Shown here one piece after another: positions 1 to 64,000 of a stretch of 64,000 nt of DNA. The notes under the pieces are model-generated. The model was not told where the DNA came from. It saw only the letters and a list, made by a program, of their open reading frames with translations, and did no database searches. The DNA is from Terribacillus sp. FSL K6-0262 (lineage in GTDB: Bacteria; Bacillota; Bacilli; Bacillales; Amphibacillaceae). The translations under genes were made by a program, and so were the position numbers. Position 1 is the stretch's first letter. The number at the start of each line of letters is the position of its first letter. The stretch spans positions 992,001-1,056,000 of the forward strand of contig NZ_CP150277.1 in assembly GCF_037977385.1 (NCBI RefSeq), read 5' to 3'.

Positions 1-881
1 TAAGCTGGCGTCAGGATCATTCCTGAGAACATCGCCACAGCATTTACGATGGAGATGATGGAACCAAGTGCAAACATCGGATACTTATACACGCGCAAGT
101 CCAATAACGGTTTCTCCATGCGCAGCTGACGGATGACAAAAATGATCAAAGCAATCGCTCCGACAATCAAGGTAGTCAATACAATCGGATCTGTCCAGCC
201 GTCGGAGCTTGCCGAACTGAAACCATAAAGCAATCCGCCGAATCCGATGGATGACAGCACAACGGAAAGATAATCAAGTGTGGCTTTCGTATTTTGCTGC
301 ATGACATTCTTTAACTTCCAGACAGCAAGCAGCACACTGATCACTGCCAACGGAAGGATCATTTCAAACAATAGACGCCAGTCATAATATTCTACGATAT
401 AACCAGATAATGTCGGACCGATGGCTGGTGCTGTAATCATGACCAGGCCAAAGATCCCCATTGCCGTCCCTCGTTTTTCACGCGGGAAGCTAACGAGCAT
501 GATGTTCATCAGCAATGGCCCCATCACGGATGAGCCGGCTGCCTGGATCATCCGTCCAGTGAGCAGTATGCCAAAGTTCGGTGCAAAAGCTGCCAAGGCG
601 GTACCTAACGTAAAGATGATCATCGCTGTAATGAAAAGCATACGGTTTGAGAACCGTGTAACTAAGAAGGCGGAGGCTGGAATCAGTACCCCGCTGACAA
701 GCATATAACCTGTTGCAAGCCATTGAACAGTCGAATAGTCCTCGATTTTCAAGTCAACCATGATTGATGGCAAGGCAACGTTCAGCAATGAGTTATTCAA
801 GAAGGAGACAAATGCTCCGACAAATAAAATAGCCAGCATCAAATATGGTGCTTTTCTGGGTTGTGTTGCTTCCGTGTTCAA
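1..881 (-). CDS. DHA2-family (EmrB/QacA-like) MFS drug exporter, C-terminus outside window
   Basis: A proton-driven multidrug exporter of the inner membrane is predicted. Translation from a TTG at 881 gives a hydrophobic protein beginning MNTEATQPRKAPYLMLAIL, followed by the DHA2 signatures LNVALPSIM and a QWLATGYML stretch, then GRMIQAAGSS and the motif-C-like run MITAPAIGPTLSGYI. At least eight membrane segments are visible before the window ends, so about 290 codons are seen of a usual 450-500. The TTG start is chosen because AAGGGAGATAGGA lies just upstream and no ATG fits. It sits downstream of a TetR gene and a small ORF on the same strand, the usual layout of an inducible efflux pump. 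The substrate cannot be read from sequence. Confidence 0.9.
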   Translation of the reverse strand, partial: MNTEATQPRKAPYLMLAILFVGAFVSFLNNSLLNVALPSIMVDLKIEDYSTVQWLATGYMLVSGVLIPASAFLVTRFSNRMLFITAMIIFTLGTALAAFAPNFGILLTGRMIQAAGSSVMGPLLMNIMLVSFPREKRGTAMGIFGLVMITAPAIGPTLSGYIVEYYDWRLLFEMILPLAVISVLLAVWKLKNVMQQNTKATLDYLSVVLSSIGFGGLLYGFSSASSDGWTDPIVLTTLIVGAIALIIFVIRQLRMEKPLLDLRVYKYPMFALGSIISIVNAVAMFSGMILTPA

Positions 882-906
882 AATCCTATCTCCCTTTATT
901 TAATTT

Positions 907-1020
907 TTAGTGCTGCAGCAGCGGCCGTTTGCAAAGGCTCGCATTGATCCCTTGTTTTTGCAGCGTCTCTGCCAGCTTCCTCAAGAAATCATCACTTTTT
1001 TTGATTACAGAATGGTACAT
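907..1020 (-). CDS. small 37-residue ORF coupled to the upstream TetR gene
   Basis: Translation gives MYHSVIKKSDDFLRKLAETL and continues for 17 residues to a C-terminal RPLLQH. The ATG overlaps the stop codon of the TetR gene as TGATG, and AAGGGG lies at good spacing, so initiation by translational coupling is plausible. The peptide is basic, has no membrane segment and could form an amphipathic helix in its N-terminal half. It separates the regulator from the exporter by only 25 bases. I do not recognise a family. It could be a leader or a real small protein; coding status is not proven. Confidence 0.4.
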   Translation of the reverse strand: MYHSVIKKSDDFLRKLAETLQKQGINASLCKRPLLQH

Positions 1021-1643
1021 CAGTCGACCCCTTCTTTCTGCAGTCCTCTTTTTATCAAGCTGATCTGTGTTTCATAATCAGAAATGGCTTCTTCATCCGT
1101 GAGATCATGAACGAATACCTGAACAAGATTATGAAAAGTGATTGCCCCCACTATCCTGATGACATGCGAGAGCTCATCCTTATCCTTTATATTCAGATAA
1201 GAAGTATCCACCAATTCAAGCGTTTGGGAGCGCTCCTTTTTCATGCTCTCCTTATATATGTTGTTAGCCATAGTATTTTCTTTCCTATGGTTCATATTCA
1301 GGAAAGCATATCTGAAGAAATCCTTATGCTCCTCATCATGACGCAGGGAAATCATATATCGGAACTGTTCCGCCAAGGACTCCAATAAGTTCCCTTTCTT
1401 CTCCTTCAGGATAGCGATCAGCTTCTTATTATTCTCCTGGGCAAGCTGATTCAGCAGATAATAGTATAGATCCTCTTTATCCTCGAAATACTGATAAAAG
1501 CTTCCTCGGGGTATTCCGGCATCCTTGATGATGTTGGCAATGGACGCCTCATGCAGCGGGACCCTCGAAAATTCTTTTTTGGCGGCTTGAATCAATGTAT
1601 TCCTTTTATCTTCCGGTAAATGAAGAAAGGTTTGCTTCGGCAT
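1020..1643 (-). CDS. TetR/AcrR-family transcriptional repressor of the adjacent exporter
   Basis: A 207-residue TetR-type regulator with the helix-turn-helix at about residues 34-53 (SIANIIKDAGIPRGSFYQYF) and an all-helical ligand-binding part behind it. I place the start at 1643 (MPKQTFLHL) because AGGAGTGAAGAT precedes that ATG; the open frame runs further upstream through the operator-promoter region, which is unlikely to be translated. Two 13-bp palindromes TGACAC-N-GTGTCA lie upstream, one inside the promoter spacer, which points to autorepression and repression of the small ORF and MFS pump. The inducer is unknown; such repressors usually bind a hydrophobic ligand that the pump exports. 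Confidence 0.9.
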   Translation of the reverse strand: MPKQTFLHLPEDKRNTLIQAAKKEFSRVPLHEASIANIIKDAGIPRGSFYQYFEDKEDLYYYLLNQLAQENNKKLIAILKEKKGNLLESLAEQFRYMISLRHDEEHKDFFRYAFLNMNHRKENTMANNIYKESMKKERSQTLELVDTSYLNIKDKDELSHVIRIVGAITFHNLVQVFVHDLTDEEAISDYETQISLIKRGLQKEGVD

Positions 1644-1665
1644 ATCTTCACTCCTGCTAATCATA

Positions 1666-1678
1666 TGACACCGTGTCA
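1666..1678. promoter_or_regulatory. TetR operator O2 downstream of the -10
   Basis: Perfect dyad TGACACCGTGTCA between the -10 and the tetR start; identical half-sites to O1, differing only in the central base. Two sites suggest two repressor dimers. Confidence 0.7.
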
Positions 1679-1695
1679 CAATTGATGATGAATAA

Positions 1696-1724
1696 ATTAT
1701 ATGTGACACAGTGTCATATGTCAA
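1696..1724 (-). promoter_or_regulatory. consensus sigma-A promoter of the tetR-MFS operon
   Basis: On the minus strand TTGACA (1719-1724) and TATAAT (1696-1701) are separated by exactly 17 bases. Both hexamers are perfect consensus. The spacer contains a TetR-type palindrome, so the promoter should be strong but tightly repressed. Confidence 0.85.
1704..1716. promoter_or_regulatory. TetR operator O1 in promoter spacer
   Basis: Perfect dyad TGACACAGTGTCA lying between the -35 and -10 hexamers. A near-identical copy lies 38 bp away, centre to centre. Confidence 0.75.
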
Positions 1725-1802
1725 TACCGTTTTACTAATTATTACCATAATCATAAAAGCGAATTGTCATAGGACAACCCGCTTCCCCGGATAACGATCG
1801 AA

Positions 1803-2711
1803 TCAAGGTACATTATTGCCAGCTGCCCGGTACAATTCGTACCACTCTTCCCTGGTCAGCTGGACATCTTGCGCTTTACAGATCGACTGGATCCGTTCTG
1901 GATTCATCGAACCGACAACGGCCTGGATGTTGGCAGGGTGACGCAATATCCAGGCAATCGCGATCGCAGATTTACTTACATCATACCGTCCCGCTAATTC
2001 GTCAAGTGCTGCATTGACTTCCGGAAAATCAGGATGGTCGATAAATACTCCCTCCATCATACCGAATTGGAATGGGGACCATGCCTGGACCGTCATCTTG
2101 TTCAGCTGACTATACGGCAGCAGTCCGCTATCACGCATAACAGACTCCCTGTTCTGCATATTCACGTTCAATCCAGCGTCGAGCAGCGGCGTGTGCATCA
2201 AACTGAATTGCAGCTGATTGATAATCAATTCCTCTTTTACATATTGCTTCAGCAGCTCTATTTGATATGGATGGTGGTTGCTGACGCCGAAGTTCCTCAC
2301 CTTTCCGCTTTCTTTCAGCACGCGGAATGCCTCTGCTACTTCCTCCGGTTCCAGCAGCGCATCCGGCCGATGCAAAAGCAGGATATCAAGATGATCAGCC
2401 TGCAGTCTTTTTAATATCCCTTCGACACTGGACACGATATGTTCCTTTGAAAAATCGAAAAAACCCTGGCGAATGCCGCATTTGGACTGGAGAATGATAT
2501 CTTCCCGTCTCACCGTACTCTCCTTTAACGCTTCAGCGAAAACTTCCTCGGATGCTCCCGCGCCGTAAATATCGGCATGATCAAATAGATTGATTCCCGC
2601 TTCGACGCTTGCATCGATGACTTTGACAGCTTCCTGCTTGCTCAGATCATTCATCCTCATACAGCCAAGGGCAATAGGCGCTGTTTCCAATCCACTCGTA
2701 CCCAATTTCAT
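1803..2711 (-). CDS. aldo/keto reductase family oxidoreductase (YcsN-like)
   Basis: A 302-residue cytoplasmic NADPH-dependent reductase of the aldo/keto reductase superfamily, closest in appearance to B. subtilis YcsN/E. coli YdhF. The catalytic tetrad is visible: Asp44 in NLFDHADIYG, Tyr49, Lys77 in ILQSKCGIR and His114 in LLLHRPD. The C-terminal cofactor region includes AIAWILRHPANIQAVVGSMN. The ATG follows AAAGAGGGGGAGACAAA. It starts 21 bases after the ornithine aminotransferase stop, so the two are probably cotranscribed. The physiological substrate is unknown. Confidence 0.9.
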   Translation of the reverse strand: MKLGTSGLETAPIALGCMRMNDLSKQEAVKVIDASVEAGINLFDHADIYGAGASEEVFAEALKESTVRREDIILQSKCGIRQGFFDFSKEHIVSSVEGILKRLQADHLDILLLHRPDALLEPEEVAEAFRVLKESGKVRNFGVSNHHPYQIELLKQYVKEELIINQLQFSLMHTPLLDAGLNVNMQNRESVMRDSGLLPYSQLNKMTVQAWSPFQFGMMEGVFIDHPDFPEVNAALDELAGRYDVSKSAIAIAWILRHPANIQAVVGSMNPERIQSICKAQDVQLTREEWYELYRAAGNNVP

Positions 2712-2732
2712 TTTGTCTCCCCCTCTTTCGTT

Positions 2733-3929
2733 TCACTGCAATACTTGCTTCAGCCTTTCCATTGCCCATTCCAATTCCTCTTCGGATATGATCAAAGGCG
2801 GCGCAATCCGGATGACGGTTTCGTGTGTCTCTTTGCAAAGCACGCCCAGTTCCTTCAGCCTTTCACAATATGGCCGGGCTGGTTCCGTCAATTCAATGCC
2901 GATAAACAATCCTTTTCCACGGATTTCCTTGATTTTGGATGAAGTCAGCTTCTGCAGCTCTTTCAATAGATAGGTTCCAAGACGAAGGGATCTGCTTGCT
3001 AGATCCTCTTCCTCAAGGACCTCAAGCGCTGCAATCGATACCGCACATGCCAATGGATTCCCACCGAAAGTCGAACCATGCGAGCCGGGATTGAAAACAC
3101 CCAATATTCCTTTATCGCCTGCAACACAGGATATCGGGAATACTCCGCCGCCAAGTGCCTTACCCAAAATATACAAATCGGGTTTGACATCCTCCCAGTC
3201 ACAAGCAAACGTTTTACCCGTACGCCCCAGGCCGACTTGGATTTCATCCGCGATGAATAGGACATTCTCTTGCTTGCATAATTCCGAAGCTGCTTTCAAA
3301 TACCCCTTCGGCGGAATGATGATGCCTGCTTCCCCCTGGATCGGTTCCACGAGGAAAGCTGCCGTACTTGATGTGATCGCTGACTTCAGAGCCTCCAAAT
3401 CACCATAAGGAATGATCTTGATGCCTGGTATCATCGGACCGAAACCGCGGCGGTATTCCGCTTCCGAAGAGAGCGAAACGGCAGTCATCGTCCTGCCATG
3501 GAAGTTCCCGCTGCATACGATGATCTCTGCTTGATCAGCAGCAATCCCCTTCACATCATATCCCCAGCGTCTGGCTGCTTTAAAAGCCGTCTCCACAGCT
3601 TCAGCACCGGTATTCATCGGCAGAATCATATCCTTGCCAGTCAAAGCAGCAACTTGTTCATACCATGAACCCAGCTGGTCATTATGAAAAGCGCGGGAAG
3701 TAAGTGTGACTTTCCGGGCCTGTTGCTGAAGCGCATCGATGATTTTGGGATGCCGATGTCCTTGATTCACCGCTGAATAAGCACTGAGCATATCCATATA
3801 TCGCTTTCCCTCGGTATCTTCCACCCACACACCCTCTGCTTTCGCAATGACGATCGGAAGCGGATGATAATTATTCGCCCCATATCGCTCTGTCAATTGC
3901 ATCAATTCCTGTGCATCTGTAGTCCTCAT
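2733..3929 (-). CDS. rocD: ornithine aminotransferase
   Basis: PLP-dependent ornithine:2-oxo-acid transaminase, converting ornithine to glutamate semialdehyde in arginine/ornithine catabolism or proline synthesis. The 398-residue length matches RocD. Visible features are the substrate-side [10 protein letters not shown] near the N-terminus, the PLP phosphate-binding NTGAEAVE (106-113), GNFHGRT (141-147), the cofactor aspartate Asp228 in [12 protein letters not shown] and the Schiff-base lysine Lys257 in [10 protein letters not shown]. It is followed by the aldo/keto reductase at 21 bases. No sigma-54 -12/-24 element or RocR site is evident upstream; a TATAAT lies about 60 bases before the start. 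Other class III aminotransferases are less likely given the motif match. Confidence 0.93.
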
Positions 3930-4087
3930 CCCAACTGCCCCTTTCCAGGTTCATTTGGCGCCCCTGATGCAGCGCAATCATTATATTTTCATTCTAACAA
4001 AGAGACAGCTGATTGGAAGCGTTTCAACAAGAAATATAAAAAACGTCTGCCGCGAAATCAGGCGATTTTCCACCTATACTCCTGCCA

Positions 4088-4525
4088 TTACACATCCTTC
4101 TTTTCCATGATGACATGAGGAATGCCATCCTCTTCAAAGATATCGGAAGCTTCCCTATATCCCAGCTTCCTGTAAAATCCGCTCGCTTGTACCTGTGCAT
4201 GCAGTTTGAAAGCAGTTTTACCGGCCTTCCGTGCACTTTCCTCCAAACCTTCGATAATGACCCTGCCCAGCCCATATTTTCGATATTCTTTCCTAACGCA
4301 AATCCGCTCCAGCTTCCCGTAATCCCCGACAAATCGCAGCCTGCCTGTACCGGCAGCCTCCCCTTCATGGTAAACGAGGATATGCCGGCAAACACCATCC
4401 AGCACATCGAACCGATCGAATTCGTCCTCTAAAGGTACACCTTGCTCTTCCACAAAAATCGCCACACGCATTGCCTTGGCTATTTCAAGATCTTGTTCGT
4501 TTTGAATGATTTTGTATAATGACAT
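4088..4525 (-). CDS. GNAT-family N-acetyltransferase (YjcF-like)
   Basis: A 145-residue acetyl-CoA-dependent N-acetyltransferase. The acetyl-CoA pyrophosphate loop is EYRKYGLGRVII (about residues 80-91), preceded by KLERICVRKE, as in B. subtilis YjcF, which has the same length and the same EEQGVP and GFYRKLGY stretches. The start at 4525 (MSLYKII) lies 12 bases after AGGAG; an ATG at 4537 directly abuts AGGAG and is less likely. Substrate unknown. It stands alone, with no close partner on either side. Confidence 0.85.
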   Translation of the reverse strand: MSLYKIIQNEQDLEIAKAMRVAIFVEEQGVPLEDEFDRFDVLDGVCRHILVYHEGEAAGTGRLRFVGDYGKLERICVRKEYRKYGLGRVIIEGLEESARKAGKTAFKLHAQVQASGFYRKLGYREASDIFEEDGIPHVIMEKKDV

Positions 4526-4663
4526 CGTTGTATCCATCTCCTGCCGCTTGTCGAAGTTTAATATAAAAACACATACAAAAATAATGATCATGCGCCTGCA
4601 GCCGATATTCCAAGTCCAATCGAGCTCCTGCGAGAGTGATTGAAGAATAGCTAAAATATAAAC

Positions 4664-5302
4664 TCAGACCTTAGACACTTCATTGCCTGGGAGTATCCCT
4701 AATCGCTGAAATACTGCAAAAGCAAATTGCAGGAGAATGCCTCCTGACAAAACAGTCATCACTGTCCCTGGTCCTATCGGGCCTTCAAGCAAAAATGCAG
4801 TACAAAGGCAGACAGTGTATATAAACGTCCTGATAACGATGATACTTGATTTAAATTTTTCGATTAACACAAGCATGAGCCGATCGATTGGAATAGGCGC
4901 AAACTTCGTATGAAGATATAACGCTGTCCCGGCTGCAAGGAAAAACTGCGCACAAAGAAACAAACCAACCCGGCCGACCACCTTCTCCAAATGGAATCCC
5001 CCTAGCAGGAATAGCCACCCGTCAAGGAGCAAGCCAGTTGCAAATGCCGTCAGCAAACCAGCTAATTCCGGAGCCGTGCGTGTAAGCAAGGAATTGATCA
5101 CAATAAAAAACCCTGCAAGAATAATTTCCCAGCTCCCGACTGTCATTCCAGCTTTATCTGCTAATCCTACAAGTACAGCATCAAACGGTGAGGTACCTAG
5201 ATCCGCTGTGATAGTAAGGGCAATACCAAAAGTCATAAAAAGCAGACCTGAAAAGAAAAGCACGCCCCTTGTCCGCAACCTTTTAGTTCTCCCGTATTCC
5301 AT
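4664..5302 (-). CDS. YczE/YitT-family integral membrane protein
   Basis: A 212-residue membrane protein with five or six hydrophobic segments. The N-terminal RTRGVLFFSGLLFMTFGIAL followed by ADLGTSPFDAVLVGLA is the signature of the YczE family, whose founding member lies next to the surfactin genes in B. subtilis. Function in the family is not established. The start at 5302 (MEYGRTK) is preceded by GAGGAAGAGG; the ATG at 5317 has no ribosome site. The gene is flanked by a GNAT gene and a YjdF-like gene, neither of which suggests a pathway. Confidence 0.8.
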   Translation of the reverse strand: MEYGRTKRLRTRGVLFFSGLLFMTFGIALTITADLGTSPFDAVLVGLADKAGMTVGSWEIILAGFFIVINSLLTRTAPELAGLLTAFATGLLLDGWLFLLGGFHLEKVVGRVGLFLCAQFFLAAGTALYLHTKFAPIPIDRLMLVLIEKFKSSIIVIRTFIYTVCLCTAFLLEGPIGPGTVMTVLSGGILLQFAFAVFQRLGILPGNEVSKV

Positions 5303-5484
5303 CCTCTTCCTCTTCATGTCAAATGACCATCATTTTTAATTACCATGATGTCGTATGAAGTCAAAGCAACCCCCACCTTCCATATTGATAAATCTATTCA
5401 AACACTTTTTTGTTGCAAATACAATATAAAAAGGAACCACCTCCCTTTATTTGGCTTTAATCAATAAACAACTCATAAATTTCA

Positions 5485-5513
5485 TAAAAAAAGAGCTGCA
5501 ATTTTGCAGCTCT
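5485..5513 (-). terminator. rho-independent terminator after the YjdF-like gene
   Basis: Nine-base-pair stem AGAGCTGCA/TGCAGCTCT with a four-base loop followed on the minus strand by a run of T. It overlaps the stop codon. Confidence 0.85.
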
Positions 5514-6097
5514 CAGTCACGAAGCTCTTTTCCTTCAAGCGGTTTATTCCGGAACAAGGCATAGATGCCAAAAATGACTCCTCCCAGCAATCCCGCAATC
5601 AAATCCGTCATCGTGTCGGTATTGCCGCTCCGCTGCATGACGCTTGTCACGGTCATATCCCCGATGAATTCGATGCTTTCCCAGATTGCACTCCCGATCG
5701 TTGCCATACCGCATACAAATAAGAATATGATCCAGCGCGAAATATAGATACCCGCCGGACGAAGCACCTTATAGCGATAAATGGCCAGGGCCAGCCAGGC
5801 GATATACATGCTGCCGACAACATGAAGCGTCACATCCCACCACTTGTATTTATCATAAAAGTGGAAAATGGCCCCAAGTATGAAAGTACAGACAAGCAAA
5901 CCATAATAGCCGAGGATATGCGGTACGCGGAACGGTGTGCGCTGGAAAAACAGCAGGCCCAGCGGCAATGCACTCATGATTACCCTGCCGCCGCCCTTGG
6001 TCCAGGAATTCGTATCTCCATTTTTCAGTTCTATCACAAAGGATACCAGCATAAAGCATATGAATAGAAAGCTTAAGATATAGATCGTTTTCTTCAA
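5513..6097 (-). CDS. YjdF-like (DUF2238-type) membrane protein
   Basis: A 194-residue protein with about five transmembrane helices. The conserved polar positions typical of the YjdF/DUF2238 group are visible: HFYDKYKWWDVTLHVVGS, the AIWESIEFIGD stretch and the TDTMTDLIAGLLGG motif. The start is a TTG at 6097, nine bases after AGGAG; no ATG in frame fits. It lies downstream of dltD but a strong terminator separates them, so it is probably its own unit. Function unknown. Confidence 0.75.
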   Translation of the reverse strand: MKKTIYILSFLFICFMLVSFVIELKNGDTNSWTKGGGRVIMSALPLGLLFFQRTPFRVPHILGYYGLLVCTFILGAIFHFYDKYKWWDVTLHVVGSMYIAWLALAIYRYKVLRPAGIYISRWIIFLFVCGMATIGSAIWESIEFIGDMTVTSVMQRSGNTDTMTDLIAGLLGGVIFGIYALFRNKPLEGKELRD

Positions 6098-6156
6098 TAC
6101 TCATCTCTCCTAAAGCTCTTTTTCCATAGTCTAACCAGTTATAAGGGATTCTAGTT

Positions 6157-6192
6157 AAAAAACAAAAAGACGATTCACCATGGTGAATCGTC
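6157..6192 (-). terminator. terminator of the dlt operon
   Basis: A perfect 24-base palindrome (6169-6192, arms GACGATTCACC and GGTGAATCGTC) followed on the minus strand by a T-rich run. It lies just after dltD. Confidence 0.9.
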
Positions 6193-6198
6193 AAAAGG

Positions 6199-7359
6199 TC
6201 ATCGAAGGAATTTTTCCATATCCTCATCCAAGTAGACCCAGCCCTTCCAGCCGATATGAATGGTATCACGCATGAAATATGGATCATATTCGTGACCGGA
6301 ATAATCAGCATAGGTAAAGCCATTGTCATCGATTTGTTTTTTGATTCGATTATAGTAGTCTTCCCGGCCCTGTTTCGGGAAGCCAGTGTAGTCGTAATAC
6401 TCTCCGTTAACAGGAATGATGACAAACAGCGGCTTGGCATCAGCCTTTTTCAGGATATCCAGCATCAGCTGAAAGTCGGCATATTCAGGTGATTCCGCAT
6501 AGGAATGGCCTTTGTTCTTGCCTTCCATCTCTTTGATGTAATTCTTTTTATGCTTATATACATTCGTCGCGATATGGAATTTCGAGTCCTTTGTCCGTTT
6601 TTCGCCGTAAGCATCTGCTTGTGCTTGCAGCTCTTCCCAAGTCTTGTCCTTCACTTTATCCGACTGATGGCGATTCGATGGCTTGTCCTTGATGAGTGTG
6701 AAATACAGATCCTTCTTTTCCAGCATCGCTATATAAGCTTTGGCCGGAGCACTTAATATGTTGAACTTCATCTTCTTATCATCCAGGTAAGCATCGTACA
6801 GCTGATACAGCATCATGTCATTCTTCACCGCATCATATGTCATCAGCCTTTTCATCAAATCCTGCTTCACCTGTTCATCCATCTCTTTATTGAATGGCAG
6901 CTGATATGCCTGCAGGGAGGAATAATTCGGTGCGAAATGCTGTTCATCGGTACCGTGCTTGACGAACCATTGAGGCGAGACGATGATGACCATCTTTTTT
7001 CCCTTCAGCTTATCCGCATGCGTGGCAAAATTCAAATCATGGATGATCGAGGTTGTACCGCCTTTCCCGATCAAGTATGGTGTATGCTCTGCCCCATTCA
7101 CTGCAAAATAATTGGACGGATGGAAAGGATCCCAGCGGGACAGCTCCGAGGAACCGTAAATTGGTACATACTCCGGATCAGCAAGCATTTCTCCCTGCAA
7201 ATACGTGCCCTGGAACATATTCGGCTCCAGACTGGTGGCCGATTGCTCCAAACGATCGGCCGGCACCAGCTTGGCCAGCCAGGATGCCGGTACAAAGACC
7301 AAGCTGGCGAACAGGACCAATGCAAGTATGATCGGTCCGAATAAATACTTCTTCTTCAT
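6199..7359 (-). CDS. dltD: D-alanyl-lipoteichoic acid biosynthesis protein DltD
   Basis: Membrane-anchored protein that completes D-alanine transfer to teichoic acids on the cell surface. The 386-residue sequence has one N-terminal membrane anchor (about 4-29) and an extracellular SGNH-like domain with the GSSELSR block around residues 69-75 and the C-terminal DTIHIGWKGW block carrying the Asp-His pair. Its ATG overlaps the dltC stop as TAATG, so translation is coupled. It is the last gene of the kinase-regulator-dltXABCD unit. Length and both active-site blocks match intact family members. Confidence 0.95.
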   Translation of the reverse strand: MKKKYLFGPIILALVLFASLVFVPASWLAKLVPADRLEQSATSLEPNMFQGTYLQGEMLADPEYVPIYGSSELSRWDPFHPSNYFAVNGAEHTPYLIGKGGTTSIIHDLNFATHADKLKGKKMVIIVSPQWFVKHGTDEQHFAPNYSSLQAYQLPFNKEMDEQVKQDLMKRLMTYDAVKNDMMLYQLYDAYLDDKKMKFNILSAPAKAYIAMLEKKDLYFTLIKDKPSNRHQSDKVKDKTWEELQAQADAYGEKRTKDSKFHIATNVYKHKKNYIKEMEGKNKGHSYAESPEYADFQLMLDILKKADAKPLFVIIPVNGEYYDYTGFPKQGREDYYNRIKKQIDDNGFTYADYSGHEYDPYFMRDTIHIGWKGWVYLDEDMEKFLR

Positions 7360-7595
7360 TATTTCAGCTCATTCAATCGATCGGTGATCGCACTCGGTGT
7401 ATTCCATGTATCGCGGTCGAACTCCGTAATCGGTACATTGATGCCAAGCTGCTCTTCAAATTGAACGAGCAGCTCTACTGTTGCAAAAGAATCCAGCAAG
7501 CCTGCCTCGAAAATATCGAGATCCTGCTCCTCCTTCACAACATCATCCTCACAAACTTCTGCAATAACTTGCAGCACTTTCTCTTTAAAATCCAT
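7359..7595 (-). CDS. dltC: D-alanyl carrier protein DltC
   Basis: A 78-residue acyl-carrier-type protein that receives D-alanine from DltA on a 4'-phosphopantetheine arm. The attachment serine is Ser36 in EAGLLDSFATVEL. The protein is strongly acidic and of normal family length. AAAGGGG lies eight bases before the ATG. It is 15 bases after dltB and overlaps dltD by one base. Confidence 0.96.
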   Translation of the reverse strand: MDFKEKVLQVIAEVCEDDVVKEEQDLDIFEAGLLDSFATVELLVQFEEQLGINVPITEFDRDTWNTPSAITDRLNELK

Positions 7596-7610
7596 TAGTA
7601 TATTCCCCTT

Positions 7611-8768
7611 TTATTGAAATGGTCTTCCGGAAAACAAATAGAATCCGAAACAGACGACATGGAAAGTGATGACGATCGATACAACCGTCATGAGTTTCCC
7701 CGCCGGCCAGCGTTTATGTTTTTTGTTCCAAGTCTCGAAGAAATTAAAGGCTGTCATCATCAAAGCATGATAAGCACCGTAAACGATGTACTGGATCGCC
7801 AATCCATGCCATACACCCATCAGTAAAAACAGCAGGATATAACCCAGATTGGAAACAAGCATTTTGTTCTGTATCCATTTTTTCTTTTTCATCAGAAAGA
7901 CGAAACGCATGAATACATAATCACGGAACCAGAACGACAGCGACATATGCCAGCGATTCCAGAAATCTTTGATATTCCTGCTGATAAATGGCAGGTTGAA
8001 GTTTTCGGGCGATCTTATGCCCATGATATAGCTCACCCCGACGGCAAACAGTGTATATCCCGCAAAATCGAAGAACAGATATAAACTGTAGCTGTACATA
8101 TACAGCAAATGATAGCTGATCCGGCCATCAGCGATATGGTCGAGGTTCATGATGAAATAAGTATTGATGGCGTACCCAATGATGAACTTGTACAAGAAAC
8201 CTAAAAATATCTTATTGATTCCTTTATAAAGCAGCTCCTTATATTCGTCAGGTGTCCATCTTTTCTGTTCATCCTTTTGAAAACGGCGGAACCGATCGAT
8301 CGGTCCGGATGAAATCGTCGGGTAGAACAGCATGAAATTGACCAGCTGATAAATCGACAGCTGCTCCTTGATCAAACCATCCCTTGTTTCGATGATGATT
8401 TGAACCGCACGGAATGTCAGATAAGAGATTCCGAGAAATGCAGCCCAATTATCCACTGCCAAAAATGGCAGGATCTTCGATAAGATCAACGGCAGGATCG
8501 ATAGCAAACTCATGATATAGAATACAAGGCTGCCATTCTTTGTTTGCCGGTATCTTATGTAACCTTTGATGAGGACCAGCTGCAGGATGGTGAAGATGAC
8601 GAGTGAATAAAATCCTTCCTCTCCGCCGGAAAAGATCATCGCCAAGACGACGATGGAGACAAATACATTGTAATAGCGCAAGGGCTTGCCCATCATACCG
8701 AGAATCATCGTCGGAAGCAGCAGGATTCCCAGGATGATGAAGAAAAGGAACGAACTGTACGGGGTCAT
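7611..8768 (-). CDS. dltB: D-alanyl transfer protein DltB (MBOAT family)
   Basis: A 385-residue multi-pass membrane O-acyltransferase that moves D-alanine from DltC across or at the membrane. About eleven hydrophobic segments are present. The MBOAT histidines appear in [18 protein letters not shown] and in [15 protein letters not shown]. Its ATG overlaps the dltA stop by four bases (ATGA), so translation is coupled. Sequence appears complete. Confidence 0.95.
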
Positions 8769-10270
8769 GCGAGTACCTCTTCTTTCATTTTCTTCCGATC
8801 CGCTTTCCCATTCATCGTCATCGGAATCACTTCATGATAAGTGAATTTTCGCGGAATCATATATGCTGGCAGGCGCAGGGCAAGATCCTTGCGAATGGCC
8901 GCTGTCAGCTGATACTCTTTGTCAAAGTCATGTTCTTTCGGAACGACTGCTGCAATCAAGTATTCGATCTCCTCATTTGGCGCATGGGGGATGATGATGG
9001 CAGATTCGATATACACGGATTGATTGAGATGGAATTCGATTTCCTCCAGTTCCATCCGGTACCCATGAAGTTTGATTTGATAATCCAACCTTCCCTGACA
9101 ATACACCATTCCATCTTTGATCACACCGGCATCGCCTGTCCGATAGGCCGGCATGCCCTCCACGATGCCATAAGCCTTCTCTGTCAGAAGCGGCTCTCCC
9201 AAATATCCTTTTGTCACACTAGGTCCCGCAAGGACAAGCTCACCTTTTTCGCCGTCCGGCAGCGGTGTTCCCGTTTCATCGACGACCAGGATGCGCATAT
9301 CCGGTTTCGGGAATCCCACCGGCAACGCTTCATCCTTTACCAGCAACTCTCCTGTAACTTCCATGCTGGTGACTGCAACTGTAGCTTCTGTCGGTCCATA
9401 TGTATTGAAAATCTTCGCATTCGGGAATCGCTCCTTCAACTCCCTGGCCACTGTCAGCGGAAGCACTTCACCGCAGAAAAGAAAAGTTTCAAGCTCTGGA
9501 AGCATCGCTGCATTGAAATCTTGATTCGGCAAGCACATCTGGACAAAGGATGGCGTCGAAATCCAATTCTGTATGCCAGAACGAACCAGGTTCTCAAAAA
9601 GCAGCTTCGGCTTATTGATCACTTCTTTATCCAAGGCATGAACAGTACCGCCTTTTTGTAACGCTGGATAAAAATCCATCACGGATAAATCAAATGAAAA
9701 AGGTGCTTGATTCAGGAATACTTTTCCCTCTCCCAATGGAAAGTCTCCAGTCATCCAATCAGTAAAGGATTGGAGATTTGCTGCCGTTACTTGTACACCT
9801 TTTGGATTCCCGGTACTTCCGGATGTATAAATGATGTAGAATACTTCATCTCCATCCACCCAATTCTCCCGTCCGATCGGCTCTTCCTTTTCCAGCTGTA
9901 TGTCTGCTGTATGTAAGATGGCAGCATTGTCCACTTCCAGCACCTTATCCGTCGTATCAATGACCAGGCCCGCCCCTGATTTTTCCACGATAAGACGCAC
10001 CCGTTCCATCGGAATGGATGTATCAACCGGTATGTATGGGTGACCAGCCTTTACACAGGCAAGGAAGGATACCGGCATATCCGCTCCCATATGGCCGTAC
10101 ACAACAATCGGCGTTTGACGTCTTAGCTGACAGCTATTACGGATAAGGCCAGCCAATCTGCTGGATCTGTCCCAGAGCATCCCATAGCTGACCCTTTCGT
10201 CTCCATTGCGAAATGCTGTTTGTTCAGGAGTCACTGCCGCATGCTGTGCAATGGTTGTTAATAGTTTCAT
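8765..10270 (-). CDS. dltA: D-alanine--D-alanyl carrier protein ligase DltA
   Basis: Cytoplasmic adenylation enzyme that activates D-alanine with ATP and loads DltC. The 501-residue length is typical. The adenylate-forming signature [11 protein letters not shown] is at 149-159; the second core motif [12 protein letters not shown], the hinge-associated YRTGDAG and the C-terminal catalytic lysine region [12 protein letters not shown] follow in order. It starts 17 bases after dltX. Loss of cell-surface negative charge and resistance to cationic peptides are the known outcome of the pathway. Confidence 0.96.
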
Positions 10271-10287
10271 CGTATTATCTTCTCCAA

Positions 10288-10434
10288 TTAAAAATCGTTA
10301 TAGATGTAATTACCTGTATTGGCTGTATGGAAGCCATACAGCATGAATAAAGTGATCAGGATTGCCAGATAGAAACAGGTGTGCGCGACAAAACGAACAC
10401 CTGTATGCGTACACAGCTGCTTAATTTTATTCAT
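10288..10434 (-). CDS. dltX: teichoic acid D-Ala incorporation-associated protein DltX
   Basis: A 48-residue single-pass membrane peptide encoded directly before dltA. Translation gives a basic N-terminus (MNKIKQLC), one hydrophobic helix (about 15-34) and the C-terminal [15 protein letters not shown], matching the aromatic-asparagine-acidic-Phe tail that defines DltX. The known role is assisting the D-alanyl transfer steps at the membrane with DltB and DltD. AGAGGGG lies five bases upstream of the ATG. It is 15 bases after the response regulator stop, linking the regulator and dlt genes. Confidence 0.92.
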
Positions 10435-10449
10435 TTTCCCCTCTGCTTT

Positions 10450-11124
10450 CTATTCGAATTTATAGCCGGTACCGATGACAGTCCGGATATGGTGCGATTC
10501 ATATCCAAGTTTGGCTCTAAGCTTCTTGATGTGCGTATCCACGACCCGATTATCCCCTTCAAAGTCAATTCCCCACACGTGATTCAAAATTGTTTCACGT
10601 GAAAGAACGTTATTTTTGTGCTGGAGCAGAAGCAGTAAGACCTCATATTCCTTCGGTGTCAGCTCGACCTGCTGATTATCCAGTTCCAGGTTACGCGCTT
10701 TCGTATTGACAACAGCGTGACCGAAACGGATCATATGACCATTCGGCAAATACTGCTCCGTAGCTCGTTTCATCAAAGAATTCGCGCGTGCAACCAGTAC
10801 TTTTGGACTGAATGGTTTGGTTACATAGTCATCGGCTCCGAGCTCAAATCCATGAATTTTATCATTATCACTGGATTTGGCGGTCAAGAGGATGATCGGG
10901 ACACCGGATTTGCTGCGCACCTGCTTGGTGACGGCAAATCCATCCATCTCGGGCATCATGATATCCAGGATGACCAAATCAGGGTAAACGGCATCAAACC
11001 AGCTTATGGCACTGCTGCCATTATCCGTTTCATGTACTTCCCAGCCATCCTTTTTGAAATAATCCGCCACTACTTCCCGGATGCGTGATTCATCCTCGAC
11101 AAGCAGCACTTTTCTTCCCATCAC
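10450..11124 (-). CDS. OmpR-family response regulator linked to dlt
   Basis: A 224-residue DNA-binding response regulator. The receiver domain covers about 1-118, with acidic pocket Glu10/Asp11, phosphoacceptor Asp54 in VILDIMMPEMDG and Lys in VTKPFSP; the winged-helix effector domain covers about 130-224 and ends in VVDTHIKKLRAKLGYE. A GTG at 11124 lies seven bases after AAGGG; the ATG at 11121 is a near-equal alternative. It follows the kinase gene by 79 bases and precedes dltX by 15, so it most likely controls D-alanylation of teichoic acids. Direct evidence of target sites is lacking. Confidence 0.92.
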   Translation of the reverse strand: MMGRKVLLVEDESRIREVVADYFKKDGWEVHETDNGSSAISWFDAVYPDLVILDIMMPEMDGFAVTKQVRSKSGVPIILLTAKSSDNDKIHGFELGADDYVTKPFSPKVLVARANSLMKRATEQYLPNGHMIRFGHAVVNTKARNLELDNQQVELTPKEYEVLLLLLQHKNNVLSRETILNHVWGIDFEGDNRVVDTHIKKLRAKLGYESHHIRTVIGTGYKFE

Positions 11125-11203
11125 GAATCATCCCTTCCACCTTATATGCATAAATTAACAATTTCATATGTCCTTCATGTGTCCAAATAAGTAATTTTTC
11201 CCA

Positions 11204-12949
11204 TCATTTATGGAAACGAGCAAAGAAACGTACTCCTTCCGGCATATTTTCCACACCATAACTGAATCCGTGCAATTCAAGTATTTGCTGTACGATTGCG
11301 AGACCCAGGCCTGTTCCGCCGGTCATTCTGCTCCGGGAAGACTCGGTGCGATAGAAACGGGACCAAATATTTGCAAGCTGCTCCTCCGGTATTTGCGGCC
11401 CTTTGTTCTCGACCATGAACACACTGCATTCCTCTTTTGAATCCGTTTCAATCCGGATGGTGACGACAGACTCTGGTTCACTATGGCGAACAGCATTTAC
11501 GAGCAGATTCCGGATAACCCGCTCCATCCATTCATAATCCGCCACGATCGGCAGCTCATTCCGCGGCATCACTTCGATTGAAACACGCTTCTCTTTTGCC
11601 ATGCAGAACAGCTTATCCGATAGGTTCTCTGCCATTTCGCTAAGCAAGAAGGATGATTTCTTTAATTTGATCACACCATTTTCAAGCTTTGCCAAATCCA
11701 GCATATCGCCGATCAGGATCTCCATCTTGTCGGATTCCTCGATGATGACCTCCATATAGTGATCCTGTTTATCCGGACTGACACCATCCTGCAGCCCTTC
11801 GGCAAAGCTCTTGATAATGCTGAGCGGTGTCTTGAGCTCATGGGAGGCATTTTCAAAAAACTCCCGCTGCGCTTTCTCCATTTGCTTGCGTTTCTCCATA
11901 TCCTGCTTCAGCTTGTCATTGGCTTGCTTCAAATCCTCCACTGCATGATCCAAATTCTGCGCCATGATGAGCATATTATTGGAGAGGCTGCCAAGTTCAT
12001 CGTTTCGCTTGATCGGCTTCACTGATGAGAAATCCAGATGCACCATTTTTTTCGCCATTTCATTCAGCTTGATCAGCGGACTGCTCACAAGACGGGAATA
12101 AATCAAGGAAAGCAATAAAATAAGGACAAAACCGGCGATGCCGATGTATAAATAAAACACGCGCAGCGCTTCATTTGTATCTTTTGTTTCCTGAATGGAC
12201 GTCACCGAGAACATCAATTGCATCTCCCCGTCTTTCTTGACAGGCTCAATCAGTACCAGATTGTGCTTGCCGGTCCATGACTCCACCCAGTCAAGCTGCA
12301 GGCTCTCCCCTTTGTTGAGCTTCTTGAGCAGACTTTCATCGAGCGGGAACCATTCCAGCAGCGCATCATAAAGGAGACCAAATCCTCTATTCGACATGAC
12401 AGCCTTGGGCAGCGATACGCTCTTCACTGTTCCTTCGAATGTCACTTCATTCTCTTCCAGGTGTTCACCTACACTATCCTGGCCCTTGGTGATGACCGAA
12501 GGATATACCACCGAAGAAACCGACATATCATTTTCCCCATTGACAACCAATGTATCTCCCTTTTTGATGTTCAATGCATTCAACTCGTCACCATAATCCG
12601 TGACCAGTAAGGAAAGCGCCACTTCCAGAACCTGTCCATCTTCAGTTTCCAGCATGATGTGTAATGGGTCTTGCACCAGCTGATATCCTTCTGCATCGAC
12701 AATCGTCAAAGGACTTTTAGTCTCCCTCATATAAGAAAGTGTCTGCTTCGTCAACTGCTCTGCGCTCCAAGGATTGTCTTGATAAGCCTGGGCCAGTGAA
12801 TCCAAGTGCTTTGCAGCTTCTTTCGTTTTATAGTGCTGGTAGAAACTATCGAAGAACACGAGCTGAAAAATCATGATCATCGCGTAAAATGCCACAAAAA
12901 TCAAAGCTGTAACAGTAAACAGCTTTAATGTAATACCTCGCTTTTTCAT
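11204..12949 (-). CDS. sensor histidine kinase with extracytoplasmic domain, linked to dlt
   Basis: A 581-residue membrane kinase. Transmembrane helix 1 is about 9-32, an extracytoplasmic sensor domain of some 230 residues follows, transmembrane helix 2 is about 265-288, then HAMP (about 288-341), a short coiled coil, the dimerisation/phosphoacceptor domain with His370 in NASHELKTPLS, and an ATPase domain with NLLVNAVRHS and GGTGLGLAIVQQ. The large extracytoplasmic loop suggests sensing at the cell surface rather than intramembrane sensing as in BceS. It is the first gene of the unit leading into the dlt genes. AAAGGAG lies seven bases upstream of the ATG. The signal is unknown; cationic peptides or envelope stress are reasonable guesses. 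Confidence 0.92.
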   Translation of the reverse strand: MKKRGITLKLFTVTALIFVAFYAMIMIFQLVFFDSFYQHYKTKEAAKHLDSLAQAYQDNPWSAEQLTKQTLSYMRETKSPLTIVDAEGYQLVQDPLHIMLETEDGQVLEVALSLLVTDYGDELNALNIKKGDTLVVNGENDMSVSSVVYPSVITKGQDSVGEHLEENEVTFEGTVKSVSLPKAVMSNRGFGLLYDALLEWFPLDESLLKKLNKGESLQLDWVESWTGKHNLVLIEPVKKDGEMQLMFSVTSIQETKDTNEALRVFYLYIGIAGFVLILLLSLIYSRLVSSPLIKLNEMAKKMVHLDFSSVKPIKRNDELGSLSNNMLIMAQNLDHAVEDLKQANDKLKQDMEKRKQMEKAQREFFENASHELKTPLSIIKSFAEGLQDGVSPDKQDHYMEVIIEESDKMEILIGDMLDLAKLENGVIKLKKSSFLLSEMAENLSDKLFCMAKEKRVSIEVMPRNELPIVADYEWMERVIRNLLVNAVRHSEPESVVTIRIETDSKEECSVFMVENKGPQIPEEQLANIWSRFYRTESSRSRMTGGTGLGLAIVQQILELHGFSYGVENMPEGVRFFARFHK

Positions 12950-13144
12950 GTTGCACTCCTTTATATCAAACAGCTATTTATAAGCAATACTGTAAATCAA
13001 GCATATGTTTTCTGTGTGTCCGCACACAGCCTTCATCAGCGTACATCCTTTTATATAAGAAAGGAACCTTTTTCTGTAAAATCAAAAAATCCAATTTCAG
13101 CATAAGCTATCTTCGAGTCATTTTAACCGAAAAGAGGGGAATGT

Positions 13145-13777
13145 ATGGAGAGAGACAATGCGTACATGGACTATACAAAAGGAGATGTCCAGTATTTTAG
13201 CGATTTGAATAAAAACCGTTTATTCACGCGAAATAGCCAAAATTATATCAACCGGCTCGGCCGGGATGTATTGAATACACTTGGTGATGTGTCGCTTCTT
13301 GATATCTATTTGAGTAAGGACAAGACAGTCGAACCGCATTATCACCAGAATGCAGCAGAACTTGTCTATTGCATCAGCGGCTCTGCAAGTGTTTCCTTGA
13401 TCAATCCGTTTACGAATCAAGTTGAGCACATCCACATCACACGTGGTCAAGTTGCAAATGTCCCCCAAGGATGGTGGCATTGGGAAACGGCTAGGGAGGA
13501 TCAAACTCATCTGCTAGCCATTTTCGATACACCGTATCCAGAATATATTTTCGGTTCGGATATTTTGGCAAAGACACCGACAGAAGTGCTGGCCAAAACA
13601 TATTGCCTGGATAAAGCAAAGCTGCAGGATGCGCTGCGCCCGCTTAACAATCAGACTATCATCATCGGACCACCGGATGAATGCAGCCAAAGCCTGGCGG
13701 TAGAAAATACCGATCAGGAAAACTCGAATTCATCAGATTACTTTACGGATGGGTGTCTATATTATCGTTTCAAATAA
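13145..13777 (+). CDS. cupin-domain protein
   Basis: A 210-residue protein with one cupin fold. The metal-binding first motif is visible as EPHYHQNAAELVYCISGSA and the second as GQVANVPQGWWHWE, giving the His-His-Glu-His set expected of an active-type cupin. It resembles the single-domain oxalate-decarboxylase-like cupins, which are usually cytoplasmic here since no signal peptide is seen. GAGGGGAATGT precedes the ATG. It is divergent from the dlt-linked kinase and followed by a strong hairpin, so it is probably monocistronic. Reaction unknown. Confidence 0.8.
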   Translation: MERDNAYMDYTKGDVQYFSDLNKNRLFTRNSQNYINRLGRDVLNTLGDVSLLDIYLSKDKTVEPHYHQNAAELVYCISGSASVSLINPFTNQVEHIHITRGQVANVPQGWWHWETAREDQTHLLAIFDTPYPEYIFGSDILAKTPTEVLAKTYCLDKAKLQDALRPLNNQTIIIGPPDECSQSLAVENTDQENSNSSDYFTDGCLYYRFK

Positions 13778-13817
13778 GAACAGCCTCTCTTTCGACAGGA
13801 GAGGCTGTTCTTATTTG
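13771..13817 (+). terminator. hairpin terminator after the cupin gene
   Basis: A perfect 19-bp stem (13771-13789 with 13799-13817) and nine-base loop. The lower stem is A/T-rich (CTTATTTG), so it can act as the U-tract. It overlaps the stop codon. Confidence 0.75.
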
Positions 13818-13838
13818 AAATTAATATAAAGATACTAC

Positions 13839-13869
13839 TTGAACCTCCAGTCGCGTCACCCCTTATGGT
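13839..13869 (+). promoter_or_regulatory. candidate MerR-type promoter with 19-bp spacer
   Basis: TTGAAC (13839-13844) and TATGGT (13864-13869) are 19 bases apart, the over-long spacing typical of MerR-activated promoters. The downstream operon ends in a MerR gene. No clear dyad is seen in the spacer, so this is tentative. Confidence 0.35.
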
Positions 13870-13901
13870 GTATTTATCAACAACCATTAGGAGGACCTGA
13901 T

Positions 13902-14249
13902 ATGCCATTGAAACAAAAAATCCCTGCAAGTATGATGCATCTGTTATCCTTGATCCTGACTTTCTTCCTGCCACTTATTGTGTTGCTCCTTGTCCGAAAA
14001 CGAAGCAGCTATTTCAGTCAGCATGCAAAGGAAGGGTTGAATTTGCATTTCACCTTTTTCCCAATCTTTCTATTACTCCGAATTACTTCCATAAACTACC
14101 CGCCCGCTGGCGTGGCATCCATGCTGTTAATCGGATTGGAGACCATACTCATCATATGGGCTGCGTATTGTACACTGATAGATAGACCTTTCTCCTATCC
14201 TGTGATTCGATTTTTCAAAGTCAAAGGAGATACGACATATGTTATCTGA
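13902..14249 (+). CDS. DUF4870-type small membrane protein
   Basis: A 115-residue protein with three predicted membrane helices. The pattern LLSLILTFFLPLIVLLLVRK, then FSQHAKEGLNLHF and a C-terminal hydrophobic pair matches DUF4870/Tic20-like small membrane proteins. The start at 13902 is set by an excellent AGGAGGACCTGAT. The stop overlaps the next gene by 11 bases. Function unknown. It is the first gene of a three-gene operon with a small multidrug-export-family protein and a MerR regulator. Confidence 0.8.
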   Translation: MPLKQKIPASMMHLLSLILTFFLPLIVLLLVRKRSSYFSQHAKEGLNLHFTFFPIFLLLRITSINYPPAGVASMLLIGLETILIIWAAYCTLIDRPFSYPVIRFFKVKGDTTYVI

Positions 14250-14703
14250 TGTACTCGATTACTTATCATCACTCCCGCTGTTCTTTCTTTATTTATCGTT
14301 GATTCTACTAAGTGCTGTGCCTTTCGTGGAAGCCCATATAACAGTCCCTTTAGGGATCATGCTAGGTCTGCCGTTTCCAGTCTGCTGCCTGATCGGTCTC
14401 ACCCCTAATTTCCTATCGGTGGTTCTTGCTGTAAAATGGATGAAAAGCACTAAAAAGGACAACTATTCATCCATTAGGATGAATAAGGCAAAAGTTCTCG
14501 GCACGCGTTACGGGGTACCCGCCTTAACTTTGATGGGACCTATATTAGGGGCAAATCATATCAGCGCGGCTGCTGCTGTACTTCTAGGAGCAAGTATACG
14601 AAGCATTTACTTTTGGCAGCTTGTGAGCATCGGTATTTGGGGTATTGGTACCGGCTTGTTAGTTCAGCACGGCATCTCATTTTTCAAGGAGGGCAGTTTT
14701 TGA
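14239..14703 (+). CDS. small multidrug export family (PF06695-like) membrane protein
   Basis: A 154-residue protein with four to five membrane segments. The EAHITVPLGIMLGLP and PALTLMGPILGANHISAAAAVLLG blocks are typical of the putative small multidrug-export family. It overlaps both neighbours, by 11 bases upstream and by TGATG with the MerR gene downstream, so all three are translationally coupled. The family name comes from a single early report; actual transport activity is not established here. Confidence 0.75.
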   Translation: MLSDVLDYLSSLPLFFLYLSLILLSAVPFVEAHITVPLGIMLGLPFPVCCLIGLTPNFLSVVLAVKWMKSTKKDNYSSIRMNKAKVLGTRYGVPALTLMGPILGANHISAAAAVLLGASIRSIYFWQLVSIGIWGIGTGLLVQHGISFFKEGSF

Positions 14704-15419
14704 TGACAGATGGAGCAACATATACTATCGGCGAAATGGTAACCAAAGGACAAGTCAGTATCCGCACGCTTCGCTATTATGATCAAATCGATCTCTTAAA
14801 GCCAACAACCCATACAGAAGGCGGTCATCGCTTATATTCCGATGTAGATTTGAATCGACTATATGCCATTCAATCCATGAAGGGCATTGGGCTCTCTTTA
14901 AAAGAAATCAAAGACATTCTGACATCGGGCCACTTGATGGGACATGAAGTGCATCGATCGTTACAATTCCAACGTAAAATGCTGACTGCCAAAAAACAGA
15001 CCATCGAGGATATGATAGCCGATGTCGACCATATGCTACGCATTACGCAAGCAGATCATGAAATTGATATTGATATTTTTTGTTCCATGCTTCATTACAT
15101 AACTGCCAAAGAATCCATCAAGGAATGGCAGCAAGGAGAGCAGATTCAGGCAGGAGCAGATAGCGATGAAGCGTTGGAAAAAGAATGGAGCATCCTCTTA
15201 TCCAATCTGAAAAAAGTGATTCGGATGAATATCTCTCCAAGGGCGCCAGAAGTACAGCAACTTGTCAATCAGCTATTGGCTTTGATGGATCGGACTACTG
15301 GAGATAGAACGACCATTCCACTGCCACAAACTGCACCTCCGATCATCACTCCTTTTTCCGAGAAAGATCAGCTATATCTTAAAGAAGCCATAAAGATCCA
15401 TAACAAGAACAAAAACTAA
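14703..15419 (+). CDS. MerR-family transcriptional regulator
   Basis: A 238-residue regulator. The N-terminal winged-helix has YTIGEMVTKGQVSIRTLRYYD, DLLKPTTHTEGGHRLYS and the wing region of MerR proteins, followed by a long dimerisation helix (about 90-125). The C-terminal part of about 100 residues is of the larger, possibly ligand-binding type rather than the short metal-binding type; no clustered cysteines are seen. The start at 14703 is set by AAGGAGGG and TGATG overlap with the upstream gene. It probably autoregulates its operon. Confidence 0.88.
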   Translation: MTDGATYTIGEMVTKGQVSIRTLRYYDQIDLLKPTTHTEGGHRLYSDVDLNRLYAIQSMKGIGLSLKEIKDILTSGHLMGHEVHRSLQFQRKMLTAKKQTIEDMIADVDHMLRITQADHEIDIDIFCSMLHYITAKESIKEWQQGEQIQAGADSDEALEKEWSILLSNLKKVIRMNISPRAPEVQQLVNQLLALMDRTTGDRTTIPLPQTAPPIITPFSEKDQLYLKEAIKIHNKNKN

Positions 15420-15425
15420 CCAAAA

Positions 15426-15712
15426 AGAGGCTGGGACAAAAGTGTTTTAGCTAAATGAAAACCCGAACTATTGACGTTAATCTTGAAACAAAGATACACG
15501 TAAGTTCGGGTTTTTTGACGATAATCTATACCAGCGCAGGCAGAATACGGAGACTCCAACGGGAACAGCGCGAGCTGAAGACCCCGCAGTGGTGATTTTT
15601 CCACGAGGAGGCTGAGGCCGTGCCCGTGGAAAGCGGAGTATTCTGCCGAAGCGGCACTTATGAGCAATGTTCGCTTTTAAACAATGGTATTTTAGTTATG
15701 TCTCAGCCTCTT
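15426..15712. repeat. dispersed Bacillaceae inverted-repeat element (MITE-like)
   Basis: A 287-base intergenic element bounded by terminal inverted repeats AAGAGGCTGGGACA (15426 onward) and its complement TGTCTCAGCCTCTT at the right end. Inside are an AT-rich left hairpin (AACCCGAACT with AGTTCGGGTT, then T6) and a GC-rich core with CGGAGACTCC...GGAACAGCGCGAGCTGAAGA and GAGGCTGAGGCCGTGCCCG, ending GCGGAGTATTCTGCCG, which pairs with the core start. The core is the kind of sequence found many times in Bacillaceae genomes. It fills the gap between two convergent genes and has no transposase gene. Any short ORF read through it is likely spurious. Confidence 0.75.
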
Positions 15713-15717
15713 CCTCT

Positions 15718-16149
15718 TTACCGAAGCAGCATCCTTAAATCTGCTTGATTCCCCAATAGATCCTGCAGGGTATACTCATCCAGCACCTGCAAATACGCAT
15801 GCAGCGCTTTTCCTAGGATTCCTTTCAATCCACAGACGGAAGCAATCGGACAAGTATTATTTTCCCGGTTGAAGCACTCTACCAGATGAAAATCATCCTC
15901 CATTCGCCGGACGACGGCCCCGATATTGATGTCCTCCGGATCAAGCGCCAGCCTGATGCCTCCCGATCTGCCCCTGACAGCTTCTATGTAGCCAGCCTGT
16001 CGCAGTTCATGCGCTACTTTCATCAGATGATTTTTGGATATATGATAAGCTGTCGCAATTTCTTGGATCGTCGACAGTTTGTCTTTTTCTTTTGTCCCCA
16101 GATAAAGAAGGATTCGCAGGGAAAAATCAGTATACATCGTCAATCGCAT
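15718..16149 (-). CDS. nsrR: nitric-oxide-sensing Rrf2-family repressor NsrR
   Basis: A 143-residue Rrf2 regulator. The winged helix covers about 1-65, with Asp8 near the N-terminus, and the iron-sulfur cluster cysteines are Cys92, Cys100 and Cys106 in ECFNRENNTCPIASVC. This spacing and the divergent flavohemoglobin gene identify it as NsrR, which is inactivated when NO nitrosylates its cluster. A candidate binding site lies in the hmp promoter region. The stop is directly next to the inverted-repeat element. Confidence 0.93.
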   Translation of the reverse strand: MRLTMYTDFSLRILLYLGTKEKDKLSTIQEIATAYHISKNHLMKVAHELRQAGYIEAVRGRSGGIRLALDPEDINIGAVVRRMEDDFHLVECFNRENNTCPIASVCGLKGILGKALHAYLQVLDEYTLQDLLGNQADLRMLLR

Positions 16150-16233
16150 TGGTTTACATCCTCCTCTTCCAAAGGATTATAGCATAACTCACGAAATGAT
16201 TGGGCAAATAGAGAATGTGACACTTTTGTTAAA

Positions 16234-16254
16234 GTGGTATTTAAAATATATCTT
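16234..16254. promoter_or_regulatory. candidate NsrR operator upstream of hmp
   Basis: The AT-rich imperfect dyad GTGGTATTTAAAATATATCTT resembles the B. subtilis hmp NsrR site (ATGTATTTTAAATACAT class) when read on the minus strand. It overlaps the region where the hmp -10 should lie; TTGTTA at 16226-16231 is a possible -35. Confidence 0.6.
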
Positions 16255-16308
16255 TTATCCATCATTAGTTCTATGATAGAGATAGATCAAAGAAAGAAGG
16301 AATCCAGA

Positions 16309-17484
16309 ATGCTATCACAAGAAACCATTAACGTTATTAAAAGCACTGTACCAGTTTTAGAAGAACATGGGACTCAAATCACCACTGTCTTTTATGAGGA
16401 ATTGTTCAAGGCTCATCCTGAGCTTTTGAATATTTTCAACCATGCCAATCAAGCAAGAGGTAAACAGCAGACTGCGCTTGCCAATGCTGTCTATGCGGCC
16501 GCAGTACATATCGATAAGCTGGAGGCCATCTTGCCGACTGTCGTACAGATTGCACACAAGCATGTCAGCCTGGGGGTGAAACCAGAGCATTATCCAGTCG
16601 TAGGCGAATACTTGCTCAAAGCAATCAAGATGGTTCTGGGGGATGCTGCGACACCAGAGATCCTGAAAGCATGGGAAGAGGCCTATGGTGTGATCGCGGA
16701 TGCTTTCATCGGTGTAGAAGCGAATATGTATGGAGAAAATGAGAAGAAAGAAGGCGGCTGGGCATTCTTCAAAGACTTTATCGTCGCCAATAAAGTACCG
16801 GAAAGTGATGTCATCACTTCCTTCTACTTAAAGCCTGCTGACGGCGAGCATGTGCCTGATTTCCAACCGGGTCAGTATATATCTGTCAGGGTATCCATCC
16901 CTGGCGAAAAATATATGATGATCCGTCAGTACAGCCTATCTAAAACACCGTCACCGGATATGTTCCGTATTTCTGTCAAAAAAGAAAACGATAATGATCC
17001 GGATGGAAAAGTCTCTGTATACTTACATGAACAAGTAAAAGAAGGAGACAAACTAGAGATAAGTGCACCGGCTGGTGATTTCACGCTCGAGGGAAATTCG
17101 GAAAAAGCCATCACATTCATTGCCGGCGGTGTCGGTATCACACCGATCATGAGTATGCTGGAAACATTGGCAGAAAAGGATCCAAACCGGGAAATCATCT
17201 TCCTTCAAGCAGCCCGCACTCCTGCTTATGCTGCCTTCACTGAGCAAATCCAAAGCTTCCAGGAAAAGATGCCCAATCTGACATATCAAACTTATTATGA
17301 AGGCAATCGAATCGATGAAACGGTCCTCAAGGATAAGGTGAATGCCAATAGCGATGTATATGTTTGCGGTCCGGCCGGGTTCATGGAATTCGTCATTTCC
17401 ACCCTATACCGCGCTGGTTTCAGCAAGGAACAAATTCACTTTGAGTTCTTCGGTCCCGCTGCCGATCTTTCAAAAGCTGAATAA
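16309..17484 (+). CDS. hmp: flavohemoglobin, nitric oxide dioxygenase
   Basis: A 391-residue cytoplasmic NO dioxygenase that converts NO and O2 to nitrate using NAD(P)H. The globin domain (about 1-137) has B10 Tyr29, E7 Gln53 and proximal His85 at the family positions. The FAD-binding domain (about 150-255) has IRQYSLSK, and the NAD-binding domain has FIAGGVGITPIMSML and VYVCGPAGFME. I use the ATG at 16309 (MLSQETINV) because GAAGGAATCCAGA precedes it; the upstream in-frame extension would run into the operator. Divergent nsrR indicates NO-inducible expression. Confidence 0.95.
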   Translation: MLSQETINVIKSTVPVLEEHGTQITTVFYEELFKAHPELLNIFNHANQARGKQQTALANAVYAAAVHIDKLEAILPTVVQIAHKHVSLGVKPEHYPVVGEYLLKAIKMVLGDAATPEILKAWEEAYGVIADAFIGVEANMYGENEKKEGGWAFFKDFIVANKVPESDVITSFYLKPADGEHVPDFQPGQYISVRVSIPGEKYMMIRQYSLSKTPSPDMFRISVKKENDNDPDGKVSVYLHEQVKEGDKLEISAPAGDFTLEGNSEKAITFIAGGVGITPIMSMLETLAEKDPNREIIFLQAARTPAYAAFTEQIQSFQEKMPNLTYQTYYEGNRIDETVLKDKVNANSDVYVCGPAGFMEFVISTLYRAGFSKEQIHFEFFGPAADLSKAE

Positions 17485-17491
17485 TACAATT

Positions 17492-17520
17492 AAGCGCACT
17501 GCCAAGGCAGTGCGCTTTTT
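17492..17520 (+). terminator. terminator after hmp
   Basis: A near-perfect 12-bp stem (AAGCGCACTGCC/GGCAGTGCGCTT) with a tight turn and T5. It lies between convergent hmp and the ywnA-like gene and may work in both directions. Confidence 0.88.
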
Positions 17521-17521
17521 G

Positions 17522-17956
17522 TCAATCCTTATCTTCTTTTTCTTCAATGCTTTGCACGATATCCTGGATGGTTACCTGAGCCAATGCTTTCTCCATGGCC
17601 GACTGTGCTCCTGCAAAAATCGGCAGTATCGCTGATTGAATATTGCGGCCAACGGTACATTGCGGATTCGGACTGCCATGGACACTGAATAATTCATTTT
17701 CCGGAACTGCTTCCACAGCCTTATATACATCAAACAGCGTCATTTCATCAAGCTGTCGCGCCAGTTCTGCTCCCGCCACCCCGGGCCTTACTTTCACCAA
17801 TCCAGCTTTCTTCAGCATCCCCATGATCTTCCTGATTACTACAGGGTTTGTATTGACACTGGCGGCGATGAATTCAGACGAATTGACTTCATCCTTATTC
17901 ACTTCCAAAAGTGTCAGTATATGAATACCAACCGCAAAACGGCTGCTTATCGACAT
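17522..17956 (-). CDS. ywnA: Rrf2-family transcriptional regulator (YwnA-like)
   Basis: A 144-residue Rrf2-type winged-helix regulator. It has the HTH block SSEFIAASVNTNPVVIRKIM and the wing RPGVAGAELAR. It lacks the three-cysteine cluster of NsrR; a single cysteine is in SPNPQCTVG. The divergent gene is a ywnB homologue, the same pairing as in B. subtilis, so it likely represses ywnB. The start at 17956 (MSISSRFAVG) follows GGAAGTT; upstream in-frame sequence is promoter-like. Confidence 0.85.
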   Translation of the reverse strand: MSISSRFAVGIHILTLLEVNKDEVNSSEFIAASVNTNPVVIRKIMGMLKKAGLVKVRPGVAGAELARQLDEMTLFDVYKAVEAVPENELFSVHGSPNPQCTVGRNIQSAILPIFAGAQSAMEKALAQVTIQDIVQSIEEKEDKD

Positions 17957-18028
17957 AACTTCCAGCTCACTTTCTAATGAATTCCTATCTATAGTATAAC
18001 GCAAAAACAGTCGGGTAAGAGGAATGTA

Positions 18029-18057
18029 TTGACAGAACACGTCCTGTAACTTAACAT
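18029..18057 (+). promoter_or_regulatory. promoter of ywnB
   Basis: TTGACA (18029-18034) and TAACAT (18052-18057) separated by 17 bases on the plus strand. Confidence 0.7.
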
Positions 18058-18084
18058 ATTACATGTAAATGATTTCGTTACAGG
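18043..18084. promoter_or_regulatory. inverted repeat in ywnA-ywnB intergenic region, candidate operator
   Basis: CCTGTAAC (18043-18050) and GTTACAGG (18077-18084) form an exact 8-bp inverted repeat across the -10 and start region. It is a plausible YwnA-like operator; widely spaced arms would require two bound dimers. Confidence 0.45.
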
Positions 18085-18102
18085 AAATGAAGGAGGAAGA
18101 CT

Positions 18103-18741
18103 ATGAAAATCGGTATCATTGCCGCAACAGGTAAAGCAGGCAGCCTCATTACAGCAGAAGCGGCAAGCCGCGGCCACGAGGTGACGGCGATTGTCCGCAA
18201 TCCTGCGAAAGTGAAGCAAGACAATATCCAAGTGATCCAAAAGGACATCTTTGATATCAAAGCCGAGGATATCCAAGACTTTGATGCAATCGTCAATGCT
18301 TTTAACGCTCCAGCCGGTGAGGAAGAACAGCATATCGAAGCTGGGCGCATTTTGATTCAAGCATTGAAAGATGCGCCTTCCACTCGTCTTGTCGTTGTCG
18401 GCGGAGCGGGGAGTCTCTTCGTAGACGAACAGAAGACAACGCGCGTATTCGAAACTCCTGACTTCCCGGATGCCTTTTTACCGACAGCAACCAATATGGG
18501 AGAAAATCTGAAGGAACTTGAAAACAGTGTAGGAATTCAATGGACATATATCAGTCCTGCGGGTGTCTTCGACGCTGATGGAAAACGGACTGGCAGCTAT
18601 CAAACAGGAGGAGATACCATGGTCCTCAATAAGCAAGGCGAAAGCTACATCAGCTACGCCGACTATGCGATGGCTGTGCTGGACGAAATCGAAAATCCAG
18701 CCCATACGAATGAACGCTTCTCCGTCGTCGGCGAAAAATAA
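18103..18741 (+). CDS. ywnB: NAD(P)-binding oxidoreductase (YwnB-like)
   Basis: A 212-residue atypical short-chain reductase of the NmrA/SDR-a5 type. The N-terminal dinucleotide fold MKIGIIAATGKAGSLI and the VVVGGAGSLFVD strand are clear; there is no classical YxxxK. Family members bind NAD(P)H and often act on quinones or as redox sensors. GAAGGAGGAAGACT precedes the ATG. It pairs divergently with a ywnA-like regulator and has its own promoter and terminator. Confidence 0.85.
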   Translation: MKIGIIAATGKAGSLITAEAASRGHEVTAIVRNPAKVKQDNIQVIQKDIFDIKAEDIQDFDAIVNAFNAPAGEEEQHIEAGRILIQALKDAPSTRLVVVGGAGSLFVDEQKTTRVFETPDFPDAFLPTATNMGENLKELENSVGIQWTYISPAGVFDADGKRTGSYQTGGDTMVLNKQGESYISYADYAMAVLDEIENPAHTNERFSVVGEK

Positions 18742-18742
18742 A

Positions 18743-18776
18743 GAAAAGCGCTGGACCTTTTGATCCAGCGCTTTTC
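18743..18776. terminator. bidirectional terminator between ywnB and the DJ-1 gene
   Basis: A perfect 13-bp stem GAAAAGCGCTGGA/TCCAGCGCTTTTC with an eight-base loop between convergent genes. A/T flanks serve both strands. Confidence 0.88.
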
Positions 18777-18778
18777 CC

Positions 18779-19288
18779 TTATTTCAACAGATTCAATGAT
18801 TCGCGGTTGAATGCTTCCAAATCATCGGGTGTTCTGCTTGTCACGATGTTATGGCTGACAACCACTTCTTCATCCTTGTAGTTTGCGCCAGCATTGATCA
18901 AGTCTTTGCGGACACTGCGATAGCCTGTGATATCCTTGCCTTTCAGCAAGTCAGTATCGATCAATACTTGCGGACCGTGGCAGATGGCGAATACAGGTTT
19001 TTCGTTTTCCACGAATGCCTTTGCGAATTCACCAGGACGATCATCCGCGCGAAGCAAATCAGGAGAGAAGCCTCCAGGAATCAATAGTGCATCGAATTCA
19101 CTTGCGTCCACATCGGAAAGCGCTTTGTCGATTGTCACTTTCTCACCATGCTTACCAGTGACTTCCTTACCAGCTTCCAGCTCCACGTTCACGATACTGT
19201 GGCCAGCTTCTTCGTATGCTTTTACCGGACTTGTATATTCGATATCTTCGAATTCATCTGTGACTAATACTGCGATTTTTTTACTCAT
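18779..19288 (-). CDS. DJ-1/PfpI family protein (YfkM-like general stress protein)
   Basis: A 169-residue cytoplasmic protein of the PfpI/DJ-1 superfamily. The nucleophile elbow is Cys103-His104 in VFAICHGPQVL; Glu in DEFEDIEY near the N-terminus completes the expected acidic partner. B. subtilis YfkM (general stress protein 18) has the same length and order of motifs. Family members are reported as proteases, glyoxalases or protein deglycases; the activity here is not known. GAGGAGGGACTATAT sets the ATG at 19288. No clear sigma-B promoter is seen. Confidence 0.88.
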   Translation of the reverse strand: MSKKIAVLVTDEFEDIEYTSPVKAYEEAGHSIVNVELEAGKEVTGKHGEKVTIDKALSDVDASEFDALLIPGGFSPDLLRADDRPGEFAKAFVENEKPVFAICHGPQVLIDTDLLKGKDITGYRSVRKDLINAGANYKDEEVVVSHNIVTSRTPDDLEAFNRESLNLLK

Positions 19289-19368
19289 ATATAGTCCCTC
19301 CTCTGTCAACTCTGATTCAAGATTACCAGAAGCATTTCACTTTATTCAACTATCATGCTCAAAGTATA

Positions 19369-20664
19369 TCACCCGATACTGATCACTCCGAATAACAGTG
19401 CTGCAATGGTCATCACAATCGTGGAACCGAAGGCCCAAAGCATGGCATAACGCTGCAATTCCCCGAATTGGATACCCACCATTCCTATTAAAAGATGGGC
19501 GGCGGCAACAAGCGGACTTAACACATGCACCGGCTGGCCAAGTAATGCCGCCCGCCCGATTTCCACCTTGCTGACACCGTATGCCTGCGCAGCTTCGGCC
19601 AGGATCGGCAGCACCCCCAAATAGAATGCATTATTGGACATGAAGAAGGTAAATGGTGCACTGATGATGGCAACAATCACAGCCAAGTAAGGCGACATGA
19701 ACTCTGGGATGATGGAAACAAGTGTATTCGCCATTGCATCGATCATTTCTGTCCCGGACATGATACCGGTGAAGATCCCGGCAGCTATCACTATGGTTGT
19801 GACTGCCAATCCATTTTTGGCATGTGCCGCCATCCGTTCCTGCTGATCGCTCATACGCGGATAGTTGATCATCAAAGCTGCAGCGAAAGCGACCATGAAT
19901 AAGATGGTCAAGGAAATAAAATCAAGGATGAGGCAGACGAGCAATACAATAGTCAGTAACAAGTTGACCCAGACGAGCTTCGGTCTGCGATATGCAGGTA
20001 CTTCTTCCGCTGCAGAGATTTCCTGAACTGCTTGATTATCCAGCTGCGCGACTCCTAAACGCTTTCTTTCCCTTTTACCAAGGATGAATGCCACTGTAAG
20101 AGCGTAAACAAGTCCGACTGCCATCACCGGTATAACAGGAATGAAAAGCTCGGATGCTTCCAAATTCAATGCAGCCATTGTCATAGCAGAAGCACCGCCC
20201 CAAGGAGTGATGTTCATGACACCCATGGAAAGCATGGCGACCGTTGCCAGGATCAAGCGGTTCATGCCAAGCCGTTTGTAAAGCGGCAGCAGTGCTGAAA
20301 CAGTGATCATATAGGTCGTTGTACCATCCCCATCAAGGGCAACCATCATGGATAGGATGGATGTCCCGACAACGATTTTCATCGGATCACCCTTTACAAC
20401 CTTTAAGATGAAATTGATCAGCGGATCAAACAAACCAGCATCGATCATGACACCGAAGTAAAGAATGGCAAACAAAATCATGATCGCGGTAGCTGCAATT
20501 CCTTCGACACCCTCCAGCATCATAGGCCCCAGCGAAGTGGTGAAGCCCCCGATTATACCGAACAGGATCGGAATCAATGTCAACGCCACAAGCGGCGATA
20601 GCTTTTTTGACATGATCAAATACATGAATACGGCAACCATGGAGAATCCCAATAAAGATAACAA
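19369..20664 (-). CDS. citM: CitMHS-family metal-citrate transporter CitM
   Basis: A 431-residue secondary transporter for citrate complexed with Mg2+ or related metals. It has about twelve hydrophobic segments, with the family N-terminus (FMYLIMSKKLSPLVALTLIP) and GDGTTTYMITVSALLPLYKRL. The start is probably a TTG (20664 or 20667) placed five to eight bases after GGAGG; the ATG further upstream overlaps the cre box. It follows citS-citT on the same strand with 120 bases between, containing a hairpin and a cre box. Induction by citrate through CitST and repression by CcpA are expected. Confidence 0.9.
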   Translation of the reverse strand: MLSLLGFSMVAVFMYLIMSKKLSPLVALTLIPILFGIIGGFTTSLGPMMLEGVEGIAATAIMILFAILYFGVMIDAGLFDPLINFILKVVKGDPMKIVVGTSILSMMVALDGDGTTTYMITVSALLPLYKRLGMNRLILATVAMLSMGVMNITPWGGASAMTMAALNLEASELFIPVIPVMAVGLVYALTVAFILGKRERKRLGVAQLDNQAVQEISAAEEVPAYRRPKLVWVNLLLTIVLLVCLILDFISLTILFMVAFAAALMINYPRMSDQQERMAAHAKNGLAVTTIVIAAGIFTGIMSGTEMIDAMANTLVSIIPEFMSPYLAVIVAIISAPFTFFMSNNAFYLGVLPILAEAAQAYGVSKVEIGRAALLGQPVHVLSPLVAAAHLLIGMVGIQFGELQRYAMLWAFGSTIVMTIAALLFGVISIG

Positions 20665-20691
20665 CAAAAAGTCCTCCTTCAACAGCATGTT

Positions 20692-20705
20692 TGTTAGCGC
20701 TTTCA
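20692..20705. promoter_or_regulatory. cre box upstream of citM
   Basis: TGAAAGCGCTAACA (minus strand) matches the catabolite-responsive element consensus TGWAANCGNTNWCA at every position. It lies just upstream of the ribosome site, where bound CcpA would block transcription. Confidence 0.8.
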
Positions 20706-20733
20706 TTTGAAAGAAGTGTAACATTCCGTCCGC

Positions 20734-20767
20734 AAAATGCACAGTTTACTTACATTAAGTGCATTTT
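20734..20767. promoter_or_regulatory. inverted repeat between citT and citM
   Basis: AAAATGCAC (20734-20742) and GTGCATTTT (20759-20767) form an exact 9-bp inverted repeat with a 16-base loop. It could be a weak terminator of citST or a CitT binding site controlling citM. Confidence 0.5.
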
Positions 20768-20787
20768 TTTCATTTTTTTCACGAGGA

Positions 20788-21489
20788 TCAGGAAGAGTTT
20801 TTGGGTATGTATTTATACTTGCGCACTGGCCTTCCGACCGTTCCGTAGCTGATTTCCACCTCTGCTTCCTTTTTCGACACCATATACTCCAGGTATCGCC
20901 GGACCGTGGAATGACTTACTCCTACTTTCGCAGCTACTTCTTCCGCCTTTTCACTGGAGTGCTGCTCCTTCATCACCCGCCGGACCGACTCCAGGGTGTG
21001 CCGATCCACTCCTTTTGGATACACCTCGTGATCTGTTGTTTCTGCAGTATGTAAATTGGGATGGAAAAACGAATCCACTTCTTGCTGACCGACTTTATTG
21101 CCAGTCATCAGCTCTTTCTTATAGGAAGCATATTCTTTAAGCACCCGCTGGAACCGATCGCCATCGATCGGCTTGATCAAATAACTGTATACACCCCCGC
21201 GCATTGCCTCTCCCACTGTATTTGTATCATTCGCTGCCGTCAGCAGAATCACGTCCGTCCGGCGGGAATATCGACGGATGAACCAAAGGATTTCGATTCC
21301 ATTCATATCAGGCAGGTAGACGTCGAGCAGCACCAAGTCAGGCTGCAATACTCGAATCAGACTTTTCGCCTGTTCCCCATTTTCCGCGACCCCAGTCAGT
21401 CGGTATCCTTCCATCTGATTCAGGTAATTCTCGAATATGATCGATGCTTCCACATTATCTTCCACTATCAGGACATTCATCCGATCCAT
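20788..21489 (-). CDS. citT: CitT-like response regulator (CitB/DcuR type)
   Basis: A 233-residue regulator. The receiver domain has Glu10-Asp11, phosphoacceptor Asp56 in LVLLDVYLPDMNG and YLIKPID; the C-terminal part has a winged helix with KVGVSHSTVRRYLEYM. The long linker is typical of regulators paired with citrate/dicarboxylate kinases. The start at 21489 lies inside the end of the kinase gene, so the two overlap by 35 bases. It should activate citM. Confidence 0.9.
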   Translation of the reverse strand: MDRMNVLIVEDNVEASIIFENYLNQMEGYRLTGVAENGEQAKSLIRVLQPDLVLLDVYLPDMNGIEILWFIRRYSRRTDVILLTAANDTNTVGEAMRGGVYSYLIKPIDGDRFQRVLKEYASYKKELMTGNKVGQQEVDSFFHPNLHTAETTDHEVYPKGVDRHTLESVRRVMKEQHSSEKAEEVAAKVGVSHSTVRRYLEYMVSKKEAEVEISYGTVGRPVRKYKYIPKNSS

Positions 21490-23083
21490 TTTCCACGCTT
21501 CCTTTCGGGAGAACAACCGTCACAAGTGTGCCTCCTGCTTCGCTGTCTCCATAATACAAAGCTCCATTCATCTTTTCGAGCGCCGCTTGGACGATGGTCA
21601 GTCCGATTCCATGTTCTTCGCTCGTTTCCTGTTTGGTCGAATAACCATCAACCAAAATTGCTTGCTTTTCCTTATCAGACAGCCGCTTGCCATTATCCTC
21701 GATATCGAATATAACTTCTTCGCCTAAGTCCGTAAAAGAAACAAAGACTTTCCCTTCGGTACCCTGATACTTTGAAGCGGCCTCCAGTGCATTCTCCAGG
21801 ATATTGCCGATGATTGTCACGATTTTTTCTGTGGCTTCCGCTCCCAAATCAATATCCAGACTGCTGCTTTCATCGATTGTCAATGATACCTTCAGCTCTT
21901 TGGCACGATTGAATTTCCCCAATAAGGCTGCTGCAATCATTGGTTCTTTTATGCTGGTCATCAGTAAGTTGACAACACTCTGCTGCTCCTCCACTTCCTT
22001 TGAAATGAGTACCAGAGCTTTATCATATTCCTGCAGGCGGATCAAACCATATAATGTATTCAGCTTGTTCATGAATTCATGATTGGAAGCACGCATCTGA
22101 TCAGCTTGCTGCTTCATTTTTGCAATGGTCTCCGAGACATCTATCACTTCTGTTTCAGGACGCAATGTGAATACGACTCCCAATGTTTCCTCTGCTTCTT
22201 TTATCGGCGAAGCATCCACAATATAAATATCGCCTGCAACAAATGTATATTTGTTATATTTGCCTTGACCGTCTGCCAAAACCGCCTGATAAAGAGATTG
22301 CAGATTGGTCTGATCGATCGCATCCTCCAGAACAGACTTTTTCTTGAATATCTCCTTGGCCCTGCGATTGATCGACGTAATATGGCCTCTACGATCGATA
22401 GCGATGGTGGCATCCTTGATGGAAGCCAGTGTCGTCTCCTTTTCCTTGAACAAAAAGGATATCTCCCCAGGTTCCAGCCCATAAATCAGCTTCTTCACTC
22501 GCTTGGCCACAAGATAGGCGCCAACCAGCCCCAAAGCGAAAATGAGCACGAACCAGACAATCACTTCCTGCAGATATGAAACGATCTGGTGATTTAAGTT
22601 TTGCTTCAGAAAGCCGACGGATGCCACACCAATGATATCTCCGGCTTCATTCTTGATCGGGGTTTTCGCTTTTATGGCATAGCCCGAAATACCGTATCCT
22701 TCATAGATGACTTCCTGGCCTTCTTCCAAGACAGATTCATTGCTCGTCTTGGTCGGTTTCCCGATCCTCTCCGGTTCTGGATGCGAGATACGAATTCCTT
22801 CCGTATCAGCGATGACTACATAATCCGCTCCGCTGTTATGCTGGATTTTCAGCGATTCCTCCTGGATGATATCATCATTACTCCTATTCTCCAGGTGCTC
22901 CAGGATCGTTTCGTCCTTGGCTGCCAGTTTTGCGACAGCCATCGCCGTACTTCCGGCATCCTCCTCTACTATTTCATCTACCTTCCTCACGAATAGAGCG
23001 CTTACAAACAATAGACTCACTATCAGCAGAATGGCCACCAGCAGGACAATCTGACCGAGCAAGCCAAAACGGAATCCCCTCAT
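21455..23083 (-). CDS. citS: CitS-like sensor histidine kinase (CitA/DcuS family)
   Basis: A 542-residue membrane kinase. Transmembrane helices at about 11-32 and 173-195 flank an extracytoplasmic PAS-like/sCache domain (36-165) with HPEPERIGKPTKTS, the carboxylate-binding type. A cytoplasmic PAS domain (about 215-305) follows, then His335 in SNHEFMNKLNTLYGLI and an ATPase domain with ENALEAASK and EEHGIGLTIVQAAL. This architecture and the adjacent citM homologue make citrate the likely signal. Confidence 0.92.
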   Translation of the reverse strand: MRGFRFGLLGQIVLLVAILLIVSLLFVSALFVRKVDEIVEEDAGSTAMAVAKLAAKDETILEHLENRSNDDIIQEESLKIQHNSGADYVVIADTEGIRISHPEPERIGKPTKTSNESVLEEGQEVIYEGYGISGYAIKAKTPIKNEAGDIIGVASVGFLKQNLNHQIVSYLQEVIVWFVLIFALGLVGAYLVAKRVKKLIYGLEPGEISFLFKEKETTLASIKDATIAIDRRGHITSINRRAKEIFKKKSVLEDAIDQTNLQSLYQAVLADGQGKYNKYTFVAGDIYIVDASPIKEAEETLGVVFTLRPETEVIDVSETIAKMKQQADQMRASNHEFMNKLNTLYGLIRLQEYDKALVLISKEVEEQQSVVNLLMTSIKEPMIAAALLGKFNRAKELKVSLTIDESSSLDIDLGAEATEKIVTIIGNILENALEAASKYQGTEGKVFVSFTDLGEEVIFDIEDNGKRLSDKEKQAILVDGYSTKQETSEEHGIGLTIVQAALEKMNGALYYGDSEAGGTLVTVVLPKGSVENGSDECPDSGR

Positions 23084-23160
23084 ATAAGTAGTCCCCTTTA
23101 TTCTCCTCTTCTATCATTTTACTACCTATGACTTATAGAAAGAAGAAGGACAGTGAAAAT

Positions 23161-23195
23161 AAAAAGGCATCCGCTCTTTTAAGCGGATGCCTTTG
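23161..23195 (-). terminator. terminator after the SDR gene
   Basis: Thirteen-bp stem AAAGGCATCCGCT/AGCGGATGCCTTT with six-base loop; on the minus strand it is followed by TTTTTATT. Confidence 0.88.
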
Positions 23196-23199
23196 ATCA

Positions 23200-23970
23200 T
23201 TATCTGCTTGTATATCCTGCATCGGCGTGAATCGTTGTTCCAGTCACATAGGATGACTGATCGGATGCCAGCCAAAGGCTTGCTTGCGCGATTTCTTCAG
23301 GCTGACCGAATCTGCCCAGCAGGCTGAGCTTCGGTGCAAATTCTTCTTCTGTCTGGCCGGTTTCCTCCAGAGATCCCCTTAGCATCGGTGTATCTATTGC
23401 TCCTGGAGCAACTGTGTTCACCCGGATATTCATCGGGCCATTTTCAAGCGCCGCCACTTTTGTCATGCCGACAACACCATGCTTAGCCGCAACATACGCG
23501 ATGTTATTCGGCTGCGGTCGGAAGCCGCTCACAGAGGAGATGTTGACGATACTGCCTCCTTCACCTTGCTTGATCATTTGCTGCAATTCATATTTCATAC
23601 AAAGTGCTGTACCTGTCAAATCCACTGCGATCAATCTATCCCAATATGCTTCATCGAATTCGGCTGCTGGTGCATTATCCGGTGTAAGGGCTGCGTTGTT
23701 GACGGCTGCATCCAGACGCCCGAACTTGGATACCGTTTCTTCCACCATATGTTTGACTTGTGCGGAATCGGAAACGTCGACTTTCACGAAATATGCTGTA
23801 CCACCAGCTGCTTCCATCTCCTTCACTGCAGCTCTGCCTTTTTCTTCATTGAAATCAGCTACGACGACTTTCGCTTTCGCTTCGGCGAATAGTTTCGCTG
23901 TTGCCAGCCCCATCCCCATTGCTGCACCAGTCACGATAGCTACTTTACCTTCCAATACTGGATATGTCAT
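23200..23970 (-). CDS. short-chain dehydrogenase/reductase
   Basis: A 256-residue classical SDR. The cofactor motif TGAAMGMG is at about 15-22, with the acidic VVADFNEE at the end of strand 2 favouring NAD(H); NNAALTP, the catalytic Ser in NISSVSG and the Tyr-Lys pair in AYVAAKHG complete the active site. GGGGGAATGGAAG precedes the ATG at 23970. It is divergent from a TetR regulator that probably controls it. The substrate is not identifiable. Confidence 0.9.
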   Translation of the reverse strand: MTYPVLEGKVAIVTGAAMGMGLATAKLFAEAKAKVVVADFNEEKGRAAVKEMEAAGGTAYFVKVDVSDSAQVKHMVEETVSKFGRLDAAVNNAALTPDNAPAAEFDEAYWDRLIAVDLTGTALCMKYELQQMIKQGEGGSIVNISSVSGFRPQPNNIAYVAAKHGVVGMTKVAALENGPMNIRVNTVAPGAIDTPMLRGSLEETGQTEEEFAPKLSLLGRFGQPEEIAQASLWLASDQSSYVTGTTIHADAGYTSR

Positions 23971-24063
23971 CTTCCATTCCCCCTTCATGTCCTACGCTTA
24001 CAATTCAAGAATAAAAGAGGCCGATTCACTCGGCAATATGCCATAATAGGGTTGGCGGATTAT

Positions 24064-24073
24064 CTTGTACAAG
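24064..24073. promoter_or_regulatory. short palindrome between SDR and tetR genes
   Basis: The exact palindrome CTTGTACAAG lies 37 bases before the tetR start, in the region shared by divergent promoters. A possible operator half of the TetR regulator; short palindromes occur by chance, so confidence is low. Confidence 0.25.
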
Positions 24074-24109
24074 TAAGACCAAACTGTTCAAAAAAAGTGA
24101 GGGAAGCGT

Positions 24110-24706
24110 GTGGGTATCACCTATCCAGACAAACGTGTCGAAAGGACACAGCAGGCTTTGAAAGAAGCTTTGCTGAAACTGATGGCTAATAAGCCGCTGC
24201 CTAAAATACACATTTCTGAAATAACCGAAGCCGCCGGTGTCAGCAGGGGGACTTTTTATACGCATTATGAAAAAAAGGAGGATCTTCTTGAGGAGTTATC
24301 CGAGGATATGCTTGATGAAATGACCATTTCTTTCCGGAAACCTTATGAGCAATCAAAAATGGTCGACTTCCGAAGCCTCCCGCCAGAATCGATCGTTTTG
24401 TTCGACCATTTCCTGGAAAATAGAGTGTTCTATCAATTGATGCTGGGCAGCGCCTCGGATAGTTTCTTCAAGGAAAAGATGACGAATCAGCTCCATCACT
24501 TTTTCCGGACTGATTACGCCTTTTACTTCCGCCAGATCGACGCAGAAATAGACCTTGATTTATTTTGTACGTACCGTATCCACGGCATGATCGGGTTGAT
24601 CGTGGAATGGATACAGAAAGGGTTCGATAAACCTGCTTCATTCATGGCTGAACAGCTGCTGCATATCTTCCGGTTTCATACGGAAAGTATCATGATCAGG
24701 CATTAG
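24110..24706 (+). CDS. TetR/AcrR-family transcriptional regulator
   Basis: A 198-residue regulator starting at a GTG behind GAGGGAAGC. The HTH is about residues 36-57 (ISEITEAAGVSRGTFYTHYE). The C-terminal helices are of the YxaF/DhaS-like class and give no ligand clue. It is divergent from the SDR gene and is likely its repressor. A terminator hairpin lies between it and the convergent SorC gene. Confidence 0.88.
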   Translation: MGITYPDKRVERTQQALKEALLKLMANKPLPKIHISEITEAAGVSRGTFYTHYEKKEDLLEELSEDMLDEMTISFRKPYEQSKMVDFRSLPPESIVLFDHFLENRVFYQLMLGSASDSFFKEKMTNQLHHFFRTDYAFYFRQIDAEIDLDLFCTYRIHGMIGLIVEWIQKGFDKPASFMAEQLLHIFRFHTESIMIRH

Positions 24707-24737
24707 AAAAGAGTGTACCCGCCGGGCACACTCTTTT
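24707..24737. terminator. bidirectional terminator between tetR and the SorC regulator
   Basis: Ten-bp arms AAAAGAGTGT and ACACTCTTTT around an 11-base GC-rich loop, with T6 on the plus strand. Confidence 0.8.
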
Positions 24738-24740
24738 TTA

Positions 24741-25676
24741 TTACTCCAACAGCATACGAGCTGTTGCATCGTCTGTGATCAAAACGTGGATCAACTCCGC
24801 GGCCAATGCCGCTTTGATTGCTTTGATCTTTTCCTGTCCGCTCGCCACTCCGATGACCAGGGGAATCTGCTTCACATGCTCCAAATCCATCGAAATCACT
24901 CTGTCATTCCAATCATTATCAGCAGCACGACCATTTTCCGTGATGAAATTGTAGCATATATCGCCTACGACATTTTCGTATTCGATGACGCCATTCGTCT
25001 GTTGAAGATAGGATTTCACCATCGTCGAATGTTCTGGTGTCCCGCCGATTCCAACCATTGCAATATCAGCTCTTGCCCCTGCTTCAAAGATGCCTTTAAT
25101 GGAAGATTGATTGACGATGATTTCTTTCGCTTCCTTGGAATCAACCAATACTGGGGCATGAAGCAGCTTACACTTTGCTTTCAGCACTTCCGCCAGCTTT
25201 GCAACGATTTGGTTCGCGTGGATATCGACCCGTTCATCCCCCATCCCCCCTACAAGGGGAATGAATTGAAGTTCCGGGAAATACTGACTGGATGCCATTG
25301 CTGTGGCAACCTCATACAATGTCGTACCGGAACTGATTCCGATCGTCTGTCCATTCCGAATCATACGGAGCAGATAGTTACTGGCAGCCGCACCCAATCG
25401 TGTTTTGGAATCATCACTCTCATTCGCTTCCACACAAATGACTTCCCGCAAGCCATACCGTTTTTCAACTTTCGACTCAAGTCCCGTATATGGATGATCA
25501 TCTTGCTCATGAATGATGATTTCGACGACTCCTGCTTCCCTGGCTTTCGTCAAATACTTGGAGATAAGCGACCTGCTGACTCCGATTGCCTTTGCAATTT
25601 CCGATTGTGTAGCGCCTTCTTCATAGTACATGTGGGCGATTTTCACCAAAAGTCTTCTATCTCCCAAAAGTGCCAT
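24741..25676 (-). CDS. SorC/DeoR-family sugar-phosphate-responsive regulator
   Basis: A 311-residue regulator of the SorC family. The HTH (about 24-45) reads TQSEIAKAIGVSRSLISKYL; the large C-terminal domain has the ISSGTTLYEVATAM, PLVGGMGDE and VGIGGTPEHSTM motifs of the sugar-phosphate-binding fold. It is the last gene of the polyol PTS operon, 50 bases after the EIIA gene, and so probably senses the phosphorylated substrate. Candidate operators are the ACATATGT-centred repeats upstream of the first gene of the operon. Confidence 0.9.
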   Translation of the reverse strand: MALLGDRRLLVKIAHMYYEEGATQSEIAKAIGVSRSLISKYLTKAREAGVVEIIIHEQDDHPYTGLESKVEKRYGLREVICVEANESDDSKTRLGAAASNYLLRMIRNGQTIGISSGTTLYEVATAMASSQYFPELQFIPLVGGMGDERVDIHANQIVAKLAEVLKAKCKLLHAPVLVDSKEAKEIIVNQSSIKGIFEAGARADIAMVGIGGTPEHSTMVKSYLQQTNGVIEYENVVGDICYNFITENGRAADNDWNDRVISMDLEHVKQIPLVIGVASGQEKIKAIKAALAAELIHVLITDDATARMLLE

Positions 25677-25726
25677 CCTACCACCCTATTCTGTGGTTTA
25701 GCATAAAATATGCATCTACCATTGTA

Positions 25727-26083
25727 CTATTTAAATGTAATTTTGCTACCTTCCTGAATGACAGGGAATGTATGCGGGCTTGCAAATACAGCACCCGGCA
25801 GCACTTCCGCTTCCGGTTCCGTGAAATAGATCGAGATATGCCCCAATGTTTGCAGATTCTCATTCGCAGCCGAACCTACCTTTTCAATCAGGAACTCCTG
25901 TCCATCTATGATCAAGGTACCGCCTTCCTTGATCGCATTGTCTTCTTCCGCTTGTTCCACTTGATGCAGGAACGAGATTTCCTTCAATTCAGCGGGGGCT
26001 TCCATGCCGAAAAGAATGACGATTTTATCTGCTTCAAAAGCCTGCGCCATCGGCCCGATTTCCTTCACTATTGTTTGGTACAT
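25727..26083 (-). CDS. srlB: PTS glucitol/sorbitol-family EIIA component
   Basis: A 118-residue cytoplasmic phosphocarrier that passes phosphate from HPr to EIIB. The active histidine is His40 in ISFLHQVEQ, at the family position. The length equals SrlB/GutB. TAAGGAGGAAAATC sets the start, and it follows the EIIBC gene by 11 bases. The family assignment is firm; the sugar is not necessarily sorbitol since the operon lacks the usual dehydrogenase. Confidence 0.92.
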   Translation of the reverse strand: MYQTIVKEIGPMAQAFEADKIVILFGMEAPAELKEISFLHQVEQAEEDNAIKEGGTLIIDGQEFLIEKVGSAANENLQTLGHISIYFTEPEAEVLPGAVFASPHTFPVIQEGSKITFK

Positions 26084-26094
26084 GATTTTCCTCC

Positions 26095-27108
26095 TTAATA
26101 CATGCCAAAGCTGGCAAAGTAAGCAATGATAACCGCTAAGACTCCTGTGATCAATCGGCTGTACAAGACAGCCGGAACACCATACTGGACTGTTTCCGGC
26201 TTTGCTTCACCCAAGGACAGCCCTACGGGTACAAAATCTGCACCAACTTGCCCATTTATCGCAAATAATGCCGGCAGTGCAAATTGCGGCGGGATATTGC
26301 CCAATGCAATCTGGCTGCCGATCAATACCCCGATTACTTGGGCAATTACCGCACCCGGACCAAGCACAGGTGACAGGAATGGCAGCGTACAGATAATGAC
26401 GATGACGATCAATCCCCAGATCGAACTTGCAAGCGGTGACATCGTGTTAGCAATCAAGTCCCCGATTCCGGTGTAATTGATGATTCCGATCAGCATGCTC
26501 ACAAACGCCATGAAAGGAATGATATTTTTAATCAGCATTTCGATGGAATCCCGTCCTGCTTGATAAAATATCCCTGTCACTTTCCCGATACCCTTGGAAA
26601 AGCGCATCAGCCAGTTATCATCATTGGAACGATGCTCTTCCTTCACTTTCTCATACTCTTCCCTGAATTCTTTCTTATCGGCAGTATTGAATCTCCCTGC
26701 GTCTTCCGCAGCGGCCGAAGCCTGCTCCTGTGCTTCACCTTCCGCAAGAGCTACCTCTTTCGGTGTGACACCTGACACGAAGATATCCTCTTTGATATGT
26801 TTCGCCAAAGGACCGGATGGGGAGGAACCCAGAATATCGACAGTCGGAATACGTTTCATTGGGTAAAGCCCAATTCTGGCCGTTCCACCGCAATCGATGA
26901 CCACGCACATCATCTCGTCCTCAGGTACTGAATTCTTAAAGCCATCCACCGCTTGGGCCCCGGTCAGCTCAGCTATTCGTTCCGCTACAGGGTGAATTCC
27001 CCCGCCCGTAATCGAGACTACTTTCGTTTTCTTGCCTTTCGGTTCAATCCGGAGGCCGGTTCCCCATCCGCCGGATCCTTTGCTGACAAACACTGCTTTA
27101 TATCCCAT
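26095..27108 (-). CDS. srlE: PTS glucitol/sorbitol-family EIIBC component
   Basis: A 337-residue membrane protein with a cytoplasmic EIIB part (about 1-110: [13 protein letters not shown] and [15 protein letters not shown], with the Cys of CGGTARIG as phosphoacceptor candidate) and a C-terminal EIIC2 part with several membrane helices ([20 protein letters not shown]). This split matches SrlE. It lies 17 bases downstream of the EIIC1 gene and 11 bases upstream of the EIIA gene, all on one transcript. Confidence 0.92.
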
Positions 27109-27125
27109 GCTGATTCCCTCCAGTA

Positions 27126-27641
27126 TTACATTCTTTTCATCAGGAATTTCGTGATTTGTTCCGTCATAAGTCCCCTGATCAGCATCACAACGATCCCGAC
27201 CAAGAAGAAACGAACTGCCAGTTCAGATGTCGAGTAGCCAGCTTGTGTCAATCCGTTGGCAATACCCAAGTAGACAAATAGCTCCCCGGCATTTGCATAT
27301 GGGAACAAGGCTGTTACCGGATGCAAAAATGAAACGAGCGAATCAAAGAATGCCGGTTTCTGGCGCTCCTCGACAAAACGGCCGAATGTATATGCCATTG
27401 GATTTGTCAGGAGCAAAATGGATAGCATCGGCATCACTGTATAACGCAGCAAAGCATATTTGGAGGTGAATCGAATCGCCTTTGTCACACGATCCTCACC
27501 AATGAATTTGATTAGTGCATAAGTAAAGGTCAGCAATACTACCAAAGTCGGTACTATGCCGGTGATGAGACTCATGAATTGCTCTCCGCCAGCATTGAAC
27601 ATGCCGATGAAATGCTCACCGAACCACTGAATCCATTCCAT
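27126..27641 (-). CDS. srlA: PTS glucitol/sorbitol-family EIIC component
   Basis: A 171-residue integral membrane permease subunit. The N-terminal amphipathic helix [20 protein letters not shown] followed by four helices matches SrlA. The ATG at 27641 is eight bases after GGGGAG; a GTG nine bases upstream is a weaker option. It forms the transport channel together with the EIIC2 part of the next gene. Confidence 0.9.
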
Positions 27642-27656
27642 GTCTTCCACTCCCCA

Positions 27657-28076
27657 TTATGAGATGGATGCCAATCTCTTCGTCTTCGAGATGGACATCA
27701 AAGCTTGTTCACCGGCAGCCTGCAAAGCTGTTTGCAGTGCCGACAGCTTTCTTTTTCCCGCTGGACTGTACAGTTCGTCCAGCAGCTCCCCCAGCTGCAT
27801 TCCTTCATATTGCTTCATTTCTTTGAAAGTCGACAGGATACTGATTCCGCGCATCACCTGGCACTCTTGAATTACATAGGATTCATCCACCACGAGCAGG
27901 ACAATCGATCCTGGACCGATACGGCGGCGTGATTGCCCCGAAAATAGGTGGAAGCCCTTTTCCCCTTTATATTTACCGACTAATTTCTTCATTGATTTTT
28001 GATAATAGTGAACTTGAATGGCAGTCAGGGCCGATTGGACAATCAGCAAACAGCAAGCAACCAATACTAACTTCAT
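27657..28076 (-). CDS. gutM: GutM-family glucitol operon activator
   Basis: A 139-residue protein with one N-terminal membrane helix (about 1-18, KLVLVACCLLIVQSALTAI) and a small cytoplasmic domain with VLLVVDESYVIQECQVMRGI. GutM was named as an activator of the E. coli glucitol operon; how it acts is unclear. Here it sits between the dehydrogenase gene and the PTS genes. GGGAGGATGACAAG sets the start at 28076. The in-frame upstream extension overlaps the previous gene and is unlikely. Confidence 0.88.
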   Translation of the reverse strand: MKLVLVACCLLIVQSALTAIQVHYYQKSMKKLVGKYKGEKGFHLFSGQSRRRIGPGSIVLLVVDESYVIQECQVMRGISILSTFKEMKQYEGMQLGELLDELYSPAGKRKLSALQTALQAAGEQALMSISKTKRLASIS

Positions 28077-28092
28077 CTTGTCATCCTCCCTG

Positions 28093-29349
28093 TCATTCAG
28101 CGAATAAGTGATCCTGAAGCGACCGAAGCTTCCAGACGGTAGTGGACATATCAAGTTCCACATCGTCCAATGTCAGGAACCGGCCTTCATCGATTGCTCT
28201 CTTAGCCACTACATTCCCGCTGATCAAACCGATTGGGATATGGCCATTCACTTTCATGTCCTGATGTGTTTCCAGCATCCCACGGACACTATAGCCGCCG
28301 ATGCCATCAAGTCTTTCGCCCGGCTTGATCGGACGTTTTGCAACAGCAACAGTTTCAGAAACCGGCGCACCAAGCGGGTGGATGGAAGTATCATGGTGAA
28401 GCACTGCTTTGGCAATAGTGATCGGCGTCTCAAGGCTTGCAAGGTGATACGGACGATATAATGTATAATGCGGACCATGATCGGAATCCACTTTCAACAA
28501 ATAACGTAATTCCTCATCCACTGGCTCCAATTCACTCTTCACGATCACGAATACACCTGGCGCCAACCCGTTCACATATTCCACGACGCCTAATGAATCA
28601 AGCACCCCGCCATTTTCTTTCAAGTCCAGTTTCTTCGCTACATCATCAAGTCCAGCATCTACACCATGCATGCCGACTTTATCCGGTATGAGACCTATTG
28701 CATTACTCAGCAAGTTCATCTCAGCCATCGTTTTTGTTCCGTCTTGGAATGCTGCCAGCATATGCGCACTCATATTCTTCCGCTTTGCTTCTTCCGCACA
28801 TGTATCCGGATTTGCAGTAGGCTTCAGCGCATTATTTTTTCCTTTGCCGGCCACAACAACCTCCAGCCCCATCGTTTTCGCGAATTCATATAACTCCACG
28901 ATTGCTGCTGGCTCGTCCCCAGCCGAACCGGAATATACCAAACCCGCATTATCAAACATACGATGCATATAGGAGCCGATTGTAATATCAACCTCGACAT
29001 TCAAAAGAACCAGGTGCTTTTTGGAACGAAGTGCTTCCAAGGCAATATTGGCACCGACCTCCGGTACACCTGTAGCATCCACTACAACTTCTACCGTACT
29101 GGATTGAATGATTGCCCGGTAATCAGAGGAGACTACTGTCCCTGCCTTTCTGTTTTCCTGAGATTGATAGAAATCCCTGGCTCTCTCCGCATTGGCAATA
29201 TTCACATCACAAATTCCGCCGACAACCATCCCAGGAATCCTTGAAATTTGGGAGATAAGCCCGAAGCCCATTTGTCCAGCTCCGATTACACCTACTTTGA
29301 TTGGCTGCAATTGTTTATCTCTTTCTTGTAGTTCTCGATAAATGGACAT
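28093..29349 (-). CDS. NAD(P)-dependent oxidoreductase with C-terminal SAF domain
   Basis: A 418-residue protein built like a homoserine-dehydrogenase-type Rossmann oxidoreductase (VGVIGAGQMGFGLI at about 19-32; EVVVDATGVPEVGA) followed by a C-terminal SAF domain (about 325-410, AVAKRPIKPGERLDGIGGYS). GAAGGAGGAGCAGGAT sets the start. It is the first gene of the glucitol-family PTS operon and holds the place where SrlD (sorbitol-6-phosphate dehydrogenase) would be expected. I infer that it oxidises or rearranges the imported polyol phosphate, but this is not shown by the sequence. Confidence 0.8.
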   Translation of the reverse strand: MSIYRELQERDKQLQPIKVGVIGAGQMGFGLISQISRIPGMVVGGICDVNIANAERARDFYQSQENRKAGTVVSSDYRAIIQSSTVEVVVDATGVPEVGANIALEALRSKKHLVLLNVEVDITIGSYMHRMFDNAGLVYSGSAGDEPAAIVELYEFAKTMGLEVVVAGKGKNNALKPTANPDTCAEEAKRKNMSAHMLAAFQDGTKTMAEMNLLSNAIGLIPDKVGMHGVDAGLDDVAKKLDLKENGGVLDSLGVVEYVNGLAPGVFVIVKSELEPVDEELRYLLKVDSDHGPHYTLYRPYHLASLETPITIAKAVLHHDTSIHPLGAPVSETVAVAKRPIKPGERLDGIGGYSVRGMLETHQDMKVNGHIPIGLISGNVVAKRAIDEGRFLTLDDVELDMSTTVWKLRSLQDHLFAE

Positions 29350-29394
29350 ATCCTGCTCCTCCTTGAATGCGTTTTCATATTTAAGCAAAAAATG

Positions 29395-29450
29395 ATGAAC
29401 ATATGTCACTACATTTCATATACGTTCAATAAATGTAACATATGTTACAA
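29395..29450. promoter_or_regulatory. three spaced ACATATGT-like repeats, candidate SorC operator
   Basis: A perfect 16-bp palindrome TGTAACATATGTTACA lies at 29434-29449. Related sites TGAACATATGTCAC (29396-29409) and CATATACGTTCA (29417-29428) lie about 39 and 20 bp away, i.e. close to whole helical turns. They sit downstream of the operon promoter, where a SorC tetramer could repress. Confidence 0.6.
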
Positions 29451-29479
29451 TTAATATCATTTGTTAATTCTTGATTGTT

Positions 29480-29508
29480 ATTGTATTATCTGTTGTAAGC
29501 GTTGTCAA
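29480..29508 (-). promoter_or_regulatory. promoter of the polyol PTS operon
   Basis: TTGACA (29503-29508) and TACAAT (29480-29485) are 17 bases apart on the minus strand. The -35 overlaps a cre box. Confidence 0.8.
29494..29507. promoter_or_regulatory. cre box overlapping the polyol PTS promoter
   Basis: TGTAAGCGTTGTCA matches TGWAANCGNTNWCA at every position and covers part of the -35 and spacer, so CcpA should compete with RNA polymerase. Confidence 0.8.
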
Positions 29509-29541
29509 ACATTTTTCTAAAAAATCCAAGGAGGCCACCAT

Positions 29542-30009
29542 ATGAGCAGGACTGATTATTATCATGAAGAAAATGCCCCTGAAGCCCAAAAAATCGTACC
29601 CGCCGTTTCTGCAGTGATACAAAATGGCCAGTATATTTTGCTTCAGCAGAGAAGCGATAACGGGAAATGGTCCTTACCCGGCGGTAATATGGATGCAGGA
29701 GAATCGGTACTGGAGGCAATAATTAGGGAAGTGAAGGAAGAAACTGGTTTGATATGTATCATGGATCGCATAACAGGTATATATAGCGATCCCCGCCATA
29801 TCATCGCTTATTCAGATGGTGAAGTAAGGCAGCAGTTCTCTATTTGCTTCGCAGGAAAGCCTGTCGGCGGAGAAGTGTGCAAGAGTGAGGAGTCTTTCGA
29901 TATTGCGTGGGTTCACATCGATATACTGGATGATTACGACATCCATCCTGCTCAAAGGATAAGGATAGCGGATGCCCTGAAAAACTGTAAAAGTGCGTTT
30001 ATCAGGTGA
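29542..30009 (+). CDS. NUDIX hydrolase
   Basis: A 155-residue NUDIX pyrophosphohydrolase. The NUDIX box is at about 48-70 (GNMDAGESVLEAIIREVKEE followed by TGL) with all Gly, Arg and Glu positions intact. The flanking LPGG and the C-terminal ESFDIAWVHIDIL are typical of ADP-ribose/nucleotide-sugar class enzymes, but the substrate cannot be called. AAGGAGGCCACCAT sets the start. It is divergent from the polyol PTS operon. Confidence 0.88.
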   Translation: MSRTDYYHEENAPEAQKIVPAVSAVIQNGQYILLQQRSDNGKWSLPGGNMDAGESVLEAIIREVKEETGLICIMDRITGIYSDPRHIIAYSDGEVRQQFSICFAGKPVGGEVCKSEESFDIAWVHIDILDDYDIHPAQRIRIADALKNCKSAFIR

Positions 30010-30101
30010 TTGACCAATAGCTGGGTCAAGATTTCCTGAAAATCGTTCCAAAAGGGGTCGAGCCATTCATCCCGAGCGATGATTTGTTGGTATTCCCACA
30101 G

Positions 30102-30158
30102 AAAAATCCCCGTCTAAGCAACCAGATCATCAATCTGGTCAGTCAGGCGGGGATTTTT
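30102..30158. terminator. two-tier hairpin terminator between NUDIX and kinase genes
   Basis: An outer 11-bp stem AAAAATCCCCG/CGGGGATTTTT encloses an inner 7-bp hairpin ACCAGAT/ATCTGGT. A and T tracts on both sides allow use by both convergent transcripts. Confidence 0.8.
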
Positions 30159-30163
30159 CCCTG

Positions 30164-30784
30164 CTAATCTGCAAGCTGGCTATCCGACAAGATTTCGATA
30201 TCATCAATAAGCTTCGAATAGTCGACCTTTGAGAAATCCGTCACATCTGCTTCAATCAACCTTCCCATTTGAAATGCATCATAACCTCTTGTGGTACAGC
30301 GCAGGAGAAATTCCTCATAAGTCAGTAAATTATCTGCCTCGGTCCTGTTTTCAAGACAATCCCCCATTCGATAGGACGTTACAATATGACTCAAATGTCT
30401 GGAATCATCCAAATCCCTTTTTCTTTGACGTTCATACAAGACGTTCAAATCCGCTGTCAAACGAATGGTGATGACTTTATATCGATGCTTATCTGTCAAA
30501 CACTGAAGATAAGGATACTGCTTATTGCTGAATGGGTAATCAGATATAATATTCTTTCCTGCTTGCATTTGAAATTCCATCACTTCGTAGTATGTCTTCC
30601 ATGCCTCGTTTTCAAGTCTCTTTTTTTCATTCAAGTCTTGATATCCATATATATCAAAATAGCACTCCTTCAGCTTATCAGGAGATATCAATGCATACGG
30701 TCCCAGCCTGTCATCGATCATACTGCCTAAATAAGTCTTACCTGTTCCCGGAAAGCCAGCTAATAATATTAGGACATTATCCAT
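30164..30784 (-). CDS. P-loop kinase-like protein of the PTS operon
   Basis: A 206-residue protein with a Walker A loop GFPGTGKT at 10-17 and an AAA/zeta-toxin/kinase-like fold; the stretch YERQRKRDLDDSRH could be the LID region. It is the last gene of the ascorbate-family PTS operon, 61 bases after the aldolase gene, so phosphorylation of a sugar intermediate is a reasonable guess. Related P-loop proteins also act on nucleotides, so the substrate is open. Confidence 0.7.
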   Translation of the reverse strand: MDNVLILLAGFPGTGKTYLGSMIDDRLGPYALISPDKLKECYFDIYGYQDLNEKKRLENEAWKTYYEVMEFQMQAGKNIISDYPFSNKQYPYLQCLTDKHRYKVITIRLTADLNVLYERQRKRDLDDSRHLSHIVTSYRMGDCLENRTEADNLLTYEEFLLRCTTRGYDAFQMGRLIEADVTDFSKVDYSKLIDDIEILSDSQLAD

Positions 30785-30845
30785 CTATTCACCTTCTATC
30801 CATTTACTAGTCGGGCATGATGGAAGAGCCTTACTTCCTCTTTAC

Positions 30846-31712
30846 TTACTTCAAGACCAGGGTACGATCCTCGACATTCATAAAAATACTGATTTTATGT
30901 TTGACAATTTCTTTTACTGCCTGATTACATGGAATCACATTATGCCGCAGCGACTTTGTCTCTTTTGTTTCCCCGAATGTTTCTTTTGCTTTTCTCGTCC
31001 ATGCCACCAATAGTTCCGTACCTACATTGAATTTTCGAATACCGCTATTGATCAGTTCCGGGATATCACGTTCATTCACACCTGTTCCGCCATGAATCAC
31101 CAATGGCACATCCACTGCTGCATTTATCTCCTTCAGCAATGGAAGATTTACGTCTGTCTTGGATTTATATTGGCCATGATTTGTACCGATAGCAACGGCT
31201 AACGCGTCTACTTTAGTCGCTTTGACAAATTCCACAGCATCTTTTGGATCCGTATATACCTTATCATCATCTCCAACATGGATCCCTTCCTCCGTTCCTC
31301 CGATGGTACCAAGCTCTCCTTCTACGGAAACTCCATGTTCATGCGCATATTCGACTACTGCTCGCGTCTTCATGATGTTCTCCTTCAGCGGCAGATGAGA
31401 GCCGTCAAACATAACGGATGTATAGCCTTTATCGATAGCCTCCTTGATATCATCGAAATTCCTTGCGTGATCCAAATGCAATACCACATCCACCATTTCC
31501 TTTGTCGCCATGGACTTGCATACTGCAACGAAGTTTTCATGACCAATGTATTTCGCCGTATCTATGCTTGTTTGAATAATGATCGGCGATCCTTGCTCCT
31601 TTGCCGCGCGTATCATATCAGGCAGCATTTCCAAATTGTGTGCATTGAAGGCACCCACTGTATAGTTAAGTTCCTCCGCCCTGCTCGTAACTTCTTTTAA
31701 AGTAGTGTACAT
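30846..31712 (-). CDS. class II (zinc) aldolase, fructose/tagatose-bisphosphate aldolase family
   Basis: A 288-residue metal-dependent aldolase. The zinc ligands are seen in LHLDHARNF, in VAIGTNHGQYK and in VIHGGTGVNERD; the phosphate-binding loops GGTGV and FNVGTEL are present. The family includes FbaA, GatY and KbaY. Its place behind PTS genes suggests cleavage of a phosphorylated sugar into dihydroxyacetone phosphate and an aldehyde, with a substrate matching the transporter. GGGAGCGGTGAAGC precedes the ATG. Confidence 0.88.
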   Translation of the reverse strand: MYTTLKEVTSRAEELNYTVGAFNAHNLEMLPDMIRAAKEQGSPIIIQTSIDTAKYIGHENFVAVCKSMATKEMVDVVLHLDHARNFDDIKEAIDKGYTSVMFDGSHLPLKENIMKTRAVVEYAHEHGVSVEGELGTIGGTEEGIHVGDDDKVYTDPKDAVEFVKATKVDALAVAIGTNHGQYKSKTDVNLPLLKEINAAVDVPLVIHGGTGVNERDIPELINSGIRKFNVGTELLVAWTRKAKETFGETKETKSLRHNVIPCNQAVKEIVKHKISIFMNVEDRTLVLK

Positions 31713-31736
31713 GCTTCACCGCTCCCTTAGTAATAT

Positions 31737-32144
31737 TTATCGAACGCCTCGTGCAACATCCTTGGAGACCTGCATCATCCGATCCATTTTATCGAGATAG
31801 ATCTGCAGCGATTCTTCATCATTTGCTTTTGCTGCCTCTGCTCGCTTCTTGTTATATAAACTCAATAGTTTTTTATATCCATCGCCGACTGATTTCTCTA
31901 TTTGAATACTTTTTTCAAAGGCAGCGATTGCGCGATCATCATCCCCGAGCCTTGAATAGGCTTTACCGATTTCTTCAAGGATTTTTGCTTGTTCCCCTTC
32001 AGAAGCCTGATCGAGTTCTTGTTCTTTTGAAGAAATGGAAAACAATATTTGTTCTTTCTCTTCTGGAGTCAAAACGGGGGCGTCTTCCTTTTGCGCATCT
32101 TTTTTGGGATTTTTGTCTTTTTTCCTGCCAAAACCAAACATCAT
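31737..32144 (-). CDS. small TPR-like protein in the PTS operon
   Basis: A 135-residue charged cytoplasmic protein. After a lysine-rich N-terminus (GFGRKKDKNPKKDAQKED), residues about 55-105 form a tetratricopeptide-like repeat pair (EEIGKAYSRLGDDDRAIAAF, EKSIQIEKSVGDGYKKLLSL). No catalytic motif is seen. GGAGGTAGAT precedes two adjacent ATG codons (32144, 32141). It lies between the EIIC gene (17 bases away) and the aldolase gene (24 bases), so it is part of the pathway operon, maybe a scaffold. Function unknown. Confidence 0.75.
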   Translation of the reverse strand: MMFGFGRKKDKNPKKDAQKEDAPVLTPEEKEQILFSISSKEQELDQASEGEQAKILEEIGKAYSRLGDDDRAIAAFEKSIQIEKSVGDGYKKLLSLYNKKRAEAAKANDEESLQIYLDKMDRMMQVSKDVARGVR

Positions 32145-32161
32145 ATCTACCTCCATTTATT

Positions 32162-33451
32162 CTAAAAAGCTTTTAGAAGCGGACCAATGAGCCATGCATA
32201 CAGCAGAGCAGCTGCTACTGTATCGACATCGGTCGCAGTTGCATTAACAAAGCCCATGGAATTGAATATCGTTACCAGCAGCGCTGGCAAGAGCGTGATG
32301 AAGAACCCGTGTGCCACACCGCCAATGACCGCACCACGTCGTCCGCCAACCTGATTTCCGAATATTCCGGCAGTTCCGCCCGCAAAAAAGGCTGTCAGCA
32401 TCCCTGGCAGAATCATAGCCAGCCCGAATACCGGCAGTACGAACATTGCAAGGACACAACCGATGGTCGTTGTAATAAACCCTACAATGACAGCATTGGG
32501 ACTGTACGGAAACAGCACTGGACAATCCAAGGCTGGCTTGGCATTTGGAACCAGTCGCATTGCAATGCCGCGGAATGCTGGAACAATTTCACCCAGCAGC
32601 AAACGGACCCCTGCTAATAGCACGTACACTCCTACTACAAATTGAATCGCCTGAAGAAAGGCAAACATCAAATAATGCGTCCCACCTGCCAATGCAGAAG
32701 AAAATTCCGGTCCGGCAAACGCTGCTGTGATGATATAGAGCGGAACCATCACTACCATTACGGACAGATAGGTATCCTGCAAAAACTCGAATTGGGCTGG
32801 GAGCTTTAAATCCTCCACCGATTTTTTCTTTTCACCTTTTTCCCCGAATACCTTGGCAACACCTGCTTCGAACACATAGCCCACTGTACAAAAATGTCCC
32901 AAAGCGATGTCATCCGAGCCGGTGATTTTACGGACGAATGGCTGCGCAATTGCCGGCATGGCAACCGCAAAGACACCGCCAATGAATCCCCCTGTCAATA
33001 TCAAAGCAATCCCGCGTAATCCAGCAAAGTATCCAAACACGGTTGTCATGGTAGCCATCCAAAGGATCGCCTGACCTGTTAAAAAGATATATTTCCACCT
33101 CGTGAACCGGGCAATGATAATGTTAAAGATGAAGATCGCCAGAAAAGTCAATGCAATATCCCGGCCCAAGCCTAATTCATTCATGGCTTGACCATTAATG
33201 GCTTCAATCGAAGGGACAATACCCTGCATTTGGAATCCTTCTGCGAATATCTTGCCGAAATATGTCAGACTCCCGACAATGATACTTGAACCGGCAGCCA
33301 ATACCATGAAACCCAGCATTGTTTTTAATGAACCGGATATCACCTGACCAGCAGATTTTTTTTGCAGAATCAAACCCAGCATAGCAATCAATGCTATCGT
33401 GACAGATGCCTGAGTCAAAATGTTCTCGATAATAAAATTGATAACACCCAT
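32162..33451 (-). CDS. PTS EIIC component, ascorbate (UlaA/SgaT) family
   Basis: A 429-residue membrane permease with about eleven helices. The N-terminus (FIIENILTQASVTIALIAML then LILQKKSAGQVISGSLKTML) and the KYIFLTGQAILWMATM region are characteristic of UlaA/SgaT, the L-ascorbate PTS family. The downstream aldolase and kinase are not the usual ascorbate-6-phosphate lactonase/decarboxylase set, so the sugar is likely different. It works with the EIIB protein encoded just upstream. GAGGGAGGAAGGCAGCAA sets the start. Confidence 0.85.
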   Translation of the reverse strand: MGVINFIIENILTQASVTIALIAMLGLILQKKSAGQVISGSLKTMLGFMVLAAGSSIIVGSLTYFGKIFAEGFQMQGIVPSIEAINGQAMNELGLGRDIALTFLAIFIFNIIIARFTRWKYIFLTGQAILWMATMTTVFGYFAGLRGIALILTGGFIGGVFAVAMPAIAQPFVRKITGSDDIALGHFCTVGYVFEAGVAKVFGEKGEKKKSVEDLKLPAQFEFLQDTYLSVMVVMVPLYIITAAFAGPEFSSALAGGTHYLMFAFLQAIQFVVGVYVLLAGVRLLLGEIVPAFRGIAMRLVPNAKPALDCPVLFPYSPNAVIVGFITTTIGCVLAMFVLPVFGLAMILPGMLTAFFAGGTAGIFGNQVGGRRGAVIGGVAHGFFITLLPALLVTIFNSMGFVNATATDVDTVAAALLYAWLIGPLLKAF

Positions 33452-33487
33452 TTGCTGCCTTCCTCCCTCGCTCTGTCTGTTTTATAC

Positions 33488-33796
33488 TTAAGCCAAGACT
33501 CCTTTTTCCTTCAGTACCGGCGTGATTTTTTCTTCGATTTCTTGTTTGGATACAATGTTCCTTAAATAAACGATTCTTGTTTGCTGAGGATCGATGGTGA
33601 ATTTCTCGAATTGTGATTGAAAGTTCTGTGCCGTGATGATGATATCCGGCTTTGCCGAAGCAGCTGAAGATATATCCCCATGATCCAATCTGGCCTCGAT
33701 TCCTAACTTAGTCAACACATCCTCTGCCGCCATTTGACATGCAAAACTGCTTCCCAATCCAGCCCCGCAAACAAATAGAATACTTAATTTTTTCAT
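33488..33796 (-). CDS. PTS EIIB component (UlaB/GatB type)
   Basis: A 102-residue cytoplasmic EIIB protein. The phospho-accepting cysteine is Cys10 in LFVCGAGLGSSFA. Length and fold match UlaB/GatB. It accepts phosphate from an EIIA; the only EIIA-like domain in this operon is the C-terminal domain of the upstream regulator. It is 36 bases upstream of the EIIC gene. Confidence 0.9.
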   Translation of the reverse strand: MKKLSILFVCGAGLGSSFACQMAAEDVLTKLGIEARLDHGDISSAASAKPDIIITAQNFQSQFEKFTIDPQQTRIVYLRNIVSKQEIEEKITPVLKEKGVLA

Positions 33797-33814
33797 GAAA
33801 TCTTCTCCCTTTTT

Positions 33815-35923
33815 TTAATAGTTTTTTTGACTTCCATAAAGCACCTTGTTAAACGTCTCTATATTTTGTGCTGCTATCAATCTCTTGACTTTTTCTTCAT
33901 CATTTATCAAATCAATCAAATTTCTCATGATATTCAAATGCGAATAAGAATCGACGGCAGCCAGACAAAATACAAGCCGTACCGGATCATTATCTGGATT
34001 GCCAAAATACACTGGGTCCTTTAACGACATAACGCTGACACCCAATTTATTCACTCCGTCTTCCGGCCTCGCATGTGCTAAAGCCAAATGCTTGCCAACA
34101 ACAATATAAGGTCCATATTCCTCTACAGATTTAATCATGGCAGTTATATAACTTGCTTCAATTGCTTCTTCCTCCATCAAAAGATCGGCTGCCTTAGTGA
34201 TAGCTTCTTTCCAGTCTTTACATGCTTGATTCAATAAAATATTGGAGTTTTTCAGGATATCCTGTAGCATTGGCTGTATCTCCCTCGTATTAATTTTCAA
34301 ATGGTGATTCTTAAAAGTCTCTTCTGCTTTCTGGTAGCTTTCTTTGGTCACTTTGCCGCCGCTGTCAATGATCAACTTCAAGATATCCTGCATCAGTTCG
34401 GTAGCATCTAAGTTGGTAGAAATCATCCTTCGCTTATCCTTATTTTTACGCAGGAATGAGTCTATTTCTTTTTTATCGCTTTCCCTCAGGATCGGATTGA
34501 GTACCAATAATGGTTTTTTCCGATAATCGATAGGAATGGTAGTGAAAACCAAATCCACATCCAGCTTGTCGATGAAGCTTACTTCATGTGAGCTCAATAC
34601 AGCAACAATGTCTATGTCAAAATGCTCTTTCAGATTGGCGGCCAGTAGTCTTCCCGTTGAAAGCCCATGGCTGCAAAGCACAACAGCCTGATATACTGTG
34701 CGTTTCTCCTGCTTCATCCAGCTGGCAGAAGTTGAAAAGTAAACAGTCAAAAATCCTATCTCGTCTTCTGATAATGGCTTCTTTGTATGTTCCTCGATTT
34801 GCTTCTTAAAGCATGTCACTGCCTCATAGATTTCGGCATAAGATGCTTTTATCGTATCTTTCAAAGGATTGGTAGCTTGAATGTCGTTCTTGGATCGACT
34901 CAATAAACCTGTGATATGTTTATATAATCCTTCATATAATTCGTCCTCCCGCTGTGAAAAGGGAATACCGGTTATTTTCTCCACATGCTCAATTAATTGG
35001 ATGGCCAGCAGTTGTGCAGTAATCCAATCAATTGAGTTGTTCATATCTTTCGGGTTGAATGATTCTATGGCGAGTGTGATATAATCCATTTCGATCAATG
35101 GCGGATCCAGATCGAAATCCCTGCAGAGTGAACCAATGAGATCCCTGATAGGTCCTTCCTTTATCCTGTTTTTGACTTTTGCCGACTCACTTAAAGTATT
35201 TCTTTCTTGCATGCGGCGCAGCCAAATACCTAAAAATAAAATGACTTGGTTCCGATACATGTAATTGACTTCCATCTGCGACTTTACCAGGATTTCATCA
35301 TAAAGCTCGGTAATGATACCGATAGCTTTTGGATTTAAATAATCAATTACCACTTGTTCCAAGGCCGACACTGCAACTTCTGGATTTTGGACACGAAACA
35401 AGGCATCAATATCCGTCATGCTGCTAATGACCCTGTATAACATCGACCTTATCGATCGTTCATCCCCTTGTAAAACCATGCCCTGCTTCGGAAAGCTCAC
35501 TACCGATATCCCATGATTTTTTAAGAACAAACGAAGCCTCCTCATATCTTCATCCAATGTACTCTTTGAAACCTGAAGCTTCTCTTCCATTTCATAAAGG
35601 AATGTAGTGTTCAATGGATTTACAATGTCCAAAAGCAGCGCAAGAAAACGTTCATTTGGACGGTAATAATCAAAGGTCCTATCGTCTCCTATTTTTATCA
35701 GCAAATCTTCACGTTCCTTGGCAGAGAGGCTTAATTTAAATCCCTTTCCCCTTACTGTCTTTATTGGCGGATAACCATTTTCAGCCAAAAAGCTATTAAT
35801 CAAGGCCATTTCATTTCTCACGGTACGTTCACTAATCAAGAACTCTGTACTTAAATCCTTACAGGTCAAAAAGGAATTAACGGAAGAAAATCTAGTGAGT
35901 AATCTTTGAGTCCTTTCTTTCAT
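33815..35923 (-). CDS. PRD-containing transcriptional regulator with EIIB-like and EIIA domains (BglG/MtlR/LicR type)
   Basis: A 702-residue regulator. Domains in order: N-terminal DeoR-like HTH and Mga-like HTH (about 1-165), PRD1 (about 180-290) and PRD2 (about 295-400), a GatB-like EIIB domain (about 410-495, VVLCSHGLSTGRLLA) and a C-terminal EIIA(Fru/Mtl) domain (about 555-700, with the His in VVGKHLALAHARPEDGV). It heads the operon, so it likely controls its own PTS genes. As no separate EIIA is encoded, its EIIA domain may also feed EIIB. DNA-binding activator action is more likely than antitermination, since no RAT/terminator leader is seen. Confidence 0.9.
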   Translation of the reverse strand: MKERTQRLLTRFSSVNSFLTCKDLSTEFLISERTVRNEMALINSFLAENGYPPIKTVRGKGFKLSLSAKEREDLLIKIGDDRTFDYYRPNERFLALLLDIVNPLNTTFLYEMEEKLQVSKSTLDEDMRRLRLFLKNHGISVVSFPKQGMVLQGDERSIRSMLYRVISSMTDIDALFRVQNPEVAVSALEQVVIDYLNPKAIGIITELYDEILVKSQMEVNYMYRNQVILFLGIWLRRMQERNTLSESAKVKNRIKEGPIRDLIGSLCRDFDLDPPLIEMDYITLAIESFNPKDMNNSIDWITAQLLAIQLIEHVEKITGIPFSQREDELYEGLYKHITGLLSRSKNDIQATNPLKDTIKASYAEIYEAVTCFKKQIEEHTKKPLSEDEIGFLTVYFSTSASWMKQEKRTVYQAVVLCSHGLSTGRLLAANLKEHFDIDIVAVLSSHEVSFIDKLDVDLVFTTIPIDYRKKPLLVLNPILRESDKKEIDSFLRKNKDKRRMISTNLDATELMQDILKLIIDSGGKVTKESYQKAEETFKNHHLKINTREIQPMLQDILKNSNILLNQACKDWKEAITKAADLLMEEEAIEASYITAMIKSVEEYGPYIVVGKHLALAHARPEDGVNKLGVSVMSLKDPVYFGNPDNDPVRLVFCLAAVDSYSHLNIMRNLIDLINDEEKVKRLIAAQNIETFNKVLYGSQKNY

Positions 35924-35948
35924 GGAATGTAACCCCTTTCACTTTTTA

Positions 35949-35954
35949 ATTATA
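35949..35954 (-). promoter_or_regulatory. -10 element of the PRD regulator/PTS operon
   Basis: A perfect TATAAT on the minus strand. The -35 position 17 bases upstream (TGAACT) is poor, which fits an activator-dependent promoter. Confidence 0.55.
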
Positions 35955-35984
35955 TGTGGTGGAATTCTGGAAGTTCAGTGTATG

Positions 35985-36009
35985 TTTTTGCAACTTGAAC
36001 TTGCAAAAA
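35985..36009. promoter_or_regulatory. inverted repeat upstream of the -35, candidate PRD-regulator operator
   Basis: TTTTTGCAA and TTGCAAAAA form an exact 9-bp inverted repeat with a 7-base spacer CTTGAAC. Its place just upstream of a weak -35 is where MtlR/LicR-type activators bind. Confidence 0.6.
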
Positions 36010-36023
36010 TGTAAGCGCTTAAT
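36010..36023. promoter_or_regulatory. cre-like box upstream of the ascorbate-family PTS operon
   Basis: TGTAAGCGCTTAAT carries the core TAAGCGCTTA palindrome but deviates from the cre consensus at the last two positions. It lies directly beside the candidate operator. Confidence 0.45.
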
Positions 36024-36069
36024 ATCGTAAATGAGATCCAGCCAAAGAAGTGATCGACTGTTTCCCGCA

Positions 36070-36096
36070 TAAAAAAAAGCCCTCCAAAAGAGGGCT
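36070..36096 (-). terminator. terminator after the amino-acid permease
   Basis: Seven-bp stem AGCCCTC/GAGGGCT, five-base loop, then T-rich on the minus strand. Confidence 0.8.
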
Positions 36097-36103
36097 TCTC
36101 CAA

Positions 36104-37468
36104 TCAATTACTGTCGGTTCTATCCTTTGTTTTCACACGCACCTGATAGACGATCAGCAGGATGATGAACCAGACTGGTGTGACAAACAAGGATACGCGT
36201 GTGTCTTCAGCCAGCGCCAGAACGACGATGACAAACGCCAGGAATGCCAGGATCAAATAGTTCGAGATTGGCGCAAACGGCATCTTGAATTTACTTTTTT
36301 TCGCAAGCTCTGGACGTGTTTTGCGATATTTCAAATGGGCCAGTACCGTAATGCCCCAGATGAAAATAAAGCAGACTGTCGAGATGCTCGTGATCAAGGT
36401 GAAGACACCTTCAGGTATCACATAGTTGAGTATGACCGCAATCAAGATGACGATGATGGAAAAGAACAATGCGTTCCTCGGCACTTGGCGGAAATTCAGC
36501 TTCTTGAACGGCTGCGGCGCATGTTCTTCCTTAGCCAGGGAGTAAACCATGCGGCTTGTGCTGAAAACCGCACTGTTACAAGCCGATGCTGCTGATGTCA
36601 ATACGACAAAATTGATGATACCCGCAGCGGCTACGATTCCGACTGCTGTGAATACTTGGACGAAAGGACTTTCCGCCGGATTGATTGCATCCCATGGATA
36701 GATGCTCATGATGACGATGAGCGCACCGATGTAGAATACAAGGATCCGAATCGGGATATTGTTGATTGCTTTCGGAATGACTTTTTCCGGATTTTCCGTT
36801 TCCCCGGCTGTCAGACCGACCAATTCGATACCGACGAAGGCGAAGACGACCATCTGGAACGATAAAATGAATCCATGGATGCCATTGGGGAAGAAACCGC
36901 CATGATCCCAAAGGTTTGCGAAACTGGATGGGCCAGCATCTGTGGAAAATCCGCGGATGATCATGAAGACACCAACCACAATCAAAGCCAAAATGGCGAT
37001 TATCTTGATCAAAGCAAACCAGAATTCCATCTCACCGAATAGCTTTACGGTAGCTAGATTCATGATCAGCAGGATGACGAGCGCAACGAGACCCGGCATC
37101 CATTGCGGTACTTCCGGGAACCAAAATTGCGTGTAAATCCCGACGGCCGTCAAATCAGCCATTGCAATGGAAATCCAGCAGAACCAATAAGTCCAGCCCG
37201 TAATGAAAGCGGCACGGTCACCGAAGTAATCGCCGACAAAATCCACAAAAGATCCGTAACCGAGGTTACTCAGCAAGATTTCCCCCAAAGCCCGCATAAT
37301 AAGAAAACAGAAAATACCGGTAATTAAATACGCAAATAAAATGGACGGTCCAGTCAGATGGATTGATTTACCGGCGCCAAGGAATAACCCTGTACCAATG
37401 GCCCCGCCGATAGCAATCAATTGGACATGTCTGTTTTTCAATCCTCTGGCTAACTTTTCTTCAGCCAT
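36104..37468 (-). CDS. amino-acid permease, AAT family (CycA/YtnA-like)
   Basis: A 454-residue secondary transporter with twelve predicted helices. The AAT-family signature near the N-terminus (IAIGGAIGTGLFLGAGKSI) and SFVDFVGDYFGDRAAFITGW match D-serine/D-alanine/glycine permeases such as CycA and B. subtilis YtnA. GAGGGGAGCATACAT sets the start at 37468; upstream in-frame ATGs lack ribosome sites. It is not linked to metabolic genes, so the substrate rests on family likeness alone. Confidence 0.85.
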   Translation of the reverse strand: MAEEKLARGLKNRHVQLIAIGGAIGTGLFLGAGKSIHLTGPSILFAYLITGIFCFLIMRALGEILLSNLGYGSFVDFVGDYFGDRAAFITGWTYWFCWISIAMADLTAVGIYTQFWFPEVPQWMPGLVALVILLIMNLATVKLFGEMEFWFALIKIIAILALIVVGVFMIIRGFSTDAGPSSFANLWDHGGFFPNGIHGFILSFQMVVFAFVGIELVGLTAGETENPEKVIPKAINNIPIRILVFYIGALIVIMSIYPWDAINPAESPFVQVFTAVGIVAAAGIINFVVLTSAASACNSAVFSTSRMVYSLAKEEHAPQPFKKLNFRQVPRNALFFSIIVILIAVILNYVIPEGVFTLITSISTVCFIFIWGITVLAHLKYRKTRPELAKKSKFKMPFAPISNYLILAFLAFVIVVLALAEDTRVSLFVTPVWFIILLIVYQVRVKTKDRTDSN

Positions 37469-37615
37469 ATGTATGCTCCCCTCTTCCTTCATTTCGAGCA
37501 TGCAAACATGTGTAGTAAAGCCTTGACTCAAAATAAGTATACTATTATATAGTATCTGAACAGATAGAAGGGTGCAATAATCAAATTTTTCTAAAACTTA
37601 ATGTTACAAGGAAGA

Positions 37616-38962
37616 TCAAAGCCTCTTTTTGCGCTTCTTGATAAAGTAAGCTCCGATAATCACTAGATAGATAACCAAAGTTACGGCTGTGATGACAAGT
37701 GAAGTAGTCCATAGCACACCAATCAAGATCAGCAGCAATGCGATGATCGCCAGCCAGGTCGTCATCGGAAATGCTTTGACATAATATGTCGTCTTATCAG
37801 GATGCATCTTCCGTGATTTCAGATGGGCGAACGCAATGATAAGCCAAATGAACAGAACCGTGTAGCCAAGCGATCCCATCAGATAATTAAATGTCTTACT
37901 TCCGATGAACAGCGAAATCAGCACACCTACATATAAAAATGATGTACAGACAAGGATGGACACAACCGGGACCTGCCGTTTGGACAGCCAAGCGAATCGC
38001 TTCGATATTCTCCCATCCATTGCCTGGGTATAAAGAACTCGTGATGAGCCATAAAGTCCTGAATTCATGGATGAAATGATGGCCAGTAAAATGACAGCAT
38101 TCATGACATGATCAGCACCCGGGATTCCGATAAGCTGGAATACAAGCACGAAAGGACTCACTGCCGAACTGTTCACTTCATTCCAAGGAATGAGACTCAC
38201 AATGATGAAAAACGGAAACAGATAGAAAGCAATGATTCGAGTCAATGTACTGCGCACTGCCTTTGGCACGACTTTTTCCGGATTCTTCGTTTCCGCCAAT
38301 GTCACTCCGATGATTTCTGTTCCGCCATAGGAATAGATGACAACCAGCATTGCTGTTACCAATCCCCCGGCACCATTCGGGAAAAATCCGCCATGAGCAG
38401 TCAAATTGCTGAATCCCGGAGCCGTATGATCGCCGAACGAGAATAATAGCAGGACGACACCAGCAAGAATGAATAGAATGATGACACTTATTTTGATTAA
38501 TGCCAGCCAGTATTCCGTCTCAGCGAACGCTTTTACCGAGAAAAGATTGACAGCTGTCACAAGTATGGCAACGATCAGCGTCAGCATCCATACAGGGTAA
38601 TCCGGCAGCCAGTATTGAAGGAAAATAGCAGCTACGACAGCTTCTGCAGCAATATTCAATACCCACATCTTCCAATAAATCCAATCAAGGAAGAATGCCG
38701 GAAACTTTCCGATGCTTGCCTGGACCAAATCACGGAATGTCCTTGCTTCCTTATTCTGGACTGCCATTTCTGCAAGACCCTGCATGACGAATAAAAGAAT
38801 GATGCCCCCGATCAAATATGCGAAAATGACAGCTGGACCAGCCAGATCGACTGCCGAGCTTGAGCCTTTGAACAAGCCAGCACCGATTGCCCCGCCCAAT
38901 GCCATCATCATGATATGGCGTGCTGTCATGGTGCGTTTTAATCCATGTTGGTCTTTCTTCAT
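37616..38962 (-). CDS. amino-acid permease under T-box control, probable leucine transporter
   Basis: A 448-residue AAT-family permease with twelve helices; ALGGAIGAGLFKGSSSA is the substrate-site loop of helix 1. AAGGGGGTAACAATC sets the ATG at 38962; the open frame continues upstream into the T-box terminator and should not be translated. The leader is a complete T-box with a CUC (Leu) specifier, as in B. subtilis yvbW, which belongs to the same family. I therefore infer a transporter for leucine or branched-chain amino acids, made when tRNA-Leu is uncharged. Confidence 0.85.
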   Translation of the reverse strand: MKKDQHGLKRTMTARHIMMMALGGAIGAGLFKGSSSAVDLAGPAVIFAYLIGGIILLFVMQGLAEMAVQNKEARTFRDLVQASIGKFPAFFLDWIYWKMWVLNIAAEAVVAAIFLQYWLPDYPVWMLTLIVAILVTAVNLFSVKAFAETEYWLALIKISVIILFILAGVVLLLFSFGDHTAPGFSNLTAHGGFFPNGAGGLVTAMLVVIYSYGGTEIIGVTLAETKNPEKVVPKAVRSTLTRIIAFYLFPFFIIVSLIPWNEVNSSAVSPFVLVFQLIGIPGADHVMNAVILLAIISSMNSGLYGSSRVLYTQAMDGRISKRFAWLSKRQVPVVSILVCTSFLYVGVLISLFIGSKTFNYLMGSLGYTVLFIWLIIAFAHLKSRKMHPDKTTYYVKAFPMTTWLAIIALLLILIGVLWTTSLVITAVTLVIYLVIIGAYFIKKRKKRL

Positions 38963-38989
38963 GATTGTTACCCCCTTGATGTTCTCCAG

Positions 38990-39290
38990 CATTTTTCCAA
39001 AGAAAAAGCCTTCCGTCTCATCTCCATCCGAGGATGGAAAAGAGACGGAAAGCTTCTTTGCTTTCCGCGGTACCACTCTTATTGGTTCTATCAAACCCGC
39101 TCTTCACCTTATAACGAAGGTGACTCGTCAAAACCTAAGGAAAATATCCCTCAGTCCTGCTGCTCCAGGGTGAGTTCGAAAATGCATAGTCTGCGTTTCA
39201 CCAATCCGCAGCTCTCTAAGGCTATGCCAATCTTTCTACTACTCCCATTCGTCGCTTTTATTAAAATATTTCGGTCAATTTTGAATTAAT
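38990..39290 (-). promoter_or_regulatory. T-box riboswitch, predicted Leu (CUC) specifier
   Basis: On the minus strand the leader has Stem I with AGTA and AGAGAGCTGCGGATTGGTG-type elements, a lower helix GCATAG/CTATGC, a specifier loop GAA-CTC-ACC with the CUC codon at 39172-39174, and the T-box antiterminator sequence AAGAGTGGTACCGCGG at 39065-39080. A terminator hairpin follows. The codon points to tRNA-Leu(GAG). Confidence 0.92.
38997..39055 (-). terminator. T-box leader terminator
   Basis: A long hairpin with outer arms TTCCGTCTC/GAGACGGAA and an inner CCATCC/GGATGG, followed by GGCTTTTTC on the minus strand. It is mutually exclusive with the T-box antiterminator. Confidence 0.85.
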
Positions 39291-39294
39291 CCTA

Positions 39295-39323
39295 ACTATA
39301 AGTGCAGCGGAATGGTTTGTCAA
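39295..39323 (-). promoter_or_regulatory. promoter of the T-box/permease unit
   Basis: TTGACA (39318-39323) and TATAGT (39295-39300), 17-base spacer, just upstream of the T-box. Confidence 0.85.
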
Positions 39324-39337
39324 TATTTCTTACAAAA

Positions 39338-40141
39338 TTAAATAACTTGCAGTCTCACTTTCCCTAACAGGCTAAAATCGGCCTCATATCTTCCTGTCCC
39401 TAATGGAACCGGTGATAGGAAAGTTCCGGAACTGATTGCCATCCCCTCTTTCAGGGAAATATTCTTGGCGGCTAGTTTCTGTGTCAGCCACGCAACTGAA
39501 GTGACGGGATTCCCCATTACTTCCGAAGCAAACCCTGTACCGATATCTTTACCATCAAGTGTCAATGTCAGTTTGATTCGTTCCACCTCCGTCATGGTCA
39601 GATCATCCCTCCCTTTATCGGAGACAACCACCTTTCCTGTTACACCATTGTCACAAATCAAATCAGCCAGCTGGAATTTCGGGAACCAATCAGCGAAACG
39701 GGAGTCAGGAATTTCTATGCCTGCAGACAGAATGCTCTTCTCCAAGATTTCCTCCTCTCCTGCTCCAATGCTCAAATCCTCTTTCAAGACAAATACAATC
39801 TCCGGCTCGAGTAACGGGGACATCATGGAAGCAAGCTCCACTTCTGTATCCCCCGTATGTATCGTATCATCGAATAACGTGCCGTAAGCTGGCTCCGTTG
39901 CCCCGAATAACGCCTGCGTGGCCGGGCTTGTCATACTGATTTTGTGTCCCTTTTTTACTTTTCCAGTCCGTTCCGCCCGCACTGAAACAAATGTCTCTTG
40001 CACTTCATAGGCTTGCTCTGGTGTCAGCTCATACTGACGGCTGATAAAATCCATCGGGTCCCCCGTTTCATATACTTTCAGCAATTGAGCTGCCAACGCT
40101 TCTTTCCTGACCTGTTCCGTCTGTTCCGTCTGTTCCGTCAT
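39338..40141 (-). CDS. 2-keto-4-pentenoate hydratase / fumarylacetoacetate hydrolase family enzyme
   Basis: A 267-residue enzyme like DmpE/XylJ/HpaH, which hydrates 2-hydroxypenta-2,4-dienoate or decarboxylates related acids in aromatic catabolism. The metal-binding acidic motif is LLEPEIVFVL, with GIEIPDSRF and the C-terminal GTFLSPVPLGTG block. The start at 40141 follows GGGGAGAAGGAAA. Residues 2-10 are TEQTEQTEQ, from three exact 9-bp direct repeats at the start of the gene. No other aromatic-degradation genes are nearby, so the role is unclear. Confidence 0.85.
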   Translation of the reverse strand: MTEQTEQTEQVRKEALAAQLLKVYETGDPMDFISRQYELTPEQAYEVQETFVSVRAERTGKVKKGHKISMTSPATQALFGATEPAYGTLFDDTIHTGDTEVELASMMSPLLEPEIVFVLKEDLSIGAGEEEILEKSILSAGIEIPDSRFADWFPKFQLADLICDNGVTGKVVVSDKGRDDLTMTEVERIKLTLTLDGKDIGTGFASEVMGNPVTSVAWLTQKLAAKNISLKEGMAISSGTFLSPVPLGTGRYEADFSLLGKVRLQVI

Positions 40142-40282
40142 TTTCCTTCTCCCCTTTATTCGAATTATCTGATTTATTAGATTATAGTATAGTGACAATT
40201 TTATAGCCAGGGGATTTCTGCTTTGCATAATCAAACTCTCCAATATCCACGTTCGCCCCTCCTGATCTTGCTCATAAAAGAA

Positions 40283-40302
40283 CGCCTATCCACTGATAGG
40301 CG
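40283..40302. terminator. terminator after the 62-residue gene
   Basis: Eight-bp stem CGCCTATC/GATAGGCG with a CACT loop, T-rich on both outer sides. It serves the minus-strand gene ending at 40316 and perhaps the opposite strand. Confidence 0.75.
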
Positions 40303-40315
40303 CTCCTTTTTCGCT

Positions 40316-40504
40316 TTATTTTTCCATTACTTTCGCAGATGTCACGTTCGCCAGATTCACTACTTCCCCAGCTGCCCCGAACCAGCCATTCTCACTGTCT
40401 TTTATTTCATTTACCACATGGACATAGGATCCTGACTGATAATCTGTGAATGTGTATTTCTCCCCGCCAATAAACGTAAACTCTACATCAAACTTCTCTT
40501 GCAC
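40316..40504 (-). CDS. hypothetical 62-residue protein
   Basis: A small acidic cytoplasmic protein starting at a GTG eight bases after a perfect AAGGAGG. It begins MQEKFDVEFTFIGGEKYTFT and has a short beta-rich pattern with a C-terminal VVNLANVTSAKVMEK, resembling a small barrel or ubiquitin-like fold, without recognisable motifs. A terminator follows. It may be cotranscribed with the DUF2306 gene. Coding is supported by the ribosome site and terminator. Confidence 0.6.
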   Translation of the reverse strand: MQEKFDVEFTFIGGEKYTFTDYQSGSYVHVVNEIKDSENGWFGAAGEVVNLANVTSAKVMEK

Positions 40505-40518
40505 GAATAGTGCCTCCT

Positions 40519-40650
40519 TCAGAAATTATCTTCATATATGAATTTCCCCTTGCTTGCTAAGTTAAACGCTTCTTTTTTCATTGACGCAATACTCTTCAGG
40601 CACAGTGATCCTGCTTGCTGTGGGGGACGCTTATGACGATAACGTGTCAT
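40519..40650 (-). CDS. possible 43-residue basic peptide
   Basis: An open frame starting MTRYRHKRPPQQAGSLCLKS and ending KGKFIYEDNF lies between the DUF2306 gene and the 62-residue gene, ending 14 bases before the latter. It has no evident ribosome site, which weakens it; it could depend on translation from the upstream gene. No family recognised. Confidence 0.2.
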   Translation of the reverse strand: MTRYRHKRPPQQAGSLCLKSIASMKKEAFNLASKGKFIYEDNF

Positions 40651-40675
40651 TCTTGGTAAAATATCGATATCATGA

Positions 40676-41302
40676 TCAATATACAAAGGTGGTTTTTCGT
40701 TTAAGATAAAGAACAAGCAGCAATATATTCGGCACCCAGCATAACCAGGCAATATACGGATAATACACTTCATAGAGGGAAGGACCGAAAAGGAGCATGA
40801 ATATCCCCAGCCAGATGCGCAAGGTCACGGCTGCGAATGTCAGACTGTAATTGATCATGATCCAGTGCCGATGCTGGGCTATTTTCCGTTGGGCAGCAGC
40901 TCGGATGGCAAGGAAAACAGTGATCAGCCATAGGAAAGCAAGCATTCCAAAGCCTGTTTGTGCAATTACTCCGCCGGTGGCATAGTAAGCCAGATACAGG
41001 CCGGATAATCCCCCTCCGGTTACTCCCGCTGTGTAGAGATAACCTAATTGCTTGTGGAGCTTATCCTTCTGCTTGTTCCTGTTCATCAGCAGAAAAGGAC
41101 CAAGTACAAGCGCGAAAATACTGGTGACAATATGAACAGCAAGCATCCACTTCCACATACTCGAGATAACTTCACCAAGGCTCACTTTCTGTAAAATGAA
41201 ACCTGCCCTATCCAAGCCTATGATTCCATATTGAACAATCGAATAACCCGCAATCCCGACAGCCAGCACTATTACAGCACTCATTTGGATCTTTTTCATC
41301 AT
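40676..41302 (-). CDS. DUF2306-type membrane protein
   Basis: A 208-residue membrane protein with about six helices. The conserved elements of the DUF2306 group are visible: KLHKQLGYLY and the AQHRHWIMINY stretch, followed by TLRIWLG. These histidines suggest a heme or redox-linked role, but function is unknown. AGGAGGGAAAACAATAG sets the start. Upstream lies one of two near-identical operators shared with the adjacent TetR gene, so it is the likely target of that repressor. Confidence 0.8.
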   Translation of the reverse strand: MMKKIQMSAVIVLAVGIAGYSIVQYGIIGLDRAGFILQKVSLGEVISSMWKWMLAVHIVTSIFALVLGPFLLMNRNKQKDKLHKQLGYLYTAGVTGGGLSGLYLAYYATGGVIAQTGFGMLAFLWLITVFLAIRAAAQRKIAQHRHWIMINYSLTFAAVTLRIWLGIFMLLFGPSLYEVYYPYIAWLCWVPNILLLVLYLKRKTTFVY

Positions 41303-41320
41303 CTATTGTTTTCCCTCCTC

Positions 41321-41339
41321 TTTTTACCAGTGGTCAAAT
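41321..41339. promoter_or_regulatory. TetR operator upstream of the DUF2306 gene
   Basis: TTTTTACCAGTGGTCAAAT shares 18 of 19 positions with the site upstream of the tetR gene; the dyad is TTTGACCA/TGGTAAA. Confidence 0.8.
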
Positions 41340-41349
41340 GCGACTATAA

Positions 41350-41372
41350 TAAAAGACCAATCAAATGGTCTT
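41350..41372 (-). terminator. weak terminator after tetR
   Basis: AAAGACCA and TGGTCTTTT form an 8-bp stem with a six-base loop and T-rich tail on the minus strand, overlapping the tetR stop. Confidence 0.55.
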
Positions 41373-41900
41373 TCTTAAAAAATCGACATATCTTCCAGCT
41401 GCTTTCGCTGCTGCCTCAAAATTCGCTGCGCGATGCAAATGAAGAGATACAAATCCATGAAGAGCAAGAAATAGCGAGTAAATTTCTCCATTCTGCGGAT
41501 TGATGCCGCCCGCTACTTTCACGGCTGCTTCAAATCGTTCGAAGCTTTCTGTCGCCGGCCGCTGCATCAAGCTGTCCATTTCTTTATTTTTCAGCATAAA
41601 CATCAGCTCATACTGATGCGGATGATCGAGCCCGAATCGGATGTATTCCATGAATAAATCCTGCATCTTATCGCCCTCTTCTTGCTGCATGATTCGATCG
41701 ATAATACTATTCAGTTCTTGAAAATAATAATCCAGCACCTCGGAGAACAAAGCAGTTTTGTTCTTGAAGTGATAATATAATGCACCATGGCTGCAGCCTA
41801 AATGCTTAGCAATTTCCCGCATCGATACTTTTTCATAACCTTGTTCGATGAATAGCTTCCTAGCCTGCTGTATAATCTTATCCTTCGTTAGTTCTGCCAT
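41361..41900 (-). CDS. TetR-family regulator of the DUF2306 gene
   Basis: A 179-residue TetR regulator with HTH at about 25-45 (SMREIAKHLGCSHGALYYHF). The C-terminal part matches the TetR_C-33/WHG type. Matching operators lie upstream of its own gene and of the downstream DUF2306 gene, so it is autoregulated and controls that neighbour. The ligand is unknown. Confidence 0.88.
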   Translation of the reverse strand: MAELTKDKIIQQARKLFIEQGYEKVSMREIAKHLGCSHGALYYHFKNKTALFSEVLDYYFQELNSIIDRIMQQEEGDKMQDLFMEYIRFGLDHPHQYELMFMLKNKEMDSLMQRPATESFERFEAAVKVAGGINPQNGEIYSLFLALHGFVSLHLHRAANFEAAAKAAGRYVDFLRKTI

Positions 41901-41911
41901 TACAACCTTCC

Positions 41912-41930
41912 TTTTAACCAGTGGTCAAAT
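41912..41930. promoter_or_regulatory. TetR operator upstream of tetR
   Basis: TTTTAACCAGTGGTCAAAT, the partner of the site at 41321-41339. A TATAAT on the minus strand lies immediately upstream, so bound repressor would cover the start of transcription. Confidence 0.8.
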
Positions 41931-42316
41931 AAATTATATGCAGTATTATCCTTTCTGTCTACCATTATTTCCTAAAACATTCTTCCATACTTCGACATAT
42001 TCTCCCTCGGAACTACAAATTAACCCCCTATCAACCTATAATCAAACCCCTTACAATATAAGTGAGACAAGTATAATGGCAGGGAGGAAGATGCTGTATG
42101 TTCTTCATGATGAAATGTATATCCCTCTTACATGCTTATAAAAAAGGTGATCCCGGCGGCGCGACCATCCTTCATTCATGTACTCGCTCTTACATCATAT
42201 TTCCACGTATATCATGACTGATTCCAGGAACATCCATACATTCATACATCATTTCATTGGAAACAAAACAGTGCATCATTCCATCGCAGAAGGCTCCCGA
42301 TAAGGGAGCCTTCACT
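41931..42316. other. 386-base stretch without a confirmed gene
   Basis: The stretch holds a plus-strand TATAAT (42072-42077) followed by GGGAGG and a 16-codon ORF (42091-42141, MLYVLHDEMYIPLTCL), then a GC-rich patch near 42150-42165, and a nine-bp hairpin AAGGCTCCC/GGGAGCCTT at 42290-42312 near the stop of the FMN reductase gene. The hairpin lacks a T tract. I cannot show that the short ORF is expressed. Confidence 0.5.
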
Positions 42317-42883
42317 TTAAAAATCATATTCCGCTTCTTTTTTCGCTCGCACGGCTGCTTGTGCTTCCGCCAAGTCAAAAGCATCTTCAACCAGCCGCTG
42401 AAGCCGGAGATGCACATCATCATTCATGATTTTTCCGTTCAGGAAATCCTTTTCTTCCACAAAGACATATGTCGATACAAGATGTGCCTTCATATAGGAC
42501 AGGATTGGTTTCAGCTGCTGCTCTGCCACGAGGAAATGCTTGGCGGATCCGGCAGTGACCACGATACCTGCAACCTTATCACGCAATGCTTGCGGGGGCA
42601 GGAGGTCGAATACATTTTTCAGCGTTCCCGGAATGGATGCTTGGAAAATCGGCGTACCGATAAATAGGATATCAGCTTGCATGATCTGCTTGGTCACATA
42701 TCCCGTATCACCTGGATAGTCCAAGTAGTTTCTCCCATCACTGAATTGAAGCTCATAATCTGCCAAATCCAATAGAACATGTTCCGCATCCGGATAGGCT
42801 TTGACCATTTCTTCCCACAGCAAAGACAATGCCGCTTTTGTCTTCGACCCGACAATCGAGCCTGAAATACCTACGACTTTCAT
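42317..42883 (-). CDS. NAD(P)H-dependent FMN reductase
   Basis: A 188-residue flavodoxin-fold reductase (SsuE/MsuE/LLM-partner type). The FMN phosphate loop is GISGSIVGSKT (about 5-15), with GTPIFQASIPGTLKNVFDLL as the second flavin-binding segment. Its ATG overlaps the stop of the LLM monooxygenase gene by four bases (ATGA), so it is the coupled reductase that supplies reduced FMN to that enzyme. Both are controlled from the HxlR-type operator upstream. Confidence 0.9.
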   Translation of the reverse strand: MKVVGISGSIVGSKTKAALSLLWEEMVKAYPDAEHVLLDLADYELQFSDGRNYLDYPGDTGYVTKQIMQADILFIGTPIFQASIPGTLKNVFDLLPPQALRDKVAGIVVTAGSAKHFLVAEQQLKPILSYMKAHLVSTYVFVEEKDFLNGKIMNDDVHLRLQRLVEDAFDLAEAQAAVRAKKEAEYDF

Positions 42884-43950
42884 TTCTCCGCACCTCCTTG
42901 TTTTGTATATTTCCTTATTGCCGGCAGGATTTCCGAACCGATATATTCGATGTTGCGCTCCATCTTTTCAAAAGGTACACCGCCAAAATCGAGCTGCGCC
43001 AAATAACGCTGATGTCCGAACTGCTCATGCTGGTAAAGAATTTTCTCGATGATCTGCTGCGGACTGCCGACATTGATTATACTCCTATGATCGGCGCCTT
43101 GGGCAAATAACTGTTTCGGGAATCCTTGGCCATTTGTCTTTTTCATACCTTCATTGATATGCGGATAATAATCGCGCAGTGCTTCCTGTGTCGTTTCTGC
43201 CGCATAGAAGAAGCCGGTCGTTGCCACCGGCAGCTGGGCTGGATCAAATCCACGTGCCGTCAATGCTTCCCGGTAAGCATCGATTGTTTGCTTGAATACG
43301 CTAGCTGGGCCGCCAAGCATGGCTACTGTCATCGGAACTCCTGCGTGGCCTGCTTTTATGGCACTGGCTGGCGTTCCTCCAACAGCACGCCAGATCGGCA
43401 AAGAGCCATTGACTGGCCGAGGCAGCACCTCTGCGTTTCGCAATGCCCTGCGGAATTCCCCACTCCAATTGACGATTTCTTCCTCGTTTATTTGAAGAAG
43501 CAGATCGAACTTTTCTTCAAACAGCGCTTCATAATCATGCAGGTCATAGCCCAGCAATTCAAACAGTCCGACCCGGGATGCACGGCCGGCAATCAACTCC
43601 GCCCTTCCATTCGATATCAGGTCGATCGTTGCAAAGTTTTCATACACCCGAACGGGATCTGAGGTACTGATGATAGTCGAGGAACTCCCTATTTTGATTT
43701 TTTCCGTTGCTTGCGCGATAGCTGACAATATGACAGCATGTGCCTGGGATGCAAAGTAGGGCTGATGACTTTCACCAACGCTGAAGAAATCGATCCCCGC
43801 CTGATCTGCCAGCTGAGCCAGACGTATGATCTGCTGGATCCTTTCCTTGGCGGAGATCCGATCTCCTGTTCGCGGATCTGCCAAATGGTCCCCTAATGTG
43901 TAGATGCCGAATTCCATCCCTTTACTTGGATCGATACGATATTTTTCCAT
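42880..43950 (-). CDS. LLM-class flavin-dependent monooxygenase
   Basis: A 356-residue luciferase-like monooxygenase using FMNH2 and O2. The family features are the N-terminal GIYTLGDHLAD, DFFSVGESHQPYFASQAH, GRAELIAGRASRVGLFELLG and PIWRAVGGTPASA. The start at 43950 (MEKYRID) is set by GGGAGACAGGAAT; an upstream ATG lacks a ribosome site. It forms a two-component system with the FMN reductase coded next. Substrate unknown; desulfonation or oxidation of small organics is typical. Confidence 0.9.
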   Translation of the reverse strand: MEKYRIDPSKGMEFGIYTLGDHLADPRTGDRISAKERIQQIIRLAQLADQAGIDFFSVGESHQPYFASQAHAVILSAIAQATEKIKIGSSSTIISTSDPVRVYENFATIDLISNGRAELIAGRASRVGLFELLGYDLHDYEALFEEKFDLLLQINEEEIVNWSGEFRRALRNAEVLPRPVNGSLPIWRAVGGTPASAIKAGHAGVPMTVAMLGGPASVFKQTIDAYREALTARGFDPAQLPVATTGFFYAAETTQEALRDYYPHINEGMKKTNGQGFPKQLFAQGADHRSIINVGSPQQIIEKILYQHEQFGHQRYLAQLDFGGVPFEKMERNIEYIGSEILPAIRKYTKQGGAEK

Positions 43951-43981
43951 ATTCCTGTCTCCCATTACTTATTGTAAAACC

Positions 43982-44009
43982 ATTATCCTCCAAAGCTCAC
44001 TTATTGGAA
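43982..44009 (-). promoter_or_regulatory. promoter of the LLM/FMN-reductase operon
   Basis: TTCCAA (44004-44009) and GATAAT (43982-43987), 16-base spacer on the minus strand. The -35 abuts the HxlR operator, as at the azoreductase gene. Confidence 0.55.
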
Positions 44010-44036
44010 AGTACGCACTTGAAAGTGGTATAGTAT
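44009..44036. promoter_or_regulatory. HxlR-family operator, copy 1 (divergent LLM/hxlR)
   Basis: A 28-bp element with dyad core CACTTGAAAGTG and right flank GGTATAGTAT. It matches the element at 45203-45230 at 26 of 28 positions. It covers the probable plus-strand -10 TATAGT of the regulator gene. Confidence 0.8.
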
Positions 44037-44068
44037 AAAAAAAGATACTGTGGAGAGGGGATAGGAAG

Positions 44069-44437
44069 ATGAAAGAAATGCCTGCAGAAATTGAACCGGA
44101 AATGTGTAAGGTGACAGATGCACTAGGTATCCTTGTCGGGAAATGGAAACCCGTCATCCTGCTGCATCTGCTTAAGAATGGCACGCAGCGCTTCAATGAA
44201 TTGAAACGCAGTTTGCCCGGTATCACGCAGAAGATGCTGACAAACCAGCTGCGTGAATTGGAAGAAGAAGACATCATCGAGCGCAAGGTCTACGCACAGG
44301 TCCCTCCGAAAGTCGAATATTCCATTACTGACTACGGACGAAGCCTCGAACCGATTCTGCATGCGATGCATGAATGGGGAGCCAAGCATACGATTCATAA
44401 ACAATCAAAGAAAAATGAGCAAGCGGAAGCAAAATAA
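44069..44437 (+). CDS. HxlR-family redox/electrophile-sensing regulator (YodB/HypR-like)
   Basis: A 122-residue winged-helix regulator. It has the single conserved N-terminal cysteine Cys13 ([10 protein letters not shown]) used by YodB, CatR and HypR to sense quinones, diamide or hypochlorite, then [12 protein letters not shown] and [20 protein letters not shown] as the recognition part. It is divergent from the LLM/FMN-reductase genes and convergent with the azoreductase gene; matching operators stand before all three. This layout parallels YodB control of AzoR1 in B. subtilis. The exact inducer is unknown. Confidence 0.88.
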
Positions 44438-44469
44438 AAAAGATGAACTGTCGCCAGTTCATCTTTTTT
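44436..44469. terminator. bidirectional terminator between hxlR and azoR
   Basis: A perfect 15-bp stem (AAAAAAGATGAACTG/CAGTTCATCTTTTTT) with a four-base loop between convergent genes. Confidence 0.92.
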
Positions 44470-44475
44470 CATGGG

Positions 44476-45114
44476 TTATACTTGATTTTTCAAACGTGCT
44501 GCTGCTTCTTTCACCTGTGCAAGACCAGCTTCAATGATGGATGCTGCTTGGTCAGGAGAAGCATTATGTCCTTCGATGATCACTTCGTCAATGATTTCCA
44601 TTCCGAAGATACCACCGAATACATTACGCATGTAGTTCAGGGACATATCCATCGGTGCAGCTTCAGGTGCAGAGTATACGCCTCCGCGTGCATTCAGGAA
44701 GATCGCTTTCTTATCAGTCATCAATTGGATCATGTTGCCTTCTGCATCATACTTGAATGCAAAACCAGCAGCATACACGTAATCGATGAATGTCTGCAAT
44801 TTAGCTGGAATCGTCAAGTTCCAAAGCGGGAATGCAAATACAACAACATCAGCTGCTGTCAAAAGATCCATCGCTTTTTGTTTTGCAGCCAACAGACGCT
44901 GCTCTGTATCATTCAGTTCCGCACCGTTTTGTACTTTACCGAAAGCATCGAACAACTCTTGGCCGAAGTATGGTGTATCCTCTGCGAACACATCATAAGT
45001 AGTGACAGAAAGATTTTCCGCACCTTCAATTTCATGCATGAAAGTTTCATACATTTTACTGGAAATCGCCTCGGAAGCCGGGCGGTTATTTGCTTTGACT
45101 ACTAATACGTTCAT
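44476..45114 (-). CDS. azoR: FMN-dependent NADH:quinone/azo oxidoreductase AzoR
   Basis: A 212-residue flavodoxin-like azoreductase. The N-terminal VLVVKANNRP, FAFPLWNLTIPAKLQTFIDY (flavin-binding) and NARGGVYSAP motifs are those of AzoR1/AcpD. It reduces quinones and azo compounds with two-electron transfer from NADH, protecting against electrophile stress. An HxlR-type operator lies 89 bases upstream overlapping its -35, so induction by quinone-like stress is expected. Confidence 0.93.
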   Translation of the reverse strand: MNVLVVKANNRPASEAISSKMYETFMHEIEGAENLSVTTYDVFAEDTPYFGQELFDAFGKVQNGAELNDTEQRLLAAKQKAMDLLTAADVVVFAFPLWNLTIPAKLQTFIDYVYAAGFAFKYDAEGNMIQLMTDKKAIFLNARGGVYSAPEAAPMDMSLNYMRNVFGGIFGMEIIDEVIIEGHNASPDQAASIIEAGLAQVKEAAARLKNQV

Positions 45115-45175
45115 TCCGTAAAACCTCCGTTATTCCCCATTCAGGATTCGTATTCCCCTAAATCCCCTGCCATCC

Positions 45176-45204
45176 ATTATCAAGTTTTTTATATGATTCA
45201 ACAA
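45176..45204 (-). promoter_or_regulatory. promoter of azoR
   Basis: TTGTTG (45199-45204) and GATAAT (45176-45181), 17-base spacer on the minus strand; same placement relative to the operator as at the LLM operon. Confidence 0.6.
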
Positions 45205-45230
45205 GTACGCACTTAAAAGTGGCATAGTAT
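45203..45230. promoter_or_regulatory. HxlR-family operator, copy 2 (azoR)
   Basis: A 28-bp element with dyad core CACTTAAAAGTG and right flank GGCATAGTAT, nearly identical to copy 1. It overlaps the azoR -35. Confidence 0.8.
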
Positions 45231-45256
45231 CTTTTATGATACCATTGGGGAAAACA

Positions 45257-45282
45257 GCAAAAAAGCAGCCTGTACGGCTGCC
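45257..45282 (-). terminator. terminator after the DUF3231 gene
   Basis: Stem GCAGCC/GGCTGC with a five-base loop and T6 on the minus strand. Confidence 0.8.
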
Positions 45283-45287
45283 TCGCT

Positions 45288-45794
45288 TTAGTCCTTTTTC
45301 TCCTGATGCAATGGTGGCGGGATCAACCAGCCCTTTTCCTTCAGTAGCTTCAGGAACTTTGCACCTAGCATCGCTTTATTTGTATGGAACTGTCCAAACA
45401 TCATAGCTACATCTTCCCTGATGGCCTGCCCCATCATCGTACTGCAGCTGACAAGGCCGGCAGCAACACCTGCCGATGCAGTAGCTGCTACATCCGGGTC
45501 GATAAAACGCGCACCGACCGGGATCGATTCAAGATCCACTTTGGGCGGCTCCGGTGCTGCCGGAGGCAGTGCGACGCCATTTGCCCTCAGTATTTCCGAT
45601 ACCTGCTTGACCTCTGCCTGCGCTCCATCAATTGCTTCACCAAGCAATTTCTTCAAATCGTCATCGCCGACATGATTCAAAAGCATTTGATGATTGGCAA
45701 TCATCTTATTTCCTGCCAGAACAAATGACCATAACCCAAATACTTCACCATAATGCAATGGCTCATCCTGCGGGTTTCCGCTCAAGATTCCCAT
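45288..45794 (-). CDS. DUF3231 family protein
   Basis: A 168-residue soluble protein of the DUF3231 family, helical and ferritin-like in pattern: GILSGNPQDEPLHYGEVFGL at the start, FVLAGNKMIANHQMLLNHV and later ATASAGVAAGLVSCSTMMGQA. Family members are common in Bacillaceae and some occur in spore-associated contexts; function unknown. AGGAGG six bases before the ATG at 45794 decides the start against two upstream options. It is monocistronic. Confidence 0.85.
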   Translation of the reverse strand: MGILSGNPQDEPLHYGEVFGLWSFVLAGNKMIANHQMLLNHVGDDDLKKLLGEAIDGAQAEVKQVSEILRANGVALPPAAPEPPKVDLESIPVGARFIDPDVAATASAGVAAGLVSCSTMMGQAIREDVAMMFGQFHTNKAMLGAKFLKLLKEKGWLIPPPLHQEKKD

Positions 45795-45883
45795 CTTCAT
45801 CCTCCTAAACAAGTTCATACTCGTGCCGCCTTTCCCTTGCACAAGCTTTAGGATGAGCCAAATAAGGAAAAATCATGTATAAA

Positions 45884-45905
45884 AAGCTGGCCCATAAGCC
45901 AGCTT
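45884..45905 (-). terminator. terminator after the NmrA-type gene
   Basis: Eight-bp stem AAGCTGGC/GCCAGCTT, six-base loop, T-rich tail on the minus strand. Confidence 0.82.
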
Positions 45906-45909
45906 CCCT

Positions 45910-46770
45910 CTAAGCTTGTTCTTTTATTGCCTCGATTCCTTTACGAAGCGGTGTCAATGGTCTGCCAAGTAATTTTTCAAAATCATCGCTTGGTACTTCC
46001 AAGGCACCTTCCCGGATTCCTTTTTGGATATCGACGAGCATCGGAAGAAGGAACTCCGGAACACCTGCTTCTTTCATGATTCGTGCATATGCTTGGTCAT
46101 CGACTTGCTGCAGCTGGACATCCTTGCCAAGGACCTCCCCTGCTTCTGCGGCGATTTCCTCCTGGCTAAGCAGTGGGCCGGAAAGCTCATAAATCTTGTT
46201 TTCATGACCTTCCCCGGTCAGTACAGCTGCTGCAGCTTCAGCATAGTCCTGCTGCAGGGCCCAGCCTACTTTCCCATCTCCCGCAGACGTTACCCACGGT
46301 GCACCAGCCAGCACACCTTGAACACTTGCCGCTTCATTCTCAAAATACCAATTATTTCGCAGGAAAGCATAAGGAATCCCTGTATCCATGATTGCTTGCT
46401 CTGTTGCCTTATGCGTCGGAGCCAGGAATAAATCACTTTCCTGCGCATTTACAAGACTTGTGTAAGCAATGAATTTCACATTTGCCCTTACAGCTGCCTC
46501 CACCGCTTGTGTATGCTGACGAATCCGTGTTTCATTGTCTCCATCTGCGGATATGAGCAAAAGACGATCGATTCCGGCAAACGCTTCATCCAGGGAAGCG
46601 GGTTCATCGAAATCCCCGCGGCGCACCTCCACTCCCTTGGCACGAAGGGAATCTGCTTTCCCTGGATTGCGGACACTTACCGCGATGTTCTCCGAAGGAA
46701 CCGTTTCCATCAGTTTCTTTACAACTTTGCTGCCAAGCTTACCAGTGGCGCCAGTTACCAGCATTTTCAT
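45910..46770 (-). CDS. NmrA-family NAD(P)H-dependent quinone oxidoreductase-like protein
   Basis: A 286-residue atypical SDR. The NADPH motif VTGATGKLGSKVVKKL lies at the N-terminus, and PYAFLRNNWYFEN with QQDYAEAAAAVLTG places it with YtfG/QorB-type quinone reductases. GGAGGTTATACAT sets the start at 46770. It has its own consensus promoter. Quinone detoxification would fit the neighbouring azoreductase but the HxlR operator is not repeated here. Confidence 0.85.
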   Translation of the reverse strand: MKMLVTGATGKLGSKVVKKLMETVPSENIAVSVRNPGKADSLRAKGVEVRRGDFDEPASLDEAFAGIDRLLLISADGDNETRIRQHTQAVEAAVRANVKFIAYTSLVNAQESDLFLAPTHKATEQAIMDTGIPYAFLRNNWYFENEAASVQGVLAGAPWVTSAGDGKVGWALQQDYAEAAAAVLTGEGHENKIYELSGPLLSQEEIAAEAGEVLGKDVQLQQVDDQAYARIMKEAGVPEFLLPMLVDIQKGIREGALEVPSDDFEKLLGRPLTPLRKGIEAIKEQA

Positions 46771-46816
46771 ATGTATAACCTCCACATTCATGTACTTATC
46801 ACCGCTACTTGTAATC

Positions 46817-46845
46817 AATATAGTTACTGGTTTGCTTTTTGTCAA
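46817..46845 (-). promoter_or_regulatory. promoter of the NmrA-type gene
   Basis: TTGACA (46840-46845) and TATATT (46817-46822) with a 17-base spacer. A GTAA-N9-TTAC dyad overlaps the -10 and could be an operator. Confidence 0.75.
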
Positions 46846-46981
46846 ACAGAATGACTTTGGCATATTCCTAAAAACGAAAAAGATTAATCCCAGGAGAAAG
46901 TGTCACTCTCTGTTAAACTTTAATCGCTGACGCATAGCTCATCACGATCAGGATGCCTTTCGAGCAATCACACGAAAAATC

Positions 46982-47548
46982 TCATGAAGTCACCCGCACA
47001 TAATAACCGTCCGGATCAATCACTCGAAAATCAAGCTTTCCCCATGGCCGGGCAATGATTTTCGATTCAATATGGTCTGGGTAAATATTTTTGAATTTGT
47101 TGTATACCATCTCCACGTCATCGACAGGAAGGATCAGTTCCACACCTTTGCCTTTCCTGGATTCAGCCATTGAAGCAAAATAGTGATCAGCATGCAATAC
47201 AGCTTCGTCTGTAAGCAATAGGGACCCGCTACCTTCAGCCTTAAATAGGGCGCTTTTCTCGTCATGCGCGGTGCATCCCTTCCCCAACAGACATCGATAG
47301 AAAACAACAGATGCAGATAGCTTGTGCACGAACAATTCGATTTTGAACATCCAAATCACCACCACTCTGCTGCTTTCACCAAAACCAATCTGAAATATCC
47401 AATAATCTTCTGTCTGCGCCATATGCTCGATTACCCAGGAAATTGTATTAGGATAAGCATTCGCATTCCATTGCTTCGGCGTGAGCTCCTGCAAATAAGG
47501 AATGAGAATTTTCCTGACATCATTTCGATAGGCAAACACGAAAATCAA
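46982..47548 (-). CDS. chimeric protein: truncated DinB-like N-terminus fused to a VOC domain
   Basis: The frame of 188 residues has two unrelated parts. Residues about 5-57 (AYRNDVRKILIPYLQELTPK, then SWVIEHMAQTEDYWIFQIGF) match the first two helices of DinB/DUF664 proteins, which are normally about 165 residues. From about residue 67 (MFKIELFVHKLSASVVFYRC) it is a complete VOC/glyoxalase-like domain ending LDFRVIDPDGYYVRVTS. The VOC part has its own potential ATG at 47350 but only a poor ribosome site. AGGAGGGAG precedes the TTG/GTG starts at the 5' end. A deletion that joined two adjacent genes is the simplest explanation. Confidence 0.7.
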   Translation of the reverse strand: MIFVFAYRNDVRKILIPYLQELTPKQWNANAYPNTISWVIEHMAQTEDYWIFQIGFGESSRVVVIWMFKIELFVHKLSASVVFYRCLLGKGCTAHDEKSALFKAEGSGSLLLTDEAVLHADHYFASMAESRKGKGVELILPVDDVEMVYNKFKNIYPDHIESKIIARPWGKLDFRVIDPDGYYVRVTS

Positions 47549-47637
47549 CTCCCTCCTAGAGGAAATATTATATCCATACAGACAATAATCCTTCCCAATC
47601 CCCTATTTTTCTCGACCATTGACGTTAAACGAATAAA

Positions 47638-47659
47638 AGCTGGAGGATACCCTCCAGCT
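47638..47659 (-). terminator. terminator of the M20/DUF3100 operon
   Basis: Nine-bp stem AGCTGGAGG/CCTCCAGCT, loop ATAC, followed by TTTATT on the minus strand. Confidence 0.85.
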
Positions 47660-48144
47660 CATTTGCCTGCCAGAAACAGACCCAGCTCTGATAGCAGCGC
47701 ACTCCCGACATATGTCCCCGTAAAGACGAACACCGCGACGATACCGACCTTCCAGGACGTCTTGCGCAAATCGACCAAACGATCCACCACTGAAATCCCG
47801 GCAAATGTGAGAATCGGAGTCGTAATGGAAAGGAAATCAACATAGCCGATTGCCTCGACAAAGAAATCAAAGCACATGCACAGAATAAGGGATGTGACAG
47901 CTACCCATCCAAGCATCGGGAATTCCCGCAGAAACTTCAAAGGTGCTTTTTTCATCAAATCCGACAGCAGTACACCAATCATCGAAAATAACCATAATGT
48001 CAGCAGCCCCATGATTGTCATCCATTCGACTGGTGTGGAATCAGGGTTCTTCAGCAGCTTGATTTGCTGGGTGAATAGGATCAAAGCCGCACTAAGCAAA
48101 ATGATAAGTCCATATTTCACGTATTTATTCAGCTGCATGGACAT
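47659..48144 (-). CDS. small membrane protein of the DUF3100 operon
   Basis: A 161-residue protein with four to five predicted helices (YGLIILLSAALILFTQQI; WMTIMGLLTLWLFSMIGVLL; MLGWVAVTSLILCMCFDFFV; VGIVAVFVFTGTYVGSALL). It overlaps the end of the DUF3100 gene by 20 bases, so it is coupled to it and probably forms one transport complex. I do not recognise a named family with confidence. Confidence 0.65.
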   Translation of the reverse strand: MSMQLNKYVKYGLIILLSAALILFTQQIKLLKNPDSTPVEWMTIMGLLTLWLFSMIGVLLSDLMKKAPLKFLREFPMLGWVAVTSLILCMCFDFFVEAIGYVDFLSITTPILTFAGISVVDRLVDLRKTSWKVGIVAVFVFTGTYVGSALLSELGLFLAGK

Positions 48145-48956
48145 CGGGTGGCACCCCCTGCTGTTTTTTCTTTTTTGTCAGTTTGTTGTAAAGGAAACGC
48201 TGCAGCGGTACGGCTAGGAACACCATCGTGAATGTTCCCAGGAAGCTTGTAAGCAATTGACTTGCAGCAGCATATCCAAGGATGGTGCTTTCCATTTCAG
48301 GGACACGCTCGATCAATGTAGCAGAGGAAGCAGTCATCATACTCGCGGAGCCAACTCCGGATGCCATCGCCAATGCTTCCACGCGGAAGCCGATATCCAG
48401 CATGATCGGCGCAATCAGGCTGAAGAAAATGGTCCCGAATAGCGTCCCGATTATATAGAGCGACAGCACTCCCCCGTCCCTCTTTTGATTCGAGTGTGTA
48501 TTTTTCCGAGATGTAAGCGAGCTCTCCTTCACGCCCAAGACCGAGCGTCGCCCCGATTGCTTCACGGCGCAAGCCTATCAGCAGCGCCACAGGCAGACCC
48601 AATAACACCGTTCCAAGATTGCCGAGTTCCTGGGCAATGAAGACCCAACCGACATTCAGGATTTCCTTTAGCTGGGGAGCGACATCTGCCCCATATCTAG
48701 CCATCAGCGGCAGCATGATGAAAATCAGATACTTGCTGGAGAATTGAACGTTCGCCTTGCTGTATATTTTTTGCAGGAATCCTTTGCGAAATATCGGCAA
48801 GCCGAGAATCATCGTAATCAAAATAGCAAAAGCAAGCGGCAGCAAAGAAATGGAGAATGCACCTAATGATAAGGATTGTGTCCCGATCATTTCTGCTGCG
48901 GTAATGACGATAAGTGCAAAGATAAGTAAAATGGCATAATTACGCTTCAATCCCAT
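48125..48956 (-). pseudogene. DUF3100 membrane protein, frameshifted
   Basis: Two frames together encode one DUF3100-type membrane protein of about 276 residues. The first part (from 48956, GLKRNYAILLIFALIVITAA) reads through REAIGATLGLGREGELAYIS to SKEGRG, then leaves the frame; the second part resumes as GVLSLYIIGTLFGTIFFSLI and ends at 48125. The join falls at a run of five G (C5 at 48471-48475 on the plus strand), where four would restore one frame. A sequencing error, a recent mutation or slippage can all explain this. The start overlaps the M20 gene by 17 bases. Confidence 0.8.
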
Positions 48957-50214
48957 ATTCCCCCTTCTCCCCCAAAATGTCTTGGATCTGCCTTACATAC
49001 TGCTGATAAGTCCTTTTATACAGCTTGCTTCTATCAATCTTGCCATTCATTTTTTCCAGTACTTGGTATAGGAATCGCGGAAAGATTTCATAGATATATT
49101 CCGGATCAATGTCGATGAAATCATCACCATGGATCGTACCGGTAAAACCGCTGTAGCCGATTTGGATGCAGGGCATCATGAACGATAGATCCCCGATATC
49201 GCCAGCAGCACTGATGCTGTTGCCCTCGAGAATCGCCTCGATTTGTTCATTCTCTTCAAAAGCAGCTTTTACGAAGGTGGACAAATAACGGTCCTGCTGG
49301 AATGGCAGATACCCCATTTGTGTATCGATGTCCACTTCGCCCTGCAGTGCCATTGCACTGCCTTGTGCTGCAGCATCCAAGCGCTTTGCGACAGTTTGCA
49401 TATACGGAGTTGAGAGTGTACGTAAATCCGTGCCGACTTTAATATGATTCGGGATGACATTCGTCGACATATCCGATTCCATCACTATCGGATTGAGACG
49501 GACTTTTTCCTTTTCATCCAGCTGTTGACGCCCTAAACTGATCGCCGTGTGGAACAAAGTGGACATATTATAAGCGTTTATGGAAGAAAAAGGATCGAAA
49601 CCGGCATGCGTTGATCTGCCTTTGAACGTGTATCGCTTATATAAAAATCCTGCTAAATCACAATCGATTTCAATCGTCCTTTTCGCAAATTCCCCGCCGA
49701 TTGCATGAACACAGATGCTCACATCAATATCATCGAAAATACCAAGCTTCATCGCTTCGGGTTTGCCGCCATAATGGGTGATGACGCCCTTTTGGATCAG
49801 TTCATCACGATAAGCAAGGTCCAGGTATTCCTCAGCCGGAACGAAAATGAAACTCAGCGTGAAATCGAATTGTTCATATGCTTTCGCTTCGACTAGCTGC
49901 CGATAAAGTGCCAGTGCGATGGCAACTTGCGTGTAATGGCCGCAGTTGTGAGCTGCTCCCGTTTCTGGGTCTGAGCGGAAATGTGAAGGTGCATAGACGG
50001 CATCCAGCTCAGCCAAAAAAGCAATATGCATAGGCTTCCCTTCTCCAAGTGTCGTCCGCAGACCAGTAGTACTGAACTCCTGAATGATGCTTTCCGGATT
50101 GCAGTCCTTCAGAAAATCGATCACAATTTGTTTAGTGCGATCCTCCTTGTACCCCAACTCCGGGTTTGCGTAAATGGATTCCCCCAACTTCCTGATTTGC
50201 TCGTATGCACTCAA
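48940..50214 (-). CDS. M20-family amidohydrolase/peptidase (AbgA/AbgB-like)
   Basis: A 424-residue cytoplasmic zinc-dependent hydrolase of the M20D type, related to aminobenzoyl-glutamate and amino-acid amidohydrolases. Metal-binding features: AAHNCGHYTQV, VPAEEYLDL and ICVHAIGGEF; the C-terminal GTIHGDDFIDIDPEY is typical. The start is probably a TTG at 50214, after CGGAGG; no ATG fits. It overlaps the DUF3100 gene by 17 bases. The pairing of an amidohydrolase with a membrane transporter suggests uptake and cleavage of an N-acyl substrate. Confidence 0.85.
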   Translation of the reverse strand: MSAYEQIRKLGESIYANPELGYKEDRTKQIVIDFLKDCNPESIIQEFSTTGLRTTLGEGKPMHIAFLAELDAVYAPSHFRSDPETGAAHNCGHYTQVAIALALYRQLVEAKAYEQFDFTLSFIFVPAEEYLDLAYRDELIQKGVITHYGGKPEAMKLGIFDDIDVSICVHAIGGEFAKRTIEIDCDLAGFLYKRYTFKGRSTHAGFDPFSSINAYNMSTLFHTAISLGRQQLDEKEKVRLNPIVMESDMSTNVIPNHIKVGTDLRTLSTPYMQTVAKRLDAAAQGSAMALQGEVDIDTQMGYLPFQQDRYLSTFVKAAFEENEQIEAILEGNSISAAGDIGDLSFMMPCIQIGYSGFTGTIHGDDFIDIDPEYIYEIFPRFLYQVLEKMNGKIDRSKLYKRTYQQYVRQIQDILGEKGEYGIEA

Positions 50215-50314
50215 CAGAAAAAAACGCCTCCGTTTAATAAAAATTTCAACAATTAAGATTAATTTAACTATCATGACGAAGAAAGTCAATAGAAAATCTA
50301 TAATTAACTAACCA

Positions 50315-50371
50315 AAAGCCGAACTATAACTTAAATAACTAAAATAAAAATCCGTAAATGTTCGGTTTTTA
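50315..50371. repeat. degenerate copy of the left hairpin of the inverted-repeat element
   Basis: The stretch has GCCGAACTAT at its left and CCGTAAATGTTCGGTTTTT at its right, closely like CCCGAACTAT and CACGTAAGTTCGGGTTTTTT in the element at 15426-15712. It can fold into a 7-bp stem ending in T5. The GC-rich core is absent. Confidence 0.45.
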
Positions 50372-50409
50372 TATTTAATATGTTTTGTATCGGCTGAACA
50401 TTATCATCC

Positions 50410-50453
50410 CAAAAAAATGCACCGCAAAAGCCATAGGCTTTCTGCGGTGCATT
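50410..50453 (-). terminator. terminator after padR
   Basis: Outer 11-bp stem AATGCACCGCA/TGCGGTGCATT with an inner AAGCC/GGCTT hairpin, then T7 on the minus strand. Confidence 0.9.
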
Positions 50454-50464
50454 CCAAACAATAT

Positions 50465-51004
50465 TTAAAAATCCCCTTGTTTCACTCGCTTGATCAATTC
50501 TTTCATCCAATGAATGGTATGTTCAGTTCTTGTCGTTACATAGCCGCTGACAAAATCGATGAACTGTTCTTTATCTTCATCCCTTTGGACAAGCTTATCG
50601 TATGCTTGGACTTCCTCCCAGCGCTCCGTAATCTTTTCCAGCTTATCTTCCAGGATACTTACAACTTTATCCCGATCGACATATTTGATATTAGCCAAGC
50701 AAACAACCATGTCACTTATCTTCTCTGCATTTTTCATGACCTTATAAATCTTTTTCGGCAGCTCTTGGCGACCCTTAGCTGTAATCTGGAATACTTGCTT
50801 ATCGGGACGATGTTCTTCTTTGATGATTTCAACCGCCTCGATCAATCCTTGCTTTGCTAACGAATCAAAATGATAGTAAAGTTTGCTTTCTGTCAATCCG
50901 CCAAGCTTATCCAAGGGGATAGGCTCTGATAGCTGCTTTTTCAATTTGTAAGGATACGTATTATCCTCCATTAATTTGCTGAGTATGAAAATTTGAATGG
51001 ACAT
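50465..51004 (-). CDS. PadR-family transcriptional regulator
   Basis: A 179-residue PadR-type regulator with an N-terminal winged helix (LSKLMEDNTYPYKLKKQL, LTESKLYYHFDSLAKQGLI) and a C-terminal helical dimerisation part (about 100-175). GAGGGAGCAAAGAGA precedes the ATG. It is 42 bases behind the permease gene, so both are cotranscribed and the PadR protein likely represses this unit through the direct repeats upstream. Confidence 0.88.
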   Translation of the reverse strand: MSIQIFILSKLMEDNTYPYKLKKQLSEPIPLDKLGGLTESKLYYHFDSLAKQGLIEAVEIIKEEHRPDKQVFQITAKGRQELPKKIYKVMKNAEKISDMVVCLANIKYVDRDKVVSILEDKLEKITERWEEVQAYDKLVQRDEDKEQFIDFVSGYVTTRTEHTIHWMKELIKRVKQGDF

Positions 51005-51046
51005 TCTCTTTGCTCCCTCAAGCAGAATGATCTTATTATATCAAAT

Positions 51047-52228
51047 TTAAACTGTCGCTTTAATAACTTCTGTCCCTTCATCGGCATTGGTGCCTTCATC
51101 GGCTTTTGTTTTGTGCAGGAAAGCAACGATGATGATATTAATGAGCATCGCTGCTGCTCCCACTGCAGCCATCGACCAGATGAATGGACTTGGACTTGTG
51201 CTTCCGAATAGGTTGGCAAAGTAAGCTTGAACAGAATAATACATAGGTGAAATATGACTCATCCATTCATATGGAGCATACATCATATCACGGGAGATAG
51301 TGGCACCATTCGCCAATGTCTGCGTCAGCAATACTGGCAAGTTCAACAGCATACCGCCTTGACCAAGCAAAAAGATGAAGATTGCTGTGAAGTTGAAGCA
51401 TACCATATAGTTCAAGATTTGCTGCCCCAGCATACCGAAGTATACATCGCCGCCTGGATCATTCACCAAATAGACGATTCCCGTCGCAACCAATCCGCCC
51501 AATACCGCAATCATCAATGCTGTCAGTTGAACATATAGGAATAGACGCGTTCTGCTTGCTTTTCCTTTACTTTCTTTAAATGCCCCTACTAATTGCATCG
51601 CACCAATCATCGCACCGACATAGCCAGCCATTGTCAAGAACATAGGCAGCATGTTGTTATTCATACCATCCGGCATTTCGTTGATCGTCACGATGTTTCC
51701 TTGATATGCAGTTTCAATTTTATCACTCAAAGCAGCAGCTTGATTCTCCGGTACATGGAAGTTCATCAATACACCCTCAGCAGTCTGCTTGGAGAATTGT
51801 GCACTCAATTGATCATTGATCTGTCCGACGACTTGGGTCATTGTGGAAGAAACTGTGGTTGCCCCAGCTTCGTTGATCGTAAAATCGATACTGGAGGATG
51901 TCTCTCCGCTTTGTACATTCTCCGAGAAATTCTCAGGGATGTGTACGACCAAGGCTAAGTTGTTTTTCTCCAAATCTTTTAACGCTTCCTTATTCGTCAA
52001 ATCTGTTTCGATATCCTGGAAAGGCAGATTTTCCGATAGCTGGTCTGCAATGGCCGAACCAACCTCCCCGCCGTCATCATTGATGATGGCGACCTTTAAT
52101 TGGTCTACATTGCCTGGAATTGCCGAATAACCTGGCAGGAAAATCCCGAGCATGAAAATTGCATATAAGATTCCCATGAAAATAGCTGCAATAGCACCTT
52201 TATTTTTTAAGAACTGGCTAAATTTCAT
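51047..52228 (-). CDS. YhgE/Pip-like ABC-2-type membrane protein
   Basis: A 393-residue membrane protein. One helix near the N-terminus (AAIFMGILYAIFMLGIFLPG) is followed by an extracytoplasmic domain of about 170 residues (KVAIINDDGGEVGSAIADQL...), then five C-terminal helices including the ABC-2-like LLLNLPVLLTQTLANG block. This layout matches the YhgE/DUF3533 group related to ABC-2 permeases, often controlled by PadR or TetR in efflux operons. No ATPase gene is adjacent. GAAGGAAGGATACAAAG sets the start at 52228. Confidence 0.82.
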   Translation of the reverse strand: MKFSQFLKNKGAIAAIFMGILYAIFMLGIFLPGYSAIPGNVDQLKVAIINDDGGEVGSAIADQLSENLPFQDIETDLTNKEALKDLEKNNLALVVHIPENFSENVQSGETSSSIDFTINEAGATTVSSTMTQVVGQINDQLSAQFSKQTAEGVLMNFHVPENQAAALSDKIETAYQGNIVTINEMPDGMNNNMLPMFLTMAGYVGAMIGAMQLVGAFKESKGKASRTRLFLYVQLTALMIAVLGGLVATGIVYLVNDPGGDVYFGMLGQQILNYMVCFNFTAIFIFLLGQGGMLLNLPVLLTQTLANGATISRDMMYAPYEWMSHISPMYYSVQAYFANLFGSTSPSPFIWSMAAVGAAAMLINIIIVAFLHKTKADEGTNADEGTEVIKATV

Positions 52229-52269
52229 CTTTGTATCCTTCCTTCTATTCATCCATTCGTTTAGTTTAT

Positions 52270-52293
52270 TTAAAGTACTCAAATTAAAGTACT
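52270..52293. promoter_or_regulatory. direct repeats upstream of the permease-padR operon, candidate PadR operator
   Basis: TTAAAGTACT occurs at 52270-52279 and again at 52284-52293; the second copy is part of the palindrome AAAGTACTTT. The pair lies 42 bases before the permease start. Confidence 0.6.
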
Positions 52294-52401
52294 TTTGTTA
52301 GAATGATTACTATTCTATGTAAGTTCATCAGCAAAGTCAATCATGATTCCTTCTTTTAAAAAATGAAAACGTTTTTTCCGATTCACAAATTGGACACAAA
52401 A

Positions 52402-52428
52402 ATACCCTTATACAAATGTATAAGGGCT
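52402..52428 (-). terminator. terminator of the arabinan-utilisation operon
   Basis: Ten-bp stem CCCTTATACA/TGTATAAGGG followed by TATTTTTG on the minus strand, just after the GH43 gene. Confidence 0.85.
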
Positions 52429-52433
52429 TGCTG

Positions 52434-53579
52434 TCATTCAATGATAAGGGTAGCTTTCCATTTGCTTGTAATCTCCGGCTTGAATCCCGGTTCACCGAAA
52501 TAGGGCATTCCATCCTTCCAGAAGAAAGGCTGGATGCGGGCATGACGGTTATGATCATATAAGGGGTTGCCTTCAATCTCCTTATATGATCTGGCGTGAT
52601 AGACAAGCAGATCGATGCCTTCCTCTGTCACGGTGAAGCTATTATGTCCCGGTCCGTACAAGCCCGTATTCTCCGAGCTTGTCAATACAGGGTCACGCAG
52701 CTTCGTCCAAGAGGCCGGATCGAGCAAATCGGCATCTTCATCTGCATATAAAAGACCCATCGCATAGCGGTCATCCGTTGCGCTTGCAGAGAATGTCAGG
52801 AATACTTTGCCGTGGCGATGCAGGAACGCCGGGCCTTCATTCACATCGAATCCCGCTCTTTCCCAGTCATGTTCCGGTTTTGCCAGCAGCACTTGTTCAC
52901 CTTTTAGTGTCCAAGGATTTTTCATTTCGGCGATATAAAGATTGGAAATTGTATCGTTCTCCGTTTTCTGGGCCCAGACCAGGAATCGCTTGCCTTGATG
53001 TGCAAAAGTTGTGGCGTCCAAAGAAAAGCTTTGGAAATCCGTATTGATTGCTCCCTTTTCGGTCCACTCATCTGTCAGCGGATCGCCTGTGCATTCCAGT
53101 ACATATGGACGTATTGCCCAGACATCATCTTTATCTCCCGCTGCAAAATGTATGTACCATTTTCCGTCGATGTGATGCAGCTCCGGCGCCCAAATATGCT
53201 CCGACATTATCCCGGATGCATGCGCCTGCCAAATTGTATGTTCCTCCGCCCCGCGCAGTCCTTCCAGGGTTTTGGACCGTCGAAGGACGATTCTGTCATA
53301 CTTCGGATAAGAACCGGTGAAATAATAGAATCCATCCTCCGCCTTCAAGATATATGGATCGGCCCGCTGCTCAATGAACGGCTCCGGGAATTCCTCCAAT
53401 TCGATCGTACCTTCCACCTCATATGTTCCTGCCTTACTCGTATCCGGCAGTTCCGGCCAAGTGACTCGAAAAGTCCCTTGCACTCCTCCGTCCATTTGCA
53501 CGTCGACCGTCTGTGGCAGTTCCATATTCTCTCCTTGTTTCATATGAATTTCAATCGGTTCAGCCGTCGTTATATTCAT
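52434..53579 (-). CDS. intracellular GH43 family alpha-L-arabinofuranosidase/arabinanase-like enzyme
   Basis: A 381-residue glycoside hydrolase. Residues about 1-62 form a small immunoglobulin-like (Big_4-type) domain; the five-bladed GH43 propeller follows. The catalytic base Asp74 is in EQRADPYILK, the second acid near 196 in SFSLDATTF and the general acid Glu near 253 in DVNEGPAFL. There is no signal peptide, so it acts inside the cell on imported oligosaccharides. GGAGGAGATAGG precedes the ATG. It is the last gene of the operon. Activity on arabinose linkages is inferred from context; GH43 also contains xylosidases. Confidence 0.85.
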   Translation of the reverse strand: MNITTAEPIEIHMKQGENMELPQTVDVQMDGGVQGTFRVTWPELPDTSKAGTYEVEGTIELEEFPEPFIEQRADPYILKAEDGFYYFTGSYPKYDRIVLRRSKTLEGLRGAEEHTIWQAHASGIMSEHIWAPELHHIDGKWYIHFAAGDKDDVWAIRPYVLECTGDPLTDEWTEKGAINTDFQSFSLDATTFAHQGKRFLVWAQKTENDTISNLYIAEMKNPWTLKGEQVLLAKPEHDWERAGFDVNEGPAFLHRHGKVFLTFSASATDDRYAMGLLYADEDADLLDPASWTKLRDPVLTSSENTGLYGPGHNSFTVTEEGIDLLVYHARSYKEIEGNPLYDHNRHARIQPFFWKDGMPYFGEPGFKPEITSKWKATLIIE

Positions 53580-53597
53580 CCTATCTCCTCCGTATTC

Positions 53598-54383
53598 TTA
53601 AGTGAATGGAAGCTCCTTGATGGATGGCAGGATCAGATCCGGTTTGATACTCGAAATCTCCGCCTGCTCTCTTGTTGTATTGCCGGTAAGCACCAATGCT
53701 GTTTTCAAGCCGAACATGGCGCCCATCGCTATGTCGGAAGTCAGGCTATCCCCCACGATCAGCGTCTTTTCCGGCTCACTGCCTGCTTGCTGCATGACCT
53801 TCTGATACATGAAGTGCGATGGCTTACCGACAATGATATCCGTCTTCTTGCCTGTCGACGCTTCGATGGCGCCGATCAAGCCGCCTACATCCAGCTGCAG
53901 ACCGTCCTTTCCCGGGAAGACGGGATCCTGGTTGGTAGCAAGGATCCTGGCACCATGGATGACAGCACGGAAAGCCTGATTCAAATCATGATACGTCACA
54001 CCAGTATGCAAGGATATGACAAGCCAATCAGCTTCCTCGGGCTTTGCCGCAAGCGTCAGATCCGCCTCCGTCAATTCTTCGCGCAGCCCTTCTTCTCCAA
54101 GAACCCACACAGGCAGCTTCGGGTAATGCGTCTGCAGGTAATCAGCTGCGAGAAATGAGGATAGGATGATATCTTCCTTCTCCCACTGGATGCCATGTTC
54201 CTGAAAATATGCAGCTATCTGCCGGCGCGAATGTGTGCCGCGGTTGCTGAGCCCGACCACTCTTTTACCTGCTTCCTGCAGGGCATGGATGGTCTCGGCA
54301 GCTCCATCGATCAATGTGAAATCCTTCCATACCGTACCGTCCAAATCAAATAGAATGCTATCCATTCCTTGATAAAAAGTCAT
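53598..54383 (-). CDS. araL: AraL sugar-phosphate phosphatase (HAD superfamily)
   Basis: A 261-residue HAD phosphatase of the NagD/AraL type. The catalytic aspartates Asp13 and Asp15 lie in ILFDLDGTVWKD; LSNRGTHSRR, VGKPSHFMYQKV and IVGDSLTSDIAMG are the later motifs. B. subtilis AraL, also in an ara operon, dephosphorylates sugar phosphates and is thought to relieve toxic build-up. AAAGGAGGCGAACGGA sets the start. It lies between the small zinc-ribbon gene and the GH43 gene. Confidence 0.93.
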   Translation of the reverse strand: MTFYQGMDSILFDLDGTVWKDFTLIDGAAETIHALQEAGKRVVGLSNRGTHSRRQIAAYFQEHGIQWEKEDIILSSFLAADYLQTHYPKLPVWVLGEEGLREELTEADLTLAAKPEEADWLVISLHTGVTYHDLNQAFRAVIHGARILATNQDPVFPGKDGLQLDVGGLIGAIEASTGKKTDIIVGKPSHFMYQKVMQQAGSEPEKTLIVGDSLTSDIAMGAMFGLKTALVLTGNTTREQAEISSIKPDLILPSIKELPFT

Positions 54384-54405
54384 TCCGTTCGCCTCCTTTC
54401 TTAGA

Positions 54406-54663
54406 TTATACCTGCTGCCAGCGATCCCCGTCAGGAGCTGGGCAGCGTTTATCCGGTAGGGAGGCCCGGAAAAGGACAAAACAGCCGCAGTGCGCACATG
54501 TATGCATCGATGTAAGGGATGGACAATCCGAGCAGACCGCTAAACGGGCGGTCACGATCGCTTCTTCGGCCAGCGCGGGTTCCAATGCCAATTGTTCTGC
54601 CGCGAGTGCCGCTGCTTCCTCTGCGGAATACGTTTTTCTTTGCGGGCATGCCTGGCATGTCAT
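54406..54663 (-). CDS. DUF6171-type small cysteine-rich (zinc-ribbon) protein
   Basis: An 85-residue cytoplasmic protein with cysteine pairs Cys3/Cys6 (MTCQACPQR), Cys44/Cys47 (CSDCPSL), Cys56/Cys59/Cys61 (CAHCGCFV) and Cys74 (KRCPAP), enough for two zinc sites. Its ATG overlaps the araM stop by four bases (ATGA) and there is no independent ribosome site, so it is coupled. Its function is unknown; placement inside an ara operon suggests an accessory role. Confidence 0.78.
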   Translation of the reverse strand: MTCQACPQRKTYSAEEAAALAAEQLALEPALAEEAIVTARLAVCSDCPSLTSMHTCAHCGCFVLFRASLPDKRCPAPDGDRWQQV

Positions 54664-55874
54664 CGGCTGCCAATCCGATCCTGCAGCGGGTAGCTGATCT
54701 GCTCTTTCTTGAATTGGTTGATGAGGAACAGCCCGGTGCATCGATCACGGAGATGGTAAGCTTCATTCAAGCTATCTTGCACAAGTTCATCATCTATCCC
54801 GATCTCCTGACTCGAAGCTGGTGCCCCGACTTGGTACAGATAATATCGCAGGACTTCAGCTGTCGGCAGTGACGCAATCTTCAAACGGATGTCTTCCCAG
54901 TTGTGCCGCAATCCCGCTCCTGTTTCCCCCTCTGCTTCCGAAACATCGAATTGTTCAGCCCAGCTTTTGTACAATTCCGTGATAATGGCACAAGCAACCC
55001 CGACTTTGGCTCCATGCAGAAGCTGACGTTTATCCGTTTTGAGCAAATGCATTTCCCAATAATGCGACAAATGATGTTCTGCTCCGGAGGCTGGGCGGGA
55101 AAAATCCAGTATCTGCATGACGAGACCAGACTCGATCAAAGACTCCATCAGGATCCGTATGCCTGCTTCATCCGCTTTGGCTATTTCCTCAATATGATCG
55201 ACACAGGTATCAAGAGAATGCCGCGTCATCCTGGCAGCCAAGGCATTATATGGTTCCCCTCCGACGCTTGCGGATATCTCCCAATCAAGCAATGAAGTGA
55301 ATTTACCCAGTAGGTCTCCAAATCCGGCAGCAGTAAGCGGCCCGGGAGCAGCACATAACACATCCAAGTCGGCAAATACTGCCACCGGGGCGGCGGTCTG
55401 GATTGTCTGCTTCACTCCCCGTAAAATCAATGGCGCACCTTTGGAGGTGAAGCCATCGACCGATGCCGCTGTCGGCACCGCCACGAAAGGCACAGATAGC
55501 TTCAGGCTGCAGAATCGAGTGATATCATGAATCGTTCCAGCACCTACTGCCAGCAGCACATCCGTATCCATCGGTGTTTCTACAAGAACTTGGATAAGCG
55601 AAGCTTCATCAGCATTCACTTGCCCATGCTGATTTGCGAGAAGCTCGATGACATGGACATGTACGCTTTCTGCCTCGAGCAGTGCAGCCAGCCGATCACC
55701 CGCGGCTGCTTTCGTCTGGGCATCCATTATAAGGACAGCTTTATCCCAGCCTTTATCCTTCAGATAAGAACCGACGGATGTCAGAGCTCCTGCTTCCACC
55801 TCCAGTTTTGGAAACGTGTCCGGGCTTATCCCGAATTCCTCTGCCAATGTCAGCATATCGGCTGATAATTGCAT
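54660..55874 (-). CDS. araM: sn-glycerol-1-phosphate dehydrogenase AraM
   Basis: A 404-residue NAD(P)-dependent dehydrogenase that reduces dihydroxyacetone phosphate to sn-glycerol-1-phosphate, the archaeal-type stereoisomer. The cofactor motif GAGTIHDITR (111-120) and the metal ligands Asp187 (GFGDLLGK), His267 (GAEHHLSH) and His287 (LLHGAK) are all present. In B. subtilis AraM feeds heptaprenylglyceryl phosphate synthesis. Its start overlaps the AbfA stop (TGATG). Its usual linkage to ara genes is conserved here although its role in arabinose use is unclear. Confidence 0.93.
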   Translation of the reverse strand: MQLSADMLTLAEEFGISPDTFPKLEVEAGALTSVGSYLKDKGWDKAVLIMDAQTKAAAGDRLAALLEAESVHVHVIELLANQHGQVNADEASLIQVLVETPMDTDVLLAVGAGTIHDITRFCSLKLSVPFVAVPTAASVDGFTSKGAPLILRGVKQTIQTAAPVAVFADLDVLCAAPGPLTAAGFGDLLGKFTSLLDWEISASVGGEPYNALAARMTRHSLDTCVDHIEEIAKADEAGIRILMESLIESGLVMQILDFSRPASGAEHHLSHYWEMHLLKTDKRQLLHGAKVGVACAIITELYKSWAEQFDVSEAEGETGAGLRHNWEDIRLKIASLPTAEVLRYYLYQVGAPASSQEIGIDDELVQDSLNEAYHLRDRCTGLFLINQFKKEQISYPLQDRIGSR

Positions 55875-57364
55875 CAGGCACCCTCCTCGATCGTCAATAC
55901 CGTTACACTCATCGGCGGCAATGCAACATGAAGTCCGCCATCTTTCTCCGTGAAATTCGTAAATGGCACTGCCTTGACAGCATCAGGCTGTTCAAATGTA
56001 TTCAAGGCGTCTTTTTTGTCAGCTGTAAGGATTTTACCGCTTACCGATCCTAATGCTGCACCCCGCAGCTCCGTATTTACCGCTGCCTCATTTGTATGAC
56101 TCAGGTTACAGAAGCTGATATGAATATTGCCATCCGGCCCTTTCGATACCGATGCGGTGACAGAGGGATACGCAAGCTCGCCATGTTTTATTTCATCCGT
56201 TTCCAAATGGAAAGATAACCTCTCTGCATCCTGATGGACCTGATATAAGTCAAACACATGATAAGTCGGTGTCTTGATCATCTCCTGCCCCTCCGTCAGG
56301 ATCATCGCCTGCAGGACGTTCACCGTTTGTGCGATATTCGCCATCTGGACCCGATCGCTATGGTTGTTGAAAATATTGAGTGAGGCACCGGCAACCAATG
56401 CATCACGGATGGTGTTCTGCTGGTACAGGAAGCCTGGATTGGTGCCAGGTTCCGGGTCGAACCAGGTTCCCCACTCATCAATGATCAATCCGACTCGTTT
56501 CCCGGGATCATATTTATCCATGATGGTACCGTGCTTTTCAATCAGCTCCTCTATGAACAGCGCACGCTTGAGCGTCAAATGCCATTCGTCTTCGGTAAAA
56601 TCAGTGGCAGATCCTTTACCAAGCCAGAAATCACCTGGGATCGTATAATAATGCAGGCTCAATCCATCCATCAATGCAGCTGCTTCCTTCATCAGCGTAT
56701 CCGTCCACTTATAATCATCGATATTGGCCCCGCCAGCAATCTTATACAGCTGGTTATCGCCATAATTACGGACATATGTCTGGTAGCGGCGGTACAGATC
56801 CGCATAATATTCCGGACGCATATTACCGCCGCAGCCCCAGTTTTCATTGCCGACGCCGAAATACTTGAGCTTCCATGGCTCTTCTCTCCCGTTTTCCCGG
56901 CGCCAAGCTGTCATTGGTGACTCCCCGTCGAATGTCATGTACTCGACCCACTCGGACATTTCCTGGACAGTCCCGCTGCCGACATTCCCGCAAATATATG
57001 GTTCGGCTCCAAGCAGCTCACAAAGCGTGAAGAATTCATTTGTGCCGAAGTGGTTATTCTCCACCACTCCGCCCCAATGGGTATTCACCATCCGCTTACG
57101 CTGTTCGCGTGGCCCAACGCCATCCTTCCAATGATATTCATCGGCAAAACAGCCCCCTGGCCAGCGCAAGACAGGGATATGAAGCTTTTGGAGAGCTTCC
57201 AGTACATCATTGCGGATTCCCTTTGTATTCGGAATCGGGGAATCTTCCCCGACCCAGATCCCTTCATAAATGCCTCTGCCCAGATGCTCGGCGAAATGGC
57301 CATATATATTCTTATTTATTTTCCCTTCCGTGACATCTGCTTGGATGATCAGTTTTGTCGACAT
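55874..57364 (-). CDS. abfA: GH51 alpha-L-arabinofuranosidase (first copy)
   Basis: A 496-residue intracellular GH51 enzyme that releases arabinose from arabino-oligosaccharides with retention. The acid/base Glu174 is in [11 protein letters not shown] and the nucleophile Glu296 in [10 protein letters not shown]. The N-terminal [13 protein letters not shown] and [14 protein letters not shown] blocks are typical. It overlaps araM by one base and follows the DUF624 gene by 29 bases. It shares moderate similarity with the second GH51 enzyme encoded upstream in the same operon, suggesting different linkage preference. Confidence 0.93.
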
Positions 57365-57393
57365 GGTTATCGCTCCAATCTATCAGAAATGGG

Positions 57394-58017
57394 TTAGCTA
57401 GCTAATCGTTCCTGCTGCTTCATCGTCCTGAACACCTTCATGCTCAGCCACATCCAGCCGAACGCGCTGACACTGAAACAGAAGAACAAAAGCAGCACCG
57501 GCAAGCCGATGCTATGGTACAAAAGCGCAAACAGGAGTACCGCGATCGACAGTGTCATATGGAATCTCGTCAGTCCAATGATGAATGCATTCCTGACAAT
57601 CTGAAATGTACCTGCTTTATAATGCGCCAGCAGCGGGAAACTCCAAAACACAACTGTCATATAGCAGAAAATGAGCACGTAGAAAAGGAAAGGCACCAGG
57701 AAGAATAACTGTCCATCTGCCTGCCTGATAAGCAAATAGTTGGTATATAGGATGAAACCTGTTCCCAAAAGCAGCCACCCAAGCTTATTCGCTGACCAGA
57801 ATTCCTGTTTGTACGCTTGGCGGAAAGTGCGGTGCAGCTTCACTTCCTCTCCATTCAAGAGCCGGCGGGATACCTGTAAAGCAGCAATCGTTGCCGGGGC
57901 TGCACCTGCCACAATCAGGCCTAACAATGTGTATAACAGGAATAGTGCATTCAAGTGTGCAAATCGGGTGATCCACAAAAGAGATTTATCGAGATTTTTC
58001 ATCGCTTTATTCAGCAT
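57394..58017 (-). CDS. DUF624 (YesL-like) membrane protein
   Basis: A 207-residue protein with five predicted helices and the DUF624 pattern: NALFLLYTLLGLIVAGAAPA near the N-terminus, the FWSANKLGW and FPLLAHYKAGTFQIVRNAF stretches. Such proteins accompany CUT1-type sugar ABC transporters in Bacillaceae, but their role is unknown. It lies between araQ and the first GH51 gene on the same transcript. Confidence 0.85.
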   Translation of the reverse strand: MLNKAMKNLDKSLLWITRFAHLNALFLLYTLLGLIVAGAAPATIAALQVSRRLLNGEEVKLHRTFRQAYKQEFWSANKLGWLLLGTGFILYTNYLLIRQADGQLFFLVPFLFYVLIFCYMTVVFWSFPLLAHYKAGTFQIVRNAFIIGLTRFHMTLSIAVLLFALLYHSIGLPVLLLFFCFSVSAFGWMWLSMKVFRTMKQQERLAS

Positions 58018-58049
58018 GGTCCTTACCCCTTTCTATCCAAATGCCAGAT

Positions 58050-58892
58050 TCAGCCTTTGACCCCGCCGACAGTCAATCCGGAAATGAAATAACGCTGGAA
58101 GAAAATAAACAGAATGACGATAGGAATTATCGTCATGACAGACCCCGCGATCAGAATGTCGTAGTTATTCCCGTATGGCGTCAACAGCGTAGCCAAGCCG
58201 AGCGGCAGGGTGAACATATCATTCGATCGCAGCACCAGCAGCGGCCACAGGAAGTTATTCCAGCTGCCAAGCCCTTGCAAGATAGCCATCGCTGCCAGGG
58301 ATGGTCCCATCAGCGGCAGCATGATTTTGAAGAAAATCCCATACTCCGTCGATCCATCCATCCGGGCTGCATCCATCAGCTCCTTCGGCAGACCAAGCGC
58401 ATACTGCCGGAAGAAGAACACCGCAACCGGGGCAACGACACCCGGCAAAATGACGCCAAGATACGTATCGATCAGCATCATATCCATCATGAGACGGAAT
58501 AGCGGAAGCATCAGGATCTCGAATGGCACCATCAAAATGAACAAAACTGCCACGAAGAAAATATTGCTTCCTTTGAAGTCATACATCGCCAGCGCATAAC
58601 CGACCATGGAAGAAAAGAACAAAGACAGGACGATCATCAGCGCTGAAATCCAAAGGCTATTTCCATACCAAGTCCAATATTCAGGAGATTGCGTGAAAAT
58701 GTATGTGTAGTTGCTCAGCGTCAATTCATCCCACGGAAAACTGAATGATATGCCGTTCCTCATCAGCGAGGAGGAAGGGATGAAAGAAGAAAGCACCATG
58801 CTTATGATCGGGAAAAGCGCTATCAAGCTGACAATGGCCATGACCACAGTGGCAATCACCCCGAGTAATCTGTTATTAGACTTTTTCATCAC
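58050..58892 (-). CDS. araQ: arabino-oligosaccharide ABC transporter permease AraQ
   Basis: A 280-residue inner-membrane subunit of a CUT1-family importer. Six helices are predicted and the ATPase-contact EAA-like loop MDGSTEYGIFFKIMLPLMGP is clear. The start overlaps the araP stop by four bases. It forms the channel with AraP, with AraN as binding protein. No ATPase is encoded in the window; a shared MsmX-type ATPase elsewhere is likely, as in B. subtilis. Confidence 0.93.
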   Translation of the reverse strand: MMKKSNNRLLGVIATVVMAIVSLIALFPIISMVLSSFIPSSSLMRNGISFSFPWDELTLSNYTYIFTQSPEYWTWYGNSLWISALMIVLSLFFSSMVGYALAMYDFKGSNIFFVAVLFILMVPFEILMLPLFRLMMDMMLIDTYLGVILPGVVAPVAVFFFRQYALGLPKELMDAARMDGSTEYGIFFKIMLPLMGPSLAAMAILQGLGSWNNFLWPLLVLRSNDMFTLPLGLATLLTPYGNNYDILIAGSVMTIIPIVILFIFFQRYFISGLTVGGVKG

Positions 58893-59827
58893 CTATCCCC
58901 TTTCTTGAATGTACCAGTGGCTATCAAATAGATGATGCTGATCACAAAGATGATGAGCATCAATACGACACCAAGAGCAGCACCGAAGCCCATATCATTT
59001 TGCTGGATACCCTGCTGGTAAATATAAGCCGCGATCGACAGGCCGATATTGCCTGGGGATCCCACAGCCCAGAACACATAGCTTTCTTCAAACATGCGGA
59101 AGCCGTTGATGATCGTAATCGTACTGACAAAGATGATGATGGGCTTCAGCATCGGCATCGTGATGAAACGGAAGCGCTGCCATCTTGTGGCACCATCAAT
59201 TTCAGCTGCTTCATACATCTCATCCGGCACGTTCTGCAAAGCAGCCAGGAAATAGAGAATGTTTACGCCGATCCAGCGCCAGCAGGCGAGCAAGACCATG
59301 AGTCCGATGGCCGCCCAAGGAGTGAACATCCATTTGATCGGTTCGGAGCCGAACAACCCAATGAGCTGGTTAGCGACTGCCCCTTCCTGTTCACTGAACA
59401 TGAAACGGAAAATCATCCCCCCGACAATTGTGGAGGTAAGTGCCGGGATGAAGAGCGATGCCCGGAAAAGCGTCCGGAATCTCACATGCTTCGAATTCAG
59501 GATTACCGCAAGCACCATCGGAATGATGGTCAGGATCAATACGGTCAGGATCACATACGCGGTCGTATTGGAGACAGCTCGGTAAAATGTCGGGTTGAAA
59601 ACACGTTCATAGTTGCTCATCCCGATGAATTCCACTTGGCCCGGGAGCACGCTCTGAAAACTCATGATGACTCCCTGGATAGCCGGATAGACAGTGAATA
59701 GGAGCAGTGACAGGACAAATGGCGATATGAAAACAAAAGGTACAACCTTCTTGGAATTCAGGAACCGGACGAGCTTATTCTGTTTCTTGCGTGCCTTTAC
59801 CGGTGCCGCTGGTGTGACAGTATTCAT
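58889..59827 (-). CDS. araP: arabino-oligosaccharide ABC transporter permease AraP
   Basis: A 312-residue permease partner of AraQ. Six helices; a long basic N-terminus (VKARKKQNKLVRFLNSKKVV) precedes helix 1; the EAA loop is EIDGATRWQRFRFITMPML. It lies 21 bases after the GH51 gene. The protein family is that of MalF/AraP-type CUT1 permeases. Confidence 0.92.
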   Translation of the reverse strand: MNTVTPAAPVKARKKQNKLVRFLNSKKVVPFVFISPFVLSLLLFTVYPAIQGVIMSFQSVLPGQVEFIGMSNYERVFNPTFYRAVSNTTAYVILTVLILTIIPMVLAVILNSKHVRFRTLFRASLFIPALTSTIVGGMIFRFMFSEQEGAVANQLIGLFGSEPIKWMFTPWAAIGLMVLLACWRWIGVNILYFLAALQNVPDEMYEAAEIDGATRWQRFRFITMPMLKPIIIFVSTITIINGFRMFEESYVFWAVGSPGNIGLSIAAYIYQQGIQQNDMGFGAALGVVLMLIIFVISIIYLIATGTFKKGDR

Positions 59828-59847
59828 CTAAATCCCCCCTTTTAGCT

Positions 59848-61437
<1,590 letters not shown>

Positions 61438-61438
61438 T

Positions 61439-61454
61439 CATGTACGAACATATT
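61439..61454. promoter_or_regulatory. AraR-like box, downstream copy
   Basis: CATGTACGAACATATT resembles the AraR operator ATTTGTACGTACAAAT. It is 41 bp (centre to centre) from the upstream copy. Confidence 0.65.
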
Positions 61455-61479
61455 TAGAGCGATGTTTCGAGCAATCAAA

Positions 61480-61495
61480 ATATGTACGTATAAGT
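61480..61495. promoter_or_regulatory. AraR-like box, promoter-proximal copy
   Basis: ATATGTACGTATAAGT, close to the AraR consensus with the central GTACGTA intact. It sits at the predicted transcription start. Confidence 0.7.
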
Positions 61496-61505
61496 TTATA
61501 TGTTT

Positions 61506-61534
61506 AGTATAGTCAGATATCGATATAAAAACAA
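61506..61534 (-). promoter_or_regulatory. promoter of the GH51-araPQ operon
   Basis: TTGTTT (61529-61534) and TATACT (61506-61511), 17-base spacer on the minus strand. Confidence 0.7.
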
Positions 61535-61561
61535 GCGTTTTTTGCAATAGAAGAAAAATTT

Positions 61562-61592
61562 AAAAAAGAGCAGCGGTTGCTACGCTGCCCTC
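61562..61592 (-). terminator. terminator after araN
   Basis: Stem GGGCAGCG/CGCTGCTC (one G-U pair), seven-base loop, T6 tail on the minus strand. It separates araN from the downstream operon. Confidence 0.82.
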
Positions 61593-61604
61593 GTTTCATC
61601 CCGC

Positions 61605-62951
61605 CTATTGCTGCATCGTACTTTCAATCTTATCGGCAGCTTCTTTCATAGCTTCTTCAGGAGACTTGTTTTTCTGCCTCAATACGGAATCCGCAATAAT
61701 CGTATTATACTCGGTGGAGACATCCGGCGTATTCTCTGTGATATTCAGTGTATTGATCTCATCCTTCACTTCCAGCAGCATATCGAAGATGCCATCGCCA
61801 AAGAATTGATAGTATTTATTATCTTCGCGGACCGCTTCGCTTTCCCACACATCCCAGCGAGGCGGGTCGAATCCAAGAACCTTCCACAAATTGATGCTGC
61901 CCTCTTCCGAAAGCTTGGCATATGCAAGGAATTCCTTTGCCAAATCCTTATCTTTTGCCTGATTGGTCACGACTGTCCCTGTGCCGCCCATGCCAGCGGA
62001 GCGTTTCCCTCCTTCTTCCCATGCAGGAAGCGGCTTGATAGCTATCTTGCCTTCCATTTCAGGCATGTTGTCAAGGAAACGTCCCATGTACCATAGCGGT
62101 GCCAAGATGGCAGCAGATTTGCCCTCTGTGTAATACTTATAGAAATCCTCTGATTGGTTATTTCCACCAGGGGTCAGCTCAGCAATTTTCTCGGTATAAA
62201 TCGCATCATACAAAAACTGGAGTGTCTTGATGTTCGTTTCGTTATCCAATGTCAGATTTCCTTCTGCGTCGAAGAAATCGGAGTCCTGCTGGGAAACCAT
62301 CGGCCATAAATCCATGAGAAAGTCAGAGGTGCCAACATTCCACATGACTGCATCCGTTTTCTCCGTCACTTGTTTACCAGCTTCCACGAAATCATCCCAA
62401 GTTTCGATGGAATCGATATCGACACCCGCCTGTTCCATGATTTCGGTATTATAATACATGACAGTCGCACCTACATGCGTCGGAATGCCATAATAGTTTC
62501 CATCCTTGGTATACAGGTCGAACCTGGCCTCGACGGAATCGGCCAATACCGGCTCCACATATTCATTCATTGGTTCCAATTGAGGCTCACCCTGCAGAAA
62601 GTTAGGGAATTTACTCAGCTCGATATCCGCAATATCCGGCGCTCCCTTGCCAGACTGCAAACTCAGCAATAGATTATTATGCATTTGGTCAAATGGATAC
62701 GTTTCTGCAACAAGCTTAATCGGCCGATCCGGGAATTCTTCATTCCAGCGTTCTGCTGCCTCCTTGAACAAATCCATATGCTGACCAACGAATGTCCAAT
62801 AAGTCAATTCCGTTGCGTTCTCAAGATCTTCGCCTACTACTGTCGTTTCATCCGCTTCACTGCCTCCGCCACCACTGCCGCCTTTACTGCAAGCTGCCAA
62901 CACGATGATCATCAAACCGATCATAAGTGTCTTCAAAACCTTCTTCATCAT
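61605..62951 (-). CDS. araN: arabino-oligosaccharide-binding lipoprotein AraN
   Basis: A 448-residue extracellular solute-binding lipoprotein (family 1). The signal peptide ends in a lipobox LAAC with Cys21 (IIVLAACSKGG), followed by a glycine/serine linker and the binding domains; APDIADIELSKFPNFLQGE and GVDIDSIETWDDFVEAGKQV are typical segments. It captures oligosaccharides for AraPQ. GAGGGGGTAGCT sets the start at 62951. It is transcribed separately from AraPQ, under its own AraR-like box and a cre box. Confidence 0.93.
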   Translation of the reverse strand: MMKKVLKTLMIGLMIIVLAACSKGGSGGGGSEADETTVVGEDLENATELTYWTFVGQHMDLFKEAAERWNEEFPDRPIKLVAETYPFDQMHNNLLLSLQSGKGAPDIADIELSKFPNFLQGEPQLEPMNEYVEPVLADSVEARFDLYTKDGNYYGIPTHVGATVMYYNTEIMEQAGVDIDSIETWDDFVEAGKQVTEKTDAVMWNVGTSDFLMDLWPMVSQQDSDFFDAEGNLTLDNETNIKTLQFLYDAIYTEKIAELTPGGNNQSEDFYKYYTEGKSAAILAPLWYMGRFLDNMPEMEGKIAIKPLPAWEEGGKRSAGMGGTGTVVTNQAKDKDLAKEFLAYAKLSEEGSINLWKVLGFDPPRWDVWESEAVREDNKYYQFFGDGIFDMLLEVKDEINTLNITENTPDVSTEYNTIIADSVLRQKNKSPEEAMKEAADKIESTMQQ

Positions 62952-62986
62952 AGCTACCCCCTCATTTTTAAATTCAAAGACATCTC

Positions 62987-63000
62987 TGAAAGCGTTTACT
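62987..63000. promoter_or_regulatory. cre box upstream of araN
   Basis: TGAAAGCGTTTACT matches the cre consensus except at the last base. It lies about 36 bases before the araN start. Confidence 0.65.
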
Positions 63001-63148
63001 AAAGAGGTCATACCTCTCTTTCCGTAATCGGCTGACTGGGAACGATCTTCATGATAGCGCATACATTTTTCATCGGCCTATACGGTTCGAACTATGTACA
63101 TCGTATCATCCTGCCCCTGATCAGTCAATAAGTTTTATGTCGATAGAT

Positions 63149-63177
63149 GAATAACTTATACGAACAACATTTGTCAA
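63149..63177 (-). promoter_or_regulatory. promoter of araN
   Basis: TTGACA (63172-63177) with a poor -10 TTATTC (63149-63154) 17 bases away on the minus strand. The spacer carries an AraR-like box. The leader of araN would be about 190 bases long. Confidence 0.55.
63153..63170. promoter_or_regulatory. AraR-like box in the araN promoter spacer
   Basis: ATGTTGTTCGTATAAGTT (minus strand) matches the AraR operator core TTGTNCGTAYAA. It would block RNA polymerase binding. Confidence 0.65.
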
Positions 63178-63216
63178 AAAGAAAAAATAACGAAAACTTG
63201 TTTAATAAGTCACGAA

Positions 63217-63244
63217 AATGGAGCTGCCTTCCTTCAGCTCCATT
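63217..63244 (-). terminator. terminator after araR
   Basis: Ten-bp stem AATGGAGCTG/CAGCTCCATT with an eight-base loop, then TTCG on the minus strand. Confidence 0.75.
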
Positions 63245-63248
63245 CCCT

Positions 63249-64000
63249 TTACTTTATTTTTGCCAATGTCTCTTCCCCTATAGCTTGCGTGGACTGTCTT
63301 TCCACCAGTTTCGTCGGGAATACAATGCTCTCGATCGCAGCCTCCGAACCCTTGCCGTGACCGCTCTCGATTAAATCCAGAATCAGTTTGCCAGCCGCAC
63401 GGCCAAGCTCTGCTTTTGGATGTTCGACAGACGTCAGCTTCACTTCGGATAATTCGGTCAGGAAGGAATCATCAAAGCCGACGATGGACATATCCTGCGG
63501 GATCTTCATGTTGCGTTCCCGGAGGACATTGATAAGCTTGATAGCCAGTTCATCGTTATAGCATACCAATCCGGTCGGCTTGGCATCTGTCTGGTCCAAT
63601 AAGGCCTCCAGCTCTTCCATCGGCTTCACAAGCTTTTCTTCTGTACTGTAGGTCACAATATGATTGGGATTGATCGGCACCTTATATTCACGATGCGCCT
63701 TCAAATATCCCTTCATCCGAAGCGTTCCCTGCATATCATCCGTTTTGAAAAAACCGATGATATCACGATGACCTTGCTTGATAAGATGCTCCGTCTGAAG
63801 GAAAGCACCGCGCTCATCGTCAACCAGTACACGAAACGGCTCCAATGCATCGTAGTACGCATTGATCATGATATACGGAATTTGCAGACGTTCGAGATTC
63901 AGGTAGTAATTGATATTCGGATTCGCTGATGCGCTTTTTGTCGGCTCTATGATTGCCCCATCGAAGCCAGTAGTGATGATCCGCTCCAAATATTCCCTTT
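63249..64000 (-). CDS. araR: arabinose-responsive repressor AraR, N-terminus outside window
   Basis: The C-terminal 250 codons of AraR are visible. This is the LacI-type periplasmic-binding-like effector domain, with GFDGAIIEPTKSA near its start, DERGAFLQTEHLIKQGHRDI, GLVCYNDELAIKL and IVGFDDSFLTELSEVKLTSV. The GntR-type winged helix that starts the protein lies beyond position 64000. Arabinose binding releases the repressor from its operators. It is transcribed toward araN but a hairpin separates them. Confidence 0.92.
   Translation of the reverse strand, partial: REYLERIITTGFDGAIIEPTKSASANPNINYYLNLERLQIPYIMINAYYDALEPFRVLVDDERGAFLQTEHLIKQGHRDIIGFFKTDDMQGTLRMKGYLKAHREYKVPINPNHIVTYSTEEKLVKPMEELEALLDQTDAKPTGLVCYNDELAIKLINVLRERNMKIPQDMSIVGFDDSFLTELSEVKLTSVEHPKAELGRAAGKLILDLIESGHGKGSEAAIESIVFPTKLVERQSTQAIGEETLAKIK

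Follow-up and report, generated by a model that had tools for sequence, protein, structure and literature searches.

A six-gene operon of Terribacillus sp. FSL K6-0262, contained in a 64,000-nucleotide stretch of contig NZ_CP150277.1 (hereafter the window), appears to encode a SorC-repressed, CcpA-controlled system that takes up a branched tetritol, 2-C-methyl-D-erythritol being the most probable candidate. We hold this reading with modest confidence, both the substrate and the direction of the reaction being deduced from sequence. By family membership, the oxidoreductase of the operon is a type-II DXP reductoisomerase (DRL/DXR-II), and this family interconverts 1-deoxyxylulose 5-phosphate (DXP) and 2-C-methylerythritol 4-phosphate (MEP). 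This identity, unrecognised in an earlier note on the same DNA, narrows the chemistry to a reaction of the reductoisomerase type.

All six genes lie on the minus strand, separated from one another by 6 to 50 bp. The DRL gene, encoding an NAD(P)-dependent oxidoreductase with a C-terminal SAF domain (28096-29349; PF21135 DRL_cat, E 3.5e-60; PF08666 SAF), is followed by genes for a GutM-like protein (27657-28073; PF06923, E 2.7e-24), the EIIC (27126-27650; PF03608 EII-GUT, E 6.6e-76), EIIBC (26095-27108; PF03612 and PF07663, EIIBC-GUT N and C) and EIIA (25727-26083; PF03829 PTSIIA_gutA, E 6.7e-37) components of a glucitol-type PTS, and a SorC/DeoR-type sugar-binding transcriptional regulator (24741-25676; PF04198 Sugar-bind, E 5.4e-65). 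The domains, spacing and common strand agree with the single operon described in the earlier note, and the EII-GUT, EIIBC-GUT and PTSIIA_gutA domains expected of an SrlAEB-type PTS are all present. Counted from its ATG, the oxidoreductase comprises 417 residues plus the stop codon; longer versions are possible for it (GTG at 29409) and for GutM (ATG at 28163). A Pfam profile search of the whole window genome returned one EII-GUT and one DRL_cat match, and an Rfam scan gave no match at the operon. In the control genome of B. subtilis, neither of the two profiles found a match. Between the SorC gene and a convergent TetR gene, an inverted repeat (24709-24740), recognised by eye and not listed in a scan of the stretch, is likely a bidirectional terminator.

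The control region contains the elements that had been proposed for it. A consensus-like promoter, TTGACA-17-TACAAT (29508-29480, minus strand), has 11 of 12 matches and is the best of nine promoter-like sites in the stretch, a count that is not significant because shuffled sequences give 8.3. Within this promoter, positions 29494-29507 perfectly match TGWNANCGNTNWCA, the consensus of the cre box (CcpA site); three such perfect matches occur in the window versus 0.21 expected. Two copies of ACATATGT follow with a spacing of 39 bp (29438-29445 and 29399-29406), the first forming the core of an upstream palindromic operator, TGTAACATATGTTACA (29434-29449), and the other constituting a second operator. 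The motif occurs six times in the window (0.71 expected) and is conserved among DRL upstream regions: exact copies are found in 20 of 91, the window included (200 shuffles: mean 0.62, largest 3), and paired copies with at most one mismatch each, 19, 37-39 or 58 bp apart, in 31 of 91 (200 shuffles: mean 0.09, largest 2). SorC is probably the regulator that acts at the upstream operator, TGTAACATATGTTACA.

The assignment of the oxidoreductase to DXR-II draws on near full-length similarity. Residues 3-416 match the Brucella DXR-II chains 3UPL and 3UPY (E 6e-98), and the NAD-binding, DRL_cat and SAF domains follow one another in the DXR-II order. Of the positions that PMC3847144 lists as separating DXR-II from DLO1/DLO2 or as binding substrate or fosmidomycin, a part, 19 in all, were mapped; 18 of these 19 are identical between the window protein and Brucella, including G121, K191, K193, T229, H250, R320 and V351 (Brucella numbers), and the only one to differ is 297, where the window protein has Glu for Asp. 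Among relatives, every one of the 92 aligned DRL rows has G99, K169, K171, T207 and R299, a count that leaves out L053 (divergent) and L156 (on a very long branch); in clustering, 8 of the 99 DRL rows had been merged because their C-terminal parts were identical. H250 and V351 vary: His is kept in 79 of 92 rows, and in neither large group is Val the most frequent residue. The second Rossmann strand ends in a further difference: all 92 aligned rows carry Asp48 there, whereas Brucella has A55-R56-R57. Asp48 suggests a preference for NAD+; because it is shared by four rows of biosynthetic context, it does not settle the direction of the reaction.

The enzyme might instead act as a plain NAD-dependent dehydrogenase on some other tetritol or pentitol phosphate, leaving the carbon skeleton unchanged, with the DXR activity of its relatives as a side activity. 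Its N-terminal domains are indeed common to homoserine-dehydrogenase-like oxidoreductases (Pfam; PMC3847144), and such a role would suit the operon-bearing genomes of E. innesii, O. polygoni and B. mellifer, in which neither DXR-I nor IspG was found (genome completeness is not stated). The invariant residues speak against it, as do nested relatives that appear to be the only DXR of their genomes, and we regard it as rather unlikely. Those relatives come from Peptoniphilaceae and kin, where all four genomes have IspG, a single DRL and no DXR-I above the cut-off. The DRL lies within 2.4 kb of ispF at three of the four loci and also within 3 kb of ispD at two. Their DRLs, which retain 65 of the 71 conserved positions of the catalytic domain in every one of the four rows, form a clade (support 88/93) nested among PTS-linked DRLs. 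As this enzyme is the only DXR found, near ispF/ispD and in a clade so placed, DXP and MEP are the indicated substrate pair.

PMC3847144 treats DXR-II as an isoprenoid enzyme and lists members for B. pumilus and Listeria, whereas the window DRL is encoded in a PTS operon. The window genome also encodes DXR-I, a combination designated class B (PMC3847144), and the DRL could accordingly be imagined as a second, biosynthetic DXR whose PTS neighbourhood is incidental. This deserves hardly any credence. In a neighbourhood search of the kind that the earlier note had proposed for SAF-domain oxidoreductases beside SrlA/E/B, 397 genomes of the order yielded 42 high-scoring DRL genes, of which 39 lay within 15 kb of EII-GUT, compared with none of 23 low-scoring ones (the count omits 5 of 68 EII-GUT matches, which are short fragments). 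The same neighbourhood occurs in the three genomes without detected DXR-I or IspG, an absence that we count in favour of a catabolic role as far as sequence allows, and the cre box and SorC-type operators fit catabolism. At least three of the four PTS genes lie within 7 kb of the DRL gene in 62 of 79 named loci, which come from the best 80 of 514 relatives and therefore lean to close kin.

The earlier note had also found no sorbitol-6-phosphate dehydrogenase gene in the operon and had proposed that the SAF-domain enzyme substitutes for SrlD and that the imported polyol is probably other than sorbitol or differs from it in its chemistry. The gene's absence from the operon is confirmed, and comparison supports a replacement of SrlD and a substrate other than sorbitol. 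Neither the ORFs, nor Pfam, nor a search with E. coli SrlD revealed an srlD within the operon. The search of the window genome with E. coli SrlD gave 34 SDR matches, the best three 30-34% identical. The SDR nearest the operon (23200-23988) ranks 15th, at 28-30% identity, beyond the opposing TetR gene, and was rejected as a hidden SrlD. Across genomes, DRL and SrlD-type SDRs seem to replace each other beside glucitol-type PTS genes: among 18 PTS loci without DRL that were inspected, 17 contain an SrlD-type SDR (the full set is 23, the others being G260:C6, G053:C10, G303:C70, G014:C54 and G257:C41), and none of the 18 has a DRL, while 97 DRL loci plus the window hold nine SrlD matches, of which five, the window's included, lie no more than about 5.2 kb from DRL. 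The EIIBC permeases divide likewise. In their tree, 74 of 76 DRL-linked rows, the window's among them, stand apart from the SDR-linked rows (support 100/97 for the SDR group branch and 97/78 for the DRL group); row L155, labelled SDR with no SDR found in its locus, forms a long branch outside both groups.

Is this nonetheless an ordinary sorbitol operon, in which DRL, or else an SDR encoded elsewhere in the genome such as that at 23200-23988, oxidises sorbitol 6-phosphate? The EIIC (NF049923, TIGR00821) and EIIBC (NF049924) score above NCBIfam cut-offs for glucitol/sorbitol transporters, and candidate SDRs abound; against this, EIIBC, GutM and EIIA fall below the cut-offs of TIGR00825, NF007592, TIGR00849 and NF007696. 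On the permease split and the absence of SrlD, we reject sorbitol as very improbable. The window operon shares its GutM, EIIC, EIIBC and EIIA Pfam families with E. coli srlAEBD-gutM-srlR and with the Pediococcus glucitol PTS operon gutFRMCBA (PMC5723342), but differs from both in having DRL for SrlD, a SorC-type regulator and an EIIBC of a separate group. For the Listeria operon from LMOf2365_0571 onwards, the named products are EIIA, EIIBC, GutM, a protein with a SAF domain and a sugar-binding regulator (PMC11176438); two other Listeria species (L085, L086) carry the set SorC-DRL-GutM-EIIC-EIIBC-EIIA. The Listeria operon has been named a sorbitol operon and interpreted as converting sorbitol to fructose 6-phosphate, although the available portion of that account names no sorbitol-6-phosphate dehydrogenase gene (PMC11176438). 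Our literature searches found no paper linking DXR-II to a PTS, and those on apiitol, on the biodegradation of methyltetrols and on methylerythritol together with PTS, some too broad to inform, found no such operon.

In the pathway that we favour, the PTS would import 2-C-methylerythritol as MEP, and DRL, working in reverse, would oxidise MEP to DXP. In most operon-bearing genomes of the order, a DRL-associated, TPP-dependent E1-E2-E3 complex of PDH type could then convert DXP and CoA to acetyl-CoA and glyceraldehyde 3-phosphate. DXP, like acetoin, is an acyloin. The complex has the E1-alpha, E1-beta, E2 and E3 domains of pyruvate/acetoin-type dehydrogenase complexes and presumably their acyloin-type chemistry but, unlike them, possesses its own E1-alpha subfamily tied to DRL genomes. 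With a threshold set after viewing the match list, this subfamily was found in 34 of 40 DRL genomes versus 3 of 357 others (Fisher p 1.6e-39, uncorrected for kinship); its members are 63-100% identical to the query, versus at most 57% for the other matches listed. Since scoring covered only five E1 candidates from each of most genomes, single misses are possible. As a precedent, E. coli can form DXP by means of a mutated PDH E1 (PMC3424233).

In the window genome, one congener (G392) and two other genomes (G348 and G338), the E1 search found no complex of the subfamily alongside the DRL-PTS pair; by eye, the E1-type matches of the window genome resemble BKD, PDH and split transketolase. The B. 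pumilus group combines the six-gene operon with an E1 complex encoded at a distance from it; at the one E1 locus of that group inspected (L162), the complex accompanies a galactitol-type PTS and a Zn-dehydrogenase, with no DRL. Some lactic and halophilic relatives may use a class II aldolase together with a TIM-like isomerase and a YjbQ protein instead of E1-E2-E3, and neither downstream set is nearby in 39 of the 79 named loci (best 80 of 514 relatives). A search run without a positive control gave no match to the TIM-like protein in the window genome. A class II aldolase gene (30846-31712) is grouped with that of an ascorbate-type EIIC; its product shares a loose cluster with DRL-linked aldolases, but it was rejected as a part of the system given this neighbour.

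A different branched substrate would dispense with these enzymes. Apiitol (2-C-hydroxymethyl-erythritol), taken up by the PTS as apiitol 4-phosphate, could be turned by DRL in reverse into D-xylulose or D-ribulose 5-phosphate for the pentose phosphate pathway; the reaction type is unchanged, and no further enzyme would be needed, in keeping with an operon of six genes in the window and in the B. pumilus group. Within 9.5 kb of DRL, transketolase occurs in 8 and transaldolase in 9 of the 79 named loci (best 80 of 514 relatives), neighbours that fit a pentulose 5-phosphate product as well. Transketolase lies near DRL in L076, L098, L102, L106 and others, an RpiB-like gene in L054 and L106 (by eye) and phosphoketolase, on the opposite strand, in L093. 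Apiitol is decidedly unlikely all the same: it leaves unexplained both the co-occurrence of E1-E2-E3 and the ispF/ispD context of the nested relatives, and the family members assayed act on DXP (PMC3847144).

For 2-C-methylerythritol, the DXR equilibrium favours MEP, and reverse flow would therefore need a strong pull. A broader possibility, which we advance tentatively, is that the entry to isoprenoid synthesis is here run backwards by a methylerythritol PTS, an NAD+-dependent DXR-II and then either a DXP-specific dehydrogenase complex or isomerases plus an aldolase (yielding DHAP and acetaldehyde), DXR-II having been catabolic originally in Bacillota and later recruited for isoprenoids in some lineages. 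Such a history would explain its patchy distribution, in which a review, in its available portion, discerns overrepresentation among certain pathogens and no other defining pattern (PMC13001223). 2-C-methylerythritol and its glucosides occur in plants (PMC11192765). If the favoured reading is true, a set of operons known as 'sorbitol' operons across many Bacillota bears the wrong name, and the scattered presence of DXR-II gains a simple reason. 2-C-methylerythritol is also a large component of isoprene-derived aerosol. A gene set would become available for testing bacterial use of this plant metabolite, together with a candidate enzyme complex for DXP cleavage.

The operon comprises six minus-strand genes, running from 29349 down to 24741 in the window with intergenic gaps of 6 to 50 bp, whose products are (by Pfam for the domains) an oxidoreductase of 417-418 aa, GutM, EIIC, EIIBC, EIIA and a SorC-type regulator. 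The oxidoreductase (hereafter DRL) matches Pfam DRL_cat (E 3.5e-60) and SAF, and its residues 3-416 match chains 3UPL and 3UPY (E 6e-98). According to PMC3847144, 3upy is the Brucella abortus DXR-II, a type-II 1-deoxyxylulose-5-phosphate (DXP) reductoisomerase. That paper defines the DXR-II clade with 53 sequences, includes sequences from Listeria, B. pumilus, B. halodurans and C. difficile, and reports complementation evidence that 11 of the 53 make 2-C-methylerythritol 4-phosphate (MEP), among them one from a Finegoldia strain said to have no other MEP genes; the terms 'PTS' and 'sorbitol' are absent from its main text. When aligned, the window protein is identical at 18 of the 19 positions mapped from PMC3847144. 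Across 92 aligned DRL rows, G99, F156, K169, K171, T207 and R299 (window numbering) are invariant, H228 is conserved in 79, and E152, Y301 and V330 vary. By its sequence, then, the operon's oxidoreductase is a DXR-II-like enzyme.

Profile searches of 397 genomes from the window's order found DRL_cat in 59 and the EIIC domain of glucitol-type PTS (EII-GUT) in 58. By score the DRL_cat matches separate into a high class of 42 (at least 190 bits) and a low class of 23. Every one of the 40 genomes that carry a high-class DRL also has EII-GUT, versus 18 of the 357 others, and for 39 of the 42 high-class genes one of 63 near-full EII-GUT genes lies no more than 15 kb away. The exceptions are two contigs of G260 (on C18, an EII-GUT fragment lies 1.5 kb from the DRL at the contig end; on C19, the DRL is near the contig start) and a divergent DRL in G228. 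The 23 low-score genes form a second subfamily, mostly of about 390 aa, and none adjoins a glucitol PTS within 15 kb.

The earlier note took the operon to depart from the standard sorbitol type, and the exchange of partners beside the PTS bears this out. Among 18 fetched loci (from 23 PTS genes without DRL), 17 encode an SDR of the sorbitol-6-phosphate dehydrogenase (SrlD) type, with 25-62% identity to E. coli SrlD, and none encodes a DRL; the ORFs of 97 DRL loci plus those of the window include only nine SrlD-matching proteins, and matches within about 5.2 kb of the DRL were found in L121, L124, L090 and L084 (there as a 127-aa piece) and in the window. The EIIBC groups divide likewise. In a 95-row tree, 74 of 76 DRL-linked rows share one side of a branch with support 97/78, and a branch with support 100/97 holds 18 SDR-group rows, including E. 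coli SrlE, together with two DRL-linked rows; the EIIBC of L155 stands alone outside both groups. The two odd rows, from the Enterococcus loci L080 and L082, belong to a second, adjacent PTS cluster, and the EIIBC directly after the DRL in these loci falls in the main DRL group. Because the tree split matches the DRL or SDR partner, transporter and enzyme have changed together. The DRL-PTS association is wide in Bacillota. The second glucitol-type PTS of L080 and L082 lies beside the DRL operon, with three more genes that by eye resemble a kinase, isomerase and aldolase of deoxypentose or methylthioribose salvage.

Upstream of the operon lie a promoter-like site with 11 of 12 consensus matches, a perfect cre box within it, and two ACATATGT sites spaced by 39 bp, the upstream one forming the centre of TGTAACATATGTTACA. 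Exact ACATATGT occurs in 20 of 91 DRL upstream regions (shuffle mean 0.62, largest 3), and an exact or one-mismatch copy in 56 (mean 15.1, largest 25). Among the 30 of these regions that were viewed, window included, the counts are 12 and 28, the latter lacking only L039 and L069. Pairs spaced by 19, 37-39 or 58 bp, spacings picked after viewing those 30, occur in 31 of the 91 (shuffle mean 0.09, largest 2). A perfect cre was seen in the viewed regions (260 bp each) only for the window, its congener L048 and L089.

Several neighbouring features were recorded. A probable second PTS operon adjoins the DRL operon (30846-33796 and 33815-35923, minus strand), encoding a class II aldolase, an ascorbate-type EIIC and, by eye, EIIB-like and 702-aa regulator-like proteins. 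At 19369-23083 (minus strand), sensor kinase and response regulator genes, by eye resembling a citrate-type two-component system, adjoin a gene for a transporter-like protein of 457 aa; a perfect cre lies at 20692-20705. A T-box leader (39038-39261, minus strand; Rfam RF00230, 120 bits) lies 5' of what by eye is a permease-like gene (37616-39094). Apart from these, L161 (G000:C1:1078100-1080800) appears by eye to hold another, uncharacterised sugar system, in which separate genes for the N and C parts of transketolase accompany an SDR and an MFS-type transporter.

The substrate pair is suggested by a clade of four DRL rows (Levyella, Murdochiella, Kallipyga and a Peptoniphilaceae MAG; support 88/93 in a 94-row tree) nested inside the PTS-linked rows. 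Each of these genomes, whose completeness is not stated, has IspG and a single DRL, and none has DXR-I above the cut-off (one 18.8-bit match). By Pfam, IspD and IspF lie near the DRL in L109 and L111, and IspF in L114, at 0.7 to 3 kb; no isp neighbours were identified near the DRL of L108. This isp context is the strongest sign that the clade's enzymes act on DXP and MEP. Thermovorax and Anaerococcus, where DXR-I was not found, were left out of this single-enzyme argument because each has two DRLs. At the second Thermovorax DRL (G407, L157) a transaldolase lies nearby; what look by eye like a galactitol-type PTS, a pair of Zn-dehydrogenases and an EI-like gene are also there. Searches of the operon-bearing genomes of E. 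innesii, O. polygoni and B. mellifer turned up neither DXR-I nor IspG, so isoprenoid supply is an unlikely role of the operon there. If MEP is the PTS product, the imported polyol would be 2-C-methylerythritol, which occurs with its glucosides in plants (PMC11192765).

All 92 aligned rows carry Asp at residue 48, where the second Rossmann strand ends: 67 rows close to the window's, 21 farther off and four of biosynthetic context. The Brucella chain has S54-A55-R56-R57 there. In general, Asp at this position favours NAD+. It fits the oxidation direction, yet it is shared by the presumed biosynthetic rows.

The commonest DRL companions are E1-alpha, E1-beta, E2 and E3 genes (named from the copies in L039), at least two of which lie within 9.5 kb of the DRL in 30 of 79 loci from the best 80 of 514 relatives. 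The linked E1-alpha subfamily (458 bits or more, a cut placed at a gap above the next match at 376) is present in 34 of 40 DRL genomes versus 3 of 357 others (p 1.6e-39, kinship ignored), and lies within 15 kb of the DRL in 27 of the 37 genomes carrying it. In seven DRL genomes it is farther away or on a different contig: five from the genus of the B. pumilus-group loci, plus G205 and G260. G304 (L162), the single member of these five that was inspected, has the complex beside a galactitol-type PTS and a Zn-dehydrogenase. As for the three without DRL, G210 is 62% complete, the G211 gene has 63% identity and different neighbours (L166), and G155 lacks DRL at 95% completeness. DXP is an acyloin, and such a complex could cut it at C2-C3 to give acetyl-CoA and glyceraldehyde-3-phosphate; the ability of E. 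coli aceE mutants to make DXP (PMC3424233) suggests that a PDH E1 can be adapted to this bond. Alternatively, the DXP carbonyl might be moved from C2 to C4 and the same bond cleaved by an aldolase to DHAP and acetaldehyde: 11 of the 79 loci from the best 80 carry two or more members of a set made up of a class II aldolase, a TIM-like protein and a YjbQ protein. One of them, L112, has both sets, and neither set is nearby in 39 of the 79. A Cys-rich protein of 109-115 aa also recurs near the DRL or E1 complex, its cluster lying near the DRL in 23 loci (L127:10390-10737, with no Pfam match at 1e-5; by eye, L162:14752-15081 and L157:8945-9283).

The window genome has one DRL, one EII-GUT and DXR-I by profile searches, and no E1-alpha of the DRL-linked subfamily. 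Its three weaker E1-alpha matches (35, 33 and 26% identity) seem by eye to belong to operons of the branched-chain and PDH kinds and to a split transketolase, and a search run without a positive control found no TIM-like match. Here, then, DXP would be handled by the common PDH or serve other needs, or else the product differs.

Among the matches listed from the open literature, with subscription journals mostly outside, nothing linked DXR-II with a PTS and no report of growth on 2-C-methylerythritol was found; nor did that literature join 'DXR-II' with 'sorbitol'. This absence is not proof that the DXR-II/PTS link is novel. Because the step after DXP in the window genome is the main gap, confidence is only slightly above even; at that level, the reading of the operon with the most support is a catabolic route that runs the MEP step in reverse.
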